The notes under the pieces: generated by a model
What the model was told of the DNA's origin: nothing
Database searches by the model: none
Seen by the model: the letters and a program-made list of their open reading frames with translations, nothing else
Position numbers and translations under genes: made by a program
In this document: piece by piece, positions 1-64,000 of the stretch
Position numbering within the stretch: the stretch's first letter is position 1
Layout: each line of letters opens with the position of its first letter
NCBI RefSeq assembly: GCF_029201565.1
Contig: NZ_CP104002.1
Span: 1,009,001-1,073,000, forward strand
Direction of reading: 5' to 3'
DNA: 64,000 nt
From: Devosia sp. SD17-2
GTDB lineage: Bacteria > Pseudomonadota > Alphaproteobacteria > Rhizobiales > Devosiaceae

Positions 1-689
1 CCATTATTCTCGAGCGCTTTCCGCTGACGCTGCAGATGGCGCTGATGTCCATGGTGATCGCGCTGGCGATCGGCATTCCGGCCGGTGTGCTGGCCGCGAC
101 GCGGGCCGAAAAATCCACCGACGTGGTGGTGCGCATCTTTGCCATGCTGGGCCAGTCGACGCCGGGCTTTGTCGTCGGCCTCGTCATCATCTATGTGCTC
201 TCGGTCTATTTTGGCTACATCCCGACCATGGGCAGCTTCGTGCCCTTCTGGGTCGATCCAATGGCCAATCTGGCGCAGCTGATTTTCCCCGCCGTTACGC
301 TGGGCTTTGCCTTTGCCGCCTCGGTGACGCGCATTTCGCGCTCGGCCATGCTCGATGTCCTGAGCGACGACTATATCCGCACGGCGCGCGCCAAGGGCGT
401 GCCCAAGCGGAATGTGATCTGGCGCCATGCGCTGCCCAATGCGCTTATTCCCGTGGTGACGCTGAGCGGCGTCGAATTCGGCTATCTCCTTGGTGGCGCT
501 GTCATCGTCGAGCAGATCTTTGCCCTGCCGGGGCTGGGGCGCCTCACGCTCGAAGCCATCGGCCAGCGTGACTATGCGCTGGTGCAGGGGTGCGTGCTCT
601 TTATCGCCTTCAACTTCCTTGTGGTGAACCTCTTGGTCGACCTTGCCTATGCGGCGCTCGATCCCCGTATTCGTCTGGGAGCCCGCTGA
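1..689 (+). CDS. Peptide ABC transporter permease, DppB-like (5' end outside window)
   Basis: Inner-membrane permease of a dipeptide/oligopeptide ABC importer. The reading frame is open from the first bases, so the N-terminus lies upstream; the visible part starts near the ERFPLTLQ segment that usually precedes the second membrane helix of DppB/OppB. Several hydrophobic helices follow, then the cytoplasmic EAA-type loop (DDYIRTARAKGVP) that docks on the ATPase, and a C-terminal hydrophobic segment ending DPRIRLGAR. The stop overlaps the next start as ATGA, so it is translationally coupled to the second permease. With the ATPase, serine hydrolase and AnmK downstream, uptake of murein peptides is a reasonable inference, but the substrate cannot be read from the sequence. 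Confidence 0.93.
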   Translation, partial: IILERFPLTLQMALMSMVIALAIGIPAGVLAATRAEKSTDVVVRIFAMLGQSTPGFVVGLVIIYVLSVYFGYIPTMGSFVPFWVDPMANLAQLIFPAVTLGFAFAASVTRISRSAMLDVLSDDYIRTARAKGVPKRNVIWRHALPNALIPVVTLSGVEFGYLLGGAVIVEQIFALPGLGRLTLEAIGQRDYALVQGCVLFIAFNFLVVNLLVDLAYAALDPRIRLGAR

Positions 690-1528
690 TGCGCATTCTC
701 AAGGCCATCGCGGCCCATCCGACCGGCCGTATCGGCGCGGCTATTATCCTCGTCTATCTCATCCTGGCGGTCTGCGGTTCTTTCGGCTTCACGCCGCATG
801 ATCCGATCCAGCAATTTCGCGTCGATCGGCTGAAGCCGCCCAATGAGACCTATCTCATGGGCACCGACCTCTTTGGGCGCGATACGGCGAGCCGTCTCAT
901 GGCCGGTATCGGGCAGTCCTTCGTCATCGCCTTTGCCTCGGTGGGGCTGGCGACGCTGCTTGGGACCATCATTGGCCTTCTCGCCGGATGGTGGGGCGGG
1001 TGGCTCGATGGCGTCTTCATGCGCTCGATGGACGTGCTGCTGGCGTTTCCGGCAATCCTCCTGGCGCTGCTGATCATCGCCATTGTCGGGCCGGGGACCA
1101 TGACCAGTGTGGTTGCCATTGCCTCGGTCTATACGCCGATCTTTGCGCGCGTGGTGCGGGGGCCGACGCTGTCGCTCAAGCGCCGTGATTTTGTTGACGC
1201 GGCGCGCACTTTTGGCAGCTCGCAGCGCTACATCATGAGCCGGCATCTGCTGCTCAATCTCGTCGCGCCGCTAACCGTGCAAGTGACCTTGGCGCTGGCC
1301 TGGGCCCTTCTTACCGAAGCGGGCCTGAGCTTCCTTGGCCTCGGCACGCAGCCCCCGGCACCCTCGCTGGGACTGATGATGAGCGAGGCACGCAATCTGA
1401 TGCAGCAGGCGCCGTGGCTCCTGGCCTTCCCGGGCCTCACCATCATGCTCGGTATTCTGGGCTTCAACCTCTTCGGAGACGCCTTGCGCGATATTCTCGA
1501 TCCCAAGAGCCAGGGGAGAGCATCATGA
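689..1528 (+). CDS. Peptide ABC transporter permease, DppC-like
   Basis: Second permease of the importer, 279 residues, the usual DppC/OppC size. The start is taken as the ATG that overlaps the upstream stop (ATGA); longer frames run into the first permease. It begins with a short cytoplasmic stretch and one helix (residues about 10-32), then the family segment HDPIQQFRVDRLKPP and MGTDLFGRDTASRLM, which is diagnostic of DppC. The permease EAA loop (KRRDFVDAARTFG) lies near residue 165 and the C-terminus ends GDALRDILDPK, a typical DppC ending. It overlaps the ATPase start by four bases. Confidence 0.94.
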   Translation: MRILKAIAAHPTGRIGAAIILVYLILAVCGSFGFTPHDPIQQFRVDRLKPPNETYLMGTDLFGRDTASRLMAGIGQSFVIAFASVGLATLLGTIIGLLAGWWGGWLDGVFMRSMDVLLAFPAILLALLIIAIVGPGTMTSVVAIASVYTPIFARVVRGPTLSLKRRDFVDAARTFGSSQRYIMSRHLLLNLVAPLTVQVTLALAWALLTEAGLSFLGLGTQPPAPSLGLMMSEARNLMQQAPWLLAFPGLTIMLGILGFNLFGDALRDILDPKSQGRAS

Positions 1529-3249
1529 CTTCGCTTCTCTCTGTACGGGACCTTAAGGTCGGCTTCGGTAAATCGGCGGCCGAAAACCCGGTGGTCAAGG
1601 GTGTTAGTTTCGAGCTCAAGGCGGGTGAAACCCTTGCCATTGTGGGCGAGAGCGGTTCGGGCAAATCGGTGACGTCGCTGTCGATCAACCGGCTTGTCGA
1701 TTTCGGCGGTGGCCGGATTGTTGGCGGGTCGATGGATCTGCAACGCGCGGATGGGTCGGTGCTCGACCTCATCGCTGCGGGCGAAGATGTGCTCACGGGC
1801 ATTCGCGGTAGCGAGATCGCCATGATCTTCCAGGAGCCGATGACCTCGCTCAATCCGGTGCACACCATCGGGCAGCAGATCGAGGAAGCCTTCCGGCTCA
1901 ACCGCGGGCTCGAAGGTGCGGCGGCCAAGAAGGCGGCGCAGGAAGCGCTGGAGCGCGTGCGTATTCCCGACGCGGCGGAGCGCTTGAAATATTATCCGCA
2001 CCAGCTTTCGGGCGGCATGCGCCAACGCGTGATGATCGCCATGGCGCTGGCCGGAAATCCGCGTCTGCTGATCGCTGACGAGCCGACCACGGCGCTCGAT
2101 GTGACGGTGCAGGCCCAGATCATGGCGCTGCTGGCCGAGCTCAAGACCGAACTCAACATGGCGATGATCTTCATCACCCATGACATGGGGCTCGTCGCCG
2201 GCATCGCGGACCAGATCATGGTGATGCAGCATGGGCTGGCCGTGGAGCAGGGGCCTACGGACGAAGTACTCGACAATCCGCAGCATGAGTACACCAGGCA
2301 TCTGCTCAACGCAGTGCCGCATTTTGATGGCGGCACCTCAATCCGGCGGGACCAGCCGGCAGGCGAGCGCAAGCCGGTAGTGGCGGTCGAGAATTTGACC
2401 GTGCGCTTCCCAACGGGCAGCGGGTTTTTCGCCAAGAACAAGGGCGCGATCCACGCCGTTGAAGGGGTGGATTTCGATCTGGTGGCCGGGGAAACCCTTG
2501 CCATTGTTGGCGAAAGCGGCTCGGGGAAATCGACGACCGCGCGGGCTATTCTCGGGCTGGTCGAGGCGACCCGCGGCAAGATTGAAACCGCGCCTGGCAA
2601 GTCCAACCGGCCGGTGCAGATGGTGTTCCAGGACCCGTTTGCTTCGCTCAACCCGCGGCTCAATGTCGAAAGCCTGATGGCCGAGCCGGCGATCGCGGCG
2701 GGGCAGCGCGTGGACGACAAATTGCGCGAACGCATGGTGTTCCTGCTCGAGCGCGTGGGGCTTTCGGCCGATGTGCTGGAGCGCTACCCGCACCAGTTTT
2801 CGGGCGGGCAGCGGCAGCGCCTCTGCATTGCGCGGGCGCTGATGCTGAACCCGGATGTGGTGGTGCTGGACGAGGCGGTGTCGGCGCTGGACGTGTCGGT
2901 GCAGGCGCGTGTGCTCGATCTTCTGATTGATCTGCAACACGAATTTGGTCTCGCCTATCTCTTCATCTCGCACGACATGGCCGTGGTGGAGCGCATCGCG
3001 CACCGCGTGGCGGTGATGTATGCCGGGCAGGTGGTGGAGATCGGGGCAGCCGAGGCAGTGCTAGCGCGGCCGCACCATTCCTATACCAAGCGGCTGATCG
3101 CAGCCGTGCCGGGCATGGAGCGGCGGCGGCAGCGCTATGATGTCGACACCACGGCCGTGCCCTCGCTGATCCGTCCGAAGGGATACGAGCCAAAGCTCGC
3201 CAGCTGGGTCGAGGTGGGTGAGGATCATCTGGCAAGGGCGGAAAGCTGA
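1525..3249 (+). CDS. Peptide ABC transporter ATPase, two nucleotide-binding domains fused (DppD-DppF type)
   Basis: Energises the preceding permeases. The 574-residue protein carries two complete ABC ATPase domains in tandem. The first has Walker [10 protein letters not shown] near residue 40, signature LSGGMRQRV near 162 and Walker [13 protein letters not shown]. The second has Walker [10 protein letters not shown] near 329, signature FSGGQRQRL near 425 and Walker [13 protein letters not shown]. Short oligopeptide-type C-terminal extensions ([11 protein letters not shown] and [10 protein letters not shown]) follow each domain. The start is the ATG overlapping the permease stop as ATGA. The peptide importer at 53150-58502 keeps its two ATPases as separate genes. 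Confidence 0.95.
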
Positions 3250-4244
3250 TGCACGACAAGTTTGACAGGGCCTTTAGCCTTCTGGCCGATGCCGTCGCTG
3301 CCGGAAAAATCCCCGGCGGCGTGCTCGGCCATGTCGATGGCGCGGGCAATCGGATGGTGCGCGCCATTGGCGAGGCGCAGAAAGTGCCGGCGTCGCGCCC
3401 GATCAGCGAAGACATTTGGTTTGACCTCGCCTCGCTGACCAAGGTGCTGTTCACGACGCCGAAAATTCTCGAGCTGGCCAATGCGGGCACGATTGATCTT
3501 GATGCGCCGCTGACTTCGGTCATTCCGGACTTTGCGCAGTACAATGCTGACAATTGGCAGCGCAAAATCACCTTCCGGCAGTGCCTCGGGCACCAGACGC
3601 CGTTTCCGGGGGTGTTTCCGCTCTATACCTATGGGAGCGACCCCAACCTCTTGCGGCATTTCGTGCTGCAGCGGGACTGGCCGGCGGGGCCATCGGTCTA
3701 TTCGGATATCAATTATATCCTGCTCGGCATTGCCATTGAGCGGCTGGCGGGCACGAGCATCCGCAATATCGCGCCACGGGATGGCTTTGCCTGGGGCGCG
3801 GCGCCTGACACGGCCGCGGCCACCGAATATTGCGCCTGGCGGGGTCGAGTGCTCTGCGGGGAAGTGCATGACGAGAACTGCTCGGCGCTGCAGGGGGCTG
3901 GCCATGCCGGGCTCTTCGGTACCGTTTCGGCTGTGCTCGATTTCGGCCATGACGCGCTGACCGCCACCGGAGACTTTGCCAAGGCGGTCGAGCTGATGCG
4001 CACGCCGGTGTTTGGCCGCCGGACGCATGGCTGGGAGCGGCCCTATGAGGGGTGGTCGGGGGGCGAGCTCGCTTCCAAAGCAACAATCGGCCACACCGGC
4101 TTTACCGGGACCGGGCTCTGGATCGATTTCGAGCGCGGCCACTCGTGGACGCTGCTCACCAATCGCGTTCACCCCACCCGCCATTTCGATAGCGGCATCT
4201 TTGCCCTGCGTCGCGCTGTCAGCGACTGCATCAACGCCAAATAA
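3249..4244 (+). CDS. Serine hydrolase, beta-lactamase/class C penicillin-binding fold
   Basis: A 331-residue protein of the beta-lactamase-related serine hydrolase family (esterases, D-amino peptidases, class C-like enzymes). The nucleophile motif SxxK is visible as SLTK at residues 62-65, in the usual sequence [12 protein letters not shown] motif stands where class C enzymes have YxN, and a C-terminal HTG motif stands where they have KTG. There is no signal peptide, so a cytoplasmic location is likely, which would suit processing of imported muropeptides. It is coupled to the transporter by an ATGA overlap and is followed 11 bases later by anmK. The substrate is inferred from context only. 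Confidence 0.88.
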
Positions 4245-4255
4245 GGATTTCTGCC

Positions 4256-5371
4256 ATGGAACCGATCTGGACCATCGGCCTGATGACCGGCACCGTGCTC
4301 GACGGCAATATCGACATTGCCATGCTCAAGACCGATGGCGAGACCATCGCCGAGTTCGGGCCCTATACGCTGGCCCCCTACAATGCCGAGGTGCGCGCGC
4401 TGCTCGAAGAGACGCTGGCGGCGGCGCGGGCGTGGAATTTCGAGGGGCCGGAGCCGGAGATTTTTGCGCGGGCAGAAGCGGCACTGACCAAGGCACAGTC
4501 GCAGGCGGTGCTGGATTTCGTGGCGGCATCGGGCATGACGATGGCCGATATCGGCGTGGTCGGGTTCCACGGCCAGACGGTGTTGCACCGCGCGCCGCAG
4601 CCGGGGCGGATCGGCGATACGCGCCAGCTGGGCGACGGGGCGCTGATGGCCGAGATGCTGGGCACCAAGGTGGTCTATGATTTCCGCAGCGCCGATGTGA
4701 AATCGGGCGGGCAGGGCGCGCCGCTGGCCGCCACCTATCACCGGGCGCTGCTGCGAAAACTGGGCGTGGCCAAGGACACGGCCGTGCTCAATCTCGGTGG
4801 CGTGGCCAATGTGACCTATTGGGATGGCGAGGATGTGCTGGTGGCATTTGACACCGGTCCGGCCAATGCCCCGATCAACGACTTCATGAAGGCGCGCGGG
4901 CTTGGGGAAATGGACCGGGATGGCGCATTGGCGGCGACCGGATCGGTGGATGAGGAGCGGCTGGCAAAGCTGCTTGAGCACAAATATCTCGCGGCGGCCT
5001 ATCCAAAGTCACTCGACCGGTTCGATTTCCCGGCCAGCATGGCTGACGGGCTCGATGATGCGACCGGGGCGGCAACGTTGACGGCGTTCACCGCCGGGGC
5101 CGTGGGCAAGGCGCTGGACCTGTTGCCGAGCCGGCCGACGCGGCTGATCGTGTCGGGTGGCGGGCGGCACAATCCGACGCTGATGAAGATGCTTGGCGAA
5201 CGCGCCGGGGTCGAGGCGGTGAATGCCGACAGTGTGGGTTGGCGCGGCGATGCGGTGGAAGCGGAGTGCTTCGGGCTGCTGGCCGCGCGGGTTGTGCGCG
5301 GGCTGCCGATCAGTTTCCCAACCACGACAGGTGTGGCCCAGCCGATGCTGGGCGGGAAGGTCGTGGGGTAG
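4256..5371 (+). CDS. anmK: Anhydro-N-acetylmuramic acid kinase AnmK
   Basis: Cleaves the 1,6-anhydro ring of anhMurNAc and phosphorylates it to MurNAc-6-phosphate, the substrate of the MurQ encoded at 60052-60984. The 371 residues match the family length. Clear AnmK blocks are the N-terminal phosphate loop [11 protein letters not shown], the segment [11 protein letters not shown], the catalytic block [16 protein letters not shown] with its conserved aspartate, [10 protein letters not shown], and [11 protein letters not shown] near the C-terminus. It ends the left murein-recycling operon. A run of five T follows the stop but I see no stable hairpin before it. Confidence 0.96.
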
Positions 5372-5430
5372 GGTTTTTAGACGTTAGATCGGGGCGTTCG
5401 GGCCCCAATGCACTGCTTGACCCCACCTAG

Positions 5431-5523
5431 CCTCCCCCTGGTAAGGGGAGGGACTGGGCTGGTGGGTGTGGCTTGAGCGTGCCACGTACACGATGTGGCT
5501 CCTCCCCCTTCTTCAGGGGGAGG
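5431..5523. repeat. Two GC-rich palindromes in the anmK-rmlA gap
   Basis: The 285-base gap holds two hairpins of the same kind. One pairs CCTCCCC (5431-5437) with GGGGAGG (5445-5451). The other pairs CCTCCCCCT (5501-5509) with AGGGGGAGG (5515-5523) and is followed by GTTGGGTGGGGGG. They resemble the dispersed palindromic intergenic elements of many high-GC alphaproteobacteria. They mark the border between the murein-recycling genes and the polysaccharide region. Confidence 0.7.
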
Positions 5524-5656
5524 TTGGGTGGGGGGGCGGTCATCCTTCCCCAACGCTTGATAGCTCTAACGGCTATGGGGTTTTGGCCGGACGGTCGATT
5601 TCTTGTCTTGATCGCTGATGGTCCCATGCAGGCTCGTGCTGTGTGGGAGGTCGGTT

Positions 5657-6535
5657 GTGAAGGGCATCATCCTGGCGGGGGGGAGCGGGACGCGGCTTTA
5701 TCCGCTGACGTTGGCGATCTCGAAACAGATCCTGCCGATCTACGACAAGCCCATGGTCTATTATCCGCTCAGCGTGCTGATGCGGGCGGGGATCCGGGAA
5801 ATCCTCATCATATCGACGCCGCGGGATCTGCCCTGTTTTGAGGCGCTGCTGGGCGATGGCAGCGCGTTCGGGATCACACTTTCCTATGCCGAACAGGCCC
5901 AGCCCAATGGGTTGGCGGAGGCGTTTATCATCGGGCGGGAGTTTATCGGCGACGATCCCGTGGCGATGATCCTGGGGGACAATCTTTATTTCGGTGACGG
6001 GCTGGCCGATCTCACAAAGACGGCGGCGGCGCGGCAGGATGGCGCCACGATCTTTGCCTATCAGGTGGATGATCCGCAGCGCTATGGCGTGGTGACCTTT
6101 GACCAGTGCACCGGCAAGGCCGCGCGCATTGTCGAGAAGCCGGAGTTTCCGGAGTCGGACTGGGCGGTCACCGGGCTCTATTTCTATCCCAATGACGTGG
6201 TGGAAGTGGCGGCGGCGACAAAGCCCTCGGCGCGCGGGGAGCTCGAGATTACCTCGGTCAATAATGACTATCTGCAAAGGGGCCTGCTCAATGTCGCGCG
6301 GCTCGGGCGGGGCTATGCCTGGCTCGATACGGGGACGCATGAGAGCCTCCATGACGCGGCGTCGTTCGTGCGCACGATCGAGCAGCGGCAGGGGATGCAG
6401 ATCGCCTGTCTTGAGGAGATCGGGCTCGAACTCGGCTGGCTTGATGCCGACCGGGCGATGGAACGGGCGCGGCAGCTGGGAGGATCGCGCTACGCCACCT
6501 ATCTCAAGCGGCGGATCGGGGAGCTGGCGCTGTGA
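5657..6535 (+). CDS. rmlA: Glucose-1-phosphate thymidylyltransferase RmlA
   Basis: First step of dTDP-L-rhamnose synthesis: glucose-1-P plus dTTP gives dTDP-glucose. The nucleotidyltransferase signature [16 protein letters not shown] is at the very N-terminus, followed by [45 protein letters not shown] and [18 protein letters not shown], all typical of RmlA. A longer frame reaches an ATG at 5618, but family members begin at the glycine-rich loop and GGGAGG lies six bases before the GTG at 5657, so the GTG start (292 residues) is preferred. It overlaps rmlC by four bases. Confidence 0.95.
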
Positions 6536-7107
6536 GTATTTCGGTACGACAGACCGGGCTGGCCGGTGTGCTGGAAATCCAGCCGCAAAAGCATGGCGAT
6601 GAACGGGGCAGTTTTTGCGAGGTGTTCAATGCCGAGGATTTTGCCCGGCATGGGATTACGACCACATTCGTGCAGGACAATCATTCGGTGTCGCGCCAGC
6701 GCGGGGTGATGCGGGGGCTGCACTATCAATTGCGGCCGTTTGCGCAGGCCAAGCTGGTTCGGGTGGTGCGCGGGTCGATCTTCGATGTGGCCGCTGACAT
6801 TCATCCGGCGTCGCCGACGTTCGGGCGTTGGGTGGGTGTGGAGCTTTCGGCGGAACGGTGGAACCAGCTGCTGGTGCCGGCGGGCTATGCCCATGGTTTC
6901 GTGACGCTCGAGCCGGACACAGAGGTGATCTACAAGGTGTCGCGGCCCTATAGCCGCGAGCATGAGCGGGCGGTGCGGTTCGATGATCCGCGCCTCGCCA
7001 TCGACTGGCCGGTCGATGCGTCCGAGATGCAGCTTTCCGAAAAAGACCGATTGGCGCCGACGCTGGATGCGTCCGATCTCACGCAGGTGCTGGAGGAAGA
7101 GGCATGA
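6532..7107 (+). CDS. rmlC: dTDP-4-dehydrorhamnose 3,5-epimerase RmlC
   Basis: Epimerises C3 and C5 of dTDP-4-keto-6-deoxyglucose. The protein has 191 residues and a cupin fold. The RmlC blocks [35 protein letters not shown] (catalytic His in LHYQ), [16 protein letters not shown] and the tail segment [14 protein letters not shown] are all present. The start is the GTG inside the rmlA stop (GTGA overlap). The order A-C-B-D is one of the common rml layouts, and all four genes overlap by four bases, which indicates a single transcript. Confidence 0.95.
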
Positions 7108-8168
7108 GGGTTTTGGTGACCGGCGGCGCCGGCTTTATCGGTTCGGCCGTGTGCCGGCATCTGATGGAGGATCCGGACAATGTCGTGGTCGTGCTCGACA
7201 AGCTGACCTATGCCGGCAATCTGGCGTCGTTGGCTGGGCTCGAGGGGCGGCGCAATTTCACCTTTGTGCGCGGCGATATCTGCGATGGGGCACTGGTGAG
7301 CGGGCTGCTCGCCGAGCACGACATCGACCATGTCATGCATCTGGCGGCGGAAACCCATGTAGACCGCTCGATCGATGGGCCGGGGACATTCGTCGAGACC
7401 AATGTGGTGGGCACCTATGTGCTGCTGCACGCGGCGCTGACCTATTGGCAGGGGCTTTCGCCGGAGGGGCAGAAGGAATTCCGCTTCCACCATATCTCGA
7501 CCGACGAGGTTTTTGGTGACCTGCCGTTTGACGGGAGCCTGTTTTCGGAAACGACGCCCTATGCGCCGTCCTCGCCCTATTCGGCATCGAAGGCCGCATC
7601 GGACCATCTGGCGCGGGCCTGGCATCACACCTATGGCCTGCCGGTGGTGCTGACCAATTGCTCGAACAATTACGGGCCCTATCATTTCCCCGAAAAGCTC
7701 ATCCCGCTGATGATCCTCAGTGCGCTCGCCGAGAAGCCGCTGCCGGTCTATGGCACGGGCAGCAATGTGCGTGACTGGCTCTATGTCGAGGATCATGCGC
7801 GGGCACTGGCGCTGGTGAGCGCGCGGGGCACGGTGGGCGAGAGCTACAATATCGGGGGCAGGGCGGAATGCTCCAATCTCGAGATGGTGGAGGCCATTTG
7901 CGCACTGCTCGATGCGCGCGTGCCGCGAGCGCAGGGCGCGCTTTACGGCGATCTCATCAGTTTTGTAGCCGATCGGCCCGGGCATGACCGGCGCTATGCC
8001 ATGGATATATCCAAGATCGAGCGGGAGCTGGGCTGGACACCGGTGGAGACGCTGGAGAGCGGTCTTGGCAAGACTGTGGACTGGTATCTGGCCAATGCCA
8101 GCTGGTGGCGGGAGCTTCAGCACTCCGGGGAGGCCACGGCGCGGCGGGGCAAGGCTTTGGCCTCATGA
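7104..8168 (+). CDS. rmlB: dTDP-glucose 4,6-dehydratase RmlB
   Basis: Extended short-chain dehydrogenase that converts dTDP-glucose to the 4-keto-6-deoxy sugar using bound NAD. The 354 residues open with [16 protein letters not shown] (Rossmann glycine loop at residues 5-12). Also present are [14 protein letters not shown], the [11 protein letters not shown] block with the catalytic Asp-Glu pair, the [11 protein letters not shown] active-site Tyr/Lys, and [20 protein letters not shown]. These are standard RmlB signatures. It is coupled on both sides by ATGA overlaps. Confidence 0.96.
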
Positions 8169-9058
8169 GAATATTGGTGAGCGGCAGGAGCGGGCAGCTG
8201 GCGCGCTGCCTGATGGAAAAGGCTGCGCTGCGCGGGGATATCGAGCTGATCGCCATCGGGCGACCGGAGCTGGACCTAATGCGGACCGAGACCCTGCTGC
8301 CGGTGCTCGAAGAGGTGCGGCCCGAGATGGTGATCTCGGCGGCGGCCTACACGGCGGTCGACAAGGCCGAGAGCGAGCCCACGGAGGCCTTTGCGATCAA
8401 TTGTGACGGCGCGGGCGCGCTGGCGGCGGCAGCCGAGCGGGTCGGGGCCAGCGTGGTCCATATTTCGAGCGACTATGTCTTTGCCGGGGACAAGACCAAA
8501 CCCTATGACGAGGGCGATCCGGCGTCGCCGCTGAGCGCCTATGGCCTTTCCAAATATGCAGGCGAGCTGGCGGTGAGCGCGGCCAATCCGAACAGCGTCA
8601 TCCTGCGGACGGCCTGGGCGCACAGTCCCTATGGCGGCAATTTCATCCGCACCATGCTCAACCTCGCCACGACAAAGAAGACGGTCAATGTGGTTGGCGA
8701 CCGCTATGGCTCGCCAACCTCGATGCTCGATGTGGCCGAGGCCATCCTCCACATCGCCGGTCGGATCGATGAGCGCAATTACGGGCTCTATCACCTGACC
8801 TGCCGGGGGAGCACCAGCTGGGCCGGGCTGGCGCGACATGTGTTTGCGGCGAGCCGGGCGGTGGGCGGTCCCTGGGCGGACGTGGCCGAGATTTCGGGCG
8901 ATGACTACAAGGCGGCGGCGCAACGGCCCGTGGCCTCGCCGCTGGTTTCTGCCCTCTTTGAGCGCCGCTTCAGCTGGGCCATGCCCTCCTGGCAGCAAAG
9001 CGCTACGGAAGTGGCCCAGAGGATTGCCAGCGAAATGGTGTTGCTCAAGGCGCATTGA
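8165..9058 (+). CDS. rmlD: dTDP-4-dehydrorhamnose reductase RmlD
   Basis: Last step of dTDP-L-rhamnose synthesis (NADPH-dependent reduction at C4). The start at 8165 (ATGA overlap with rmlB) gives 297 residues beginning [16 protein letters not shown], the usual RmlD N-terminus. The family blocks [53 protein letters not shown] and [12 protein letters not shown] (Tyr/Lys pair) are visible, as are [14 protein letters not shown] and [10 protein letters not shown]. It ends the rhamnose block, 56 bases before lhgO. Confidence 0.95.
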
Positions 9059-9114
9059 CGCCGGCCGGCGACTGCCGGAGTCTTGGGACAAGCGGTTCGT
9101 TTGAGGACGCAGAC

Positions 9115-10314
9115 ATGCATTACGATCTCTGTGTCATCGGCGGTGGCATTGTCGGGTTGGCAACGGCCCGGGCGCTGCTCATGGCATGGCCGGGCGCGAA
9201 GCTCATCGTGCTGGAAAAGGAAGATCAGCTTGGCCTCCACCAGACCGGGCGCAATTCCGGTGTGATCCATTCTGGGATCTACTATGCGCCGGGAAGCCTC
9301 AAGGCGAAGCTCTGTCGGGCCGGAATGGCGCGGACCAAGGAATATTGCCAGGCCAAGGGCATTGCCTTTGAAGATCGCGGCAAGCTGATCGTCGCGACCT
9401 CGCCGCTCGAGGTGGAGCGGCTGCGGGCGCTCGAGGGAAGGGCGCAGGTCCACGGCATTGCGGTGGAGGCGCTGACGGGGGCAGAGATTTCGCGGAGGGA
9501 GCCGGCCATTGAAGGGCTGGCGGGCCTGCATGTGCCGTCCTCGGCGATCGTGAATTATGGGGCGGTGCTGGCGGCGATGGCCGAGGACGTGCGTGTTCTG
9601 GGCGGGGAGATCGCCATGGGCACGGCGCCGGTGGCGATCCGCGAGCGCATGGCGACGGTGGAACTCGACCTTGGTGATCTCAGCATGACCACCTCGGCGC
9701 TGATCGCCTGTGCGGGGTTACAATCGGACAGGGTGGCGCGCATGGCCGGGATGGATGTCGATTTCGCCATCGTTCCGTTCCGGGGCGAATATTACCGGCT
9801 GCCGCCGCATCGGAAGGGGCTTGTCCATGCCATGATCTATCCGGTGCCCGATCCGGACCTGCCATTTCTGGGCATTCACCTGACGCCGATGATCGACGGC
9901 AGTATCAGTCTCGGGCCCAATGCAGTGCTGGGCTTGGCGCGGGAAGGCTATGCCAAGGGGGCGGTGTCGCTGCGCGACATGGCCGACGAACTGCGGTTCC
10001 CCGGGCTCTGGAGGCTGATCCGCAAGAATCTCAAATCCGGACTGGATGAGATGGGCAATAGTCTGCTCGCCAGCCGCTATCTTGCTGCCTGTCGCAAATA
10101 TTGCCCCCAGCTGGAGATCGCCGACCTCATGCCGATGCGGGCCGGCATACGGGCCCAGGCAGTGCGCCGCGACGGCGCAATGGTGCAGGATTTTCTCGTC
10201 CTCGAGACGGCGCGCATGCTGCATGTGTGCAATGCGCCCTCGCCCGCGGCGACCTCCTCGCTTCCCATTGCGGACTATATCGCCGAGCGTCTGCTGAGCC
10301 GGCTGCGGGATTGA
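9115..10314 (+). CDS. lhgO: L-2-hydroxyglutarate oxidase LhgO-like FAD oxidoreductase
   Basis: A DAO-fold flavoprotein of 399 residues. The N-terminal dinucleotide-binding motif is YDLCVIGGGIVGLATA (residues 3-18), followed by VLEKEDQLGLHQTGRNSGVIHSGIYY and PGSLKAKLCRAG, which are hallmark LhgO/YgaF sequences. The family oxidises L-2-hydroxyglutarate to 2-oxoglutarate and passes electrons to membrane quinone, a metabolite-repair function. The start was moved to the ATG at 9115, where the protein begins MHYDLCVIGGG. It follows rmlD by 56 bases on the same strand, so it may be co-transcribed, although no link with rhamnose synthesis is known to me. Its stop abuts the stop of the convergent regulator with no gap. 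Confidence 0.88.
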   Translation: MHYDLCVIGGGIVGLATARALLMAWPGAKLIVLEKEDQLGLHQTGRNSGVIHSGIYYAPGSLKAKLCRAGMARTKEYCQAKGIAFEDRGKLIVATSPLEVERLRALEGRAQVHGIAVEALTGAEISRREPAIEGLAGLHVPSSAIVNYGAVLAAMAEDVRVLGGEIAMGTAPVAIRERMATVELDLGDLSMTTSALIACAGLQSDRVARMAGMDVDFAIVPFRGEYYRLPPHRKGLVHAMIYPVPDPDLPFLGIHLTPMIDGSISLGPNAVLGLAREGYAKGAVSLRDMADELRFPGLWRLIRKNLKSGLDEMGNSLLASRYLAACRKYCPQLEIADLMPMRAGIRAQAVRRDGAMVQDFLVLETARMLHVCNAPSPAATSSLPIADYIAERLLSRLRD

Positions 10315-11073
10315 TTAAACCGCAGAGGCTCTGCTCAACAGGCTCTTGTAGAAGGCGACCGTTTCAGCGGTCGGGTTTACGCCCAGCTCGCGATTGAGCA
10401 GGCTGCTGCACTGTTCGTAGACATGGCGCAGCAGCGTGAAATCGCCATTGAGGGCCGCCTCATACATGAGCGCGCGATGCGCGCCCTCGTGGAAGGGGTC
10501 CTCATCCAGGAGGCGCGTCGCACAGAAGTGACGCTCCTGATGGGTGAGCAGGCTGGTGGGCAGGACGGCCTGCGAGATGGCGTTTATGAAGTCAAAACGC
10601 AGTGCGGTCCGGTGATGATCGAGCCATTCCTCGAACCCCTGGCCGGCCGGTTTATGGGCCCCCAGAAGGTCGCCGCCGTAAATCTCGCAGAGGCGGACCC
10701 AAGCCTTGGGCCCGGGCGTCGCAATGAGACTACGGAACTCGATCAGGTCTGTGTAGACGTCATCCTGCTCCGTGAGCCAGACCATATTGGCATCGCTGGT
10801 CAGCAGCTGAAAGCCATGCTCCTGCTGAAAGCGCCGAATCCTGGCCACGGTCTGGCGCACATCCGCACTGACTTGCTCCGACGCTCCCTCGGACCAAATC
10901 AGATTTGCTATGCGTCTGCGAGAGATTGGCTGCCCTCGGCCCTCGATGATGAGATAAGAAAGTATTCGCAGAAAGTGGAAAGTGGGGTAGACAATTTTCC
11001 CTGAAGCGAAGACGTTGCAGTCACCGAGTAGTCTTATAGTTACATTTGTAGTGTTATTGTTGATATCGCGCAT
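10315..11073 (-). CDS. SARP-like transcriptional regulator with BTAD domain
   Basis: A 252-residue putative activator. The N-terminal part (about residues 10-105; VTIRLLGDCNVF, then RRRIANLIWSEGASEQVSADVRQTVARIR) looks like the OmpR-type winged helix of SARP-family regulators. The rest (about 110-250) matches a bacterial transcriptional activation (BTAD) helical domain: DLIEFRSLI, LCEIYGGDLLG, FEEWLDHHRTALR and ALMYEAALNGDFTLLRHVYEQCSSLLNRELGVNPTAET. SARP-type proteins are best known from actinobacteria but also occur in alphaproteobacteria. The gene is tandem with, and 129 bases downstream of, the LuxR-type regulator. Control of the surrounding polysaccharide genes is inference. Confidence 0.75.
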   Translation of the reverse strand: MRDINNNTTNVTIRLLGDCNVFASGKIVYPTFHFLRILSYLIIEGRGQPISRRRIANLIWSEGASEQVSADVRQTVARIRRFQQEHGFQLLTSDANMVWLTEQDDVYTDLIEFRSLIATPGPKAWVRLCEIYGGDLLGAHKPAGQGFEEWLDHHRTALRFDFINAISQAVLPTSLLTHQERHFCATRLLDEDPFHEGAHRALMYEAALNGDFTLLRHVYEQCSSLLNRELGVNPTAETVAFYKSLLSRASAV

Positions 11074-11202
11074 AACCTAACGACCCGCGTTTAGATTATT
11101 AAAGAAGGGGTTTGATCCGATACGCCCCCCGGCGCGTGATCAATTCTGTCAATATTTCTGTCACATATGTCCTCGCCACTTCATCTTTCTAATGTACCAC
11201 AC

Positions 11203-11982
11203 TTACGCAGAGGTGCGAATCGAAGGGGTGTCGTAGAGCGGACGGCGGTCGAGCGAGCGGAACACTGCTGCGGCCTGGGTCCGGTTGTGCACCTTCAACT
11301 TGCGGATAATGTTGTGAACGTGGACTTTGACCGTGTGCTCGGACAAGGCCATCTTCGAGGCGATGATCTTGTTCTGCAGCCCGTCGGACATCAGTTCGAG
11401 AACTTCTGCCTCACGAGAGGACAGTACGCCTGCCGAGTCCGCGTGCGGATCGGATGCGTTGCTTGGACCGCGACGGGACAGGAAGCCCCGAGCAGCAGAG
11501 CGCGGCGAGACCACATGCGGGAAATATTCGCCGCCATTCAAAAGCAACCAGATCGTGGCAAGCCAGACATTGATCGGCAGATTGAACGGGACGAGGCCCT
11601 GGATGGCGCGTTCTGCTACAACAGCGCGCAAGGCAGGATCATCATTCCAGCCACCCTCGACCATGAGGGCAATCTGGGCATTCGGGTAATTTTCGCGGCA
11701 TTCGCCCATCAGTGTGGAGACACTGCGGAAGGCGAAGGCGTCGATAAGAATGAGGCGCGGTTCAAATTCTGCGCTGTCATCATCTGGTATCTGACTGGAC
11801 AGGACGATTTTGACCGACGGGAAACATTTCTGCATTGAGCTGAGAAGGCTCTGGAATGCTACGCCCGTGTCGCCGAGAATAAGTATTCCCGACTTTCCTG
11901 TACTTTGCATTGTTGTGTTCTGCCAAAAAGCGTATGCACCTGACTCTTCGACGCTGGATGGTTCGACCATCTTATCCCTCAT
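11203..11982 (-). CDS. LuxR-family regulator with degenerate receiver-like domain
   Basis: A 259-residue protein. The C-terminal part (about 187-245) is a clear LuxR/NarL HTH: LSSREAEVLELMSDGLQNKIIASKM followed by SEHTVKVHVHNIIRKLKV. The N-terminal part resembles a response-regulator receiver: ILILGDTG supplies one acidic residue and LILIDAFAF supplies an aspartate at the phosphorylation position. The conserved lysine near the end of a receiver (usually in a KP motif) is replaced in LVPFNLP, so phosphorylation may not operate normally. An internal ATG at 11910 would start just before the receiver-like domain and is an alternative. It is divergent from wzx across 351 bases. Confidence 0.85.
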   Translation of the reverse strand: MRDKMVEPSSVEESGAYAFWQNTTMQSTGKSGILILGDTGVAFQSLLSSMQKCFPSVKIVLSSQIPDDDSAEFEPRLILIDAFAFRSVSTLMGECRENYPNAQIALMVEGGWNDDPALRAVVAERAIQGLVPFNLPINVWLATIWLLLNGGEYFPHVVSPRSAARGFLSRRGPSNASDPHADSAGVLSSREAEVLELMSDGLQNKIIASKMALSEHTVKVHVHNIIRKLKVHNRTQAAAVFRSLDRRPLYDTPSIRTSA

Positions 11983-12333
11983 TTGAACGGTAGATTTACT
12001 TACCGGACGACCTGATCACAGTTGGCGTGACACGTGCGTGACTCGCATCAAGTTTTCATAAAATAGTTCAAAAGGTTGGCTGCGTTCGATTTAGAGAACG
12101 CCGTCAAGAGGGGTGACCGCAGACCATATGGGTTACACCCTAAGGGCGCGGTCGGCCGGTGCCTTTCCGCGGCAATGCGCGGAAAAGTCCCAGCTGGCAC
12201 GGGTTTGGCCAAGGGCCGGACGAGGCGCTTAGCCAGGACGATGTAGAATCGCATCGAAAGGCCACGGCTTGGTTGATTGCCCCCATCGAACGGCTCCGCA
12301 ACATTGTGACCAGACCAGTATCGGAGCGATCGC
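11983..12333. other. Divergent intergenic region between the LuxR-type regulator and wzx
   Basis: This 351-base stretch must hold the promoters for both flanking genes. Besides the CGTGAC direct repeat, it contains a hairpin pairing TTTCCGCG (12164-12171) with CGCGGAAA (12178-12185), which would lie in the wzx leader if transcription starts upstream of it. A minus-strand open frame of 95 codons (12048-12335) shows no recognisable protein features and I do not call it a gene. Confidence 0.5.
12026..12042. promoter_or_regulatory. Direct repeat of CGTGAC, candidate operator of the LuxR-type gene
   Basis: CGTGAC occurs at 12026-12031 and again at 12037-12042, an 11-bp period that places both copies on the same face of the helix, with CACGTG overlapping the middle. 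It lies about 45 bases upstream of the LuxR-type regulator start, where an autoregulatory site could sit. No binding evidence is available and I did not find the pair repeated at other promoters here. Confidence 0.3.
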
Positions 12334-13869
12334 ATGGGTGCCGCAGGGGACGAACAGAGGGAGGAGAGCCGGCGCTACGGCGACATCATCAAGTCGATGT
12401 CGGTTATCGGGCTCTCGCAAATGATCAGCATTGCGCTGTCGATTTTGCGGATAAAAGTCCTGGCGGTGTTGCTTGGTCCAACCGGCGTTGGTCTGTTCGG
12501 TCTTTATAATGTCATCCTCGATCTGGGTGCCGGCATCGCCGGCATGGGTGTGCAGTCTAGTGGAGTCAGGCAGGTAGCGATCGCCGTGGCCGAGGCCGAT
12601 ACGGCGCGCATCGCCTTGGTGGCGCAGACAATTTCTCGACTTTCGATCCTGCTCGGGGTCATCGGAGCGGTGCTCCTCTTTCTCCTGGCAGGCCCCGTCT
12701 CGGTGCTGACCTTCGGCACGGAGGCCAATGCGCCCGCGATCGGGCTGCTTGGTGCCGCCCTGTTCCTGCGCATCATTGCCGGATCTCCCTTCGCCCTTAT
12801 TCAGGGCAGCCGGCGCATGGGAGATCTGGCGCGCATGACGGTCCTGGGCGCCGTTCTCAATACTGTGGTGGCGATTGTCCTTGTCTATTTCCTCGGTGAG
12901 GCCGGGGTCGTGTTATCGCTGGTCGCGATGGCCTTCACCTCTTGGCTGGCGGCGATCTGGTATGCTCGCCAGATCAAATTGCCGCGAGCGAAGCTGCGGT
13001 GGTCGTCTTTCAGTGCCGAGACGCGTGTTTTGCTCGGTCTGGGGTTTGCTTTCATGGCGAGCGGCATACTGACGGTCGGCGCCGCCCTGGCGATTCGCGT
13101 TCTGGTGACGCAGCACGACGGATTGGAGGCTGCCGGCAATTACCAGGCCGCGTGGGCGCTGGGCGGCATCTACGTCGGCTTTATCCTCCAGGCGATGGGG
13201 ACCGATTTCTATCCGCGCCTGTCGAGGCTCGCCAATGACCATGCAGCTGCCAATAGGCTGGTCAACGAGCAGGCGCGCGTCAGCATGCTGCTGGCCGGTC
13301 CGGGGCTGCTGGCGACCATCGCGCTCTCGCCGCTGGTGATCATTGCCTTTTACTCGAGCGCTTTCGCAGACGCCGTTCCGGTCCTGCGCTGGCTGTGTCT
13401 GGGCATGCTGCTTCGGGTGATGGCCTGGCCGATGGGGTATCTGATCCTCGCCAAGGGCAAGCAGGCGATGTTCTTCTGGACCGAGGTCGCCGCCACGACG
13501 GTTCATGTCGGGCTGGCCTATATCCTGATAGACACGCTGGGCCTTCAAGGGGCCGGCATTGCTTTTGCTGGTCTCTATATTTGGCATGGCGTGTTAATCA
13601 ATATCCTCGTCGGGCGGCTGACCGGCTTTGTCTGGTCTTCCGAGAATGTTCAACTCGCCAGTTTGTTCCTTTTGCAGGTCGTCGTTGCGCTCGGCGCCGC
13701 TGAATATCTGCCGGGATTGGAAGGTGTTCTGATCGGATTGGGCGTGACAGCGGTGGCCTGCTGGATGTCGCTCTCCCAACTTGTCCGCATCTTTCCGGAA
13801 AAGTGGATCCCCTCGCCAGTGCGGCCGCTGATTTATCGCGTTGTCGGCTATCGACCGGAAACTGCATAA
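12334..13869 (+). CDS. wzx: Wzx-type polysaccharide flippase
   Basis: A 511-residue integral membrane protein with about 12-14 hydrophobic segments and almost no soluble domain, typical of MATE-like/PST lipid-linked oligosaccharide flippases. The N-terminus GDIIKSMSVIGLSQMISIALSILRIKVLAVLLGPTGVGLFGLYN matches the O-antigen translocase (WzxE-like) pattern, including the LGPTGVGLFGLYN loop. It would move undecaprenyl-linked repeat units across the inner membrane. The ATG at 12334 has GGAG seven bases upstream. A strong hairpin follows the gene. Together with the Wzy-like protein at 49042 and the Wzc-like protein at 23455 it indicates Wzx/Wzy-dependent assembly. Confidence 0.9.
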   Translation: MGAAGDEQREESRRYGDIIKSMSVIGLSQMISIALSILRIKVLAVLLGPTGVGLFGLYNVILDLGAGIAGMGVQSSGVRQVAIAVAEADTARIALVAQTISRLSILLGVIGAVLLFLLAGPVSVLTFGTEANAPAIGLLGAALFLRIIAGSPFALIQGSRRMGDLARMTVLGAVLNTVVAIVLVYFLGEAGVVLSLVAMAFTSWLAAIWYARQIKLPRAKLRWSSFSAETRVLLGLGFAFMASGILTVGAALAIRVLVTQHDGLEAAGNYQAAWALGGIYVGFILQAMGTDFYPRLSRLANDHAAANRLVNEQARVSMLLAGPGLLATIALSPLVIIAFYSSAFADAVPVLRWLCLGMLLRVMAWPMGYLILAKGKQAMFFWTEVAATTVHVGLAYILIDTLGLQGAGIAFAGLYIWHGVLINILVGRLTGFVWSSENVQLASLFLLQVVVALGAAEYLPGLEGVLIGLGVTAVACWMSLSQLVRIFPEKWIPSPVRPLIYRVVGYRPETA

Positions 13870-13870
13870 G

Positions 13871-13901
13871 AAAAGGCCGCCGTTCGGGGGGAACGGCGGC
13901 C
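13871..13901 (-). terminator. Rho-independent terminator of the amino-sugar operon
   Basis: A 10-bp perfect stem (GGCCGCCGTT at 13875-13884 with AACGGCGGCC at 13892-13901) has a seven-base loop. Read on the minus strand it is followed by TTTTCTT, so it should end the minus-strand operon finishing at 13924. Its position between converging stops means it may also stop the wzx transcript. Confidence 0.85.
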
Positions 13902-13923
13902 CGCCTGGGCGCGGAGTCCAGGC

Positions 13924-15087
13924 TCAGGCGGCGAGGGTTGCCGCCAGCTCGTCGACGACGTAGTGCACGTCGTCATCGCTCATCTGCACATAGAGCGGCA
14001 GGATGATCGTATTGTTTTGCGCTTTTTCGGAGCGCGTGAGGTCACCGGCGGTGCGGAACAGGCCCGGCGCTGCATAGGCCGGCTCGAGATGGGTGTTCAT
14101 GACGCCGCGACGGGTGGAGATGTTGCGATCGAGCAGGGCCTGCATGATGCGGACCTGATCGGCGCCCTCCGGAAGGGTCACGCAATAGCTCTGCCAATTG
14201 CTGCGGGCCCAGTCGGGTTCGACGGGCGGCTGGACATCGAGGGCCGAGAGGCGGGTGGTGTAGAGCGCGGCGAGAAAGCGGCGGCGGGAGAGGATTTCAG
14301 GCAGGCGCGAAAGCTGGACGCGGCCGATGGCGGCCTGCACGTCGGTCATGCGGTAATTATAGCCGAGGGTTTCGTAGCTCTCGAAGATCACTTTCGCCGC
14401 GCCGTGGCGGACGGTGTCCGGCACGCTCATGGCGTGTTGGCGCAGGAGCCGGAAGTGCCGGTCGTATTCGGGATTGCGTGTGGTCAGCATGCCGCCGTCG
14501 CCGGTGGTGATGACTTTGCGCGGGTGGAAGGAGAAGCAGGCGATGTCGGCATGCGAGCGGCCGATGCGCTGCCAGTTCCCGTCGACCAAGATCTCGCTGC
14601 CTGAAGCGCAGGCGGCGTCCTCGATGACCTTCAAACCACGTTCGGCGGCGATGGCCATGATGGCGGCGAGATCGCAGGGCATGCCGAGTTGGTGGACGCA
14701 GAGGATCGCTTTGGTGCGCGGGGTGATGGCGGCGGCGATCTTTTCGGGGTCAATGTTGAAGCTATTTTCGGCAATGTCGACAAAGACCGGCACGGCACCG
14801 CAATAGCGGATGGCATTGGCCGTGGCGATGAAGGAATGGCTGACAGTGATCACCTCATCGCCCGGCTGGATGCCGATGGCGATCAGCGCCATGTGCAGCG
14901 CCGTCGTGCAATTGGAGACGGCGCAGGCATGTGGGGCGCCGACATAGGTGGCGAATTCTTCCTCGAACCGGGCGACTTCCGGTCCCTGGGTGACCCAGCC
15001 GGAGAGGATGACGCGGCGCGTGGCCACGGCCTCTTCCTCGCCGAGGACCGGCCGGGCGACGGGGAGCTGGCGCATGGGCTTGTTCAT
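13924..15087 (-). CDS. DegT/DnrJ/EryC1/StrS nucleotide-sugar aminotransferase (second of two)
   Basis: PLP-dependent sugar aminotransferase of 387 residues. It opens MNKPMRQLPVARPVLGEEEA. Family blocks are GWVTQGPEVARFEEEFATYVG, AVSNCTTALHMAL, GDEVITVSHSFIATANAI, the EDAACASGS aspartate that binds the PLP nitrogen, and FSFHPRKVITTGDGGM with the Schiff-base lysine at K191. The TGPEV-type N-terminal block resembles 4-aminotransferases of the perosamine/PseC/PglE group, so transfer to a 4-keto sugar is possible. It is the last gene of the minus-strand operon and overlaps the epimerase by four bases. Confidence 0.9.
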   Translation of the reverse strand: MNKPMRQLPVARPVLGEEEAVATRRVILSGWVTQGPEVARFEEEFATYVGAPHACAVSNCTTALHMALIAIGIQPGDEVITVSHSFIATANAIRYCGAVPVFVDIAENSFNIDPEKIAAAITPRTKAILCVHQLGMPCDLAAIMAIAAERGLKVIEDAACASGSEILVDGNWQRIGRSHADIACFSFHPRKVITTGDGGMLTTRNPEYDRHFRLLRQHAMSVPDTVRHGAAKVIFESYETLGYNYRMTDVQAAIGRVQLSRLPEILSRRRFLAALYTTRLSALDVQPPVEPDWARSNWQSYCVTLPEGADQVRIMQALLDRNISTRRGVMNTHLEPAYAAPGLFRTAGDLTRSEKAQNNTIILPLYVQMSDDDVHYVVDELAATLAA

Positions 15088-16058
15088 GCCACTTCACTCC
15101 GTTGCGTCATGCGGCTGGCCTGCCACCAGGAGACGAGATCGGCCATGCCGGCCTCGAGCGAGATCTGGGTGCTAAAACCGATATCGCGCGCGGCTTTCAC
15201 CGTGGAGGCCAGGCGACGGGGCACGGGGTTCACCTTGCGGGCGGGCTCGTGGATGGGCGTCAGGGAGGAGCCCATTACGTCAAGCAGGAGCTGTGCGAGG
15301 TCGCGCAGGCTGATCTCGCTGCCGCTGGCGACGTTAAAAACCTCGTCGCTGATATCGGATTGGGCCGCCAGCATATTGGCGCGGGCAATATCCCGGACAT
15401 GGACGAAATCCATGGTCTGGGTGCCATCGCCCATGATGATGGGGGGCAGGCCCGCGGCGATGCGCTCCATCCAGCGGATCAGCACTTCGGTATAGGCGCC
15501 GTGCACATCCATGCGCGGGCCATAGACGTTGAAATAGCGCAGGGCGACGTATTTGAGGCCGTACATCTCGTTGAAACTGCGCAAGAGGGCTTCGTTATAG
15601 ACCTTGGCGGCGCCGTAGATGGTGCGGTTGTTGTAGGAATGGTGCTCTTCGGTGGTGGGGTAAATGTCGGCGGCGCCCAGCACCGAGGCGGAGGAGGCGG
15701 CGACGACTTTTTGAACGCCGGCGTTCACTGCGGCTTCGAGCACGTTGAAGGTGCCGGTGGCGAGAACGTCATGGGCAAGACGCGGTTCTTCGGCGCATTG
15801 GGTGATGCGGATTGCGGCCTGGTGGAAGAGAATGTCGATGCCGGCCATGGTCTCGGCGACTTTGGCAGTGTCGCGGATGTCGCCCTCGACAATGGTGACA
15901 TTGGCCAGGCGCCGGGCGGTTTCGAGGTTATCGAGGCGCCCGCGCACGAAATTGTCGAGGATGACGATCTCGGCCGGCGCCTCGAGCGCGACCAGGTCGG
16001 CGATGTGGGAGCCGATCAGTCCGGCGCCGCCAGTGATCAGAATGCGCTTGCCTCTCAT
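15084..16058 (-). CDS. NAD-dependent sugar epimerase/dehydratase (extended SDR)
   Basis: A 324-residue extended short-chain dehydrogenase resembling GalE/WbpP-type 4-epimerases. The start is the ATG giving MRGKRILITGGAGLIGSHIA (glycine loop at residues 10-16), preceded by AGAAGGA; longer frames lack family similarity. ASSASVLG contributes the active-site serine region and YGAAK near residue 148 the Tyr/Lys pair. RYFNVYGPRMDVHGAYTEVLIRW and DGTQTMDFVHVRDIARAN are typical substrate-binding blocks. It probably acts on a UDP-sugar; the exact substrate cannot be assigned. Confidence 0.88.
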   Translation of the reverse strand: MRGKRILITGGAGLIGSHIADLVALEAPAEIVILDNFVRGRLDNLETARRLANVTIVEGDIRDTAKVAETMAGIDILFHQAAIRITQCAEEPRLAHDVLATGTFNVLEAAVNAGVQKVVAASSASVLGAADIYPTTEEHHSYNNRTIYGAAKVYNEALLRSFNEMYGLKYVALRYFNVYGPRMDVHGAYTEVLIRWMERIAAGLPPIIMGDGTQTMDFVHVRDIARANMLAAQSDISDEVFNVASGSEISLRDLAQLLLDVMGSSLTPIHEPARKVNPVPRRLASTVKAARDIGFSTQISLEAGMADLVSWWQASRMTQRSEVA

Positions 16059-16078
16059 GACTGAAAAATCCTTCTGGT

Positions 16079-16756
16079 TCAGCGCTGGCGCAGCACGCGG
16101 GCGGGGACGCCGGCGGCTACGGTAAAAGGGGGGATATCGGTGTTGACGACGGCGCCGGCTCCGATGATGGCGCCTTCGCCAATGGTGACGCCGGGCAGGA
16201 TGGTGGCATTGGTGCCGATATCGGCGCCCGCGCCGATGCGGACCGGCTTGATTTCGAGATCGGTGGCGATAACCGGGACATCGGTGGGCAGGCCGGTGTG
16301 CTGGGAGCCCAGCACTTTGGCGCCGGGCCCCCAGCCGACGTGATCGCCAAGCTCGAGATTGCGGGCGTCGAAATAGGCCTGCGGGCCAATCCAGACCTGA
16401 TTGCCGATCTTGCAATGGCCATCAAAGCGGCCCTGGATATAGGCGCCGGCGCCGATGAAGACATTGGTGCCGATTTCGAAGGTTTCGAGATGCTTGAAGC
16501 CAACCTGGCTGCCGACTTGCAGGCCTGACCCGCAGGCGCGGGCGCCAGCCTTGAAGATCAGTTTTCGCATCAGCGCATCTAGCCGGCCGTCGCCGGTGGC
16601 AAAGCGCGCATAGGCGTCCAGCAGGTGCCCGTCGTAATTTTCGGCCAGCCATTCGGCAAAGCCGGCCTCGAAGGCAGGGTCGCTAGCGGACGTGTTCCGG
16701 CCGTGAATGGCCTTGACCGTGCGGGCGATGGCGGGTTCGTCAAGCAGCGTAGACAT
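16079..16756 (-). CDS. Left-handed beta-helix acyltransferase
   Basis: A 225-residue protein whose residues from about 95 to the C-terminus form hexapeptide repeats (IGTNVFIGAGAYI, CKIGNQVWIGPQAY, IGAGADIGTNATILPGVTIGEGAIIGAGAVV), ending PPFTVAAGVPARVLRQR as in xenobiotic/serine-type O- or N-acetyltransferases. The first 80 residues are helical and lack repeats. The start lies 17 bases inside the preceding aminotransferase gene. It probably acylates a sugar nucleotide or the polysaccharide. A second acyltransferase of the same fold opens the operon. Confidence 0.86.
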   Translation of the reverse strand: MSTLLDEPAIARTVKAIHGRNTSASDPAFEAGFAEWLAENYDGHLLDAYARFATGDGRLDALMRKLIFKAGARACGSGLQVGSQVGFKHLETFEIGTNVFIGAGAYIQGRFDGHCKIGNQVWIGPQAYFDARNLELGDHVGWGPGAKVLGSQHTGLPTDVPVIATDLEIKPVRIGAGADIGTNATILPGVTIGEGAIIGAGAVVNTDIPPFTVAAGVPARVLRQR

Positions 16757-17843
16757 CTTGCCTCACCGCATCGGCGATGTAGGCGACATCGCGTTCGGAC
16801 AGTTCCGGATAAAGGGGGAGGGAGAGCACGCTGTCGGCGGCGGCCTCAGCCTCAGGAAAATCGCCGCGCTGTTGGCCGAGATCAGCATAGGCGGGCTGGA
16901 GGTGCACCGGCACCGGATAATGAAGACCAGTTTCGATGCCCTCGTGCAGGAGGCGGGCGCGCAGGCCGTCGCGATCCGTGCTGCGGACGGCAAAGACGTG
17001 CCAGACGTGGCGATTGCCCTCCATTTCGGCGGGGGTGATCACATCGGACCCGGCGAGCAGTTTTGTGTAGAGGCGGGCGCGGGCGCGGCGGGCCTCGGTC
17101 CACTCTTCGAGCTGACGGAGCTTGACCCGCAAGATGGCGCCCTGAATGGCGTCCATGCGGTAATTATAGCCTTCCATGACGTGGTGGTAACGGCGCTCCT
17201 GGCCCCAGTCGCGGAGCATGCGGATTTTTCGCGCCTGTTCGTCATTGCTGGTGACGACGATGCCGCCTTCGCCATAGGCGCCAAGGTTTTTGCCGGGATA
17301 GAAGCTGAAACAGCCCGAGACCCCGATACTGCCGGCGCGCTGGCGATCATATTCGGCGCCATGGGCCTGGCAGGCATCTTCGATGACCGCGAGGCCGTGG
17401 CGGGCGGCGATGATGAGGATGTCGTTCATCGGCGCCATTTGCCCGTAAAGATGCACTGGCAGGATGGCCTTGGTGCGCGGAGTGATGGCCGCTTCGATCT
17501 TGTTGGGATCGATGTTGAACGTTGTAGGATCGATGTCCACGAAAACCGGGCGGGCACCGATATAGCGGATGGCGGCGGCCGAGGCGATGAAGGTGAAGGG
17601 GGAAGTGATGACCTCGTCGCCCGCCTTGATGCCGGCGGCAATGAGCGCGAGATGGAGCGCGCTGGTGCCGGTATTGACGGCAATGGCGTGGCGCGTGCCG
17701 CAATAGTACGCGAACTCTTCCTCGAAGGCTTTCACTTCATCGCCCAGCACGTAATGGCCGGAGCGCAGGACATTGGTGACCGCGCTTTCGATCTGCTGCT
17801 GGATGAGGGCGTATTGCGCCCGAAGGTCTAGGAACGGGATCAT
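16740..17843 (-). CDS. DegT/DnrJ/EryC1/StrS aminotransferase, WbpE-like
   Basis: A 367-residue PLP enzyme. Signature blocks are MIPFLDLRAQYALIQQQIES, VLRSGHYVLGDEVKAFEEEFA, NTGTSALHLAL, DEVITSPFTFIASAAAI, VIEDACQAHGAEY and FSFYPGKNLGAYGEGG with the PLP lysine at K185. The sequence around PGKNLGAYGEGG is typical of 3-aminotransferases such as WbpE/WlbC and FdtB. Directly after a Gfo/Idh oxidoreductase and near a WbpD-like N-acetyltransferase, it most likely makes the 3-amino group of a diacetamido-uronic acid. This function is inferred from gene order. Confidence 0.9.
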   Translation of the reverse strand: MIPFLDLRAQYALIQQQIESAVTNVLRSGHYVLGDEVKAFEEEFAYYCGTRHAIAVNTGTSALHLALIAAGIKAGDEVITSPFTFIASAAAIRYIGARPVFVDIDPTTFNIDPNKIEAAITPRTKAILPVHLYGQMAPMNDILIIAARHGLAVIEDACQAHGAEYDRQRAGSIGVSGCFSFYPGKNLGAYGEGGIVVTSNDEQARKIRMLRDWGQERRYHHVMEGYNYRMDAIQGAILRVKLRQLEEWTEARRARARLYTKLLAGSDVITPAEMEGNRHVWHVFAVRSTDRDGLRARLLHEGIETGLHYPVPVHLQPAYADLGQQRGDFPEAEAAADSVLSLPLYPELSERDVAYIADAVRQDVYAA

Positions 17844-18877
17844 GAGAACACCTTTTCGCGGGCGAGTTCGACAACGGAACCGCCCTGGGCCATCGACTGG
17901 GTCGCGGCTTCGAGAATCTTGACGACGCGCAGGCCTGCAGCGCCGTCGGCGATGGGTTTGGTGCCGCGTTCAACGCAGGACACGAATTCGGCGAGCTCGG
18001 AGCCGAGGGCTTCGGTGATGTCGAGCTGGGGCGCCGACATGTCGCCGGCGCGGTAGCCGATGCGCATCTGATTGCGACGTTCGCCGGCCTTGGGGGCCAT
18101 GGGGTCAATGGTCAGCCCGCGATCGTAGATCTTGATTTTTTCGCTGGGCTCGAGGTCGTCATAGACCACCATCTTGCGGCTGCCGCCGACGAGGGTGCGG
18201 CGCACCTTGAGCGGGGCCAGCCAGTTGACGTGGATATGGGCCATCAACTTGCAGTCGTAATGCAGGTTGAGGTAGGCGATGTTTTCCGGCGAGCCTTCAA
18301 TGTGGGACATGCCGAGCGCCGAGACGGCGACGGGCTGGGCGCCGATGACATAGTCCATGATGGACAGGTCATGGACGGCAAGGTCCCACATGACGCTGAC
18401 GTCGTGCTGGAAGATGCCCAAATTTACCCGGACGGAGTCGTAGTAGTAGAGCTCGCCGAGGTCGTTGCGGATGATGTCGCGCAGTTTCTTGACCGCGCCG
18501 GTGTGGATGAAGGTGTGATCCACGGCGACGACCAGACCGCGCCGGTCGGCTTCATCGATGAGGCGGCGGGCCTCTTCGGCGGTGGCGGTGATGGGCTTTT
18601 CGACAAAGACGGACTTGCCCGCCTTGAGGCACTTCATCGCCAGCTCGAAATGGCTCGAGACCGGGGTGGCGATAGCGACTGCGTCGACCTTGGGGTCGTT
18701 GAGGACGTCATTCATGTCCTCGGTGATCTGGACCGCCGGATAGCGCGAGCGCAACCGGGCGAGGCGCTCGGTCTGCAGATCGCACACCCAGCGCAAATCG
18801 ACCGTGGGAATATCGGAGAAATTGCGGACCAGATTGGGCCCCCAATATCCATAGCCAATGACACCGATGCCGATCAT
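17840..18877 (-). CDS. Gfo/Idh/MocA oxidoreductase, WbpB-like
   Basis: A 345-residue NAD(P)-dependent oxidoreductase. It shows the N-terminal Rossmann loop GVIGYGYWGPNLVRNF (residues 5-20), the family signature FVEKPITA with EKP at 93-95, and the second-domain block HDVSVMWDLAVHDLSIMDYV with the catalytic histidine. This ordering matches the WbpB/WlbA subgroup, which oxidises C3 of UDP-GlcNAcA ahead of transamination. It overlaps both neighbours by four bases. I see no WbpA-type 6-dehydrogenase in this operon; the nearest nucleotide-sugar dehydrogenase is WecC at 28750. Confidence 0.9.
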   Translation of the reverse strand: MIGIGVIGYGYWGPNLVRNFSDIPTVDLRWVCDLQTERLARLRSRYPAVQITEDMNDVLNDPKVDAVAIATPVSSHFELAMKCLKAGKSVFVEKPITATAEEARRLIDEADRRGLVVAVDHTFIHTGAVKKLRDIIRNDLGELYYYDSVRVNLGIFQHDVSVMWDLAVHDLSIMDYVIGAQPVAVSALGMSHIEGSPENIAYLNLHYDCKLMAHIHVNWLAPLKVRRTLVGGSRKMVVYDDLEPSEKIKIYDRGLTIDPMAPKAGERRNQMRIGYRAGDMSAPQLDITEALGSELAEFVSCVERGTKPIADGAAGLRVVKILEAATQSMAQGGSVVELAREKVFS

Positions 18878-19377
18878 GACTGAAGCTCTTTCTGGTGAGG
18901 CTGGGGGGCGGCCGGCGCCTGGTGGCGCATCGGCCGCGCGGGAACGCCGGCGACGGTTTGTCCGGGCGCAACGTCGCGGGTGACGACGGAGCCGGCGCCG
19001 ATGAGGGCGCCTTCGCCAATGGTGATGCCGGCAAGGATGGTGGCATTGGAGCCGATGGAGGCATTGCGGCAGACGCGCGTGGGAACCACGGACCAGTCGG
19101 CCGCCCCCTGCAGTTCACCACTCTCGGTGGTGGCGCGCGGGTAGAGGTCGTTGGTGAACATCACGCCGTGGCCGATGAACACGCCGTCCTCGATAACGAC
19201 GCCTTCGCAGATGAAGGAATGGCTCGATATCTTGCAGTTCTCGCCAACACTGGCGTTCTTCTGGATTTCCACGAAGCTGCCGACGCGACTGTTCCTGCCG
19301 ATCGAGCAGCCGTAGAGATTGACGAGGTCGGGCTGGAAGATCACCACGCCCTCACCCATCGTCACCTGCTGCATCAT
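18874..19377 (-). CDS. Sugar N-acetyltransferase, WbpD/WlbB-like beta-helix
   Basis: A 167-residue left-handed beta-helix acetyltransferase and first gene of the six-gene minus-strand operon. Repeats run through most of the chain (GCSIGRNSRVGSFVEIQKNASVGENCKISSH, VVIEDGVFIGHGVMFTND, ASIGSNATILAGITIGEGALIGAGSVV), ending GVPARPMRH. HGVMFTNDLYPRA is characteristic of WbpD-type enzymes that acetylate the 3-amino group. I chose the first of two adjacent ATGs (19377), with AGAGG upstream; a longer frame to 19470 adds a proline/cysteine stretch without family character. CoA binding and catalysis are inferred from the family. Confidence 0.88.
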   Translation of the reverse strand: MMQQVTMGEGVVIFQPDLVNLYGCSIGRNSRVGSFVEIQKNASVGENCKISSHSFICEGVVIEDGVFIGHGVMFTNDLYPRATTESGELQGAADWSVVPTRVCRNASIGSNATILAGITIGEGALIGAGSVVTRDVAPGQTVAGVPARPMRHQAPAAPQPHQKELQS

Positions 19378-19640
19378 GGTCTTGCCCTCTTGCCGGCAGC
19401 GGTTCGCCGGTGTTGGACAAAAATCTAGCGACGCCCCGGTTGGCAGCAATTTTCCAATGTATCTAGGCAAGTAACCCGGCCAGCAGGGACGGCGGCCGAT
19501 AAGCGGCTTTCTGCTTAGCTTGGTGCGCTGGTATAAGTAGATAGAGCTAGCGAGGCGGGGCGCGCCCGCTTGCTATCGGTAAGGGCCTGTCGGTGGCGCC
19601 TTGTCACGACACGGTTGTTCGCGAGGAGGCCGTCTTGTCG

Positions 19641-21347
19641 ATGATGGTTGCCAGCGCTGCCCCCAATTCGCTCGGCGACGTGGTGCGCCAGGCGCGTGGG
19701 CATTTGATTGTGCTGTTTCTGCTCAGCGTCACCTCCAACATATTGATGCTGACCGGCTCGGTTTTCATGCTGCAGGTCTATGACCTCGTCATTCCGAGCC
19801 GCTCGCCGGAAACGCTGGTGGCGCTGACGGCGCTGGTGGTGGTGCTGTTCGGCTTTTACGCTGTCATCGAGTGGATCCGGGCGCGTATGGCAGGGCGCAT
19901 CGGGGGACTTCTGCACGACCGGCTGAGCCAGCGCCTGTTTCCGCTGACCATGCGGATGAAGCTTAACCAGAGCCATCTGCGGCTGAGCAATCCGGTGCAG
20001 GATCTCGACCAGGTGCGCATGTTTGTCTCCGGGCCGGGGGCGATTTCGCTGCTCGATGTGCCCTGGGTGCCGATCTATCTGGCGCTGGCGTTTTACCTGC
20101 ATCCCTGGCTGGGCATGCTGGCGCTGGCGGGTGGGCTCATGATGACGCTGTTGCTGGTGCTCAACGAGCTGAATTCGCATCGGCCTGCCATGGCGACGAC
20201 TGCCGCAGCGGCGGAACGGGCCGCGCTGTCGCGCGACGCCGACACAAATGCGGAATCTATCTTTGCCATGGGCATGCAGGACGCGGTGACCCATCGCTGG
20301 GGCCGCGCCGCCGAACAATTGGTGCGCACCCAGACGCGTTCGTTCGACCGCATGGCGTTTTACGGGTCACTCACCAAGGGGTTTCGCTATCTGCTGCAGT
20401 CTGCCGTGCTGGCACTGGGGGCGTATCTCGTCATTCAGAACCAGGCGACGGGCGGGGTGATGATCGCGGCCTCGATCCTCACGTCGCGGGCGCTGGCGCC
20501 GATCGAGCAGGTGGTGGCGCACTGGCGCAATTTCGTCAGCGCACGGCAGGCGGGAGGCAGGGTCAATCGCATGCTGCAGGTTTCGCTCGAGCCAGTGCGG
20601 CCGACGCGGCTCCCGATCCTGCGCCAGAGCGTCAGCGTTGAAAATCTCTCAACCGGGATCGACCGTGATCATGCTCCAGTGGCACGCGGCGTGAATTTTA
20701 CGCTCAATGCCGGCGACGGCCTCGGGATCATCGGGCCCTCGGGCGCCGGAAAATCCTCGGTGGCCCGGGCGCTGGTGGGTGTCTGGCCGGTGCTGGCCGG
20801 GGCGATCCGGCTGGATGGGTCGGAGCTGGCGCATTTCGACGCCAAGGAACTGGGCGCGGCCACCGGATATCTGCCGCAGGCGGTGGAACTGCTCGACGGC
20901 ACGATTGCCGAAATTATCGGCCGGTTCGACGAGAACCACGATACCGAGGCTATCCTCGAGGCGGCCTGGGCCGCAGGGGTGCATGGGCTCATCTCATCCC
21001 TGCCCAATGGCTACGAAACCCGGCTGGGTCCGCACGGCTCCAACCTTTCGGCAGGGCAGCGCCAGCGTGTCGGACTTGCACGGGCCCTTTATGGAAACCC
21101 TTTTCTGATTGTGCTCGACGAGCCCAATTCCAATCTGGACATGGAGGGGGACGAGGCGTTGACCGGGGCGATCCTGAACGCGCGCAGGCGGGGGGCGATC
21201 GTCGTGGTCGTGGCCCATAGACCAAGCGCGGTCGCGGCGGTGGACAAGCTGTTGTTCATGCGCGATGGCCGACAGGCGGCGTTCGGCAACAAGGGTGAGG
21301 TGCTCGAACAGGTGGCGCTGCCGCCCGCGCGGGGCCGCGATGCGTGA
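19641..21347 (+). CDS. Type I secretion ABC permease/ATPase, PrtD/PrsD-like
   Basis: Inner-membrane exporter of a type I secretion system, 568 residues, without the C39-like N-terminal domain seen in the second exporter here. Membrane segments run through about residues 20-300 (LIVLFLLSVTSNILMLTGSVFMLQVYDLVIPSRS is a PrtD hallmark). The ATPase domain carries Walker A GPSGAGKSS near residue 364, signature LSAGQRQRV and Walker B LIVLDEPNSNLD. GAGGAGG at 19623-19629 sits five bases before an in-frame TTG at 19635 and eleven before the ATG at 19641, so the TTG is an alternative start. It is coupled to the adaptor gene. The layout recalls PrsDE next to the pss genes in Rhizobium. Confidence 0.92.
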   Translation: MMVASAAPNSLGDVVRQARGHLIVLFLLSVTSNILMLTGSVFMLQVYDLVIPSRSPETLVALTALVVVLFGFYAVIEWIRARMAGRIGGLLHDRLSQRLFPLTMRMKLNQSHLRLSNPVQDLDQVRMFVSGPGAISLLDVPWVPIYLALAFYLHPWLGMLALAGGLMMTLLLVLNELNSHRPAMATTAAAAERAALSRDADTNAESIFAMGMQDAVTHRWGRAAEQLVRTQTRSFDRMAFYGSLTKGFRYLLQSAVLALGAYLVIQNQATGGVMIAASILTSRALAPIEQVVAHWRNFVSARQAGGRVNRMLQVSLEPVRPTRLPILRQSVSVENLSTGIDRDHAPVARGVNFTLNAGDGLGIIGPSGAGKSSVARALVGVWPVLAGAIRLDGSELAHFDAKELGAATGYLPQAVELLDGTIAEIIGRFDENHDTEAILEAAWAAGVHGLISSLPNGYETRLGPHGSNLSAGQRQRVGLARALYGNPFLIVLDEPNSNLDMEGDEALTGAILNARRRGAIVVVVAHRPSAVAAVDKLLFMRDGRQAAFGNKGEVLEQVALPPARGRDA

Positions 21348-22689
21348 TCCCCTGCGCCTTGGCGGGCCGAGAATAAAGCCGCTCCGGCCGCAGGACCATT
21401 TCCTTGGGAGCCTGCACCGCCATGCCGTGCTCGGGCTGATCGTTGTCGCGGTACTGGTGCTGGGGCTCGGCGGCTGGGTCGCTCTGGCTCAGGTCGAGAG
21501 CGCGGTGATCGCCCAGGGGATCGTGGTGGTGGAGGGTGGTTCGCGAAAAGTCCAGCATCCGGAAGGTGGTATCGTTCGCGAGATCCTCGTGGCGGACAAT
21601 GATGAAGTCACCACGGGACAATTGCTGGTGCGGCTCGACGATGTGTTCGCGCAGGCCGAACTGGGCGTGATGAAGACCCAACTGCGTGAAGCGCTTGGGA
21701 CCAGTGCCCGGCTTTCTGCCGAGAGCGTTGGGAGTACGTCCATGACCATGCTCAAGGTGGCGGGTGTGCTCGAAGGCGACCCGCTGCTCGAGCAGGTGCT
21801 GGTCGAGCAGCTTCGCCTGTTGATGACGCGAAAACAGTCACTCGACAGCTCGGTGTCCCGGATCAAGGAATTGATGACCGAGAAAGAAGCGCTGATCGCC
21901 GGGCAGGAGGCCCAGATCACCGCTTATTCCAGCCAGCTCGATATTGTCACTGAGGAACTGGGGCAGCTCGAAACCCTGACCGGGCAGGCGCTGGTGTCGA
22001 ACCAGCGCGTCAATGATGTCCGGCTCAGCAAGGCGGAGATCGAGGGGCAATTGGCGGGCGTGCGTTCCGCCATTGCCTCGACGCAAAGCTCAATCGCGGA
22101 GTTGCGGCTGCAGTCCGAGCAGACGGTGAGCGATTTTCGGAGCCAGGCGCTGGTGGAGTTGCAGCGGGTCTCGCAGACGATAGCGGAGGTGAGCGAGAAG
22201 ATCATCGCGGCTGAAGCCCGGCTCGCGCGGCTGGAAATTCGCGCGCCCGTCGACGGGATTGTGCACGAATCGAGCGTGCATACAGTGGGTGGAGTGGTGT
22301 CGCCCGCCGATGTACTGATGCTGATCGTGCCGCGCGCGGTCCACCTGGTGGTTGATCTGCGGGTGCGGCCCACGGACGTGACCCGGCTTCATGTGGGCCA
22401 GCCGGCCGATGTGCGCCTGTTGAGCTTTGACACGCGCAGCACGCCGCTGTTGGTTGGCAAGGTCGACGCGATTGCGCCTGATCTGCTGCGCGATCCGGTG
22501 ACGGGGATGGACTATTTCTCGGTGCGGGTCGATGTGGCCGATGAGGAATTGATCAATCTTCCGGCCGACGCGCAGCTGACGCCGGGCATGCCGGCCGAGG
22601 GCTTTTTCCAGACGGGCGCGCGGTCCGTCTGGTCTTATCTGATGGGGCCGATCGAAGAGCGGTTTCTCCGGACATTCCGGGAAGGCTGA
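21340..22689 (+). CDS. Type I secretion membrane fusion protein, HlyD/PrsE family
   Basis: Periplasmic adaptor linking the ABC exporter to an outer-membrane channel. The 449 residues begin with a cytoplasmic stretch and a single membrane helix (about residues 30-50). A biotinyl-lipoyl half (VESAVIAQGIVVVEGGSRKVQHPEGGIVREI), a long coiled-coil hairpin (about 110-300), the second lipoyl half (EIRAPVDGIVHESSVHT) and the beta-barrel region ending FFQTGARSVWSYLMGPIEERF follow, all standard for HlyD/PrtE. The start overlaps the exporter stop by eight bases. Its stop directly abuts the stop of the convergent BY-kinase gene. No TolC-like gene is in the window. Confidence 0.92.
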   Translation: MRDPLRLGGPRIKPLRPQDHFLGSLHRHAVLGLIVVAVLVLGLGGWVALAQVESAVIAQGIVVVEGGSRKVQHPEGGIVREILVADNDEVTTGQLLVRLDDVFAQAELGVMKTQLREALGTSARLSAESVGSTSMTMLKVAGVLEGDPLLEQVLVEQLRLLMTRKQSLDSSVSRIKELMTEKEALIAGQEAQITAYSSQLDIVTEELGQLETLTGQALVSNQRVNDVRLSKAEIEGQLAGVRSAIASTQSSIAELRLQSEQTVSDFRSQALVELQRVSQTIAEVSEKIIAAEARLARLEIRAPVDGIVHESSVHTVGGVVSPADVLMLIVPRAVHLVVDLRVRPTDVTRLHVGQPADVRLLSFDTRSTPLLVGKVDAIAPDLLRDPVTGMDYFSVRVDVADEELINLPADAQLTPGMPAEGFFQTGARSVWSYLMGPIEERFLRTFREG

Positions 22690-23451
22690 TCAGACCTGGT
22701 AATTGCTGTTCTTTCCGGTTTCGTAGCGGCATTTGTTGAGCACGACGCCGAGGAGACGGGTCCGCTCGCTCAGCTGACGTTCGGCTACGTCGATATCGGC
22801 GACCGTGCTTTCTTCAGCGGCGACGACAAGCAGGCTGGCCTCGACCCGAGGAAGGAGGCCCAGGCACTCGTCGCCTTCGACGAGGGCCGGCAGATTGTAG
22901 ACGATGATGTCGGCACCAAGCTCGGTCTTGAGCCGGTTCAACACCGCCGTCGCCGTGGCGCCGTGGAGCAGTTCGGCGACGTGATTGGTTGAGGGGGCGC
23001 TGGTGCCGACGACGAGATTGTCGCCGAAGCGGACGAGAAAATCCTCGCTCCGGCATTTGCCGCGCAGGAAATCCTCGGTCGAGTAGCGTCCCGAGTGCCC
23101 GAAGATGCGGGAAAGGTTGTGGCCGCGCAATTCGAGGTCGATCAGCGCCACCTTGAAATTCTCAAGCCGGGCGAGACTGATGGCCAAATTTGCTGCCACG
23201 GTGGCCCTGCCGCAATCGGCCGTCGGAGCGGAAATGCCCAGTGTGTTCCAGCCGTGCTCTCTGGCGTCGCGCAGCACTTTGGTGCGCAGGACATCAAAGG
23301 CCTCGGCGCCGGGATCGCGACGGTTGAGCGCGATAACCCGCTGGCGCTCAAGCCGCCAGATGTCGAGCTCGAGGGGGGCGAGGGCCGACCAGGCCAGTTC
23401 TAGATTGGGATTGGCCATGAGTGGGCCGAGATCTCCGTTGAGTGTGTCCAT
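22690..23451 (-). CDS. Polysaccharide BY-kinase-like P-loop protein with degenerate Walker A
   Basis: A 253-residue protein of the CpsD/Wzc-C tyrosine-kinase/ParA-like family, encoded just after the Wzc-like gene. Recognisable parts are the N-terminal EAFDVLRTKVL segment (the family EAYR-type oligomerisation motif), the nucleotide loop at residues 74-90 and the Walker A' strand VALIDLELRG (D105). Where active members read GEGKTT, this protein reads DCGRAT: the P-loop lysine is arginine (R82) and the Mg-binding Ser/Thr is alanine (A83). The C-terminus (NKCRYETGKNSNYQV) has only two tyrosines rather than a cluster. It may regulate chain length without kinase activity. Confidence 0.85.
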   Translation of the reverse strand: MDTLNGDLGPLMANPNLELAWSALAPLELDIWRLERQRVIALNRRDPGAEAFDVLRTKVLRDAREHGWNTLGISAPTADCGRATVAANLAISLARLENFKVALIDLELRGHNLSRIFGHSGRYSTEDFLRGKCRSEDFLVRFGDNLVVGTSAPSTNHVAELLHGATATAVLNRLKTELGADIIVYNLPALVEGDECLGLLPRVEASLLVVAAEESTVADIDVAERQLSERTRLLGVVLNKCRYETGKNSNYQV

Positions 23452-23454
23452 GAT

Positions 23455-25008
23455 CTAGCGGCTCGCTGTGGTTTTGCGGGAGGCGGAAAAGGCGGGGGCA
23501 GGAACGGGGGCGGGGCCGCGGCGCGCGCCGAGGCCAAGTTTGGTGCCCACGCGCTTGATGAGGCGGGGTAGCCAGCTGTAGCCGGCGGCCGGACGCTCGA
23601 TATAGGGCACGGTGATGTAAGGGGTGATCTGGAGCCGCGAGACCAGCTCGGCTGGCCGGCGGATACGCCGGTTGAAGAATTCGGGCACGACCAGCGTGGC
23701 CAGCGCGATGCCCAGCGCCGCAAGCCCGCCGCCGAGAATCAGCAGGCGCTGACCCGGGCCCTGCGGCCTTTGCGGGGGAACGGCGCTTTCGATCAGCGAC
23801 AGACGTTCGCCCTTGAGCAGGAGTTCGATCTGCTGGCCAGTCGAGGCTTCGGCGAGGCGCGAGACAGTCACATCATATTGCGCCTGCAGGTTCTGACGAT
23901 TGCGCTGGAGGGAATTGAGGGCGGTTTCGATACCGGGCGTCGCTTCGATGGATGCGGTCAGGGTGGCCAGCGATTTTTCGAGCTGGGCGCGTTCGTCGGC
24001 AATCTCCTCAAGGCGCTCGCGGATATCGAACATTTCCGAGCTCTGGATGGCGGTGTCGTCATCCGCAACCGTGTCGCCGGATGCACCATTGGCGTCGGCT
24101 TCGCCGCTGGTCGTGGCTGGAGCGGGAGCCATCAAGCTCTTTTCAAGCGCGTCGATGCGGCCGCGCAGGGCAACGAGGGTGGGGCTGTCGTCGCTGAAGG
24201 CGGCGCTCTGCTGCACGAGCAGCTGGCGGAGCGAGGCCAGGGTCTGTTCGTCCGGAGTGACCGGATTGGTCATGAGGCTGAGCGGGCGAGATTGAAGCGA
24301 CAGACGTCGACGGTTAAGCCCGGCCTCTTCCTGCGCCAGCACCAGCAGACGCCCCTGCTGAGTGGTCTGCTGGTTGCGACGGAAGTCGATACTGTCGGGC
24401 AGGGCGCTGAAATTCTCGTTCTTGAAGGAGAGGATCTGCTCCTCGATGAGGCGTAGCGAGGCGTTCAGACGGGCAGTTTCTGCGTTGAAGAAGGTCACGG
24501 TTTCGCGGGCGCGCTCGGTACGCAGCTCAACGTCTTTCTTGAGGATCATGGCGACGAGTTCGTTGACCACTGTGGCAGCGGTTCCGGGGCGGTCGGCCTT
24601 AAAGGAAATCTGGAACACGGTGGCTGTGGCGCCGCTGCCTGTACCGACCGGGATCGGGTCGATGGCAAAGCGGGACTCCATATCGGTGACGATGTCGGTT
24701 TCGCTCATCCGCGGCCGGCTGGCGTAGAGTTTGAAGCGATCGGCCAGGGCGAGAAGGCTCTCGCGGGAGAGCACGTCCTCCTGGATGATCTGGAACTGTT
24801 CGGCGGCACCGGTGGGCACGGTCGACTTGGCCAGATCGGTTGGGATCTGCGGTGATTCGACGAGGATGCGCGCGGACGCCCGATAGGACACCGGCCAGAG
24901 GGAAATGGCGACGAACAAGGCAGCGCCGGCCAGGATCAGGACCGTCAGGAAGGTGGGCAGCCGGCGCCGAAACAGGGCGAAGTAGAAACCGAAATCAAAA
25001 TTCGACAA
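23455..25008 (-). CDS. Wzc-like chain-length/co-polymerase protein (Wzz and GNVR domains)
   Basis: Inner-membrane co-polymerase controlling polysaccharide length and export. The N-terminal helix (FLTVLILAGAALFVAISLW) is followed by YRASARILVESPQIP, the Wzz start. A large periplasmic region rich in coiled coil follows (about residues 150-380) and a second helix (LLILGGGLAALGIALATLVVPEFF) precedes a proline-rich cytoplasmic tail without an ATPase. The kinase part is the separate gene three bases downstream. I prefer the TTG start at 25008, which has GGGAGACGG upstream; the in-frame ATG at 25044 adds 12 Cys/Arg-rich residues and lacks a ribosome-binding site. Confidence 0.85.
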   Translation of the reverse strand: MSNFDFGFYFALFRRRLPTFLTVLILAGAALFVAISLWPVSYRASARILVESPQIPTDLAKSTVPTGAAEQFQIIQEDVLSRESLLALADRFKLYASRPRMSETDIVTDMESRFAIDPIPVGTGSGATATVFQISFKADRPGTAATVVNELVAMILKKDVELRTERARETVTFFNAETARLNASLRLIEEQILSFKNENFSALPDSIDFRRNQQTTQQGRLLVLAQEEAGLNRRRLSLQSRPLSLMTNPVTPDEQTLASLRQLLVQQSAAFSDDSPTLVALRGRIDALEKSLMAPAPATTSGEADANGASGDTVADDDTAIQSSEMFDIRERLEEIADERAQLEKSLATLTASIEATPGIETALNSLQRNRQNLQAQYDVTVSRLAEASTGQQIELLLKGERLSLIESAVPPQRPQGPGQRLLILGGGLAALGIALATLVVPEFFNRRIRRPAELVSRLQITPYITVPYIERPAAGYSWLPRLIKRVGTKLGLGARRGPAPVPAPAFSASRKTTASR

Positions 25009-25228
25009 TGCCGTCTCCCTGCATCTGCCACACCGAGTTTGCATCCGGATGATGCATGCGCGGTCAATGATGGGTGACGATACGGGAGCGCCCGGCCTTG
25101 AATATTGCCAACTTGGGTAGTCGTTTGCGGCCGCTACGTCGCTTGGGCTAAGCCGCAGTGGTCGGTTCTGGTCGGGGCTGTCGCGGGATAGGATGCCCTA
25201 CCATAGCTTTGAGAGGGCGGGTCGAACC

Positions 25229-26506
25229 ATGCCGATTTTGCAAAAGCGAGCCAGATCGCAAAAACACGTCCTGTTCTGGGCTGTCCTGATGGCTTCAGTC
25301 GCGGCATCGCCCATGGCGGCCCAGGCCGAGGCGCTCGTGCCGATGACGCGGCTCAAGCTGACCGTGGTGCAATTTGTCACCTCACTCGGTGAGTATCGCA
25401 ACTGGGACGCGCTCGGCGGGGAATTCGACGTGGCTGCAGATGGGTCGATCAATGTGCCATCGTTGGGCCCGATATCCATCGCAAACATGTCGGCCGACCA
25501 ACTGGGCAGCGAAATCGCCACGCGGCTTCAGACAAAGCTCGGCCTGCTCGAAAAGCCGGATGCCACGGTGCAGGTGGTGCAATATCCGCCTGTATATGTG
25601 GCAGGTGATGTCACGACGCCGGGAGAGTTTGCGTATCGCCCGGGCATGAGCGTTATCCAGGCATTGGCCATGGCCGGCGGCGAGCGCCGCATGGATATGG
25701 AACGCGGCCTCAGCGAGACCATCAGGCTCGAAACCGACCTGTTGGGCTATGAGAGCGATATCGTTCGTCTTCAGGCCCGGCTGGCGCGGCTCAAGGCAGA
25801 ATTTACTCATGAGAGCGCGATCGAGTTTCCGATCGTGCTCGACCCGCTCGATCCTGTGATTGCCGAAATCCTCGAGCAGGAAAAGCGCATTTTCGCCGCC
25901 CATGGTAATGAGATGGCGCGACAGAAAACCGGCCTGATCGACCTCGATGCGCTCTACGAGGCTGAGATTGATGCGCTGGGACAAAAGCTGGCGGCGGTGG
26001 ACGAGCAGATTACGCGTACCGAGCAGCAGGTTGCGTCGATCCGTGAACTGGTCGCCAAAGGCTCTGCCACGGCGTCGCGGTTGAGCGACATCGAACGCGA
26101 ACTCGCCAATCTGCGGTCCGAGCGGCTCGATATCGTCATTTCTACCATGACGGCGCGGGAAAACCTCAACCACTCCCAGCGCGAACTGGCCAAGATCGAA
26201 GACGAGCAACAGTCCGAGACGGCGCGGTCTCTGCAGGAGGAGCAGGGCAAGCTGGAAAAGATCCTGCAGCAGCAGGCGGCGACGCGGCGCATGTTGGTGA
26301 AGTCGGTCGAAACCGACAACAACATGGTCCTTGCCGGGCAGATCCAGAGGACCCTGGCCTATGCGATCGTGCGGCAGAAGGGCGAGGAGGTCATCACCCT
26401 CGCCGCAACGGAAACCAGCCAGCTGCAGCCAGGTGATCTGATCAAGGTGACATTGGTGGAAGCGCCGGCTCGCCCTTCAGATACGGCAATGGCACCGGCT
26501 CAATAG
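25229..26506 (+). CDS. Polysaccharide export protein, OPX/ExoF-like
   Basis: Secreted export protein of 425 residues. A signal peptide is clear (basic start MPILQKRARSQKH, hydrophobic core VLFWAVLMASVAAS, cleavage near MAAQA/EA) and has no lipobox cysteine, unlike Wza. The polysaccharide export (PES) domain spans about 32-115 (GEFDVAADGSINVPSLGPISIANMSADQL). An SLBB-type domain follows (PPVYVAGDVTTPGEFAYRPGMSVIQALAMAGGE), then a long helical coiled-coil part and a final strand-rich piece ending LQPGDLIKVTLVE. Length and architecture resemble Sinorhizobium ExoF. The ATG at 25229 is used, with GAGAGGGCGGG upstream. Confidence 0.87.
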   Translation: MPILQKRARSQKHVLFWAVLMASVAASPMAAQAEALVPMTRLKLTVVQFVTSLGEYRNWDALGGEFDVAADGSINVPSLGPISIANMSADQLGSEIATRLQTKLGLLEKPDATVQVVQYPPVYVAGDVTTPGEFAYRPGMSVIQALAMAGGERRMDMERGLSETIRLETDLLGYESDIVRLQARLARLKAEFTHESAIEFPIVLDPLDPVIAEILEQEKRIFAAHGNEMARQKTGLIDLDALYEAEIDALGQKLAAVDEQITRTEQQVASIRELVAKGSATASRLSDIERELANLRSERLDIVISTMTARENLNHSQRELAKIEDEQQSETARSLQEEQGKLEKILQQQAATRRMLVKSVETDNNMVLAGQIQRTLAYAIVRQKGEEVITLAATETSQLQPGDLIKVTLVEAPARPSDTAMAPAQ

Positions 26507-26514
26507 CCGGTGCC
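26491..26514 (+). terminator. Hairpin spanning the stop of the export gene
   Basis: A perfect 10-bp stem GGCACCGGCT / AGCCGGTGCC with loop CAAT includes the export gene's stop codon. There is no T-run, so it may protect the mRNA or terminate weakly. The bases GGCTCAATAGCCGGTGCC recur almost exactly at about 26540, at the end of the convergent sugar transferase. Confidence 0.55.
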
Positions 26515-26544
26515 AGGGGCAATTCGTGGGGGCTGGCACCAGGC

Positions 26545-27228
26545 TCAGTAGCCGGTGCCGCCCAAGACCACACCGACTGTCCGGAAGATGGTGCGGATGT
26601 CCGTGGCCGCCGAGATGGTGCCCCAATAAAGCTCGTCATAACGCGCCCGTTCGGCAAAACTGCAATTGTTGCGTTCGCTGATCTGCCAGAGGCCGGTGAG
26701 GCCAGGGCGCAGGTCGTAATAGGCAAAACCCTCATAGAGCAGACGCTGCTGCGGCATCATCGGGCGTGGCCCGACAATGCTCATGTCGCCGATGAGCACG
26801 TTCCACAGCTGGGGCAGTTCATCGAGCGAATAGCGGCGGAGGAACGGACCGATAGCGGTGAGCCGCGGATCACGGCGCAGCTTCTGGTGCTTGTCCCATT
26901 CGGCCTTTTCGGCCGGGTTGGCGTCGAGATAGGCCTCGAGTGCCTTATCGGCGTCCGGCACCATGGAGCGCAGTTTCCAAAGGAGAAACACGTGGCCATG
27001 GCGGCCGATGCGCGGCTGCCGGTAAAAGGCCGGGCCGCCATCCATCCGGACGAGGAGCGCCATGACCAGTATCAGTGGCAGGGTCAGCGGCGCGCTCAGC
27101 AGCACGAGGGTGATGTCGATCAGGCGCTTGACCACTCTATATCCCTGACGCCGCCCGGTACGTGGTATCCAGGCTGAGCGCGCGCGCGCGCCCATGACAG
27201 CCTGGCCTTCAACGAAGTGTTCGAGCAT
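26545..27228 (-). CDS. Undecaprenyl-phosphate sugar phosphotransferase, ExoY/WbaP-like
   Basis: Priming enzyme that moves a sugar-1-phosphate from a nucleotide sugar to undecaprenyl phosphate. The 227-residue form has only the catalytic bacterial sugar transferase domain: a membrane-embedded helix (LIDITLVLLSAPLTLPLILVMALLV), then FYRQPRIGRHGHVFLLWKLRSM, RRYSLDELPQLWNVLIGDMSIVGPRPMMP with the DE active-site pair, and LRPGLTGLWQISERN. These are family-defining. The N-terminal 30 residues are basic. It faces the ExoF-like gene across 38 bases; in S. meliloti exoY and exoF are also neighbours. Confidence 0.93.
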   Translation of the reverse strand: MLEHFVEGQAVMGARARSAWIPRTGRRQGYRVVKRLIDITLVLLSAPLTLPLILVMALLVRMDGGPAFYRQPRIGRHGHVFLLWKLRSMVPDADKALEAYLDANPAEKAEWDKHQKLRRDPRLTAIGPFLRRYSLDELPQLWNVLIGDMSIVGPRPMMPQQRLLYEGFAYYDLRPGLTGLWQISERNNCSFAERARYDELYWGTISAATDIRTIFRTVGVVLGGTGY

Positions 27229-27601
27229 TTGTCGTCCCCAAAAATCTGTTAGCGCGACGTTAACGGCGTTCAGCAGCTACAGAATTCCGCCGTGTGAGCT
27301 ATGGGGTGGGCGAGAGGGCGGGGTTTTGGTCCTCCGGGCTAATCATCCGCTAAACAACATAGTGTTTCGGGCACTCGTCGGCGGATGAGGACTAGGCTCA
27401 ACGGCGTATTTGCCGGGTGAGCGATGGCCGGATGGGGCACGACCATACACTTTTGGGCGGCGTGCTAGTCGACATGGCTTAGTGGCACGAAATCTTGGGC
27501 TCAAACCCCTGCGCCAGGTTAAGAATATGTAGGTATTTGGGCCGCACGCCAGCGCGCCTAGCGTCTGCGCACTGCCTTATCCAGGCAGAGGAGGCGGGAG
27601 C
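27229..27601. other. Divergent intergenic region before wecB
   Basis: A 373-base gap between the divergent sugar transferase gene and wecB. It must hold two promoters. I see a GTTAAC-centred sequence near 27259 and a strong ribosome-binding site (GAGGAGGCGGGAG) before wecB, but no hairpin with a T-run and no credible protein gene; a 64-codon frame at 27194-27388 overlaps the transferase gene in antisense. Confidence 0.5.
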
Positions 27602-28777
27602 ATGCGCAAAATACTAATCGTGTACGGAACACGGCCGGAGGCGATCAAGATGGCCCCGCTGATCACCGCTATGGAGGCGTCAGAACACCTCGAGCCCATT
27701 GTGGTGGTGACTGGCCAGCACCGGCAGATGCTGGACCAGGTCAATTCCATTTTCGGCATAAAGCCGCGCTACGACCTCAACATCATCGCCGACCGGCAGC
27801 GCCTCGAAGGCATTACTGCGCGGGCGCTGGAAGGCATAGCCGACGTGCTCGAGATCGAGCATCCCGACGCAGTCATGGTGCAGGGCGATACGACGACCTG
27901 TTTTGCCGGCGCGCTGGCGGCCTTCTATTCCAAGGCGCCGGTGATCCATGTGGAGGCGGGCCTGCGCACCTATAATGCGTTCGATCCCTTCCCCGAGGAA
28001 ATGAACCGCAGCATGGTTTCGCGCCTTGCGGCACTGCACCTTGCGCCCACCGAGACGGCCCGGCAGAACCTCCTCGCCGAGGCGATCGATCCGCGCCGTG
28101 TGGTCGTCACGGGCAATACGGTGATCGACGCCCTGCTCGACGTTGCCGCGCGCCAGATACCGCCGGTAAATCCGGACCTGCTGCGCCTTGACGGTCGCCG
28201 TACGATCCTCGTGACGGCGCATCGCCGCGAGAGCTGGGGCGAACCAATGGCGCGCGCCGCGCGGGCTATGGCAAGGCTGGCCAATGCCTTCCCCGACATC
28301 CAACTGCTGCTCCCGGCCCATCTCAATCCGGCCGTGCGGGAAATCCTCCTGCCCGAGCTCGACGGGATCGAGAACATCATCATCACCGATCCGCTCGGCT
28401 ACAGCGACTTCATCTATGCGATGAACAAGTCTGACATCGTGCTGACTGACAGTGGTGGTGTGCAGGAGGAGGCGCCGAGCCTGGGCAAGCCGGTGCTGGT
28501 CATGCGCGAAACGACAGAACGTCCCGAAGCCGTATTGGCCGGGACGGTGTCGCTGGTGGGAACGGATGAGAACCTGATCTTTGAACAGGCGAGCCGGCTG
28601 CTTACGAACCAACTCGCCTATGATGCGATGGCCAAGACCGTCAATCCCTACGGCGACGGCCTTGCCTCCGAGCGCAGCATCCAGTCAATCGAGCACTTTT
28701 TCGGCTATGCCGAGCGCCCGATCGACTTCGTGCCCAGTGAGCGTGTTGCTCACGCCCATGCCCCGCGGGTGTCGTAG
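27602..28777 (+). CDS. wecB: UDP-N-acetylglucosamine 2-epimerase WecB
   Basis: Interconverts UDP-GlcNAc and UDP-ManNAc, the substrate of WecC. The 391 residues show the full non-hydrolysing epimerase pattern: LIVYGTRPEAIKMAPLI at the N-terminus, VVVTGQHRQMLDQV, VMVQGDTTTCFAGALAAFY, VIHVEAGLRTYNAFDPFPEEMNR with the catalytic acidic/His cluster, TGNTVIDALLD, LVTAHRRESWG and LTDSGGVQEEAPSLGKPVLVMR. The ATG has a strong ribosome-binding site. A WbpI-type role on a diacetamido sugar is less likely because the sequence is closest to WecB and it sits with wecC and wecG. The last 28 bases overlap wecC, which converges on it. Confidence 0.95.
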   Translation: MRKILIVYGTRPEAIKMAPLITAMEASEHLEPIVVVTGQHRQMLDQVNSIFGIKPRYDLNIIADRQRLEGITARALEGIADVLEIEHPDAVMVQGDTTTCFAGALAAFYSKAPVIHVEAGLRTYNAFDPFPEEMNRSMVSRLAALHLAPTETARQNLLAEAIDPRRVVVTGNTVIDALLDVAARQIPPVNPDLLRLDGRRTILVTAHRRESWGEPMARAARAMARLANAFPDIQLLLPAHLNPAVREILLPELDGIENIIITDPLGYSDFIYAMNKSDIVLTDSGGVQEEAPSLGKPVLVMRETTERPEAVLAGTVSLVGTDENLIFEQASRLLTNQLAYDAMAKTVNPYGDGLASERSIQSIEHFFGYAERPIDFVPSERVAHAHAPRVS

Positions 28778-30009
28778 ACCACCTTGCCATTGTGTCGAGT
28801 ATGGCGCAGCGCCTTGAAGGCGTCGTGCTCGACAAGCAGAACAATGATGTCGGCCCGGTCGACCGCCTCTCCGGCATTGGTGAGGCGGAGATTGGCGTTG
28901 CCGACCAATTCCTTGGGCAGCTCATTGACATAAGGATCAGCGACCATGATCTCGACCTCGGGCAGGGCGCTGGCGATGAGGCCGACGACCTCCACGGCCG
29001 GGCTTTCGCGGATGTCGTCAACATTGGCCTTGAAGGTGAGGCCCAGGCAGGCAACCGATGGGCTGACAAAGCGCTTGGCCTTGGCCACGACGCGATTGGC
29101 GACATGGTGCGGCTTGTGGTCGTTGACCTCGCGAGCGGTGCGGATCAGCTTGGCAAGATCGGGCGCCGCGGCGACGATAAACCAAGGATCGACCGGAATG
29201 CAGTGGCCGCCGACGCCTGGGCCGGGCGAGAGCACGTTGACGCGCGGATGTTGGTTAGCGAGGCGGATCACTTCCCACACATCGAGACGCAGGGATTCAG
29301 TGATGAGTGAGAGTTCATTGGCAAAGGCGATGTTGACGTCGCGATAGGCATTTTCCACCAGCTTGGCCATTTCGGCGCTGGCAGCGTCGGTGAGCAGGAT
29401 CTCGCCCTGGGCGAAGACGCGGTAAATGCTGGCGGCCTTGATGGCACAGGTGCTGGTCAGCCCGCCGACCACGCGACTGTTGGTGATCATCTCGATCATG
29501 ATCTTGCCGGGCAGCACACGCTCCGGGCAGTGGGCAATGAAGACGTCTGCATTGCCGCCGACATCATGGGGCATGTTGAGGTCCGGCCGCACGGCACCGA
29601 TCCAGCGGCTGACCAGTTCGGTCGTGCCGGGAGGGCTGGTGGATTCAAGGACCACGATATTGCCCGGGCGCAGTTTGGCCGCGACCTGTTCGGCAGCGGT
29701 CTTCACATAGGAGAGGTCCGCCGTGTGATCCTCGTTGAAGGGCGTCGGGACCGCGATGATGAAGGCATCGGCCTCCGGGATTTCGCGGGACATTGATAGC
29801 CGGCCCATTGCGACGGCGCCGCTGACCGCAACGGCGAGGTCGGGCTCGATAAAGGGCGCTTCGCCGCGCGAGATGGTCTCGACTATGCGGGGATTGACGT
29901 CGACGCCCGTAACCTGGACGCCGCGTGTGGCGAGGACGGTCGCCGTGGGCAGGCCGATATAGCCCATTCCGACGACGACAAGATTGCCGCTGAAGACTTC
30001 GTTCAACAT
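28750..30009 (-). CDS. wecC: UDP-N-acetyl-D-mannosamine dehydrogenase WecC
   Basis: Oxidises UDP-ManNAc to UDP-ManNAcA in two NAD-dependent steps. The start at 30009 (MLNEVFSGNLVVVGMGYIGLP, with AGGAA upstream) gives 419 residues, matching E. coli WecC; the longer frame to 30189 lies inside wecG. Visible motifs are VVVGMGYIGLPTA, AVPTPFNEDHTADLSYV, ESTSPPGTTE, AHCPERVLPG, KLVENAYRDVNIAFANEL and the catalytic-cysteine block GPGVGGHCIPVDPWF. It lies eight bases after wecG. It could also serve as the 6-dehydrogenase for the acetamido-sugar operon, but the sequence favours ManNAc specificity. Confidence 0.95.
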   Translation of the reverse strand: MLNEVFSGNLVVVGMGYIGLPTATVLATRGVQVTGVDVNPRIVETISRGEAPFIEPDLAVAVSGAVAMGRLSMSREIPEADAFIIAVPTPFNEDHTADLSYVKTAAEQVAAKLRPGNIVVLESTSPPGTTELVSRWIGAVRPDLNMPHDVGGNADVFIAHCPERVLPGKIMIEMITNSRVVGGLTSTCAIKAASIYRVFAQGEILLTDAASAEMAKLVENAYRDVNIAFANELSLITESLRLDVWEVIRLANQHPRVNVLSPGPGVGGHCIPVDPWFIVAAAPDLAKLIRTAREVNDHKPHHVANRVVAKAKRFVSPSVACLGLTFKANVDDIRESPAVEVVGLIASALPEVEIMVADPYVNELPKELVGNANLRLTNAGEAVDRADIIVLLVEHDAFKALRHTRHNGKVVYDTRGAWA

Positions 30010-30017
30010 GAAAGTTC

Positions 30018-30860
30018 CTATGGTGAGAGGGGTTGGCCCGAAGGGCCTGTCCGATCGGATGTCGGCATGCGTTGCAGCTCGGCGCTGGGTCGGAAGACCT
30101 CGCGCAGGGTCAGGGTGACAAAGGCGGTATTGGTGGTGAGATAGCGCTTCCACAGGCGCCGGGGCTCCTGCAGCAGGCGATAGGCCCATTCGAGGCCCAT
30201 CCGTTGCCAGAGGACCGGCGCGCGCCGGGTGAGACCGGCAAGGACATCGAAAGAGCCGCCGACGCCGTGAAGGATCGGAACGCCCAGATGATCCTGAAAG
30301 CGGCGGAGGAAGATTTCCTTTTTGGGTGAGGGCATGCCGAGAAACAGCATGTCCGGGCGCGCATTGCGGATGCGCTCGGCCACAGCCTCGGCCTGATCCT
30401 CGGTGTAGTAGCCGTCCTGACTGCCGACAATTTCTGCGCCGGGCCAGCGCCGGCTGATTTCAACGAGCAGACTGTCGAGGACGTGCGGCGTTGCGCCGAG
30501 CAGGTAGATGCGCCGGTGATCGCGATCGGCGAGCCCAAGCAGTTCCTGGAAGAGATCAATGCCGGCGACGCGTTCAGGCAATTTGTGACCGAGGACGCGG
30601 CTTGCCCAGACCACAGCCTGCCCATCGGCGAGCAGCATGTTGCAGTCGAGGATGGCATTGCGCAGTTCGCCGTTCTTCTGGAGGCTGACGATCTTGGCGG
30701 CGTTGAGAACACCAACGAGCAGGGTGCGCCTGGTTTCGAGGGCCTGGCGACAGCGCTCCAGCGCCTCGGCCATGCAGATTGCATCGACACGCAACCCGAA
30801 CAGCAGACCGGCCCCCCGAGAAGGCTGGCCGAACTGGGCTCCTCCCGAAATGAATGACAT
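30018..30860 (-). CDS. wecG: WecG/TagA/CpsF glycosyltransferase (predicted ManNAcA transferase)
   Basis: A GT26-family transferase of 280 residues predicted to add ManNAcA from the UDP-ManNAcA made by WecB and WecC. Family blocks present are LVGVLNAAKIVSL with the early asparagine, LLADGQAVVWASR (the conserved aspartate of ADG), ERVAGIDLFQELLG, IYLLGATPHVLDSL, EIVGSQDGYYTEDQ, LFLGMPSPKKEIFLRR and GVGGSFDVLAGLTRRAPVLWQRMGLEWAYRLLQEPRR. The protein is membrane-associated through its C-terminal basic/aromatic segment, as in TagA. It is the first gene of a two-gene minus-strand unit with wecC. TagA-type ManNAc transfer is an alternative. Confidence 0.88.
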   Translation of the reverse strand: MSFISGGAQFGQPSRGAGLLFGLRVDAICMAEALERCRQALETRRTLLVGVLNAAKIVSLQKNGELRNAILDCNMLLADGQAVVWASRVLGHKLPERVAGIDLFQELLGLADRDHRRIYLLGATPHVLDSLLVEISRRWPGAEIVGSQDGYYTEDQAEAVAERIRNARPDMLFLGMPSPKKEIFLRRFQDHLGVPILHGVGGSFDVLAGLTRRAPVLWQRMGLEWAYRLLQEPRRLWKRYLTTNTAFVTLTLREVFRPSAELQRMPTSDRTGPSGQPLSP

Positions 30861-31091
30861 TGAATCCTCCTAGAGCGTGGAGGTGACGCTATGCGGCGTC
30901 GCGCAGACCCAACAATCAGTCGGATAGGTGCCGTGGAGGTATCTTATGAGTGCCCGCGCGCCGGAGGTTGTCCAATTGGGGCGCAATTGTGACTAGGGAA
31001 ATAAGCACAACGACGCGACGGTAGATCAAATCGCTAGTGTACCGCTCGCGTCCCAAAAGCTGATGTGACCTCTTGATATTCGGAGGCGCAG

Positions 31092-32054
31092 ATGGCCGCA
31101 GAAATTCCGGGCCAGCCCGGCGGAACAGGGGTGAAACAGCGCAAGCTGGCGGTGCTCATCGTCACCTGTAACAGCGCGGATACGCTAGGGGGGCTGCTCG
31201 ACACGCTGGGCCCAGGCCTTGTGGGTATCGGGCAGACAGAGATTGTCGTAGTCGACAATGCCTCGTCGGACGCGTCGGTTGCGATGGCGCGCCAGCATCC
31301 GATCGGAGCGCGAGTGATCCAGACCGGTCGTAATGGGGGCTATGCTGCGGGGATCAATGCCGGTGCGGCAACGATCTCGCCCGATGCCGATCTCCTGATC
31401 CTCAATCCCGATATTCGCGTGGCGCCAGGATCGGTCGCCCAGCTGATGCGCAGACTTTCATCCAATATCGGAATTACTGTACCGCGCATCCTGCATGAGG
31501 ACGGAACGCTGTTCCATTCGCTGCGGCGGGAGCCTTCGCTGCAGACGGCCTGGGCAGATGCACTGCTTGGGACGCGGCTCGGCTTCGGCCTCGACCGGGG
31601 AGAATGCGTCTGCAACGACGGCCGCTATGAACGGACGGGACTGGTAGATTGGGCGAGCGGCTCGGCCTTGCTCGTTTCCGCCGCCGCCCGGGCGGTGAAC
31701 GGGCCCTGGGACGAGAGCTTTTTTCTCTACAGCGAGGAAGTGGATTATCAGCGGCGCGTCCGGGAGGCAGGGCTGAAGATCGCCTTCGTTCCTGAAGCCG
31801 TCTTCGTCCATATCGGTGGCGAGTACAGCCGGAACGCCCGGCTCTACGCCCTGCTGACCGCCAATCGTATCATCGACTACGAGCGTCATCACGGGCCCGT
31901 CGCCAGCACCATATTCCGCCTTGCCGTAATGAGTGGCGAGCTCCTGCGCAGCTTCCGCGGTTCGGCCGTCCATCGCGCAGGGGTGCAGGCGGCGTGGCAG
32001 AGTTTTTCCGTCCAGCGCCGATCCCCCCAGCAGCCGTCCACGCGGGGGGCGTAA
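31092..32054 (+). CDS. Family 2 glycosyltransferase, rhamnosyltransferase-like
   Basis: A 320-residue GT-A enzyme. The N-terminal donor-binding part reads LAVLIVTCNSADTLGGLLDTL, then IVVVDNASSDASVAMARQH, TGRNGGYAAGINAGA and ADLLILNPDIRVAPGS (DxD-like LNPDI). The acceptor side has VDWASGSALLVSAAARAVNGPWDESFFLYSEEVDYQRRVREAG with the catalytic ED/EE region, as in WbbL-type rhamnosyltransferases. It is a plausible user of the dTDP-rhamnose made by the rml genes. It stands alone on the plus strand between the wec genes and the giant protein gene. Confidence 0.88.
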   Translation: MAAEIPGQPGGTGVKQRKLAVLIVTCNSADTLGGLLDTLGPGLVGIGQTEIVVVDNASSDASVAMARQHPIGARVIQTGRNGGYAAGINAGAATISPDADLLILNPDIRVAPGSVAQLMRRLSSNIGITVPRILHEDGTLFHSLRREPSLQTAWADALLGTRLGFGLDRGECVCNDGRYERTGLVDWASGSALLVSAAARAVNGPWDESFFLYSEEVDYQRRVREAGLKIAFVPEAVFVHIGGEYSRNARLYALLTANRIIDYERHHGPVASTIFRLAVMSGELLRSFRGSAVHRAGVQAAWQSFSVQRRSPQQPSTRGA

Positions 32055-32397
32055 ACACTTCACTAGATCGGACAGGGGCAAAGCCTAATCCCATAAGGCG
32101 ATAAGCGCCTATAGCGAAGTCCGATCAGATCAATCCAGAGGCGCAGGACCAAAGTCACCTGCGCCCTGTTGCAGGGCAACATAAGCGCCAATCCAGCGGT
32201 GTTCGTGGCACTGGGGTCAAGGCGATGCCACTGCGGTCACTGAGCGTCGGGCCGGGCTTTGAGGATAGCTCGCCCGACGCTGGTTCGTATCCTCAGTCTG
32301 CGTCGTCGCCGACGGCTAAAGGGCCAAGGTGGCCACGATTTTCGGTTGATTTCTGGCTTCCCGGGCACACGGAAAGTCTGGGAGAGGAGCAAAGACA
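32055..32397 (+). promoter_or_regulatory. Structured leader upstream of the giant protein gene
   Basis: This 343-base gap contains several inverted repeats. GATCGGAC (32066-32073) pairs with GTCCGATC (32119-32126) around a small inner AGGCG/CGCCT hairpin. GCCCTG (32163-32168) pairs with CAGGGC (32172-32177). The strongest is a perfect 10-bp stem AGCGTCGGGC (32243-32252) / GCCCGACGCT (32272-32281) with a 19-base loop. None is followed by a T-run. The first could end the upstream glycosyltransferase mRNA; the last lies about 120 bases before the giant gene and may be part of its leader RNA. GGGAGAGGAGC precedes the start codon. Confidence 0.5.
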
Positions 32398-35300
32398 ATG
32401 CCCGTGGAACGCTACAGCATTGCCGAGGCGCAACGTACCAACCAGTCCACGTTGAGCTGGGTGGGTGTGTCGTCCCTTTCCCGCGGAGCGCGCGACGGAC
32501 GAACGCAGAAATTCCGCCGGAGCAGCGACCAGGCCCGTTTTGCGGTGTCGAGGGAGAACGGCAAGCCAGCTGCGGCATTGCGCGAGCGACATGCGCTGGC
32601 GCGTACGGACTGGCTGGCGAGCGAGAAAAGCCTGTCGGCCAACGCCCTCATTTCCGCTGGGGCTGCGGCTCCCGTAACCTATTTTTCCGGCGCCTCCGAC
32701 GCTGGCGCCGTGCCCGCTTTCACCGCACGGGCGCTGGAGCCGGTGGTGCCGCCGTCGCTTGCCCCCGCGGCATCGTTCGATGCGGGGGCAGCGGCCGGAG
32801 GGATGGTGCAAAGCGCGGCAGCAGCCACGCTACTTCCCGGTACGGCCGGCGCCATTGTTTCGGGCGCAAATCTGGAGGCCATGCCGACGCCAAGTGCGAG
32901 TCAGAGCCCGTCGCCGGTGGCTGAGCCCCCGGCCAAAATACTGCAGACGTCTGCCAGCCAGACCAGCGTCTCCGCTTCGGAAGGGGACCCGGCGCAAGCC
33001 GCGTCGATGCTCGACTGGCGTACCAGCTGGCTGAATGCGGCCGCGCTGACCCCTTGCGGATCCTGCACCGGCCGGGCCTGCACCATGTGCTCGGTACGCA
33101 CAGGCGGTCCAACTGCAAGCAACGGCCAGCCGACCGGATACTCCGCGCGCGTGCTCGATCTCTACAAGCCCGAAGAGAATGTGACCAGCGACGCGAGTAT
33201 GGGTCTGGCCCGCGCGACGACTGCCTCACTGATGAACCCCGATGCCGCGCCAAACGCCATCGTGCTCGAGAACATGAAGCAGGGCACGCCCGAGAGCGTG
33301 TGGCTGATTAATGCGCATGATCCGACCATCGAAGGGTTTGCCGACCAGTTCTCCCTCAATCGCGGTGAGACGGTCGACTTCAAGATTAATACCAACTCCA
33401 CCGACTACACCGTCGATATCTATCGCATCGGCTACTACAATGGTGATGGCGCCAGGTTGATCGATACGATCGAGCGCGACCTCACCACGGCCCAATCCCA
33501 GCCGCTGCCGATTTTCGACCCGGAAACCAAGCTGGTCGATGCCGGCAACTGGTCGGTCACCACCTCATGGGCGGTTCCGGAAGATGCAGTTTCGGGCATT
33601 TATTTCGCCAAGCTGACGCGCCATGACGGCTCCATGGGGGAGAACATGATCCCCTTCATCGTCCGCAATGACGATGAGCCCAGCGACATCACCTTCCAGA
33701 CCGCGGACACCACCTGGCAGGCCTACAATTGGTGGGGCGGCTATAATTTCTACGGCGGCGTGGACGGCGGCCTGCGCACCGGGCGCGCCAGCAAGGTGAG
33801 CTATAACCGGCCTATCATCACCCGCGACGGCGGCTTTGCCGCTGGACCCCAGGACTATATCTTCGGCGCCGAATATCCAGCCATCCGCTTCCTTGAGCAG
33901 AATGGCTATGACATCAACTATATCTCGGGCATCGACTCCGCTGCCGATGCCGCGCAGCTGCTAAACAGCAAGATCTTCCTCTCCGTCGGTCATGACGAAT
34001 ACTGGTCGGGCGAGCAGCGCGACAATGTGGAAGCGGCGCGCGACGCGGGGGTCAATCTCTCGTTCTGGAGCGGCAACGAGGTCTATTGGCAGACGCGCTG
34101 GGAGACCAGCATCGACGGAACGGGGACCCCATACAAGACACTGGTTTCCTATAAGGAACGTTGGGACAACCGCGACAGCGACCCCGATGGCACCACCTCG
34201 ACCTGGCGCGATCCGGTGCTCGGATCCGGGCGGCCCGAAAACGCGCTGACCGGCACGATGTTCACGGTGGATTCGTACCGGCTCGACGCTATCGACGTGC
34301 CCTATGACATGTCCAACCTGCGGTTCTGGCGGAATACGGATGTCGCAAATATCAATCCCGGCGAGGTCTATACGCTGACCAAGAATCTGCTCGGCTATGA
34401 GTGGGATTCCGACGTCGACAACGGCTTCCGCCCAGCGGGCCTCGTGCCGTTGTCGTCGACTACTGTCGACGTCAATACGCTGCTGCTCGACTATGGCACG
34501 TCCACGGGTCCGGGCACGGCAGACCACAGCCTGACGCTTTATCGTGCCCCGAGCGGGGCGCTCGTCTTCGGGGCAGGCACGGTCTACTGGTCGTGGGGGC
34601 TCGACAGCAACCACGATCTCGAGCGGACGCCGACCGACCCCAATGTCCAGCAGGCGATGATCAATCTGTTCGCTGACATGGGCGTGCAGCCGGCGACGCT
34701 GATGCAGAGCCTCGTCGCAGCCAGCCAGACCACCGACAATGTCGCGCCGACGACGACGATCAATGCACTGAGCGAACCTCTCGAAGCGGCCAAGACCGTC
34801 ACCATCACCGGTACGGCCACGGATACTGGCGGCGGTCTCGTATCGGTGGTGGAAGTGTCTACCAATGGCGGCCAATCCTGGCATCGCGCCACCGGGGGCG
34901 ACACATGGAGCTATAGCTGGACGCCGCTCGTCGCGGGCGACTACACCATCATGTCCCGCGCCGTCGACGACAGCATCAACCTCGAAACGCCGGGTGCCGG
35001 CCGTACGGTCACGGTTGAGCAGGGCGGTTCGGGCACGTTGTTCGCTCCTGGGGAAACGCCCAGCACGCCGTTTGTCCTCGACAACAGGGCGGTCAACCTG
35101 GGCGTGACATTCTCGTCAAACCAGGCGGGCAGCATCATGGGGGTGCGCTATTTCAAGGGCACCGGAAATAGCGGCGAACATATCGGTTCGCTGTGGACGT
35201 CAACCGGCGAGTTGCTGGCGCGCGCGACGTTCCGCAACGAAACGCCGAGCGGCTGGCAGACAGTTATTTTCGACAATCCTGTTTCCATCACAGCTGGAAC

Positions 35301-38300
35301 CACCTATGTGGCGAGCAGCTATGGCATCGGCTATGCCGCCTCCACAGACTACTTCACATCGCCCCAACCCCGTGGCCCGCTGACGTCGACCGGTGGCCTT
35401 TACAGCTATGGCGGGGCCAGCGCCCTGCCCACCACCAGCAGCACGTCCAATTACTGGGTGGATGTGGTGTTCAGCGGCGTGCCGACCCCGAATGCGCCGC
35501 CTGTCGGTAATAATGACGACGGCTATCTGGTGCAGCGCGACACGCCCATTACCTTTGCGATGTCGACATTGCTGGCCAATGACACTGATCCGAACAATGA
35601 CGAACTGACGGTTATTGGTGCAGGATCGGCGTCGAACGGTACGGTTACCTTCAATGCTGCCGCGCAAACACTGACCTTTACGCCGAGCGCCGGCTATACG
35701 GGCCCGGCCTCATTTGGCTATTCGATCTCGGATGGCCGGGGCGGTACAGGCGCCGCCATGGTCAACATGACGGTGTCCTCAGCGGTCAGCACCAGCAGTC
35801 TGTTCCAGCCGAGCGACACGCCAACCAATCTCAGCAACAGCGACCCGGCCCAGGTCAACCTGGGGGTGAAGTTCGTGGCCTCGGCCGGTGGGCTGATCAA
35901 CGGCATCAAATATTACAAGAGCGCCCTCGACACCGGTACACATACCGGCTCGCTGTGGAGCAGCACGGGGACCCTGCTGGCGACAGCCACTTTCGTCAAC
36001 GAAACCGCCAGCGGCTGGCAGACGGTGATGTTCAGCAACCCGGTGCCGATTGCGGCCGGGCAAACCTATGTGGCGAGCTATCACAGCAATGGCCGCTACG
36101 CGACGACCAGCAATTATTTCAATACCAGCCACACCAGCGGGCTGCTGACGGCACCCGCGGGGGCCAATGGCGTCTTCAGCTACGGCCTCGCCAATGCGAT
36201 GCCAACGGATTCGTTCGGCTCCACCAATTACTGGGTCGACGTGATCATGACGTCGACAGAGACATCTGCCAACCGAGCGCCGGTCGCTACCAATGACACC
36301 GGGTTTACGACATCGCAGAATACAGCGCTGACGCTGAGTGCGACGACGTTGCTGGCCAACGACAATGACCCGGACAGCGATCCCCTTTCGATCACCGGTG
36401 TCAGCAATCCGGTCAATGGCACGGCGGTCTATAATGCGCAGACCAATTCTGTGGTGTTCACCCCGACGGCCGGCTATTCGGGCGCTGCATCGTTCAGCTA
36501 TGCCATCAGTGACGGCAGGGGCGGCACGGCCAGTGCGACGGTTGGCCTGACGGTGGCGGCGGGAGCCAATCGGCCGCCGGTCGCAACAAATGACACCGGC
36601 CTTTCGGTGCGCCGGAACGAGGCCACCCAGATCAGCGCAGCAACGCTCCTGGCCAATGACACTGACCCCGACGGCGATCCGCTGACCATTACCGGGGTCA
36701 GTGGGGCCACCAATGGCACGGTCGCCTTCAATGCGGCGACCAATGTCATCACCTTTACGCCGACCACCGGCTACACAGGGGCGGCGAGCTTTACCTACGC
36801 AGTGGCGGACGGACGGGGCGGGACGGCCTCGGCCAATGTCGGTCTGACCGTTGCAGCCGGGGTAACCGGGACCAATCTCTTTGCGGCCAATGCGACGCCT
36901 GCGACGACGACGGTCAACGAGAACCTCCCCGTCGAGCTGGGCATGCGCTTTTCCGTCGCCAATGCCGGCGTGATCAATGGCATCCGTTTCTACAAGGGGC
37001 CACAGAACACAGGGACCCACACTGGGTCGCTGTGGACCAGCACCGGCACCCGGCTTGGGACGGTGACCTTCACCAATGAGACGGCCAGCGGCTGGCAATC
37101 GGCCAGCTTTGCCAGCCCGATCGCGGTGACTGCCGGCACCAGCTATGTCGTCTCGTATCACACGACGAGTGGATATTATTCGGCCAGCGGCGGCGCCTTT
37201 ACCGCGCCGATCAGCAATGGCGGGATCACCGCGCCCCAGAGCGCCAGCGGCACGGGCAATGGGAATGGTTTGTTTGCCTATGGTGCCGGCGGCGTGATGC
37301 CGACCAACGCTTGGAATGCGACCAATTACTTCGTTGATGTCTACTATGAGCCCAGCGCCAATAGCGCGCCGGTCGCCACCGCAGATACCGGCCTTTCCGT
37401 ACAGCCCAATACGCCGCTGCAGATCCAGGCGGCGACGCTGCTCGCCAATGACACCGACGCCAATGGCGATACCCTGACCATAACCGGCGTCAGCGGGGCC
37501 ACCAATGGCATCGTGGCCTATAATGCGCAGACGCAGGTCGTGACCTTTACCCCGACCACGGGATATTCGGGCGCAGCCAGTTTCACCTATGCCATCACCG
37601 ACGGGCGGGGTGGCGTCGCGTCGGCAAATGTCGGCCTGACCGTGGCGGCGGCCGCCAATCGAGTGCCGATCGCTACCAATGACACGGGCTATACCACCGC
37701 GCAGAACACGGCGCTGACGCTGGCCGCCGCGACGCTGTTGGCCAATGATACGGACCCGGACAGCGATCCCCTTTCGATCACCGGTGTCAGCAATGCGGTC
37801 AATGGCACGGCGGTCTATAATGCGCAGACCAATTCTGTGGTGTTCACCCCGACGGCCGGCTATTCGGGCGCGGCATCGTTCAGCTATGCCATCAGTGACG
37901 GCAGGGGCGGCACGGCCAGCGCGACGGTCGGCCTGACGGTGGCAGCGGGGGCCAATCGGCCGCCGGTCGCAACAAATGACACCGGCCTTTCGGTGCGCCG
38001 GAACGAGGCCACCCAGATCAGCGCAGCAACGCTCCTGGCCAATGACACTGACCCCGACGGCGATCCGCTGACCATTACCGGGGTCAGTGGGGCCACCAAT
38101 GGCACGGTCGCCTTCAATGCGGCGACCAATGTCATCACCTTTACGCCGACCACCGGCTACACAGGGGCGGCGAGCTTTACCTACGCAGTGGCGGACGGAC
38201 GGGGCGGGACGGCCTCGGCCAATGTCGGTCTGACCGTTGCAGCCGGGGTAACCGGGACCAATCTCTTTGCGGCCAATGCGACGCCTGCGACGACGACGGT

Positions 38301-40932
38301 CAACGAGAACCTCCCCGTCGAGCTGGGCATGCGCTTTTCCGTCGCCAATGCCGGCGTGATCAATGGCATCCGTTTCTACAAGGGGCCACAGAACACAGGG
38401 ACCCACACTGGGTCGCTGTGGACCAGCACCGGCACCCGGCTTGGGACGGTGACCTTCACCAATGAGACGGCCAGCGGCTGGCAATCGGCCAGCTTTGCCA
38501 GCCCGATCGCGGTGACTGCCGGCACCAGCTATGTCGTCTCGTATCACACGACGAGTGGATATTATTCGGCCAGCGGCGGCGCCTTTACCGCGCCGATCAG
38601 CAATGGCGGGATCACCGCGCCCCAGAGCGCCAGCGGCACGGGCAATGGGAATGGTTTGTTTGCCTATGGTGCCGGCGGCGTGATGCCGACCAACGCATGG
38701 AATGCGACCAATTACTTCGTTGATGTCTACTACGAGCCCAGCGCCAATAGCGCGCCGGTCGCCACCGCAGATACCGGCCTTTCCGTACAGCCCAATACGC
38801 CGCTGCAGATCCAGGCGGCGACGCTGCTCGCCAATGACACCGACGCCAATGGCGATACCCTTGTTATCACCGGCGTCAGCGGGGCCACCAATGGCATCGT
38901 GGCCTATAATGCGCAGACGCAGGTCGTGACCTTTACCCCGACCACGGGATATTCGGGCGCAGCCAGTTTCACCTATGCCATCACCGACGGGCGGGGTGGC
39001 GTCGCGTCGGCAAATGTCGGCCTGACCGTGGCGGCGGCCGCCAATCGAGTGCCGATCGCTACCAATGACACGGGCTATACCACCGCGCAGAACACGGCGC
39101 TGACGCTGGCCGCCGCGACGCTGTTGGCCAATGATACGGACCCGGACAGCGATCCCCTTTCGATCACCGGTGTCAGCAATGCGGTCAATGGCACGGCGGT
39201 CTATAATGCGCAGACCAATTCTGTGGTGTTCACCCCGACGGCCGGCTATTCGGGCGCGGCATCGTTCAGCTATGCCATCAGTGACGGCAGGGGCGGCACG
39301 GCCAGCGCGACGGTCGGCCTGACGGTGGCAGCGGGGGCCAATCGGCCGCCGGTCGCAACAAATGACACCGGCCTTTCGGTGCGCCGGAACGAGGCCACCC
39401 AGATCAGCGCAGCAACGCTCCTGGCCAATGACACTGACCCCGACGGCGATCCGCTGACCATTACCGGGGTCAGTGGGGCCACCAATGGCACGGTCGCCTT
39501 CAATGCGGCGACCAATGTCATCACCTTTACGCCGACCACCGGCTACACAGGGGCGGCGAGCTTTACCTACGCAGTGGCGGACGGACGGGGCGGGACGGCC
39601 TCGGCCAATGTCGGTCTGACCGTTGCAGCCGGGGTAACCGGGACCAATCTCTTTGCGGCCAATGCGACGCCTGCGACGACGACGGTCAACGAGAACCTCC
39701 CCGTCGAGCTGGGCATGCGCTTTTCCGTCGCCAATGCCGGCGTGATCAATGGCATCCGTTTCTACAAGGGGCCACAGAACACAGGGACCCACACTGGGTC
39801 GCTGTGGACCAGCACCGGCACCCGGCTTGGGACGGTGACCTTCACCAATGAGACGGCCAGCGGCTGGCAATCGGCCAGCTTTGCCAGCCCGATCGCGGTG
39901 ACTGCCGGCACCAGCTATGTCGTCTCGTATCACACGACGAGTGGATATTATTCGGCCAGCGGCGGCGCCTTTACCGCGCCGATCAGCAATGGCGGGATCA
40001 CCGCGCCCCAGAGCGCCAGCGGCACGGGCAATGGGAATGGTTTGTTTGCCTATGGTGCCGGCGGCGTGATGCCGACCAACGCTTGGAATGCGACCAATTA
40101 CTTCGTTGATGTCTACTATGAGCCCAGCGCCAATAGCGCGCCGGTCGCCACCGCAGATACCGGCATCGCTGTGCAGCCCAATACGCCGCTGCAGATCCAG
40201 GCGGCAACGCTGCTCGCCAATGACACCGACGCCAATGGCGATACCCTGACCATAACCGGCGTGAGCGGGGCCACTAATGGCACCGTGGCCTATAATGCGC
40301 AGACGCGGGTCGTGACCTTTACCCCGACCACGGGATATTCGGGCGCAGCCAGTTTCACCTATGCCATCAGCGATGGCCGGGGTGGCGTCGCGTCGGCAAA
40401 TGTCGGCCTCACCGTGGCGGCAGCACCGGTTGTGCCCAGCGGCATCTCGATCTTTGCGGCCAATTCGACGCCCGCGACCGTCTCGGTCAATGATCCCAAC
40501 GGGGTCAATCTCGGGATGAAGTTCACCAGTTCGGAGAACGGCTTCATCACAGGGGCAAAATTCTACAAGGGCCCCACCAATACCGGGCCGCATGAGGCAA
40601 CGCTGTGGAGCGCGACCGGGACCAATCTGGGGCAGGTGGCGTTCACCAACGAAACCGCCAGCGGCTGGCAGACGGCTAGCTTTGCCACCCCGATCGCCAT
40701 TACCGCCGGCACGACCTACGTGATTTCCTACCACACCAACGGGAATTACTCGGTGACTGGCCGAGGCATCGTGGAGTCGGTCACATCCGGTCCGCTGACT
40801 GCACCCTCGAGCACATCGAGCGGCGGCAACGGGCTCTATGGCTATGGCACCGCCAGCGCCTTCCCGACAAGCAGCTACAATTCCGCAAACTACCATGTCG
40901 ACGTCGTCTTCAACGCCCAGCTCGCGTCCTGA
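32398..40932 (+). CDS. Giant multidomain secreted protein: dimethylformamidase-like head, DUF4082 and cadherin-like repeats
   Basis: A 2844-residue protein with no signal peptide, which fits type I secretion by the exporter pair encoded just downstream. Order of parts: an Ala/Ser/Pro-rich disordered N-terminus (1-215); a cysteine knot C220, C223, C228, C231; an N,N-dimethylformamidase beta-subunit-like domain (about 300-770, with GHDEYW at 531-536 and GNEVYW at 559-564); an Ig-like domain (about 780-875); then six DUF4082-like domains (segments such as GIRFYKGPQNTGTHTGSLW) interspersed with ten cadherin-like domains (LLANDTDPDGDPLTITGV, probably calcium-binding). The last domain (about 2681-2844) is DUF4082-like. 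I see no RTX nonapeptides. Three near-identical 462-residue units occupy about 1291-2676. A surface or matrix adhesin is the likeliest role; whether the head is enzymatic is unknown. Confidence 0.88.
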   Translation: MPVERYSIAEAQRTNQSTLSWVGVSSLSRGARDGRTQKFRRSSDQARFAVSRENGKPAAALRERHALARTDWLASEKSLSANALISAGAAAPVTYFSGASDAGAVPAFTARALEPVVPPSLAPAASFDAGAAAGGMVQSAAAATLLPGTAGAIVSGANLEAMPTPSASQSPSPVAEPPAKILQTSASQTSVSASEGDPAQAASMLDWRTSWLNAAALTPCGSCTGRACTMCSVRTGGPTASNGQPTGYSARVLDLYKPEENVTSDASMGLARATTASLMNPDAAPNAIVLENMKQGTPESVWLINAHDPTIEGFADQFSLNRGETVDFKINTNSTDYTVDIYRIGYYNGDGARLIDTIERDLTTAQSQPLPIFDPETKLVDAGNWSVTTSWAVPEDAVSGIYFAKLTRHDGSMGENMIPFIVRNDDEPSDITFQTADTTWQAYNWWGGYNFYGGVDGGLRTGRASKVSYNRPIITRDGGFAAGPQDYIFGAEYPAIRFLEQNGYDINYISGIDSAADAAQLLNSKIFLSVGHDEYWSGEQRDNVEAARDAGVNLSFWSGNEVYWQTRWETSIDGTGTPYKTLVSYKERWDNRDSDPDGTTSTWRDPVLGSGRPENALTGTMFTVDSYRLDAIDVPYDMSNLRFWRNTDVANINPGEVYTLTKNLLGYEWDSDVDNGFRPAGLVPLSSTTVDVNTLLLDYGTSTGPGTADHSLTLYRAPSGALVFGAGTVYWSWGLDSNHDLERTPTDPNVQQAMINLFADMGVQPATLMQSLVAASQTTDNVAPTTTINALSEPLEAAKTVTITGTATDTGGGLVSVVEVSTNGGQSWHRATGGDTWSYSWTPLVAGDYTIMSRAVDDSINLETPGAGRTVTVEQGGSGTLFAPGETPSTPFVLDNRAVNLGVTFSSNQAGSIMGVRYFKGTGNSGEHIGSLWTSTGELLARATFRNETPSGWQTVIFDNPVSITAGTTYVASSYGIGYAASTDYFTSPQPRGPLTSTGGLYSYGGASALPTTSSTSNYWVDVVFSGVPTPNAPPVGNNDDGYLVQRDTPITFAMSTLLANDTDPNNDELTVIGAGSASNGTVTFNAAAQTLTFTPSAGYTGPASFGYSISDGRGGTGAAMVNMTVSSAVSTSSLFQPSDTPTNLSNSDPAQVNLGVKFVASAGGLINGIKYYKSALDTGTHTGSLWSSTGTLLATATFVNETASGWQTVMFSNPVPIAAGQTYVASYHSNGRYATTSNYFNTSHTSGLLTAPAGANGVFSYGLANAMPTDSFGSTNYWVDVIMTSTETSANRAPVATNDTGFTTSQNTALTLSATTLLANDNDPDSDPLSITGVSNPVNGTAVYNAQTNSVVFTPTAGYSGAASFSYAISDGRGGTASATVGLTVAAGANRPPVATNDTGLSVRRNEATQISAATLLANDTDPDGDPLTITGVSGATNGTVAFNAATNVITFTPTTGYTGAASFTYAVADGRGGTASANVGLTVAAGVTGTNLFAANATPATTTVNENLPVELGMRFSVANAGVINGIRFYKGPQNTGTHTGSLWTSTGTRLGTVTFTNETASGWQSASFASPIAVTAGTSYVVSYHTTSGYYSASGGAFTAPISNGGITAPQSASGTGNGNGLFAYGAGGVMPTNAWNATNYFVDVYYEPSANSAPVATADTGLSVQPNTPLQIQAATLLANDTDANGDTLTITGVSGATNGIVAYNAQTQVVTFTPTTGYSGAASFTYAITDGRGGVASANVGLTVAAAANRVPIATNDTGYTTAQNTALTLAAATLLANDTDPDSDPLSITGVSNAVNGTAVYNAQTNSVVFTPTAGYSGAASFSYAISDGRGGTASATVGLTVAAGANRPPVATNDTGLSVRRNEATQISAATLLANDTDPDGDPLTITGVSGATNGTVAFNAATNVITFTPTTGYTGAASFTYAVADGRGGTASANVGLTVAAGVTGTNLFAANATPATTTVNENLPVELGMRFSVANAGVINGIRFYKGPQNTGTHTGSLWTSTGTRLGTVTFTNETASGWQSASFASPIAVTAGTSYVVSYHTTSGYYSASGGAFTAPISNGGITAPQSASGTGNGNGLFAYGAGGVMPTNAWNATNYFVDVYYEPSANSAPVATADTGLSVQPNTPLQIQAATLLANDTDANGDTLVITGVSGATNGIVAYNAQTQVVTFTPTTGYSGAASFTYAITDGRGGVASANVGLTVAAAANRVPIATNDTGYTTAQNTALTLAAATLLANDTDPDSDPLSITGVSNAVNGTAVYNAQTNSVVFTPTAGYSGAASFSYAISDGRGGTASATVGLTVAAGANRPPVATNDTGLSVRRNEATQISAATLLANDTDPDGDPLTITGVSGATNGTVAFNAATNVITFTPTTGYTGAASFTYAVADGRGGTASANVGLTVAAGVTGTNLFAANATPATTTVNENLPVELGMRFSVANAGVINGIRFYKGPQNTGTHTGSLWTSTGTRLGTVTFTNETASGWQSASFASPIAVTAGTSYVVSYHTTSGYYSASGGAFTAPISNGGITAPQSASGTGNGNGLFAYGAGGVMPTNAWNATNYFVDVYYEPSANSAPVATADTGIAVQPNTPLQIQAATLLANDTDANGDTLTITGVSGATNGTVAYNAQTRVVTFTPTTGYSGAASFTYAISDGRGGVASANVGLTVAAAPVVPSGISIFAANSTPATVSVNDPNGVNLGMKFTSSENGFITGAKFYKGPTNTGPHEATLWSATGTNLGQVAFTNETASGWQTASFATPIAITAGTTYVISYHTNGNYSVTGRGIVESVTSGPLTAPSSTSSGGNGLYGYGTASAFPTSSYNSANYHVDVVFNAQLAS
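36268..37653 (+). repeat. Tandem repeat unit 1 of 1386 bp inside the giant gene
   Basis: Encodes 462 residues: two cadherin-like domains, one DUF4082-like domain and a third cadherin-like domain. Its first domain has diverged from the matching part of units 2 and 3 (roughly 80 percent identity by eye up to about 36376). From there on the unit is almost identical to the others. Confidence 0.9.
37654..39039 (+). repeat. Tandem repeat unit 2 of 1386 bp inside the giant gene
   Basis: Same domain order as unit 1 and offset from it by exactly 1386 bases. By eye it differs from the neighbouring units at only a handful of bases over long stretches, for example CGCATGG against CGCTTGG near 38695 and CTTGTTATC against CTGACCATA near 38860. 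This points to recent duplication or gene conversion. Confidence 0.92.
39040..40425 (+). repeat. Tandem repeat unit 3 of 1386 bp inside the giant gene
   Basis: Nearly identical to unit 2 until the last cadherin-like domain, where GGCATCGCTGTG replaces GGCCTTTCCGTA (near 40163) and the unit ends just before the final DUF4082-like domain. The three units together cover 4158 bases in one frame. Confidence 0.9.
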
Positions 40933-40957
40933 GCCTAATCATAACCGGAGTAACGAT

Positions 40958-41254
40958 ATGCAGTCCGAAATCTATGCCGACGCCATTGGCGAAATCACAG
41001 TCACCGGTACGGTGATGCGGCTCGACCTGGTGAGCCTCTCGCACACCATGCGCGACGACAGGGGGCAGCCCGTGCCCGAGCACCGGATGCGGATCGTCAT
41101 GTCGCTCGAGGGCTTTGCCAATAGTTTCGAGGTTTTGCAGAACGCCATGAACGGGCTGATCGAGGCGGGTGCCATCCGTCGCAATGAGCCCGACCAGATG
41201 CCGACCAATCCGGCGGGCGCCTCGGGCGGCGCCACTTCACCCAACTTCATGTAA
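40958..41254 (+). CDS. Small conserved-looking protein between the giant gene and its exporter
   Basis: A 98-residue acidic protein that I do not recognise. It begins MQSEIYADAIGEITVTGTVMRLDLVSL, continues with a basic strand EHRMRIVMSLEGF and an amphipathic helix SFEVLQNAMNGLIEAGAI, and ends in a Pro/Gly/Ser-rich tail. It is soluble, with no signal peptide or cysteine. The ATG has GGAG seven bases upstream. It lies 25 bases after the giant gene and 14 bases before the ABC exporter on the same strand, so it is almost certainly co-transcribed. The position suggests an accessory factor such as a cytoplasmic chaperone for the giant substrate; this is inference only. Confidence 0.82.
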   Translation: MQSEIYADAIGEITVTGTVMRLDLVSLSHTMRDDRGQPVPEHRMRIVMSLEGFANSFEVLQNAMNGLIEAGAIRRNEPDQMPTNPAGASGGATSPNFM

Positions 41255-41268
41255 GCGCAGCTGTCGAA

Positions 41269-43413
41269 ATGAGTGTTCAGACCGGACCCGTATGCCTCTC
41301 AGCCATCCTTCGGCACCATGGACTAGACGTCAGTGCCGAACGGCTGGTCGCCGAATATGCTATCGGTGACGAGGGGGTCGGGGCCGATCTGGTTCTGCGC
41401 ATGGCCCGCAATGGGGGCCTAAAGGCGCGCAAGACCCGGCTCTCGGCCCGCTCGCTCTTGCGGCTGGGACAGGCCTATCCGGCGCTGGTCCGGCTCAATA
41501 ACGGCAATTGGGTCGTGCTCGTGGGGGCCGAGAAAGACGAGGCGGGGGATGGCGTCCTGCGGATCTTTGATCCGTTGGCGGAAGCTTCGGGCGGGATGAT
41601 CGTCCTCCGGCTCGACCAGTTTTCCAAGCACTGGAACGGCGAAGTGCTGCTGGCCAAGCGCAGTTTCGGCATGAGCGACCCCGAACAGCCGTTCGGCTTT
41701 CGCTGGTTCATCCCGGAAATCCTGCAGCAGCGTCGGCTGTTCATCGATGTGGCGGTGGCGGCGCTGTTCCTCTACGCGCTCGGACTGGCGACGCCGATCT
41801 TCTTCCAGCTGGTCATCGACAAGGTGCTGGTGCACGAGAGCTATTCAACCCTGGTGGTGCTGGCGATCGGCATCGGCGTAGCGCTGATGTTCGAGGCGTT
41901 GTTCGTGTTCCTCAGGCGATACCTGCTGGTTTACGCCACCAACCGGATCGATATCCGGGTGGCGACGCGCACCTTCAAGCACCTCTTGAACCTGCCCATT
42001 ACGTTTTTCGAGCATTCGTCGGCTGGGGTGCTGGTCAAGCACATGCAGCAGGCGAGCCGGATCCGCGAATTTCTTACCGGCCGGCTGTTCCTGACGCTGC
42101 TCGACGCCATGTCGCTGTTCGTTTTCATTCCAGTGCTGTTTCTTTACAGCACGCCGCTGGCGCTGATTGTGCTCGGTTGCAGTGCGGTGATCGGCCTTGT
42201 CGTCGCGCTCCTGGTCGCGCCGTTTCGCAGGCGTCTCGCTGACCTCTACGCCGCCGAGGGCGAGCGGCAGGGGCTGCTTGTCGAAACCATGCATGGCGTG
42301 CGGACGCTGAAATCGCTGGCAATGGAGCCACTGCAGCGCCGCAACTGGGATGACCGCTCGGCGCAGACCATCAACAGCCGTTTCAAGGTGGAAGTCATTT
42401 CGGTCACGGCCCAGGCGGTGACGGGGCTCATCGAGAAATTGATGTCGGTGGCGATCATCGTTTTTGGCGCCATGCAGGTGTTCGATGGTGTGCTCACCGT
42501 GGGTGCGCTTATCGCTTTCAACATGCTGGCCGGACGCGTTTCCGGGCCGCTGGTCCAGATCGTCACCATGGTCCACGAATATCAGGAAGTCGCCCTTTCG
42601 GTGCGTATGCTTGGCCAGGTGATGAACGAGAAGGTCGAGCATGCCGGCCGCAGCGAGGGCCTTCGCCCGGAGCTGACCGGCGGGGTTGAATTTTCCAATG
42701 TGGCCTTCCGCTACGGACAGGACGGCGCCTTCGCGCTCAATGATGTTAGCTTCACTGTTCCCGGTGGCAGCGTGATGGGCGTCGTCGGGCGCAGTGGCTC
42801 GGGCAAGAGCACGATGACGCGGCTGATCCAGGGTCTCTATCCGATCCAGCAGGGACTGATCCGCATCAGCGGCCACGACGTGCGCGAGCTGGACCTCGGG
42901 CATTTGCGGCGCAGTATCGGGGTGGTGCTGCAGGACAGTTTTCTGTTTCGCGGGACGGTGCGCGACAACATCGCCGCGGCCAAGCCGGACGCGACTTTTG
43001 AAGAAGTGGTGGAGGCGGCCCGTCTTGCGGGCGCGACCGAATTCATCGAGCAATTGCCGCGCGGCTTTGACACGATGATCGAGGAGGGGGCCGAGAACCT
43101 CTCCGGCGGCCAGCGTCAGCGGCTGTCGATCGCCCGGGCACTGGTGACCAATCCCAAAATCCTCATTCTCGACGAGGCCACGAGCGCGCTCGATCCCGAG
43201 AGCGAGGCCATCGTCAAGCGCTCGATCAAGGGCATAGCCGCCGGACGCACGGTGATCATTGTTTCCCACCGCCTGTCGATGTTGACTGATGCCGACGCCA
43301 TTCTGGTGCTCGATCGGGGTCATCTCGTCGATGTGGGGCCCCATAGCCAGCTCGTGTCGCGCTGCACGACCTACCGTCACCTCTGGAACCAGCAGATGAA
43401 GCTTGCAGGATGA
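41269..43413 (+). CDS. Type I secretion ABC exporter with C39-like domain, HlyB-type
   Basis: A 714-residue exporter. Residues 1-125 form a C39 peptidase-like domain. The family motif around the catalytic cysteine is changed to QTGPVCLSAIL, with threonine (T5) where the cysteine should be, so it is a non-cleaving docking domain as in HlyB. The membrane domain follows (about 150-430; FIDVAVAALFLYALGLATPIFFQLVIDKVL). The ATPase has Walker A GRSGSGKST, signature LSGGQRQRL and Walker B ILILDEATSALD. It most likely exports the giant protein encoded immediately upstream. The start has no obvious Shine-Dalgarno sequence, so coupling to the small gene is possible. It overlaps the adaptor gene as ATGA. 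Confidence 0.94.
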   Translation: MSVQTGPVCLSAILRHHGLDVSAERLVAEYAIGDEGVGADLVLRMARNGGLKARKTRLSARSLLRLGQAYPALVRLNNGNWVVLVGAEKDEAGDGVLRIFDPLAEASGGMIVLRLDQFSKHWNGEVLLAKRSFGMSDPEQPFGFRWFIPEILQQRRLFIDVAVAALFLYALGLATPIFFQLVIDKVLVHESYSTLVVLAIGIGVALMFEALFVFLRRYLLVYATNRIDIRVATRTFKHLLNLPITFFEHSSAGVLVKHMQQASRIREFLTGRLFLTLLDAMSLFVFIPVLFLYSTPLALIVLGCSAVIGLVVALLVAPFRRRLADLYAAEGERQGLLVETMHGVRTLKSLAMEPLQRRNWDDRSAQTINSRFKVEVISVTAQAVTGLIEKLMSVAIIVFGAMQVFDGVLTVGALIAFNMLAGRVSGPLVQIVTMVHEYQEVALSVRMLGQVMNEKVEHAGRSEGLRPELTGGVEFSNVAFRYGQDGAFALNDVSFTVPGGSVMGVVGRSGSGKSTMTRLIQGLYPIQQGLIRISGHDVRELDLGHLRRSIGVVLQDSFLFRGTVRDNIAAAKPDATFEEVVEAARLAGATEFIEQLPRGFDTMIEEGAENLSGGQRQRLSIARALVTNPKILILDEATSALDPESEAIVKRSIKGIAAGRTVIIVSHRLSMLTDADAILVLDRGHLVDVGPHSQLVSRCTTYRHLWNQQMKLAG

Positions 43414-44807
43414 GTGTCGCTGAAAAGACAAAGCCGCGGCTGGTCAAGCCGCCTAAGGCCAAGCCGGAAAAGGTGGAGAAGCACGTCGCCGACAATGCGG
43501 TGATGGATTTCCAGACTGACGCCATCGCACTCGAGGAGCGCAAGCCGCCGATCGCGGCGCGGCTGACGCTTTACCTCGTCGCGACGGCGATCTGCACAGG
43601 GGTGGCCTGGGCCAGCGTTTCCAAAATCGACGAGATCGTGGTGGCGCCTGGCAAGCTGTCGACCAGCCAGCCTATGCTGGTGGTGCAGCCGCTCGAAACC
43701 TCCATCATCCGGGATATTTCGGTTCGGCCGGGGGACATTGTCGAAAAAGGGCAGTTGCTGGCAACGCTCGACCCGACGTTCAGCTCGTCCGATGAGGGGC
43801 AGCTGAAGTCTCGGCTGGCCAATCTCGGTGCGCAGGTGGCGCGGCTGCGGGCGGAAGTCGAGGGACGGGACTATGCCCCGAATGCGACAGCCTCGGCCGA
43901 GGAGTTGATGCAGGGGCAGCTGTTCCTGCAGCGGCGTCTCGCCTATGACGCCCGTCTCTCCGACTACGACGCGCAGATTGCCCAGAGCCAGGCTGTCATC
44001 GACGCCTCGCGGTCCCAGCAGGAGGCGCTCGACCTGCGCCTTGCGGGAATAAGGGAGATCGAGACCATGCGGTCCGATCTCGCGCAGACCGGCAACGGCT
44101 CGCGTTTGGCGCTGCTGGAGAGCCGTGATCTCGGCCTCGACCTGCAGGTGTCGGTGAGCCAGATCGCCGGGCAACTTGCCCAGGCTATTGAGCAGCTGAA
44201 CAAGAGTGCGGCCGAGCGGCGCAATTTCATCGAAGACTATCGACGTCTCACGCTGGAGCAGCTGGTTGAGCTTGAGGACCGGCATGCCGAGGCGCGCGAG
44301 GAATTCCGCAAGGTCGAGCTGCTCGCTACCATGTCGAAGCTTTATGCGCCGGCCGACGGTGCGGTGCTCGAGGTGGCTGAGCGTTCGATTGCTTCCGTCG
44401 TGCAGCCGGCCGAGCCGCTGATCACGCTGGTGCCGATCAATGTACCGCTTGATGTGGAAGTGATGGTGGCGAGCGATGACATCGGCCATCTGGCGCTGGG
44501 GGATCTGGCGCGGATCAAGTTCGACGCTTTTCCGTTCCCGGTGCATGGCACCATGGAAGGCACGGTGACGACAATCAGCGGTAGCTCGTTCTCGCCTACC
44601 AATGGCACCGAACAGGCCAAGGGCCCGGCTTTCTACAAGGTCGGGATCAAGCTGGGCGAGGAAAAGCTTACCGACCTGCCCGAGGATTTCGTGTTGCTGC
44701 CGGGGATGACCGTTTCGGCCGAGATTCATGCCGGGGAACGCACGGTGATCTCCTACTTCCTCCATCCGCTGATCCGCGGCCTCGACGAGGCGTTGCGGGA
44801 GCCCTGA
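43410..44807 (+). CDS. Type I secretion membrane fusion protein, HlyD-type
   Basis: Periplasmic adaptor of the second secretion system, 465 residues. A charged cytoplasmic tail (about 1-50, Lys/Pro/Glu-rich) precedes one membrane helix (about 52-72). The lipoyl half LSTSQPMLVVQPLETSIIRDISVRPGDIVEKGQLLATLDPTF, a long coiled-coil hairpin (about 120-300), the return lipoyl half LYAPADGAVLEVAERS and the HlyD-type C-terminal barrel ending TVISYFLHPLIRGLDEALREP follow. That ending closely resembles HlyD. The start overlaps the exporter stop by four bases. A hairpin follows the gene. Confidence 0.94.
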   Translation: MSVAEKTKPRLVKPPKAKPEKVEKHVADNAVMDFQTDAIALEERKPPIAARLTLYLVATAICTGVAWASVSKIDEIVVAPGKLSTSQPMLVVQPLETSIIRDISVRPGDIVEKGQLLATLDPTFSSSDEGQLKSRLANLGAQVARLRAEVEGRDYAPNATASAEELMQGQLFLQRRLAYDARLSDYDAQIAQSQAVIDASRSQQEALDLRLAGIREIETMRSDLAQTGNGSRLALLESRDLGLDLQVSVSQIAGQLAQAIEQLNKSAAERRNFIEDYRRLTLEQLVELEDRHAEAREEFRKVELLATMSKLYAPADGAVLEVAERSIASVVQPAEPLITLVPINVPLDVEVMVASDDIGHLALGDLARIKFDAFPFPVHGTMEGTVTTISGSSFSPTNGTEQAKGPAFYKVGIKLGEEKLTDLPEDFVLLPGMTVSAEIHAGERTVISYFLHPLIRGLDEALREP

Positions 44808-44811
44808 AGCG

Positions 44812-44840
44812 ATTTCACCGTTTCAATGAAACGGTGAAAT
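44812..44840. terminator. Perfect 13-bp hairpin between convergent genes
   Basis: ATTTCACCGTTTC (44812-44824) pairs fully with GAAACGGTGAAAT (44828-44840) around the loop AAT. It lies between the converging stops of the HlyD-type gene (44807) and the minus-strand gene ending at 44870. No long T-run follows on either strand, so it may act with Rho or as an mRNA-stabilising end. Confidence 0.65.
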
Positions 44841-44869
44841 GCGCGATATCCGGATTTTTTGCAGCAGAG

Positions 44870-46075
44870 CTATGCCTGGCGCAGCTGGTCGATGACGCCG
44901 CGCGAACGCCAGGCGTAGAGCATCCAGCCGAACTCATAAGGTCGGCATTCCCGGTCGATCCTGTCGGCGGGCAGGACGGCATCGAGATAGGGCAGGTGCA
45001 GGCCGGGCTTCATCGCCGTGGTCACGGCGCCGACCTTGCGGGCCAGCTTGTTTGGCTCGCTGCGACCAACCTTGCGCCAGATGACGTTGTCTGCCTCGGA
45101 GACGATGGGCTCATTGGTTTCGGGACGACTGTCGATCCAGCGCAGGCCCAGGGCGAGGGCCCCGCGATAATCGGCGCCGCCGGCGTCGAGTAGGTCGAGC
45201 AATGCCATTGGCGCCATGGCGTGCTGGTGGACGCTATAGACCGGATAGCCTTCGACCACTTCGCCATTGCGCGTATCGTAGTGCCACCACCATTGTCCGG
45301 CAGAACCCTGCAGCTGCACGATACGGGCAGCGCATGCATCCGCCGCGCGCAAGGCACCCTGATCGCCGGTTGCGGCGCTGAGGCGGGACAATGCCTGGAT
45401 AGGATAGACCTGATCAGCGAAGCTGCCGACATGGCGCCGGAGCCAGCTTGACGAGGTCGAGGGCAGGACATGAGGGAAGAGCCCCGAGGCTGACTGGGCT
45501 TGCCGCAGTTTCTGTGTCGCCATGGCCTGAACCTGGCTGGTATCGCCGAGATGACGGGCGGCAATTGCGGCCGTCAGGGCCCAGGCGCAGGGGACGGTGT
45601 GGATGGGCGTGCTGCTCGAGAGGGCGAGTTCGAGGATAGCGAAGAGCTCGGGGGTAAAGATGCCTGCCGTTTCAGCGGCCGCCCAGGCCGCCAGCGCTAC
45701 CGCGCCGGGCTCGCCGGACCGGTTGGCGCGCTCGATGCAGTTGATGGCAAGGTCGATGGCGGTCCAGCCGCCCAGGACATCTTGCTGTACCTCTTCGTCC
45801 AGCCAGCCGAGCCCCTGGGCCACATTGGCCGCATAGCGCAGATTATCGCCCTCGGCGCTGGTTCCGGAGCCGTTTACAGTGCCGATGCCCCGCATGGTGT
45901 GGGCGACACGAAGGTCGGGAAAGACCATGCGGCGCAGACCTTCAGTCGCAAGGTCGCAAAGCTCCGGGAGCCGTTTCGCGCTTTTGCTCATCTCCAGGCC
46001 CATCGCCGCTATGCGATCGTGTCTGCTCGTATTTGCGATGCCCATCTGACTGTGCCCATCGATACCGTTCAGCAT
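44870..46075 (-). CDS. Unrecognised protein, predicted alpha/alpha-toroid fold
   Basis: A 401-residue soluble protein that I cannot assign to a named family. It is built of helix pairs rich in Ala/Leu with recurring aromatic/Gly turns (AANVAQGLGWLDEE, DVLGGWTAIDLAINCIERA, FADQVYPIQALSRLSAATGD), which looks like the alpha/alpha-barrel of terpene-cyclase-like, AGE-type or polysaccharide-active proteins. A conserved-looking patch is QWWWHYDTRNGEVVEGYPVYSVHQHAMAPMAL. There is no signal peptide. The start at 46075 follows GAGGAAAACCG; the frame extends to 46168 without support. Flanked by secretion and glycosyltransferase genes, it may modify a sugar intermediate. Confidence 0.8.
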   Translation of the reverse strand: MLNGIDGHSQMGIANTSRHDRIAAMGLEMSKSAKRLPELCDLATEGLRRMVFPDLRVAHTMRGIGTVNGSGTSAEGDNLRYAANVAQGLGWLDEEVQQDVLGGWTAIDLAINCIERANRSGEPGAVALAAWAAAETAGIFTPELFAILELALSSSTPIHTVPCAWALTAAIAARHLGDTSQVQAMATQKLRQAQSASGLFPHVLPSTSSSWLRRHVGSFADQVYPIQALSRLSAATGDQGALRAADACAARIVQLQGSAGQWWWHYDTRNGEVVEGYPVYSVHQHAMAPMALLDLLDAGGADYRGALALGLRWIDSRPETNEPIVSEADNVIWRKVGRSEPNKLARKVGAVTTAMKPGLHLPYLDAVLPADRIDRECRPYEFGWMLYAWRSRGVIDQLRQA

Positions 46076-46206
46076 CGGTTTTCCTCGTACTAGTGTTGCA
46101 GTGAAACTGGCATGGGGCCGAAGGGGCGCACATCGCCTTTGCGATGGAGCCGGGGACGGCGCGGGCACAATCCGGGGGAATGATCTAGTCCGATGGATTG
46201 GGTCAG

Positions 46207-47127
46207 CTAACGCTTTTCGCGGTTCCAGAGGTCAACCATTGAAGCGGCATTATCCCGCCAGACCAGCCCGGCCATGCGCTGGGCCCGGTAGAGCCGTACC
46301 TGCGCCAGGCAGGTGAAGCACAGGCGGCGTTCGCGTCCGGTCTCCAGCCGGTTGCTCCGCAGAATCGTCGGGATTTCGCCCAGAGGCGAAAGCGCCATGA
46401 CAGCGCTTTTGGCCAGCCAGCGCGCCGTGCTGAGCCTCGACTTGTCGATCGAGCGGAACTCGTGGGCGACGTGGCGATCCCAGCGTTTGGCCAGTTCCGC
46501 GAATGACCGACACGAGGGGGTCTTCACGCAGGCGCCCTCGACGAAGGCGATGCGATGACCCAAGGCGGTAGCGCGCTGGCCCCAGGCGGTGTCCTCCATG
46601 GTGCCGATGCCGCCGAAAGGGCCGACCTTGCGGAACACATCGGCGCGCACGGCCATGTTGCCGGTGGCCGCAAACCCATAACGTTCCACATAATTTCGGG
46701 CGCGATAGCTGTAGACACTCTCATAGGCCTCGACAGCGGTGAGGTCCGAGGCCTTGGCAGGCTGGATGCGGATGTCGCCGCCGACCACGTCCACATCGGG
46801 GTGCTCGTCAAAATAGTTGACGATGCGCGACAGCCAGCCGGGCATGGCGATGCAGTCTGCGTCGATGAAGAGCAGGAGATCGCCCTTTGCCTCTTCGGCT
46901 CCGAGATTGCGGGCGGGACCGGGACCGGGAATGGGTTGGCTGAGCAGGCGCGCTCCCGGCACCAGAGAAACGGTGCCCTCGGGAAGGACGGTCGAGCCGT
47001 TGTCGACGACCAGGATTTCGAACGGAATGCCGTCGGCGCGTTGACAATCAAGGGATCGCAAACAGGTCAGCAGGTCCGGTTCATTCAGATGCGGCAGAAT
47101 GATGCTGACACGCGGCGTTTCGACCAT
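46207..47127 (-). CDS. Family 2 glycosyltransferase
   Basis: A 306-residue GT-A enzyme with ETPRVSIILPHLNEPDLLTCLRSL at the N-terminus, FEILVVDNGSTV, GPGPARNLGAEEAKGDLLLFIDADC with the DxD motif (DAD), and GGIGTMEDTAWGQRATALGHRIAFVE with the catalytic ED pair. A basic, partly hydrophobic C-terminal segment suggests membrane association. The start at 47127 (MVETPRVS) is chosen because AGGGAGCGCAGGGA precedes it and the family similarity begins there. Donor and acceptor are unknown. It is in tandem with the toroid-like gene on the minus strand, 131 bases upstream of it. Confidence 0.88.
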   Translation of the reverse strand: MVETPRVSIILPHLNEPDLLTCLRSLDCQRADGIPFEILVVDNGSTVLPEGTVSLVPGARLLSQPIPGPGPARNLGAEEAKGDLLLFIDADCIAMPGWLSRIVNYFDEHPDVDVVGGDIRIQPAKASDLTAVEAYESVYSYRARNYVERYGFAATGNMAVRADVFRKVGPFGGIGTMEDTAWGQRATALGHRIAFVEGACVKTPSCRSFAELAKRWDRHVAHEFRSIDKSRLSTARWLAKSAVMALSPLGEIPTILRSNRLETGRERRLCFTCLAQVRLYRAQRMAGLVWRDNAASMVDLWNREKR

Positions 47128-47294
47128 TCCCTGCGCTCCCTGACTTTTGCTCAGAGTGCTGTGGCGGGCAAAGGCGGGCAATAACCCGTCAATGATAGTG
47201 TCCTTAGCTCGAAAGGCGAAATCCCCCCGCCGTACTGATCATCCGACGACATCTGCGGTCGCGCTAGAGTTTCAGGGCTTGGGGAGAAAGACCG

Positions 47295-49052
47295 ATGACG
47301 ATACGCGATCTCCGTACCGGCAGCGCCGCGCTGCCTACCAGTGCTGCTCACTGCATCGTGGGTGGTGGCATTGCCGGCCTTTTGCTGGCAGCCCGGCTCG
47401 CACGGCACCACAGGAAGGTGGTGGTGCTTGAAAGCGGCGGGATCGAGTTCGACGAAGAAATCCACGACCTGAATGGCATCGATGACCCCGAAGGACGATA
47501 TGGTCGGGAAAAAACCGGGCGATACCGGGGACTGGGTGGATCCTCCTCGCGCTGGGGTGGTCGCATCATTCCGATCAGTCGCCAGGAGCACGGCAAACGC
47601 GAGCATGTGGGGCAAGAGGAATGGCCGTTCGCGCTCGAAACGCTCGATTGCTACCATGAGGAGCTGGAGACGCTCTTTGGTATTGGCCATGACTCGTTCG
47701 AGGATATAGACGCGAGCAGACCGGGGGCTTCCGGTCTGCTGCTTCCGGATATCGAAAATTTTCGGGCACGCTGGGCCAAATGCCCGACATTTGCGCGCTG
47801 CAATATCGTGACGGTGCTCGGCAAGGAAATCCTCAACAACCCAAATCTGACAGTGGTGCTCCATGCCACCGTCGTCGGGTTCGATCTTGACCGGGAGCGG
47901 GGGCGGCTGCGCTCGGTAACGGCCCGCGGCCTCTCGGGTGCCAGCGTGACAGTGGCCGCCGAAGAATTCACGATTGCTGCCGGTACAATCGAAACAACGC
48001 GCCTTTTACTGGCGCTCGATGCAGACAATGACCAGCGGACTTTCGCCGGCACCAACGCATTGGGGCGATATTTCCAGGATCATCTCAAGGCCGAAGTGGC
48101 CACTGTGGATCGACAGCGCGCCGAATTGACCAACCACATGCTCGGCATTCGCTTCATCAATGGGACGCGTCGTGACCTGCACCTGGAGCTGACGCATAGC
48201 GCGCAAGTTGCGGACGGCGTGTCCAGCGGCTTCGTCTATGTGTCCATGGATCTGGCGCGGAGTGGGCTCTCGGTCTTCAAGTCTTTCGCACATGGCCTTC
48301 AGGAGAGACGGGTCGAGCGTGGACAGTTTCGCCAGGCGCTCGGCCAGGTCGGGCTGCTCTCCACGGCGGCATATTGGCGGTTGCGCTACCGCCAGCTCTA
48401 TGTGCCGCGCGATGTTCCCTTTCGCCTGATGGCCTGTGTCGAGCAGCTTCCCGATCCGCAAAATCGGATCAGCCTGTCCGCCAAGACGGATCGGCTAGGC
48501 ATGAAAATTGCCCGATTTGACTGGAAGCCGCGTGATGCGGACGAGCGGACGTTTCGCGCAACGGTTAAGCGCCTTGCCAGCTATTGGAAGGGTTCCGGCT
48601 TCGACACACTATGCAGGCTCGACTGGGACGCTTCGGTCCTTGATCCGGCGGGGCGCATCAGTGATCGCGCAGTGGCATGTGCCCACCCTTCGGGATCGAC
48701 GAGGATGGGTACCAATCCAGCGACCTCTGTCGTGGGGCCGGACTTGCGGTGCCACGCCATCCCAAATCTCGCCGTGGCCAGCGCCTCGGTGTTCCCCACG
48801 GCGGGAAGCGCCAATCCGACCTTCACCATCATGAAGCTGTCCATGTGGCTGGCTGATTCTTATCTGGGACGAACGGCGGGCGTGGCAATGAGCGCGCTTG
48901 CGGGCAAGGCGGCAACCAGCGGCGCCCATGCGATGAGCGCCTTCGGCCAGCCGGTTGGATCAGTAACGGGGCCTATGATGTCGCGTTATTCATCTACAGC
49001 CGGGCCGCCCGGTACGGCTGTCGAAGGGGAGGCGAACCCCCTTGTCCAGTAG
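47295..49052 (+). CDS. GMC-family FAD oxidoreductase
   Basis: A 585-residue flavoenzyme of the glucose-methanol-choline group. The FAD loop is HCIVGGGIAGLLLAARLA (about residues 19-36) with VVVLESGG at the end of the second strand. RYRGLGGSSSRWGGRIIP is the GMC segment near the flavin, AAGTIETTRLLLAL matches the second GMC motif, and the C-terminal block HPSGSTRMGTNPATSVVGPDLRCHAIPNLAVASASVFPTAGSANPTFTIM carries the active-site histidine. About 55 extra residues follow, Ala/Gly/Ser-rich and apparently unstructured. It probably oxidises an alcohol on a sugar or lipid-linked intermediate; the substrate is unknown. The next gene overlaps its end by 11 bases. Confidence 0.87.
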   Translation: MTIRDLRTGSAALPTSAAHCIVGGGIAGLLLAARLARHHRKVVVLESGGIEFDEEIHDLNGIDDPEGRYGREKTGRYRGLGGSSSRWGGRIIPISRQEHGKREHVGQEEWPFALETLDCYHEELETLFGIGHDSFEDIDASRPGASGLLLPDIENFRARWAKCPTFARCNIVTVLGKEILNNPNLTVVLHATVVGFDLDRERGRLRSVTARGLSGASVTVAAEEFTIAAGTIETTRLLLALDADNDQRTFAGTNALGRYFQDHLKAEVATVDRQRAELTNHMLGIRFINGTRRDLHLELTHSAQVADGVSSGFVYVSMDLARSGLSVFKSFAHGLQERRVERGQFRQALGQVGLLSTAAYWRLRYRQLYVPRDVPFRLMACVEQLPDPQNRISLSAKTDRLGMKIARFDWKPRDADERTFRATVKRLASYWKGSGFDTLCRLDWDASVLDPAGRISDRAVACAHPSGSTRMGTNPATSVVGPDLRCHAIPNLAVASASVFPTAGSANPTFTIMKLSMWLADSYLGRTAGVAMSALAGKAATSGAHAMSAFGQPVGSVTGPMMSRYSSTAGPPGTAVEGEANPLVQ

Positions 49053-50433
49053 CGATGAACTTCGGCCCACAAGCCGAATGAGACCGGTCGCCATACGCAC
49101 GGGGCGAGCGGATCAGGCCCGCTCGCGTCGGGTCCGAGACACTGTGGCGCCGGTGCTGAAAGCGGAGCCGGAACCGAAGCCCAGGCGCGCAAGACTGGCC
49201 TGGCCAGTGGTGCTTCTTTGCTGGTCGCTTGTCTTGCCCTGGATCATTCCGCTGGGTTCGCTCTCCATTCAGCCGTATCGGCTGGTGCTGCTCGTGACGA
49301 TCTTCCCAGCGTTTTTTCGCGTCGTCAGCGGGAAGGGTGGACGCATCGGCGTTCCCGAGATCTCCATTCTTCTATTTGCGGGCTGGATTTCGCTCGCGCT
49401 GTTCATTGCGCATGGGGTCGGCGCCGTAGAACAGGCTGGCAGTCAGGTGATCGAGGCCTTCGGGACCTTTCTCGTAGCGCGGGCCTACATCCGTTCGGCT
49501 GAGGATTTCGAGGCCCTGGCGCGGCTGCTGTTCATCATCGTTGGCGTGGTGCTGTTCCCGCTTGCAGTGCTGGAGGCGGCGACCGGGCGAAACGTCGTTC
49601 TCGAGCTGGCCTCGACGATCATGCCGACGCACATAATCAACCACCAGCCCCCGCGGCTGGGCGTGCGCCGCGTGCAGTCCGTGTTCGAGCACCCCATCCT
49701 CTTTGGGGTCTTCACTTCTGGGGTGTTCGCCTTGACCTTCGTCGTGCGGGGCCATGGCCGCTCCGCCCTCCAGCGGATGACCAGTGCCACCGTTATTGCC
49801 CTGACCGTATTCCTGTCGCTGTCGTCCGGTCCGATCTCGACCCTGATGGTGCAGGTGATGCTGCTGGTCTGGGACAAAGTGCTGCGAAATTTCAGGCAGC
49901 GGTGGTGGCTGCTCATCGTCGGCGTCGGCTCCATCGTCCTCTTGGTGGATATCGTCTCCAGCCGGCCGCTGCCGGCGATCCTGTTCTCCTACTTTGCCCT
50001 GGATGAGGCCTCGGCCTATTTCCGGCTGCTGATCTGGGAGTTCGGCTCCCAGTCCGTGCTCAACCATCCGGTATTCGGGGTGGGGGTGGGGGAATGGGAC
50101 AGGCCCGCCTGGATGCCAGCCAGCGTCGATATTTTCTGGCTAAACAATGCCATTATCGGGGGGATACCGGCAGGGCTGTTCATGGTCGTTGCATTCTTCT
50201 CCTCAACCTTTTCCGTCGCTTTCGCAAAGGGGCTGGGTGCGCGAGAAGAGCGCTGCAGGCTGGCTTATCTCGTGTGCATGTGTGGGTTCTTCCTCGCCGG
50301 CTGGATGGTGCATTTTTGGGGGGCGACCTACGTGCTGTTCATCTTTCTGCTCGGGAGCGGGCGGTGGATGGCCGACAGCCCAAAGATCTCGGGTCAGACG
50401 CGGAGACACGTTGTCAGCAACCAACTGCGCTAG
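49042..50433 (+). CDS. wzy: O-antigen ligase/Wzy-like polymerase
   Basis: A 463-residue membrane protein with about ten hydrophobic helices and a large periplasmic loop before the last helices (FGVGVGEWDRPAWMPASVDIFWLNN), the layout of Wzy polymerases and WaaL ligases. LNHPVFGVGVGEWD is reminiscent of the O-antigen ligase family signature. About 48 basic residues precede the first helix. The start is a TTG overlapping the GMC gene, preceded by GGGGAGG; an ATG at 49078 is an alternative without a ribosome-binding site. With Wzx and Wzc-like proteins elsewhere in the window, polymerase is favoured over ligase. The gene symbol is a role assignment, not a sequence match. Confidence 0.82.
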   Translation: MSSSDELRPTSRMRPVAIRTGRADQARSRRVRDTVAPVLKAEPEPKPRRARLAWPVVLLCWSLVLPWIIPLGSLSIQPYRLVLLVTIFPAFFRVVSGKGGRIGVPEISILLFAGWISLALFIAHGVGAVEQAGSQVIEAFGTFLVARAYIRSAEDFEALARLLFIIVGVVLFPLAVLEAATGRNVVLELASTIMPTHIINHQPPRLGVRRVQSVFEHPILFGVFTSGVFALTFVVRGHGRSALQRMTSATVIALTVFLSLSSGPISTLMVQVMLLVWDKVLRNFRQRWWLLIVGVGSIVLLVDIVSSRPLPAILFSYFALDEASAYFRLLIWEFGSQSVLNHPVFGVGVGEWDRPAWMPASVDIFWLNNAIIGGIPAGLFMVVAFFSSTFSVAFAKGLGAREERCRLAYLVCMCGFFLAGWMVHFWGATYVLFIFLLGSGRWMADSPKISGQTRRHVVSNQLR

Positions 50434-50503
50434 TCCGTTGTGTTGATACCCGCCAACGCCTTCTCTTCCTAAGTTTGATCGCAATGCTCAGGGCCGAAAA
50501 GAC

Positions 50504-51757
50504 ATGAAGATTATCGTTGCGCCGCATGAGTTGATAATTGGCGGGAGTCAGATCAACGCCATTGATCTGGCCGCTGCTGTTGCCGCCAAAGGCAATGAGG
50601 TCATCATCTACGGCACGGATGGCCCGCTGGTGCCGTATATTCGGGAGCGTGGGCTCAGATATGTGAAAGCGCGGCCGTTCCGCTATCGGCCCGCGCCGCC
50701 AAAGGTGGCGCAGCTCATGTCGCTGGCGCGGCGGGAGAAGGCCGATCTCATTCACACCTATGAATGGCCGCCTTGCCTTGACGCCTATCTGGGGGCGGGG
50801 CTTTTTGGTCGGGTGCCGGTGCTGGCGACCATTCTGGACATGACCCTTTCGCCCTTCGTGCCGCCATCGCTGCCGCTGATCATGGGCACGGCCGAACTGG
50901 CCGAAGCGGGGCGCAAGGCCCGGCCCGGGCCAGTCTGGGCGATTGAGCCACCGATCGATATCGAGCGGGACAATCCAGGAATCGACGGCTCGGCGTTCCG
51001 ACAGCGGCTGGCGCTCGGGGCGGGAGAATTGCTGGCTGTGATCGTGTCTCGGCTGGCCGTCGATCTCAAGCTCGATTCCCTCGTGCGCGCCATCGACGCA
51101 ATTGATGCTGTGGCCGGCCGTTATCCGGTTCGTTTGGCCTTTGTGGGTGGTGGGCCGGCGCATGAGGCGCTGCTCAAGCGGGCGCGATCGGTAAATGCGC
51201 GGCATGGGCGAGAGGTGGTGTGCCTTCTCGGGGAAGATAGCGATCCACGCTCTGCATATGCGGCGGCCGATATCGTGCTGGGGATGGGAAGTTCAGCGTT
51301 GCGCGCCCTGTCCATCGGGCGGTCGCTGATCGTCCAGGGGGAGGGAGGATTTTCCCGGGTGTTTGACGAGACCTCTGCCCCGCTGTTCCTTTATCAAGGG
51401 TTTTACGGCATCGGCGATGGACGGGGGGATCCGCTTTCCGACCAGATCATGCGCCTGCTTGACGATGCCCAGTTGCGTGTCGCTCTGGGGCGGATGGGGC
51501 GAAGGATCGTGGAAGAAAAGTTCAGCCTCGAGCACCTCAGCGGACGGCTTTTGGACGTTTATGAAACGGTGGTCCGTCAGGGGCATGTGTCACGGCTGAC
51601 GGAGGTGGCCGGTGTTCTCGGCAAGGCGTTCGGCCGCGAGTTCGACAATCATGTGCCGCGAAACAAGCAGCACAAGCACCGCGTCGAGACGGCAAAGCTC
51701 TCTGCGGCTGCCGGCGGCGCGTGGCCGCCGACCGATGTAGAAATGATGACGCAATGA
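50504..51757 (+). CDS. GT-B glycosyltransferase, family 4-like
   Basis: A 417-residue protein with two Rossmann-like halves. The N-terminal half (MKIIVAPHELIIGGSQINAIDLAAAVAAKGNEVIIYG) has the GGSQ loop typical of family 4 acceptor binding. The C-terminal half has AVIVSRLAVDLKLDSLVRAIDAI, RLAFVGGGPAHEALL and AAADIVLGMGSSALRALSIGRSLIVQGEGGFSRVF, corresponding to the donor-site EX7E region in altered form. About 50 basic residues follow the catalytic part. It is followed by an ATGA-coupled GT2 gene. Its sugar specificity is not readable. Confidence 0.86.
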   Translation: MKIIVAPHELIIGGSQINAIDLAAAVAAKGNEVIIYGTDGPLVPYIRERGLRYVKARPFRYRPAPPKVAQLMSLARREKADLIHTYEWPPCLDAYLGAGLFGRVPVLATILDMTLSPFVPPSLPLIMGTAELAEAGRKARPGPVWAIEPPIDIERDNPGIDGSAFRQRLALGAGELLAVIVSRLAVDLKLDSLVRAIDAIDAVAGRYPVRLAFVGGGPAHEALLKRARSVNARHGREVVCLLGEDSDPRSAYAAADIVLGMGSSALRALSIGRSLIVQGEGGFSRVFDETSAPLFLYQGFYGIGDGRGDPLSDQIMRLLDDAQLRVALGRMGRRIVEEKFSLEHLSGRLLDVYETVVRQGHVSRLTEVAGVLGKAFGREFDNHVPRNKQHKHRVETAKLSAAAGGAWPPTDVEMMTQ

Positions 51758-52731
51758 CCGAGGGGCAGGAATTTGCGGTGTCGTCGGGGGCGGTGCCGAG
51801 CGTGTCGGTCATCATCCCGACCTACAACCGCTCGAAGACGCTGGGCGACGCCATGGCGAGCGTTCTGTCGCAATCCGTCGCCGACCTTGAACTCATTGTT
51901 GTCGATGATGGATCGCAGGAAGACGTCGAGCCGATTGTGATGGGTTTTGGCGATCCGCGGGTACGGTTTTTCAGGCGCAGCAAGAATGGTGGCGCGGGTG
52001 CGGCGCGGAACTCGGGCCTTGCGCTAGCGCAGGGGCGGTTCATCGCCTTTCATGACAGTGACGACCTGTGGCTGCCCGGAAAGCTCGCGCGGCAGATGGA
52101 GTTGCTGAATTCTCTGGGCCCGGCCTATGGCGCCGTGACCGCCCCAAAAATTCTCTACGGTCGAGACGAGAATTATGTCTTTGGGCCGGGGAAGTCGGCG
52201 GTCGCGCCAGATCCGGCGAGCAAGCTGATGCCGGGTGGCGATACCGTCCGGCATCTCTTCGCCGAGAACCGCGTCAGCCTGCAGAACACCCTGTTTCGCC
52301 GCGACTGCTATCCCGGGAACGTCTGGTTCGATCCGCTGGCGCGGGCCAATGAGGACTGGGAATTCGCGGTGCGCTTTGCCCAGCATGCCGATATCCATGA
52401 GGACACGGTGCCGGTGGTGCTGGGGTTCATGTCCGCGGACAGCATTTCGCGCAACAAGCGGCGGGAATGCACGGGACTGATCCGCATTCTCAAGAAGAAC
52501 AGGGCCGTGTTGGCGAACTATCCCCGACAGCACGCTGGCTTGAGGCTCGACCTTGCCCGACACATGTTCAAATTCGGCAAGAGGCGGCTGGCAATGGCGT
52601 TTCTCGCTAGTGCCGTGCGGCTTTATCCAGGCATCGCCGCAAGTCTGGTGGCGATGATGGGGCGCTGGGGGAAGAGGCGCCTGTCAAAGACTTGGCAGGC
52701 GGTGGCTTCACCGCGCCGTCGCCAGGCCTAG
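51754..52731 (+). CDS. Family 2 glycosyltransferase
   Basis: A 325-residue GT-A enzyme beginning with a short linker and then PSVSVIIPTYNRSKTLGDAMASVLSQSVADLELIVVDDGS, KNGGAGAARNSGLALAQGRFIAFHDSDDLWLPGKLARQ with the DSDD metal motif, and ANEDWEFAVRFAQH with the catalytic ED. The tail is basic and hydrophobic (KRRLAMAFLASAVRLYPGIAASLVAMMGRWG). The start is the ATG overlapping the previous stop (ATGA). It ends the polysaccharide region: its stop overlaps the stop of the converging GNAT gene in the sequence CTAG. Confidence 0.9.
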   Translation: MTEGQEFAVSSGAVPSVSVIIPTYNRSKTLGDAMASVLSQSVADLELIVVDDGSQEDVEPIVMGFGDPRVRFFRRSKNGGAGAARNSGLALAQGRFIAFHDSDDLWLPGKLARQMELLNSLGPAYGAVTAPKILYGRDENYVFGPGKSAVAPDPASKLMPGGDTVRHLFAENRVSLQNTLFRRDCYPGNVWFDPLARANEDWEFAVRFAQHADIHEDTVPVVLGFMSADSISRNKRRECTGLIRILKKNRAVLANYPRQHAGLRLDLARHMFKFGKRRLAMAFLASAVRLYPGIAASLVAMMGRWGKRRLSKTWQAVASPRRRQA

Positions 52732-53149
52732 AGTTGCTTTTGCAGGAAACTGCGGGTGCGGCCCTTGGGGAAGTCGTGCAGTTCGCCAAAAATGGTATAG
52801 CCGGCGCGTTGGTAAGTCTTGAGGGCGATGGGGCTGAAGGTGTCGATATGGGCGCCGTGGCAGCCGCGGGTTCGAGCTTCGGCCTCGGCCGCTTCAAGGA
52901 GGCGCGGGGCCCAGCCTTGACCGCGAAGCCCCTCTGAGACGAACAGCCACTGGATATAGAGCCAGCCCCAGGCGGTGAAGCCCGAGAGGCCGCCGGCAAA
53001 GGCACCCGTTTCGTCGGTCAGGGTAATGACCAGCGGACGGCGATCCGCTTCGCCGGCATCAGCCGCGTTAAAAGCGGCAAGACTATCGCCGATGGCCGCC
53101 AGCTCGTCGCTGGTCGGCGTTTCGGTTAGGTTGAGGGTAACAGTCATTG

Positions 53150-53153
<4 letters not shown>
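52728..53153 (-). CDS. GNAT-family N-acetyltransferase
   Basis: A 141-residue GNAT protein and last gene of the right-hand murein-recycling operon. The acetyl-CoA loop appears as LFVSEGLRGQGWAPRLLEAAEAEARTRGC (RGQGWA in place of the usual RGxGxG/A) and the final strand-helix as ALKTYQRAGYTIFGEL. The start is the ATG that overlaps the stop of the ATPase gene as ATGA; the frame continues upstream to 53360 inside that gene. The acceptor is unknown; context suggests an amino sugar or peptide from cell-wall turnover. Confidence 0.87.
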
Positions 53154-54054
<901 letters not shown>

Positions 54055-54058
<4 letters not shown>

Positions 54059-54873
54059 GAATTGGCCTCGCGGGAAATCTGGGTGCCGTGCAGCTTGGGC
54101 ATGGAGGCCCAGAGGCGGCGCGTATAATCGTGCTGAGGCGACCGGTAAATGGTCTGGGCGTCGTTGACCTCCACCAGATTGCCTTCGAGCATGATGCCGA
54201 TACGGTCGGACACCTGCACCATGAGCGAGAGGTCGTGGGTGATGAACAGCACGGCGAAGCCGAGCTGCTTGCGCAGTATGTCGATGCGCTGGAGAATCTC
54301 GCGCTGCACCACGACGTCGAGCGCGGTGGTGGGCTCGTCCATGATCAAGAGCTTGGGATTGAGCGCCAGGCAAATGGCGATGACGATGCGCTGGCGCATG
54401 CCGCCCGAGCACTGGTGGGGGTAGGCGGAGAGACGGTCGGGGGAAATGTCGACGAGCTTGAGCAGCTCGGCAGCGCGTTCCTGGGCCTTGGCTCGGGTGA
54501 TGTCGGTGTGGGTGCGCAGCACGTCGTAGAACTGCTCTTCGATGGTCAGCACCGGATTGAGCGAGTTCATGGCGCTCTGGAACACCATGGCAACTTCGCG
54601 CCAGCGGAATTTTCGCAGTTCCTGATCGTCGAGGGTGAGCACGTCGCGGCCGTCCACGAGGATTTCACTACCCTTGCGGATGAGGGCGGGCGGGCGGTGG
54701 AGGCGCGAAACGGCGAAGGCGATGGTCGACTTGCCGCAACCGGATTCGCCGGCGAGGCCGAAGAGTTCACCCGGCTGGATGTCGAAACTGACGTTCTTGA
54801 CGGCCGAAAAATCCTTTTCGGCGCCGATGTAGTCAATGGTCAGATTGCGGACGGAGAGGACAGGAGTGGTCAT
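54055..54873 (-). CDS. Peptide ABC transporter ATPase, DppD-like
   Basis: A 272-residue ATPase starting MTTPVLSVRNLTIDYIG. Walker A is GESGCGKST near residue 41, MVFQSAMNSLNPVLTI is the Q-loop segment, CSGGMRQRI is the signature and [12 protein letters not shown] is Walker B. The final part contains the oligopeptide block YRSPQHDYTRRLWASMPKLHG, shorter than in many DppD proteins, so the iron-sulfur-type cysteine extension is absent. It is coupled on both sides by four-base overlaps. Confidence 0.94.
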
Positions 54874-55757
54874 AGCTTGCCTTCTCCGGCGTGTACCATG
54901 CGCGTCCAGCGATTGAGCATGCCGCCGGTACGCAGGCGCGGGTTGGCGATTTCGTCGATGGCAAAGTTCACCAGCGCCAGACCGAGGCCAAGGAAGGCCA
55001 GGGCAAAGCAGGGCGAGAGCAGATCCCACCAGGCGCCGACCGAGAGGGCCGAGGCGTTCTGGGCGTTATAGAGCATGATGCCCCAGGAGACGGTGTTCGG
55101 ATCGCCGAGGCCGAGGAATTCAAGGGTGGCTTCAGCGATGACGGCGAAGATGACGCTGCCGATGAAATTGATGCCGACGATGGAAATCAGGTTCGGGAAA
55201 ATCTCGAAGGCCATGATGCGCCAGCTCGGCTCGCCCAGCATTTCAGCGGACTTCACATAGTCGCGCTGGCGGATGGAGAGGGTTTCCGAGCGGGTGACGC
55301 GCACGCCCCAGGCCCAGGAGGTAAGGCCGAGAATGATGGCAATGACCATCGGGCTGGCCTGGCCAATGAAGGCGGCAAGCACCAGCAGCAGGGGCAAATT
55401 GGGGATGACCAGCACCATATTGGTGAAGAAGTTGATGACCTCGTCGATCACGCCGCCCTTGTAGCCGGCGATGATGCCGAGGATGGTGCCGATGATGGTG
55501 ATGAGGAGGCCAGCGCCAAAGCCGACGGCAAGCGACACGCGCGCGCCGTGGATCAGGCGGGAGAAGACGTCGTGGCCAAGGCGGGTGGTGCCGAGCCAAT
55601 GATCCCAGGATGGGGCCTGATGCGGACGGCCGACGCGCTTGGTCGGGCTATATTCAGTGAGGAAGGGCGCAAAGATCGCAACAAGCAGGATCAGCGTAAT
55701 GATGGTCAGACCGACCACCGCCTTTTTGTTGTGCATGAGCTGGCGGAGCAGGGGCAT
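54870..55757 (-). CDS. Peptide ABC transporter permease, DppC-like
   Basis: A 295-residue inner-membrane permease. It opens MPLLRQLMHNKKAVVGLTIITLILLVAIFAPFL, followed by the DppC-type segment HWLGTTRLGHDVFSRLIHGARVSL. The permease EAA loop is IRQRDYVKSAEMLGEPSWRI and the C-terminal helices end NFAIDEIANPRLRTGG, a typical DppC ending. It lies three bases after the DppB-like gene and overlaps the DppD-like gene by four. A YejE-type assignment is possible, but length and N-terminus favour the DppC group. Confidence 0.93.
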   Translation of the reverse strand: MPLLRQLMHNKKAVVGLTIITLILLVAIFAPFLTEYSPTKRVGRPHQAPSWDHWLGTTRLGHDVFSRLIHGARVSLAVGFGAGLLITIIGTILGIIAGYKGGVIDEVINFFTNMVLVIPNLPLLLVLAAFIGQASPMVIAIILGLTSWAWGVRVTRSETLSIRQRDYVKSAEMLGEPSWRIMAFEIFPNLISIVGINFIGSVIFAVIAEATLEFLGLGDPNTVSWGIMLYNAQNASALSVGAWWDLLSPCFALAFLGLGLALVNFAIDEIANPRLRTGGMLNRWTRMVHAGEGKL

Positions 55758-55760
55758 GGC

Positions 55761-56738
55761 TCAGGCCTTCTTGAGGCGCGGATCGAGCAGGACATAGCTC
55801 AGATCGACGACGAAATTGGAGATGAGCATGGCGGCGGTCATGATCAGGAGCTGGCCCTGGATCACGGGATAGTCGCGCGCGAGGATGGCCTGGTAGAGCG
55901 TATTGCCGAGGCCCGGATAGTTGAACACCACCTCGATGATCAGCGAGCCCGACAGGATCGTACCGATGGCGATGGCAAGGCTCGAGACCGTCGGCAGCAG
56001 CGCGTTACGGGCGGCATACCAGAGCATGACGTTCTTGTCGGAAAGGCCCTTTGCACGGCCCATGACGATATAGTCCTCGCCGAGGAGATTGATCATGTTG
56101 TTGCGCATGGTGACGGCAAAGCCGCCCGAGAGCGCGATGACCAAGGTCACCATTGGCAGGGTGCCGTGGTAGATGACGCTCGAGATATATTCCCAGCTGA
56201 AGGCGGGATCGAGCATCGGGTCTGCTGCATAGCCATTGGGGAACCAGCGCAGGGTATAGCCGAACAGGAACAGCATGATCAGCGAGATGACCACGGCCGG
56301 CACCGAGCTGCAGAAGATCGCCAGGAGGGAAACAACCGAGTCAAAGCGCGAGCCACGGCGCCAGGCTGCCATGACACCCATGAAGGTGCCGAGCGTGAAG
56401 CTGATCAGCGTGGCAATGCCGACGAGGCCAAGCGTCCAGATCAGCGCGCGGCCGAGCAGTTCGGTGACGGGCAGGGGGAAATATTTGATCGAGCGGCCGA
56501 GATCGCCGGTGAAGACGCTCTTGAGATAGGAGAAATATTGCTCGTGGACCGGCGCGTCGATGAAGCCGAAGGTGAGCTTCAGAGCGTTGAGGTTTTCGAG
56601 GCTTAGTTCCGAGCCGGCGCTGGCGAACATGATCTGGATGGGATCACCCGGCATCAGGCGTGGCAGGAAGAAATTGATTGTGGCGGCGGCGAGGAAGGCC
56701 GCGAGGTAGAACGCCAGGCGTCGCAGCAGGAAGCCCAT
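55761..56738 (-). CDS. Peptide ABC transporter permease, DppB-like
   Basis: A 325-residue permease with an N-terminal helix (LRRLAFYLAAFLAAATINFFLPRLMPGDP, the PGDP motif being diagnostic for DppB/OppB). A periplasmic segment follows with DAPVHEQYFSYLKSVFTGDLGRS, then five more helices, and the cytoplasmic loop LLGEDYIVMGRAKGLSDKNVM. The final helices end VVDLSYVLLDPRLKKA. It is separated from the binding-protein gene by 105 bases containing a strong hairpin, which probably sets its expression below that of the binding protein. Confidence 0.94.
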   Translation of the reverse strand: MGFLLRRLAFYLAAFLAAATINFFLPRLMPGDPIQIMFASAGSELSLENLNALKLTFGFIDAPVHEQYFSYLKSVFTGDLGRSIKYFPLPVTELLGRALIWTLGLVGIATLISFTLGTFMGVMAAWRRGSRFDSVVSLLAIFCSSVPAVVISLIMLFLFGYTLRWFPNGYAADPMLDPAFSWEYISSVIYHGTLPMVTLVIALSGGFAVTMRNNMINLLGEDYIVMGRAKGLSDKNVMLWYAARNALLPTVSSLAIAIGTILSGSLIIEVVFNYPGLGNTLYQAILARDYPVIQGQLLIMTAAMLISNFVVDLSYVLLDPRLKKA

Positions 56739-56810
56739 GTTTTTTCCTTCTCTCGTGGCTGCCTGACTGAATTCCCGGAAAGGTCCCGAAAATAGCGCGT
56801 GAAGGCAGTT

Positions 56811-56836
56811 GGGAGGCGCGCCGAAGCGTGCCTCCC
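56811..56836 (-). terminator. Intra-operon hairpin after the peptide-binding protein gene
   Basis: GGGAGGCGCG (56811-56820) pairs with CGTGCCTCCC (56827-56836), nine Watson-Crick pairs plus one G-T, with loop CCGAAG. On the minus strand it starts eight bases after the binding-protein stop and before the permease gene. No T-run follows, so partial termination or 3' end protection of the binding-protein mRNA is likelier than full termination. Confidence 0.6.
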
Positions 56837-56843
56837 GGGATGA

Positions 56844-58502
56844 TTATTGAGCGGCAGGCTCGAGGTCGAGCAGCTGCAGCAGGCGCGCCGGATTGGCGTT
56901 GGACACGACCGGCGAGTACTTCGGATTTTCAGCATCCGCCCAGCCGGTGAAGCGGGTGGTGTTGTACTCGTAGAAGGACGGGCTGTTGTAGAGCGGCACG
57001 ACCGGCAGGGCTTCAGCCACGATCAGCTGGATCTTGTCCATGGCCGACTTGCGGGCCTCCGGATCCTTGCTCTGCTTGTATTCGCTGAGCAGGGCCGAGA
57101 CTTCCTCGCTCGACCAGTGCGGCGCGGTGAAGCGCGACTTGCCGAAGTCATCCGGGTTGTAGGAACGGATGTAGGGGAAGTAAGGGTCAGCAGCCGAAGC
57201 CAGGGCATTCAGCGTCATCGAGTATTCACCCGAGATGAGCGCAGAGGTCCACACGGCGGCTTCCGGGGTCGACATCTTCACGTTCAGGCCGGCTTCCTGC
57301 ATGGTCTCCATGGAGATCTGCACGGCGTCGATCCAGTCGGTCCAGCCATTGGGAACCATGAAGTCGATGGCGATCGGAGTGCCATCGGGATTGTCGCGGA
57401 AACCGTCATTGTCTGCGTCGACATAACCGGCTTCGTCGAGGAGGGCGATACCAGCGTCGAGGTCGAACTTGGCGTACTTGCCGAACTGGGTCTCGACTTC
57501 GGGGTTGGCGAAGGCGGAGTAGAGTTCGCCGAGGCCCGAGGGATCCTCGTTAACGAGCGGGTAGCCGTAGCCGGCGATGTCAACGATGGTCTGGCGGTCG
57601 ATCAGCATCGAGAGCGCGCGACGGAAGTTGACGTCGTTATAGGCCTTGCGGGCGTTCTCGTCGGGCGAGACCTGGCTCATCTGCAGCGAAACGAGGCTGG
57701 AGGGGGTGAACCAGTACTTGTGGTGCTCCGGATCCTTGGCAACGAATGTGTTGTCGATGTCCGGAATGAAGCTGGTTGCCCAGTCGAGCGTGCCTTCGGC
57801 CAGGGCAGCCAGAACCTGGGGATTGTCAGCCAGCTGCGGCATGCGCAGGCAGTCGACGGAGAGGTTGGCAGCGTCCCAATAGTGCGGGTTGGCGCACTGT
57901 TCGTAGACCTGGGGCGTGAAGCGGGTGATCTCGGTCATCGGACCGGACGCAACCGGGTTCTCGTTGGCAAAGGTCACCGGATCTTCGATCGAGGCCCAGA
58001 TGTGCTCGGGCACGATCGGCATGTCGACGATGGTGTTGGCGATCAGCGAGTTGGCTTCGGTAAGGTTGAAGCGCACGGTGCGGTCGTCGACCTTTTCCAC
58101 CGAGGTCAGCTGCTGGGAAACCGAGATGAAGTCCAGCGCCGGGAACTTCTTGATGTAGTCATAGGTGAAGATGATGTCGTCGGCGTCCAGCGTTTCGCCG
58201 TCGCTCCACTTGAGACCTTCACGCAGGGTGAAGGTGATCGACATCAAATCGTCGGCCAGCTCGAAGCTTTCAGCGAGGCGGTAGTGGGGTTCATTGCCCC
58301 TGAGGCGGTTGAACACGACCAGCGGCTCGTACATGAAGTGGAGCGTGGTGTAGCGGGCAGAAGTCTGACCGAACGGGTTGAAGTTGCGCACGAACGTGGT
58401 GGTCTGCTCCGAGCTTAGCGTCAGCACGTTCTGGGCAAAGGCGGGGGCCGCCATTGCCAGCACTGCGGCGGACGTTGCCGCCAGAAGTGTGAGTTTCCTC
58501 AT
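56844..58502 (-). CDS. Peptide-binding protein, family 5 solute-binding (DppA/OppA type)
   Basis: A 552-residue periplasmic binding protein. The signal peptide is clear (MRKLTLLAATSAAVLAMAAPAFAQ, cleavage after residue 24). Family 5 blocks include YEPLVVFNRLRGNEPHYRLAESFELADDLMSITFTLREGLKWSDGETLDADDIIFTYDYI and NVNFRRALSMLIDRQTIVDIAG-like sequence at FRRALSMLIDRQ. It delivers ligand to the permeases encoded downstream. Next to NagZ and MurQ the ligand is probably a muropeptide or peptide from murein, as proposed for the YejA-type systems of rhizobia, but this is inferred. It follows nagZ by 27 bases. Confidence 0.94.
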   Translation of the reverse strand: MRKLTLLAATSAAVLAMAAPAFAQNVLTLSSEQTTTFVRNFNPFGQTSARYTTLHFMYEPLVVFNRLRGNEPHYRLAESFELADDLMSITFTLREGLKWSDGETLDADDIIFTYDYIKKFPALDFISVSQQLTSVEKVDDRTVRFNLTEANSLIANTIVDMPIVPEHIWASIEDPVTFANENPVASGPMTEITRFTPQVYEQCANPHYWDAANLSVDCLRMPQLADNPQVLAALAEGTLDWATSFIPDIDNTFVAKDPEHHKYWFTPSSLVSLQMSQVSPDENARKAYNDVNFRRALSMLIDRQTIVDIAGYGYPLVNEDPSGLGELYSAFANPEVETQFGKYAKFDLDAGIALLDEAGYVDADNDGFRDNPDGTPIAIDFMVPNGWTDWIDAVQISMETMQEAGLNVKMSTPEAAVWTSALISGEYSMTLNALASAADPYFPYIRSYNPDDFGKSRFTAPHWSSEEVSALLSEYKQSKDPEARKSAMDKIQLIVAEALPVVPLYNSPSFYEYNTTRFTGWADAENPKYSPVVSNANPARLLQLLDLEPAAQ

Positions 58503-58529
58503 TTCAGTCTCCTTGCTTGGTGGTTCGCC

Positions 58530-59555
58530 TCAGGCGACGCCACTCTCCCTGAAAATCTGTTCCACCTCGGCATGGAGTGCTTGCACGTCCACGCGGTGTG
58601 TTCCCAGCCTGCCCTCTGCGCGTGCAATGCGCTCGAGGCTTTTCTCGCTCAAGGGCCGGGCTGCTTTGCAGGCCGCCAGACTTTGAGAAAGGTCGCCCTG
58701 GCTATGAAGGGCTATATCGTAGCCGGCGTCGAGGGCTGCGGTGACCCGCTCATCCCAGCTGCCGGAAAGGGCGTCCATGGTGAGGCAATCGGTGATCAGT
58801 ACGCCATCGTAGTCCAGCGTATCGCGGATCAGCTCGCAGACGCGCGGCGAGATGGAGGCCGGCAGGTCTGGATCGATCTGGGTAAAGATCAGATGGGCTA
58901 CCATTGCCCAAGGCGTGTCCTTGAGACGGATGAAGGGCAGGAAGTCGGTGTCCATCATCTCCTCGACCGAGGCGCGGACAACCGGCAGGTCGTGATGCGG
59001 GTCGACGTCGACGCGGCCATAACCGGGGATGTGCTTCATGATCGGCATGGAGCCGACCTCGAGCAGGGCCTCGATCGCCACGCGACCAAATTCAGCGACG
59101 AGCTCGGGATCTGAACCCAGCGAGCGCGACGAGATGATGTCGTGGGTGCCGGAACGGGCCAGATCAACCACGGGGGTCGTGCCCGAGCCGATGTTGAGCT
59201 CACTCATCATCGAACCCATGGCCAGATGGCTCTGGCGCAGGGCGTGTTTGGCCAGTTCGCGGTCGGTCTTGGCCAGCGCGGCAAAATGGCCGAGCGGACG
59301 GAAGAGGGGCCAATTGCCATTGTCGAGGCGCTGCACGCGGCCGCCTTCCTGGTCGATATAGACCGGGGCGTCGTCGCGGCCGACGGCTTCCTTGAACTGG
59401 CTGACCAGGCGATGGATCTGGTCGTGGTTGTCCAGATTGCGCTTGAAGAGAAAAAGGCCAAACGGACTGGTCTCGCGGAAGAAAGCGATCTCGTCAGCGG
59501 AGAGCTCGTAGCCCGGCATGCCGACGAAAAGGGCGAGAGGGGTGGTCGAGGCCAT
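58530..59555 (-). CDS. nagZ: Beta-N-acetylhexosaminidase NagZ
   Basis: Family 3 glycosidase that removes GlcNAc from GlcNAc-anhMurNAc fragments in the cytoplasm. The 341 residues have no signal peptide. Visible motifs are IDQEGGRVQRL at 68-77, the catalytic loop KHIPGYGRVDVDPHHDLP (K174, H175, and H187 equivalent to the His of the usual DSH, here DPH) and the nucleophile block LITDCLTMDAL (D256). Canonical members read KHFPGHG and DSH; the G-Y and D-P changes are substitutions within the loop that keep the catalytic histidine. It supplies GlcNAc and anhMurNAc for AnmK. Two bases separate it from the GNAT gene upstream. Confidence 0.93.
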   Translation of the reverse strand: MASTTPLALFVGMPGYELSADEIAFFRETSPFGLFLFKRNLDNHDQIHRLVSQFKEAVGRDDAPVYIDQEGGRVQRLDNGNWPLFRPLGHFAALAKTDRELAKHALRQSHLAMGSMMSELNIGSGTTPVVDLARSGTHDIISSRSLGSDPELVAEFGRVAIEALLEVGSMPIMKHIPGYGRVDVDPHHDLPVVRASVEEMMDTDFLPFIRLKDTPWAMVAHLIFTQIDPDLPASISPRVCELIRDTLDYDGVLITDCLTMDALSGSWDERVTAALDAGYDIALHSQGDLSQSLAACKAARPLSEKSLERIARAEGRLGTHRVDVQALHAEVEQIFRESGVA

Positions 59556-59557
59556 GA

Positions 59558-60049
59558 TCAGTGTTCCGCTTCGGGCTTGGGCTTGATGCGCAGCAGGCCC
59601 TGATAAATGTCTTCATTGTCCGACGGGATCGGCATGGCGCCAGCGGCTTTGACGTAGAAGTCGACAGGACCGGCCGAGCCGATAATGGCATAGGCATAGC
59701 CCTGGGCCTTCATCGCCACGAGAGTGTGATAAAAGAGCGCGAGGCCTATTCCCTTGCCGCGCTGGTCTTCGGAGACGCCGGTGGGGCCGAAGAAGCCGCG
59801 TGCCGTGGCGTCGTGGCAGGCAAAGCCGACCAGTTGCCCATCAACGGTTGCGATGAGGCATCCGGGCGGCTGGTGGGCCATGGCGGAAGAGACTTCGCTG
59901 ACCCAATATTCGGAAAAGTGCTGGCGCACCCAATCCTTGATGATGTGCTGCTCGGGCGGCAGGGCGACGCGGATCGTCGCCTCAACGGCCTCGGCCTTCT
60001 GGCGCAGCTCATCCATCTTGCGGGAGTAGAGATTGACCAGGAGGTCCAT
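59558..60049 (-). CDS. GNAT-family N-acetyltransferase in the murein-recycling operon
   Basis: A 163-residue GNAT protein. The central strand reads CLIATVDGQLVGFACHDAT and the acetyl-CoA loop GVSEDQRGKGIGLALFYHTLVAMKAQGY (RGKGIG), followed by AYAIIGSAGPVDFYVKAAGAMPIP. The N-terminal 50 residues form a helical segment with HIIKDWVRQHFSEYW. It lies two bases after murQ and two before nagZ, so it is tightly within the operon. An amino-sugar acetylation role would fit the context, but no substrate motif is recognisable. Confidence 0.88.
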   Translation of the reverse strand: MDLLVNLYSRKMDELRQKAEAVEATIRVALPPEQHIIKDWVRQHFSEYWVSEVSSAMAHQPPGCLIATVDGQLVGFACHDATARGFFGPTGVSEDQRGKGIGLALFYHTLVAMKAQGYAYAIIGSAGPVDFYVKAAGAMPIPSDNEDIYQGLLRIKPKPEAEH

Positions 60050-60051
60050 GG

Positions 60052-60984
60052 TCAGCTCGCGATGCGCGGATGATCGGCGGCGGCGCGGCGCAGGAAGCCG
60101 TCGGCGCCGTCGAGGGCGGCACGGGCATCGGTCGCGTTCATGCCGGTGAGGGCCATGAGGATCGCCAGCTTCACATTATTGCCGGCCTCGGCGAGGTATT
60201 TTTCCGCATCCTCGGTGGAGCAGCCAGCAACGTCGGCCAGCATGCGCGTAGCGCGGGCGGCGAGCTTGGCGTTGGAGACCGAGAGGTCGACCATGAGGTT
60301 TTCATAGCTCTTTCCGATCCGGATCATGGAGGCGGTGGTGAGCATGTTCAGCACCAGCTTCTGGGCGGTACCGGATTTGAGGCGGGTCGAGCCGGTGAGG
60401 GCTTCTGGGCCGACGACGGGCGAGATGGCGATCTTTGCAATATCAGCGATTGCCGAGACGGGATTACAGGAGAGGGCGACAGTGGTCGCGCCGATCTCGT
60501 TGGCATAGTCCAGCGCGCCAATGACATATGGGGTGCGGCCGCTGACGGCGATGCCCACCAGCACGTCGCGCGCTTCGAGCTTGATGTTTTCGAGATCGCG
60601 GCGGCCCTCGGCGCGATCATCTTCTGCGCCTTCGATCGGGTGGCGCAAGGCGTGATCGCCGCCGGCGATGATGCCAACAACCATGGTGGGCGGAACGCCG
60701 AACGTGGGGGGACATTCAGAGGCGTCCAGCACGCCCAGTCGACCGCTGGTGCCCGCGCCGGTGTAGATCAGGCGACCGCCGGCCTTGAAGGCTTCGACGA
60801 TGCAGTCCACTGCTTCTGCGATCTGCGGCAGCACCGCGTTGACAGCGCCGGCGACCTTGGCGTCTTCGGCATTCATTGCGGCCAGAATTTCGCTGGTCGA
60901 CATGAGATCGATCTGCAGCGTGTCTGGATTGCGCGACTCGGAGACCAGGTGTTCCAGTTCCGCGATCAGGGTGCTTTTTGCCAT
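60052..60984 (-). CDS. murQ: N-acetylmuramic acid 6-phosphate etherase MurQ
   Basis: Cleaves the lactyl ether of MurNAc-6-P to give GlcNAc-6-P and D-lactate, linking AnmK's product to amino-sugar catabolism. The 310 residues have the SIS fold with [24 protein letters not shown], which contains the sugar-phosphate loop and the catalytic glutamate, then [19 protein letters not shown] sequence and [38 protein letters not shown], the MurQ signature. The C-terminal helical segment ends with the CUE-like [15 protein letters not shown]. It is the first gene of the nine-gene minus-strand operon and is divergent from the RpiR-type regulator, with palindromic operator candidates between them. Confidence 0.97.
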
Positions 60985-61015
60985 CGTGCCATCACTCTTG
61001 GGGTAGGGTGATGCT

Positions 61016-61062
61016 ATGAACGAATATTCCGCCTGTCAACGAAACTTGGAATATTGTATTCC
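61016..61062. promoter_or_regulatory. Paired operator candidates between murQ and the RpiR-type regulator
   Basis: GGAATATTGTATTCC at 61048-61062 is a perfect palindrome around a TTG centre. A half-site, AATATTCC, ends a second 15-mer at 61016-61030, so the two centres (61023 and 61055) are 32 bp apart. The same motif and spacing recur before the sugar importer at 62120-62166. The sites lie 32 to 78 bases upstream of murQ, where an RpiR-family repressor would act. The binding protein is inferred from position. Confidence 0.75.
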
Positions 61063-61237
61063 GGATTGAACAGGGATGTGTGTAGAGTGGTGGAAAACCG
61101 GCGCATGTCCGGTGGCGCACTTTGCGGCGCGGGGGAGGTCGCCCCAGTAGTCGTCCGTGTGGGCTTTCGAGTCTTCTGACCGGACTATGGCGCCCGGGGT
61201 AACGGCGTGCTGCGCCGCATCAGTGATGGAAACTACT

Positions 61238-62086
61238 ATGTCGGTTCTCAAACTGCTCGAGGCGCAGAAGGCGTCGATGACCCTGGCGGATCGGGAGATC
61301 GCCGAGTTTATCCTCGCGGACCCCGGCCGGATGCTGGACCTGTCTTCGGCTGCGCTGGCGGAGGCGACCGGACGCAGCCAGTCGAGCGTTGTCAAATTCA
61401 GCCAGAAGCTGGGCTATTCCGGCTACCAGCAGCTCAAGATGGCCGTCACCACGGCCCGCGCCCGGGAGTGGCACGCGCCCAGTGGGGTGATCCACGGATC
61501 GATCGACAGCAGCGACAGCCAGATGACCGTGGTGCAGAAGCTGGTGAGCAGCAAGCTGCAGTCGATGCGCGAAACAGCGGCGGCCAATAGCGAAGACACG
61601 ATCAACGCTGCGCTCGAAAAGCTGGTCGGAGCCCGCAAGCTGTTGCTGGCCGGGGTGGGCGCGTCTTCGCTCGTGGCCGAGGATTTTTCCTACAAGCTGC
61701 TCAAGCTGGGGCGGATGGTTCTGCTCAACAGCGACAATCACATCCAGATCTCCAATGCGTCGGCCTTGACGGAAGGCGACGCGCTGATGGCCCTGTCCTA
61801 TTCAGGACGGAGCGTGGAAACACTGCGCATTGCCGAATTGGCCAAGGCGCGGGGCGCCACGGTGATCTCGGTCACGGGGTTGCAGTCCAATCCGCTCGCC
61901 GATGTCGCCGACATCAAGCTTTTTACGGTAGCCGACGAGGACCGGGTGCGCTCTTCGGCGATCACTGCGCGGGACGCGCAGCTGATGCTGATGGACATGC
62001 TGTTCATCCTGCTGCTGCGCCATCAGGCCGACGCCAACGATTTTATTCACAACAGCGAAACGGCCGTGACGGTGCTCAAGGCCTGA
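61238..62086 (+). CDS. murR: RpiR-family transcriptional regulator, MurR-like
   Basis: Divergent from murQ, as in the E. coli murR-murQ arrangement. The 282 residues start at MSVLKLLEAQKASMT. The N-terminal HTH (about 1-75) reads LTLADREIAEFILADPGRMLDLSSAALAEATGRSQSSVVKFSQKLGYSGYQQLK, typical of RpiR. The SIS domain (about 125-260) has KLLLAGVGASSLVAEDFSYKLLKLG and ALSYSGRSVETLRIAELAKARGATVISVTG, which bind sugar phosphates, probably MurNAc-6-P as in MurR. Upstream ATGs at 61157 and 61226 add residues outside the family fold; GGA lies seven bases before 61238. It is expected to bind the paired palindromes on both sides of the gene. Confidence 0.88.
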   Translation: MSVLKLLEAQKASMTLADREIAEFILADPGRMLDLSSAALAEATGRSQSSVVKFSQKLGYSGYQQLKMAVTTARAREWHAPSGVIHGSIDSSDSQMTVVQKLVSSKLQSMRETAAANSEDTINAALEKLVGARKLLLAGVGASSLVAEDFSYKLLKLGRMVLLNSDNHIQISNASALTEGDALMALSYSGRSVETLRIAELAKARGATVISVTGLQSNPLADVADIKLFTVADEDRVRSSAITARDAQLMLMDMLFILLLRHQADANDFIHNSETAVTVLKA

Positions 62087-62119
62087 GCGGGCAGTACAAT
62101 TTCTCCACGGCGTGAATTT

Positions 62120-62166
62120 GTAATATTCTATTCTTGACACTTCCGCAGTTTGGAATTCAATATTCC
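62120..62166 (+). promoter_or_regulatory. Promoter with paired operators upstream of the sugar ABC importer
   Basis: GGAATTCAATATTCC at 62152-62166, read on the other strand, matches the murQ palindrome at 14 of 15 positions. GTAATATTCTATTCT at 62120-62134 matches at 12 of 15. Their centres (62127 and 62159) are again 32 bp apart. A consensus -35 box TTGACA lies at 62134-62139 between them, so the downstream operator would cover the -10 region. This predicts repression of the importer by the same regulator. Confidence 0.75.
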
Positions 62167-62240
62167 TAAGCTGTGGGCTCTCGCGTGGAGAGGCCCGGAC
62201 TGGAGCGCCTGCTCTCGAGCGGGTGCCCTAAGGAGGTATC

Positions 62241-63305
62241 TTGGCTCAACTGTCACTGCGCGGCATCAAGAAGCGTTTCAAGGACACGGCCGTGCTGCAC
62301 GGGATCGATCTCGAGATCGGTGATCGTGAGTTCGTGGTGTTTGTCGGCCCGTCCGGCTGTGGCAAGTCGACCCTTTTGCGTCTGATCGCCGGGCTCGATC
62401 CGATCACCGATGGCGAATTCGTCCTCAACGGACAGCGCATGAACGACGTGCCACCGTCGCGTCGCGGCATTGCCATGGTGTTTCAGTCCTATGCGCTCTA
62501 CCCGCATATGGACGTCTACGAGAACATGGCCTTCGGTGCCCGTCTGATGGGGCTCACCAAGGATGAGGTGGAGGCACGTATCGCCGAGGCGGCGCGGATG
62601 CTGCGGCTTGAGCCGCTGCTCAAGCGCAAGCCGCGCGAATTGTCTGGTGGGCAGCGGCAGCGCGTGGCCATCGGTCGGGCGCTGGTGCGCAAGCCGGCAG
62701 TGTTTCTGCTCGACGAACCGCTTTCCAACCTCGACGCGGCGCTCCGTTCGGAAGTGCGCCTCGAGATCGCCAAGCTGCACCGCGATATCGGCGGTACCAT
62801 GATCTATGTGACCCATGATCAGGTCGAGGCCATGACGCTGGCCGACAAGATCGTGGTGATGAATGCAGGCCGGATCGAGCAGGTCGGCAGCCCGCGCGAA
62901 CTTTACGAGACGCCGGCCAATACCTTTGTCGCGACCTTCATCGGTTCGCCGCGTATGACGCTGGTCGATGTCGAGCGCCGGGGCGAACGGCTGACCTTGG
63001 GCCAGGACGGCGGCAGCGTCGCGCTGGGCAATGTGCCCGCCGATGGCAAGCTCAAGCTTGGTATCCGCTCCGACGCGGTGAAGCTTTCCCGTGCAGCCGG
63101 CGAGGGGTTTGCCGGCCAGGTGGTCTACACCGAGTATCTCGGTGACAACGCCTATGTCTACGTACGCCTTGCCGATGGCACGCTCTTGGCGGCGCGCACG
63201 ACCCCCAATGATCTTTATGCACCCGACGAGATTGTGACGATCGGCGTCGACCCGGCCGGCGTGCATTATTTTTCCGCCGAGGATGGCCGGCGGTTGGCGC
63301 AGTAG
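62241..63305 (+). CDS. Sugar ABC transporter ATPase, UgpC/MalK family
   Basis: A 354-residue ATPase of the CUT1 carbohydrate type. Walker A is GPSGCGKST at 36-44, the Q-loop block GIAMVFQSYALYPHMDVYENMAFG, the signature LSGGQRQRVAIGRAL and Walker B VFLLDEPLSNLDAALRSEVR. The C-terminal TOBE-type regulatory domain follows from about 235 (TFVATFIGSPRMTLVDVERRGERLTLG). The start is a TTG with a very strong AAGGAGGT four bases upstream. It is probably in the regulon of the RpiR-type protein encoded upstream, and imports a sugar presented by the binding protein that follows. Its permeases lie beyond the window. Confidence 0.94.
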   Translation: MAQLSLRGIKKRFKDTAVLHGIDLEIGDREFVVFVGPSGCGKSTLLRLIAGLDPITDGEFVLNGQRMNDVPPSRRGIAMVFQSYALYPHMDVYENMAFGARLMGLTKDEVEARIAEAARMLRLEPLLKRKPRELSGGQRQRVAIGRALVRKPAVFLLDEPLSNLDAALRSEVRLEIAKLHRDIGGTMIYVTHDQVEAMTLADKIVVMNAGRIEQVGSPRELYETPANTFVATFIGSPRMTLVDVERRGERLTLGQDGGSVALGNVPADGKLKLGIRSDAVKLSRAAGEGFAGQVVYTEYLGDNAYVYVRLADGTLLAARTTPNDLYAPDEIVTIGVDPAGVHYFSAEDGRRLAQ

Positions 63306-63349
63306 CGCCAGGCAAATGCCACCAGAGTTTTGAAGGGAAGGGAAATCTG

Positions 63350-64000
63350 ATGAAGAAGACCATGATCCGCGCCGGTGCCGCTCTTGGTGCCGTGCTCGTC
63401 GCGGCCCCGGCATTCGCCCAGGACATCACGTTCTGGAGCTGGCGCCAGGAAGACCGCGCTGCCTATGAGCAGTTCATCGATACGTTCGAAGCCGCCAACC
63501 CCGGCATCACGGTCAAGTTCGAGGCCTTTGAGGCGGCAAATTACAACACGATCCTGTCGACCGCGCTTGCTGGTGGCACGGGCCCGGACGTGATGATGGT
63601 GCGCGCCTATGGCGGCCTTGAGAACGTTGCTGCTGCCGGCTATCTCGAAGCGCTTTCGGCCGACAATGTGCCGGAACTGGCAGATTTCGCGGAGCCGGCT
63701 CTGGCTGCCGAGACCCTGCGTTCCGACGGCAAGGTCTACGCCGTCCCGTTCGCCAGCCAGACCCAGCTCGTGATCTATAACAAGGCCATTTTCGATGCCA
63801 ATGGCCTCGAAGAGCCCCAGAGCTGGGACGAGCTGGTCGCGCTGAGCCAGAAGCTCAAGGACGCCGGCGTTATCCCCTTTGCCAATGGCACTGCAACTGC
63901 CTGGCAGAATGAAACCGTGACCTTTGGCCTTGGCTCCTCGCTGATGGGCAAGGACTTCCATGAAGAGCTGATGGCTGGCACTGCCGACTTCACCGATGCG
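63350..64000 (+). CDS. Sugar-binding protein, family 1 extracellular solute-binding (3' end outside window)
   Basis: The first 217 residues of a periplasmic binding protein. A signal peptide is evident (MKKTMIRAGAALGAVLVAAPAFAQ, cleavage about residue 24). The mature part opens DITFWSWRQEDRAAYEQFIDTFEAANPGI, then LAGGTGPDVMMVRAYGGL, the hallmark family 1 segment preceding the hinge, DGKVYAVPFASQTQLVIYNKAIFDANGL and PQSWDELVALSQKLKDAG. AAGGGAAGGGA precedes the start. It lies 44 bases after the ATPase in the same transcript. An N-acetylated amino sugar is a guess from the regulator only. Confidence 0.95.
   Translation, partial: MKKTMIRAGAALGAVLVAAPAFAQDITFWSWRQEDRAAYEQFIDTFEAANPGITVKFEAFEAANYNTILSTALAGGTGPDVMMVRAYGGLENVAAAGYLEALSADNVPELADFAEPALAAETLRSDGKVYAVPFASQTQLVIYNKAIFDANGLEEPQSWDELVALSQKLKDAGVIPFANGTATAWQNETVTFGLGSSLMGKDFHEELMAGTADFTDA

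Follow-up and report, generated by a model that had tools for sequence, protein, structure and literature searches.

Uptake and reuse of cell-wall sugars are only partly known in alphaproteobacteria that lack AmpG, and a locus of Devosia sp. SD17-2 raises the question of whether one regulator governs both. In the window, by which we mean the whole analyzed stretch of 64,000 nucleotides at C1:1009001-1073000 of the genome, a gene for an RpiR-type regulator is flanked by two pairs of 15-bp operators (GGAATA-N3-TATTCC), one on the side of murQ and one on the side of a sugar ABC importer. A regulon joining these two operons had been proposed from the sequence of the window; conserved operators in relatives bear it out, with a membership larger than first claimed. 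The best explanation, to which we give a probability of about 0.8, is that a MurR-like repressor, probably responsive to MurNAc-6-phosphate, governs how a lineage without AmpG takes up and breaks down the sugars of peptidoglycan. The operators, their pairing, the promoter layout, and the membership of the regulon rest on comparison; binding, repression, ligand, and substrates are what we infer.

Operators and promoters at the locus

The sequence-only reading described the strong operator of the murQ promoter, GGAATATTGTATTCC, as a perfect palindrome. This holds for its 6-bp arms, GGAATA and TATTCC, but not for the 15-mer, whose asymmetric centre TTG gives three mismatches to its own reverse complement. 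A scan of the window returned both near copies reported on the importer side at the same coordinates and with the same counts (14 of 15 letters on the opposite strand and 12 of 15), and the partner on the murQ side is a half-site as described, its right arm perfect and its left arm wrong in five of six letters. In each promoter region the two centres lie 32 bp from one another, the identical spacing that had been claimed, and the TTGACA box said to overlap a site shares one base with the weak operator of the importer promoter.

None of 100 shuffles of the window reached the five matches to GGAATATTGTATTCC seen in it, a count that includes the strong murQ operator re-read on the other strand and an unrelated place with three mismatches at 10986. 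Across the 4.23-Mb, one-contig genome, GGAATATTGTATTCC with zero or one mismatch occurs only at two places, both at this locus, and exact GGAATWNNNTATTCC occurs only at the same two. Looser patterns are less telling: the arms alone with one mismatch gave 12 matches in the genome, as did a reversed control pattern, and the 15-mer at three mismatches gave 26 against 12 for the control, a mild excess only. The sole other near match inspected, an arm match at genome position 2502682 (L011), lies within open reading frames that we take to be suf-like. No RNA element matched Rfam at the gathering score between 52000 and 64000. Chance as the origin of the sites is rejected by the shuffles, the strict-mismatch genome scans, the reversed-pattern control in the genus, and the comparative counts given below.

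Both promoters (Table 1) have a layout whose positions suit a repressor. Read along the minus strand, the murQ promoter consists of the strong operator, 8 bp, TTGACA, 3 bp, the half-site GGAATATTC, and TAGCAT, so that the perfect arm of the half-site sits in the spacer between the -35 and -10 boxes. On the importer side, TTGACA adjoins the weak site, and the -10 position falls within the strong one. Protein held in such a spacer or over a -10 box would be expected to block polymerase.

Table 1. Features of the Devosia sp. SD17-2 locus, in window positions unless another scale is named.
Feature	Position	Strand	Basis or remark
Oligopeptide-type ABC ATPase 2	53150..54058	-	ORF, start inferred; named from sequence alone; orthologs in relatives
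Oligopeptide-type ABC ATPase 1	54055..54873	-	ORF; named from sequence alone; orthologs in relatives
Oligopeptide-type permease 2	54870..55757	-	Profile scans
Oligopeptide-type permease 1	55761..56738	-	Profile scans
SBP_bac_5 substrate-binding protein of oligopeptide-type ABC importer	56844..58502	-	Profile scan
GH3 enzyme, NagZ-like	58530..59555	-	Glyco_hydro_3; NF003740
GNAT acetyltransferase, operon gene 2	59558..60049	-	Profile scan; heads unlinked operon in relatives
murQ, MurNAc-6-phosphate etherase	60052..60984	-	TIGR00274, 414 bits (cut-off 302)
-10 box TAGCAT, murQ promoter	61011..61016	-	17-bp spacer; same hexamer in 35/39 relatives having that -35 box
Weak partner (half-site, right arm TATTCC), murQ promoter	61016..61030	+	Centre 32 bp from strong operator
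-35 box TTGACA, murQ promoter, between both operators	61034..61039	-	39/41 relatives, same offset in 38
Strong operator, murQ promoter	61048..61062	+	GGAATATTGTATTCC; 0-1 arm mismatches in 41/41 relatives scored
RpiR/MurR-type regulator (HTH_6 + SIS), 282 aa, presumed operator binder	61238..62086	+	Profile scans
Weak operator, importer promoter	62120..62134	+	12/15 match to GGAATATTGTATTCC
-35 box TTGACA, importer promoter	62134..62139	+	40/40 relatives
Strong operator, importer promoter, over -10 position	62152..62166	-	14/15 match to GGAATATTGTATTCC; at most 2 mismatches in 40/40 relatives
Weak -10-like CAATAT inside strong importer operator	62158..62163		Position
Sugar ABC importer ATPase (UgpC/MalK type)	62241..63305	+	NF008653, 447 bits (cut-off 432)
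Sugar-binding protein, continues past window end	63350..64000	+	AlphaFold model
Two permeases, nanE, BadF-type kinase, beyond window	L009:13658-17137 (C1:1073657-1077136)		First permease start uncertain

Conservation in the family and in rhizobia

In 136 genomes of the family, 74 places carry MurQ above the TIGR00274 cut-off, and for 60 of these, stretches of 12 to 20 kb were fetched; the window itself is one of the 14 outside that set. A regulator at least 55% identical is present in 42 of the 60, and removal of one locus whose regulator gene points the other way (L066) left 41 to be scored, a set that is not independent, one member (L073) being of the same species. The strong operator stands between murQ and the regulator in all 41 (0 mismatches in 35, 1 in 6). 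Its best partner lies 32 bp away in 40 and 33 bp away in one, with four or fewer of 12 arm mismatches in 35 loci and five in the other six; four or fewer occur at 0.4% of random positions. On the importer side, scored in the 40 loci with the ATPase downstream, the strong site is again always present (1 mismatch in 39, 2 in 1), and the best partner, with at most four mismatches throughout, lies at 32 bp in 36 and at 33 bp in 4. Elsewhere in 813 kb of these loci there is one further site with no more than one mismatch, so here, as in the strict scan of the genome, few matches fall at unrelated promoters. The motif is also kept in orthologous regions of other Hyphomicrobiales, and the 32-bp constraint proved to be 32 to 33 bp in Devosia and 31 bp in two more distant loci from another genus (L100 and L101, regulator 39 to 40% identical).

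Motif and regulator also occur together genome by genome. The genus is represented by 75 genomes. In 43 of them the regulator (E <= 1e-60) occurs, and in 52 exact GGAATWNNNTATTCC: every genome with the regulator has the motif, at summed strand counts of at least 2, and the motif is present in 9 of the 32 without it, each time at a count of 1 (Fisher p = 2e-12, treating genomes as independent despite their kinship). The reversed-pattern control gave two counts, both in one of the 75. With the regulator in only 43 of 75 genomes, the regulon is missing from part of the genus.

The sites also accompany operons that have come apart. Six genomes (G040, G048, G055, G060, G056, and G012) carry the GNAT and nagZ-like genes on a different contig from murQ; oligopeptide-importer genes follow them in five, and in G055 the contig stops after nagZ. 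The promoter of operator, TTGACA, half-site, and TAGCAT precedes the unlinked block in all six, with a partner by the mismatch measure in five. G033 has murQ on one contig and the regulator-importer operon on another, with operators at both. By this comparison of sequences, the paired operators mark a real regulon.

Extra operator pairs with 31-bp spacing stand about 170 to 215 bp upstream in five of the six unlinked operons (L102:5751-5796, L104:4965, L105:5592, L106:5478, and L107:5139-5184), where they would allow DNA looping. One regulator-importer operon (L110, genome G025) has no divergent murQ and carries a distant MurQ paralog (45% to murQ2) behind the kinase. A lone exact operator match without a partner lies between unrelated-looking genes in G042 (L103:5637-5651) and may be chance or an extra member.

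Named genomes yielded at least 544 relatives of the regulator, and the 80 best were carried forward. Fifty-nine of these 80, at 60 to 68% identity, come from Rhizobium, Neorhizobium, Mesorhizobium, Nitratireductor, Phyllobacterium, Pannonibacter, Brucella, and others, two being Devosia metagenome-assembled genomes (MAGs). Within this best-80 sample, an operator with at most one mismatch precedes the regulator in 57 of the 59 loci and murQ in all 56 loci where murQ was seen, that is, in all but three; one such site occurs elsewhere in 1.17 Mb of the same loci. In 35 of the 56, a second site with four or fewer mismatches lies 31 to 33 bp from the murQ operator, most often at 33 bp. Where loci were read closely, murQ is the first gene of an operon for an oligopeptide-type importer, and the operon extends into a gene for a serine hydrolase. 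AnmK (at least 67% identical) is encoded directly behind the hydrolase gene in at least 32 of the 59, a lower bound since 28 of the 32 matches run off the fetched end.

In 54 of the 59 loci (within L141-L201; for example, L144:8506-9762, minus strand) a murA paralog diverges from the regulator gene, with an operator between the two and a NagK-type kinase gene right behind murA. Of seven such genomes searched, six have at least two MurA proteins exceeding the TIGR01072 cut-off; the exception, Pannonibacter, is without the paralog at the locus. The motif GGCxIGxRP, whose cysteine we take to be the catalytic one of MurA, is present in 52 of 55 murA-like tblastn matches, three alignments being without it. 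From this arrangement, an enzyme of peptidoglycan synthesis seems to be controlled by the salvage regulator in rhizobia. Sixteen plasmid records, 15 of them from Rhizobium, hold a stretch similar to 60900-62300 of the window, and the five of them that were listed match the regulator gene at 70 to 71% DNA identity.

The regulator and its proposed target genes

Control of murQ by MurR is already known from E. coli, where MurR is encoded divergently from murQ and responds to MurNAc-6-phosphate. The Devosia regulator belongs to the RpiR family (PF01418, 68.9 bits against a cut-off of 28.3; PF01380, 79 against 25). Its score of 161.3 bits with the MurR equivalog model NF012026 is far under the cut-off of 408, and we therefore call the protein MurR-like, not MurR. 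Like MurR systems, it has murQ diverging from it and operators in the region between, and among solved structures its profile matched the SIS domain of E. coli MurR best (159 bits), followed by 8ju9/8k3b (145) and 4ivn (133), the last presumably Vibrio NanR. A copy in a Devosia MAG (L122) is 100% identical, which places the genome in Devosia (Hyphomicrobiales). Passages of PMC12713135 report RpiR crystal structures as tetrameric and E. coli MurR as tetrameric in solution, and propose that the Streptococcus pneumoniae NanR tetramer bridges a full site and a half-site. A spacing of 32 bp, three helical turns, is consistent with a tetramer on one face of the DNA.

Behind murQ the operon continues with GNAT, nagZ-like, and oligopeptide-importer genes. 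The GNAT gene is present in 19 of the 21 fetched murQ loci that have a nagZ-like gene at least 70% identical and, by analogy, its product could re-acetylate de-N-acetylated anhydro-muramic ends, which MdaA makes in Agrobacterium according to passages of PMC10838918. The GH3 enzyme is called NagZ-like since its 181.4 bits with NF003740 fall below the cut-off of 207. The permease score with the model for the YejB microcin C permease, NF011712, was 145.4 of 445 bits; Opp-type models scored higher (Opp2B, 232.5 bits) and likewise stayed under their own cut-offs.

Searches of the whole genome with TIGR00901 gave no match for AmpG, the control search being positive in 5 of 14 genomes, Caulobacter and E. 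coli among them. Passages of PMC9790009 report Rhizobiales as AmpG-less and importing muropeptides by an ABC transporter. The genome has AnmK, NagA, and a single MurA above its cut-off, and the best NanA match, at 248 bits, stayed below the cut-off of 382. The organism's own anmK, at 4271-5356 of the window, is outside both operons and has no 15-mer match nearby at up to three mismatches. A second murQ operon (L049:7331-15720; genome C1:2002330-2010719) encodes a Gfo/Idh oxidoreductase, a murQ paralog, a sugar ABC importer, and a BadF-type kinase, with a divergent GntR/LacI-type regulator and without the operator; open reading frames near it are, we assume, duplicated integrase- or transposase-like genes. 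Elsewhere in the window, 32398-40932 forms a 2,844-aa open reading frame with long near-identical internal repeats.

On the other side of the regulator, the sugar-binding protein is found in 40 of the 42 family loci with the regulator, and nanE and the BadF-type kinase gene both follow in 39 of those 40, L060 ending before them. NanE scored 249 bits with NF002231 (cut-off 189), and its best solved match was 4utt (E = 4e-48). The AlphaFold model of the sugar-binding protein (pLDDT 81) is nearest to chitin-oligosaccharide-binding proteins, which are five of its top six chains with many sugar binders close behind. Fold matches of the kinase model, which has a pLDDT of 90, include MurK, NagK, and Sulfolobus hexokinase. 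Sulfolobus hexokinase ranks best by both sequence and fold, Clostridium MurK 8zo3 is fourth by Foldseek and second by sequence at about 21% identity, and human NagK is close behind; judged by model and sequence, the kinase would fit the three about equally. Its GGRG motif is that of Sulfolobus hexokinase, where MurK 8zo3 and NagK have GGWG, and speaks against a simple MurNAc-only reading, the Sulfolobus enzyme being said in passages of PMC10465942 to clash with the lactyl group. No gene for the phosphotransferase system (PTS) permease MurP is in the mapped operons, which hold ABC importer genes instead. The sugar importer may carry MurNAc, anhMurNAc, or a related fragment, and nanE in its operon leaves room for ManNAc among the substrates and for an amino-sugar alternative.

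Mechanism, alternatives, and meaning

According to our preferred reading, a regulator tetramer, or dimer of dimers, would hold the strong operator and its weaker partner on one face of the DNA and cover the -35/-10 region of the murQ and importer promoters. Peptidoglycan fragments would enter as muropeptides through the oligopeptide-type importer and as an amino-sugar mono- or disaccharide through the sugar importer. The NagZ-like enzyme would split GlcNAc-MurNAc, and MurNAc-6-phosphate would be made either by AnmK, acting on anhMurNAc, or by the BadF-type kinase, acting on MurNAc. As the substrate of MurQ and the product of AnmK, MurNAc-6-phosphate is the likeliest ligand; its binding by the SIS domain would release both operons, and with kinase, MurQ, and NanE the sugars would end as GlcNAc-6-phosphate. 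This reading draws on the operator pairs with their single background site in 813 kb, on the co-occurrence of motif and regulator, on the unlinked and split operons under the same operators, and on the rhizobial operators, with a NagK-type kinase in the controlled block and AnmK behind the serine hydrolase. It also draws on the top profile match to the SIS domain of E. coli MurR and on a genome with AnmK and NagA in which AmpG was not found. Counting against it are nanE, a ManNAc-6-phosphate epimerase gene unneeded for MurNAc catabolism, the GGRG motif, the low NF012026 score, and a weak murQ site that is no more than a half-site in Devosia sp. SD17-2. So do the incomplete pairing outside Devosia (35 of 56 murQ promoters), the lack of an operator near its own anmK and at the second murQ operon, and the activators described for the RpiR family in passages of PMC12713135.

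The presence of nanE could point to another ligand: the regulator might mainly answer ManNAc-6-phosphate or GlcNAc-6-phosphate, within a general regulon for ManNAc/GlcNAc uptake that murQ has joined. A true NanE and a kinase nearest by sequence to hexokinase, MurK, and NagK do end the importer operon in 39 of 40 loci, and an RpiR-family NanR binds ManNAc-6-phosphate according to passages of PMC12713135. We nevertheless consider this unlikely: NanA over its cut-off was not found in the genome, importer loci beside the regulator or a homolog are without nanE in the mapped stretch at L100, L101, L157, and L177, and the regulator profile is closer to MurR than to other solved RpiR proteins. In addition, among the 59 more distant loci from the best 80 of at least 544 relatives, none shows nanE and 56 have murQ.

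The regulator could instead act from these sites as an activator, as some RpiR proteins (passages of PMC12713135) and, reportedly, GlaR do, but sites in a -35/-10 spacer or over a -10 box, where bound protein would obstruct polymerase, make this quite improbable. We give very little credence to the sites belonging to another factor, with the adjoining regulator unrelated to them. Binding by the regulator is predicted, and many families bind palindromic A+T-rich sites, but the motif follows the regulator from genome to genome (43/43 against 9/32), the sites travel with the regulated operons, and the regulator's own gene is preceded by one in 57 of 59 distant loci.

The Devosia system resembles the E. 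coli MurR-murQP system in its RpiR/SIS regulator divergent from murQ, its paired sites, and MurNAc-6-phosphate as the likely signal. It differs in having ABC importers and a separate BadF-type kinase in the mapped operons where E. coli has the PTS permease MurP, and in a second controlled promoter. The Agrobacterium YejBEF-YepA system, in passages of PMC9790009, likewise has a peptide-family ABC importer in place of AmpG in Rhizobiales, whereas the Devosia importer genes follow murQ and a nagZ-like gene in one operon headed by this operator; the MurNAc route given for Agrobacterium is AnmK-MupP-AmgK-MurU, and murQ is absent from the main text of that paper. The kinase has the BadF/NagK-type fold of Clostridium and Tannerella MurK (passages of PMC10465942), although it is about 21% identical to MurK, carries GGRG rather than GGWG, and ranks Sulfolobus hexokinase first. 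The S. pneumoniae NanR of PMC12713135 is, in the passages concerned, also an RpiR regulator with a strong site, a degenerate half-site, and a proposed tetramer bridge, but it activates sialic acid genes with the half-site 23 bp downstream, in contrast to the repressor-like layout and 32-bp centres in Devosia. In the open-licence literature we found no account of this operator or regulon, whether of operator pairs three turns apart, of control over two ABC importers, NanE, and a kinase, or of a murA paralog under the same operator in rhizobia, and MurR is not in the main text of a survey of proteobacterial regulons (PMC5343134).

More tentatively, and at slightly less than even odds, we propose a regulon common to the AmpG-lacking order Hyphomicrobiales, in which a MurR-like repressor reading MurNAc-6-phosphate controls ABC importers, kinase, AnmK, and MurQ. 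Rhizobia would add, on that signal, another MurA, dedicated to recycling, that rebuilds the MurNAc dismantled by MurQ. The Devosia module would have gained two parts: a GNAT that possibly re-acetylates de-N-acetylated anhydro-muramic ends, and a sugar ABC importer whose cargo may be a disaccharide of the GlcNAc-MurNAc type, which the NagZ-like enzyme would then cleave in the cell.

Defined by operator sequence, spacing, promoter layout, and member genes, the regulon points to a kinase and two candidate importers as acting in a common response, joined in rhizobia by a second MurA. Here ABC importers would serve where the best-known bacteria use other transporters, and the import and breakdown of cell-wall sugars appear to be switched on together. 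The regulon offers a natural sensor of peptidoglycan fragments in soil and plant-associated bacteria.
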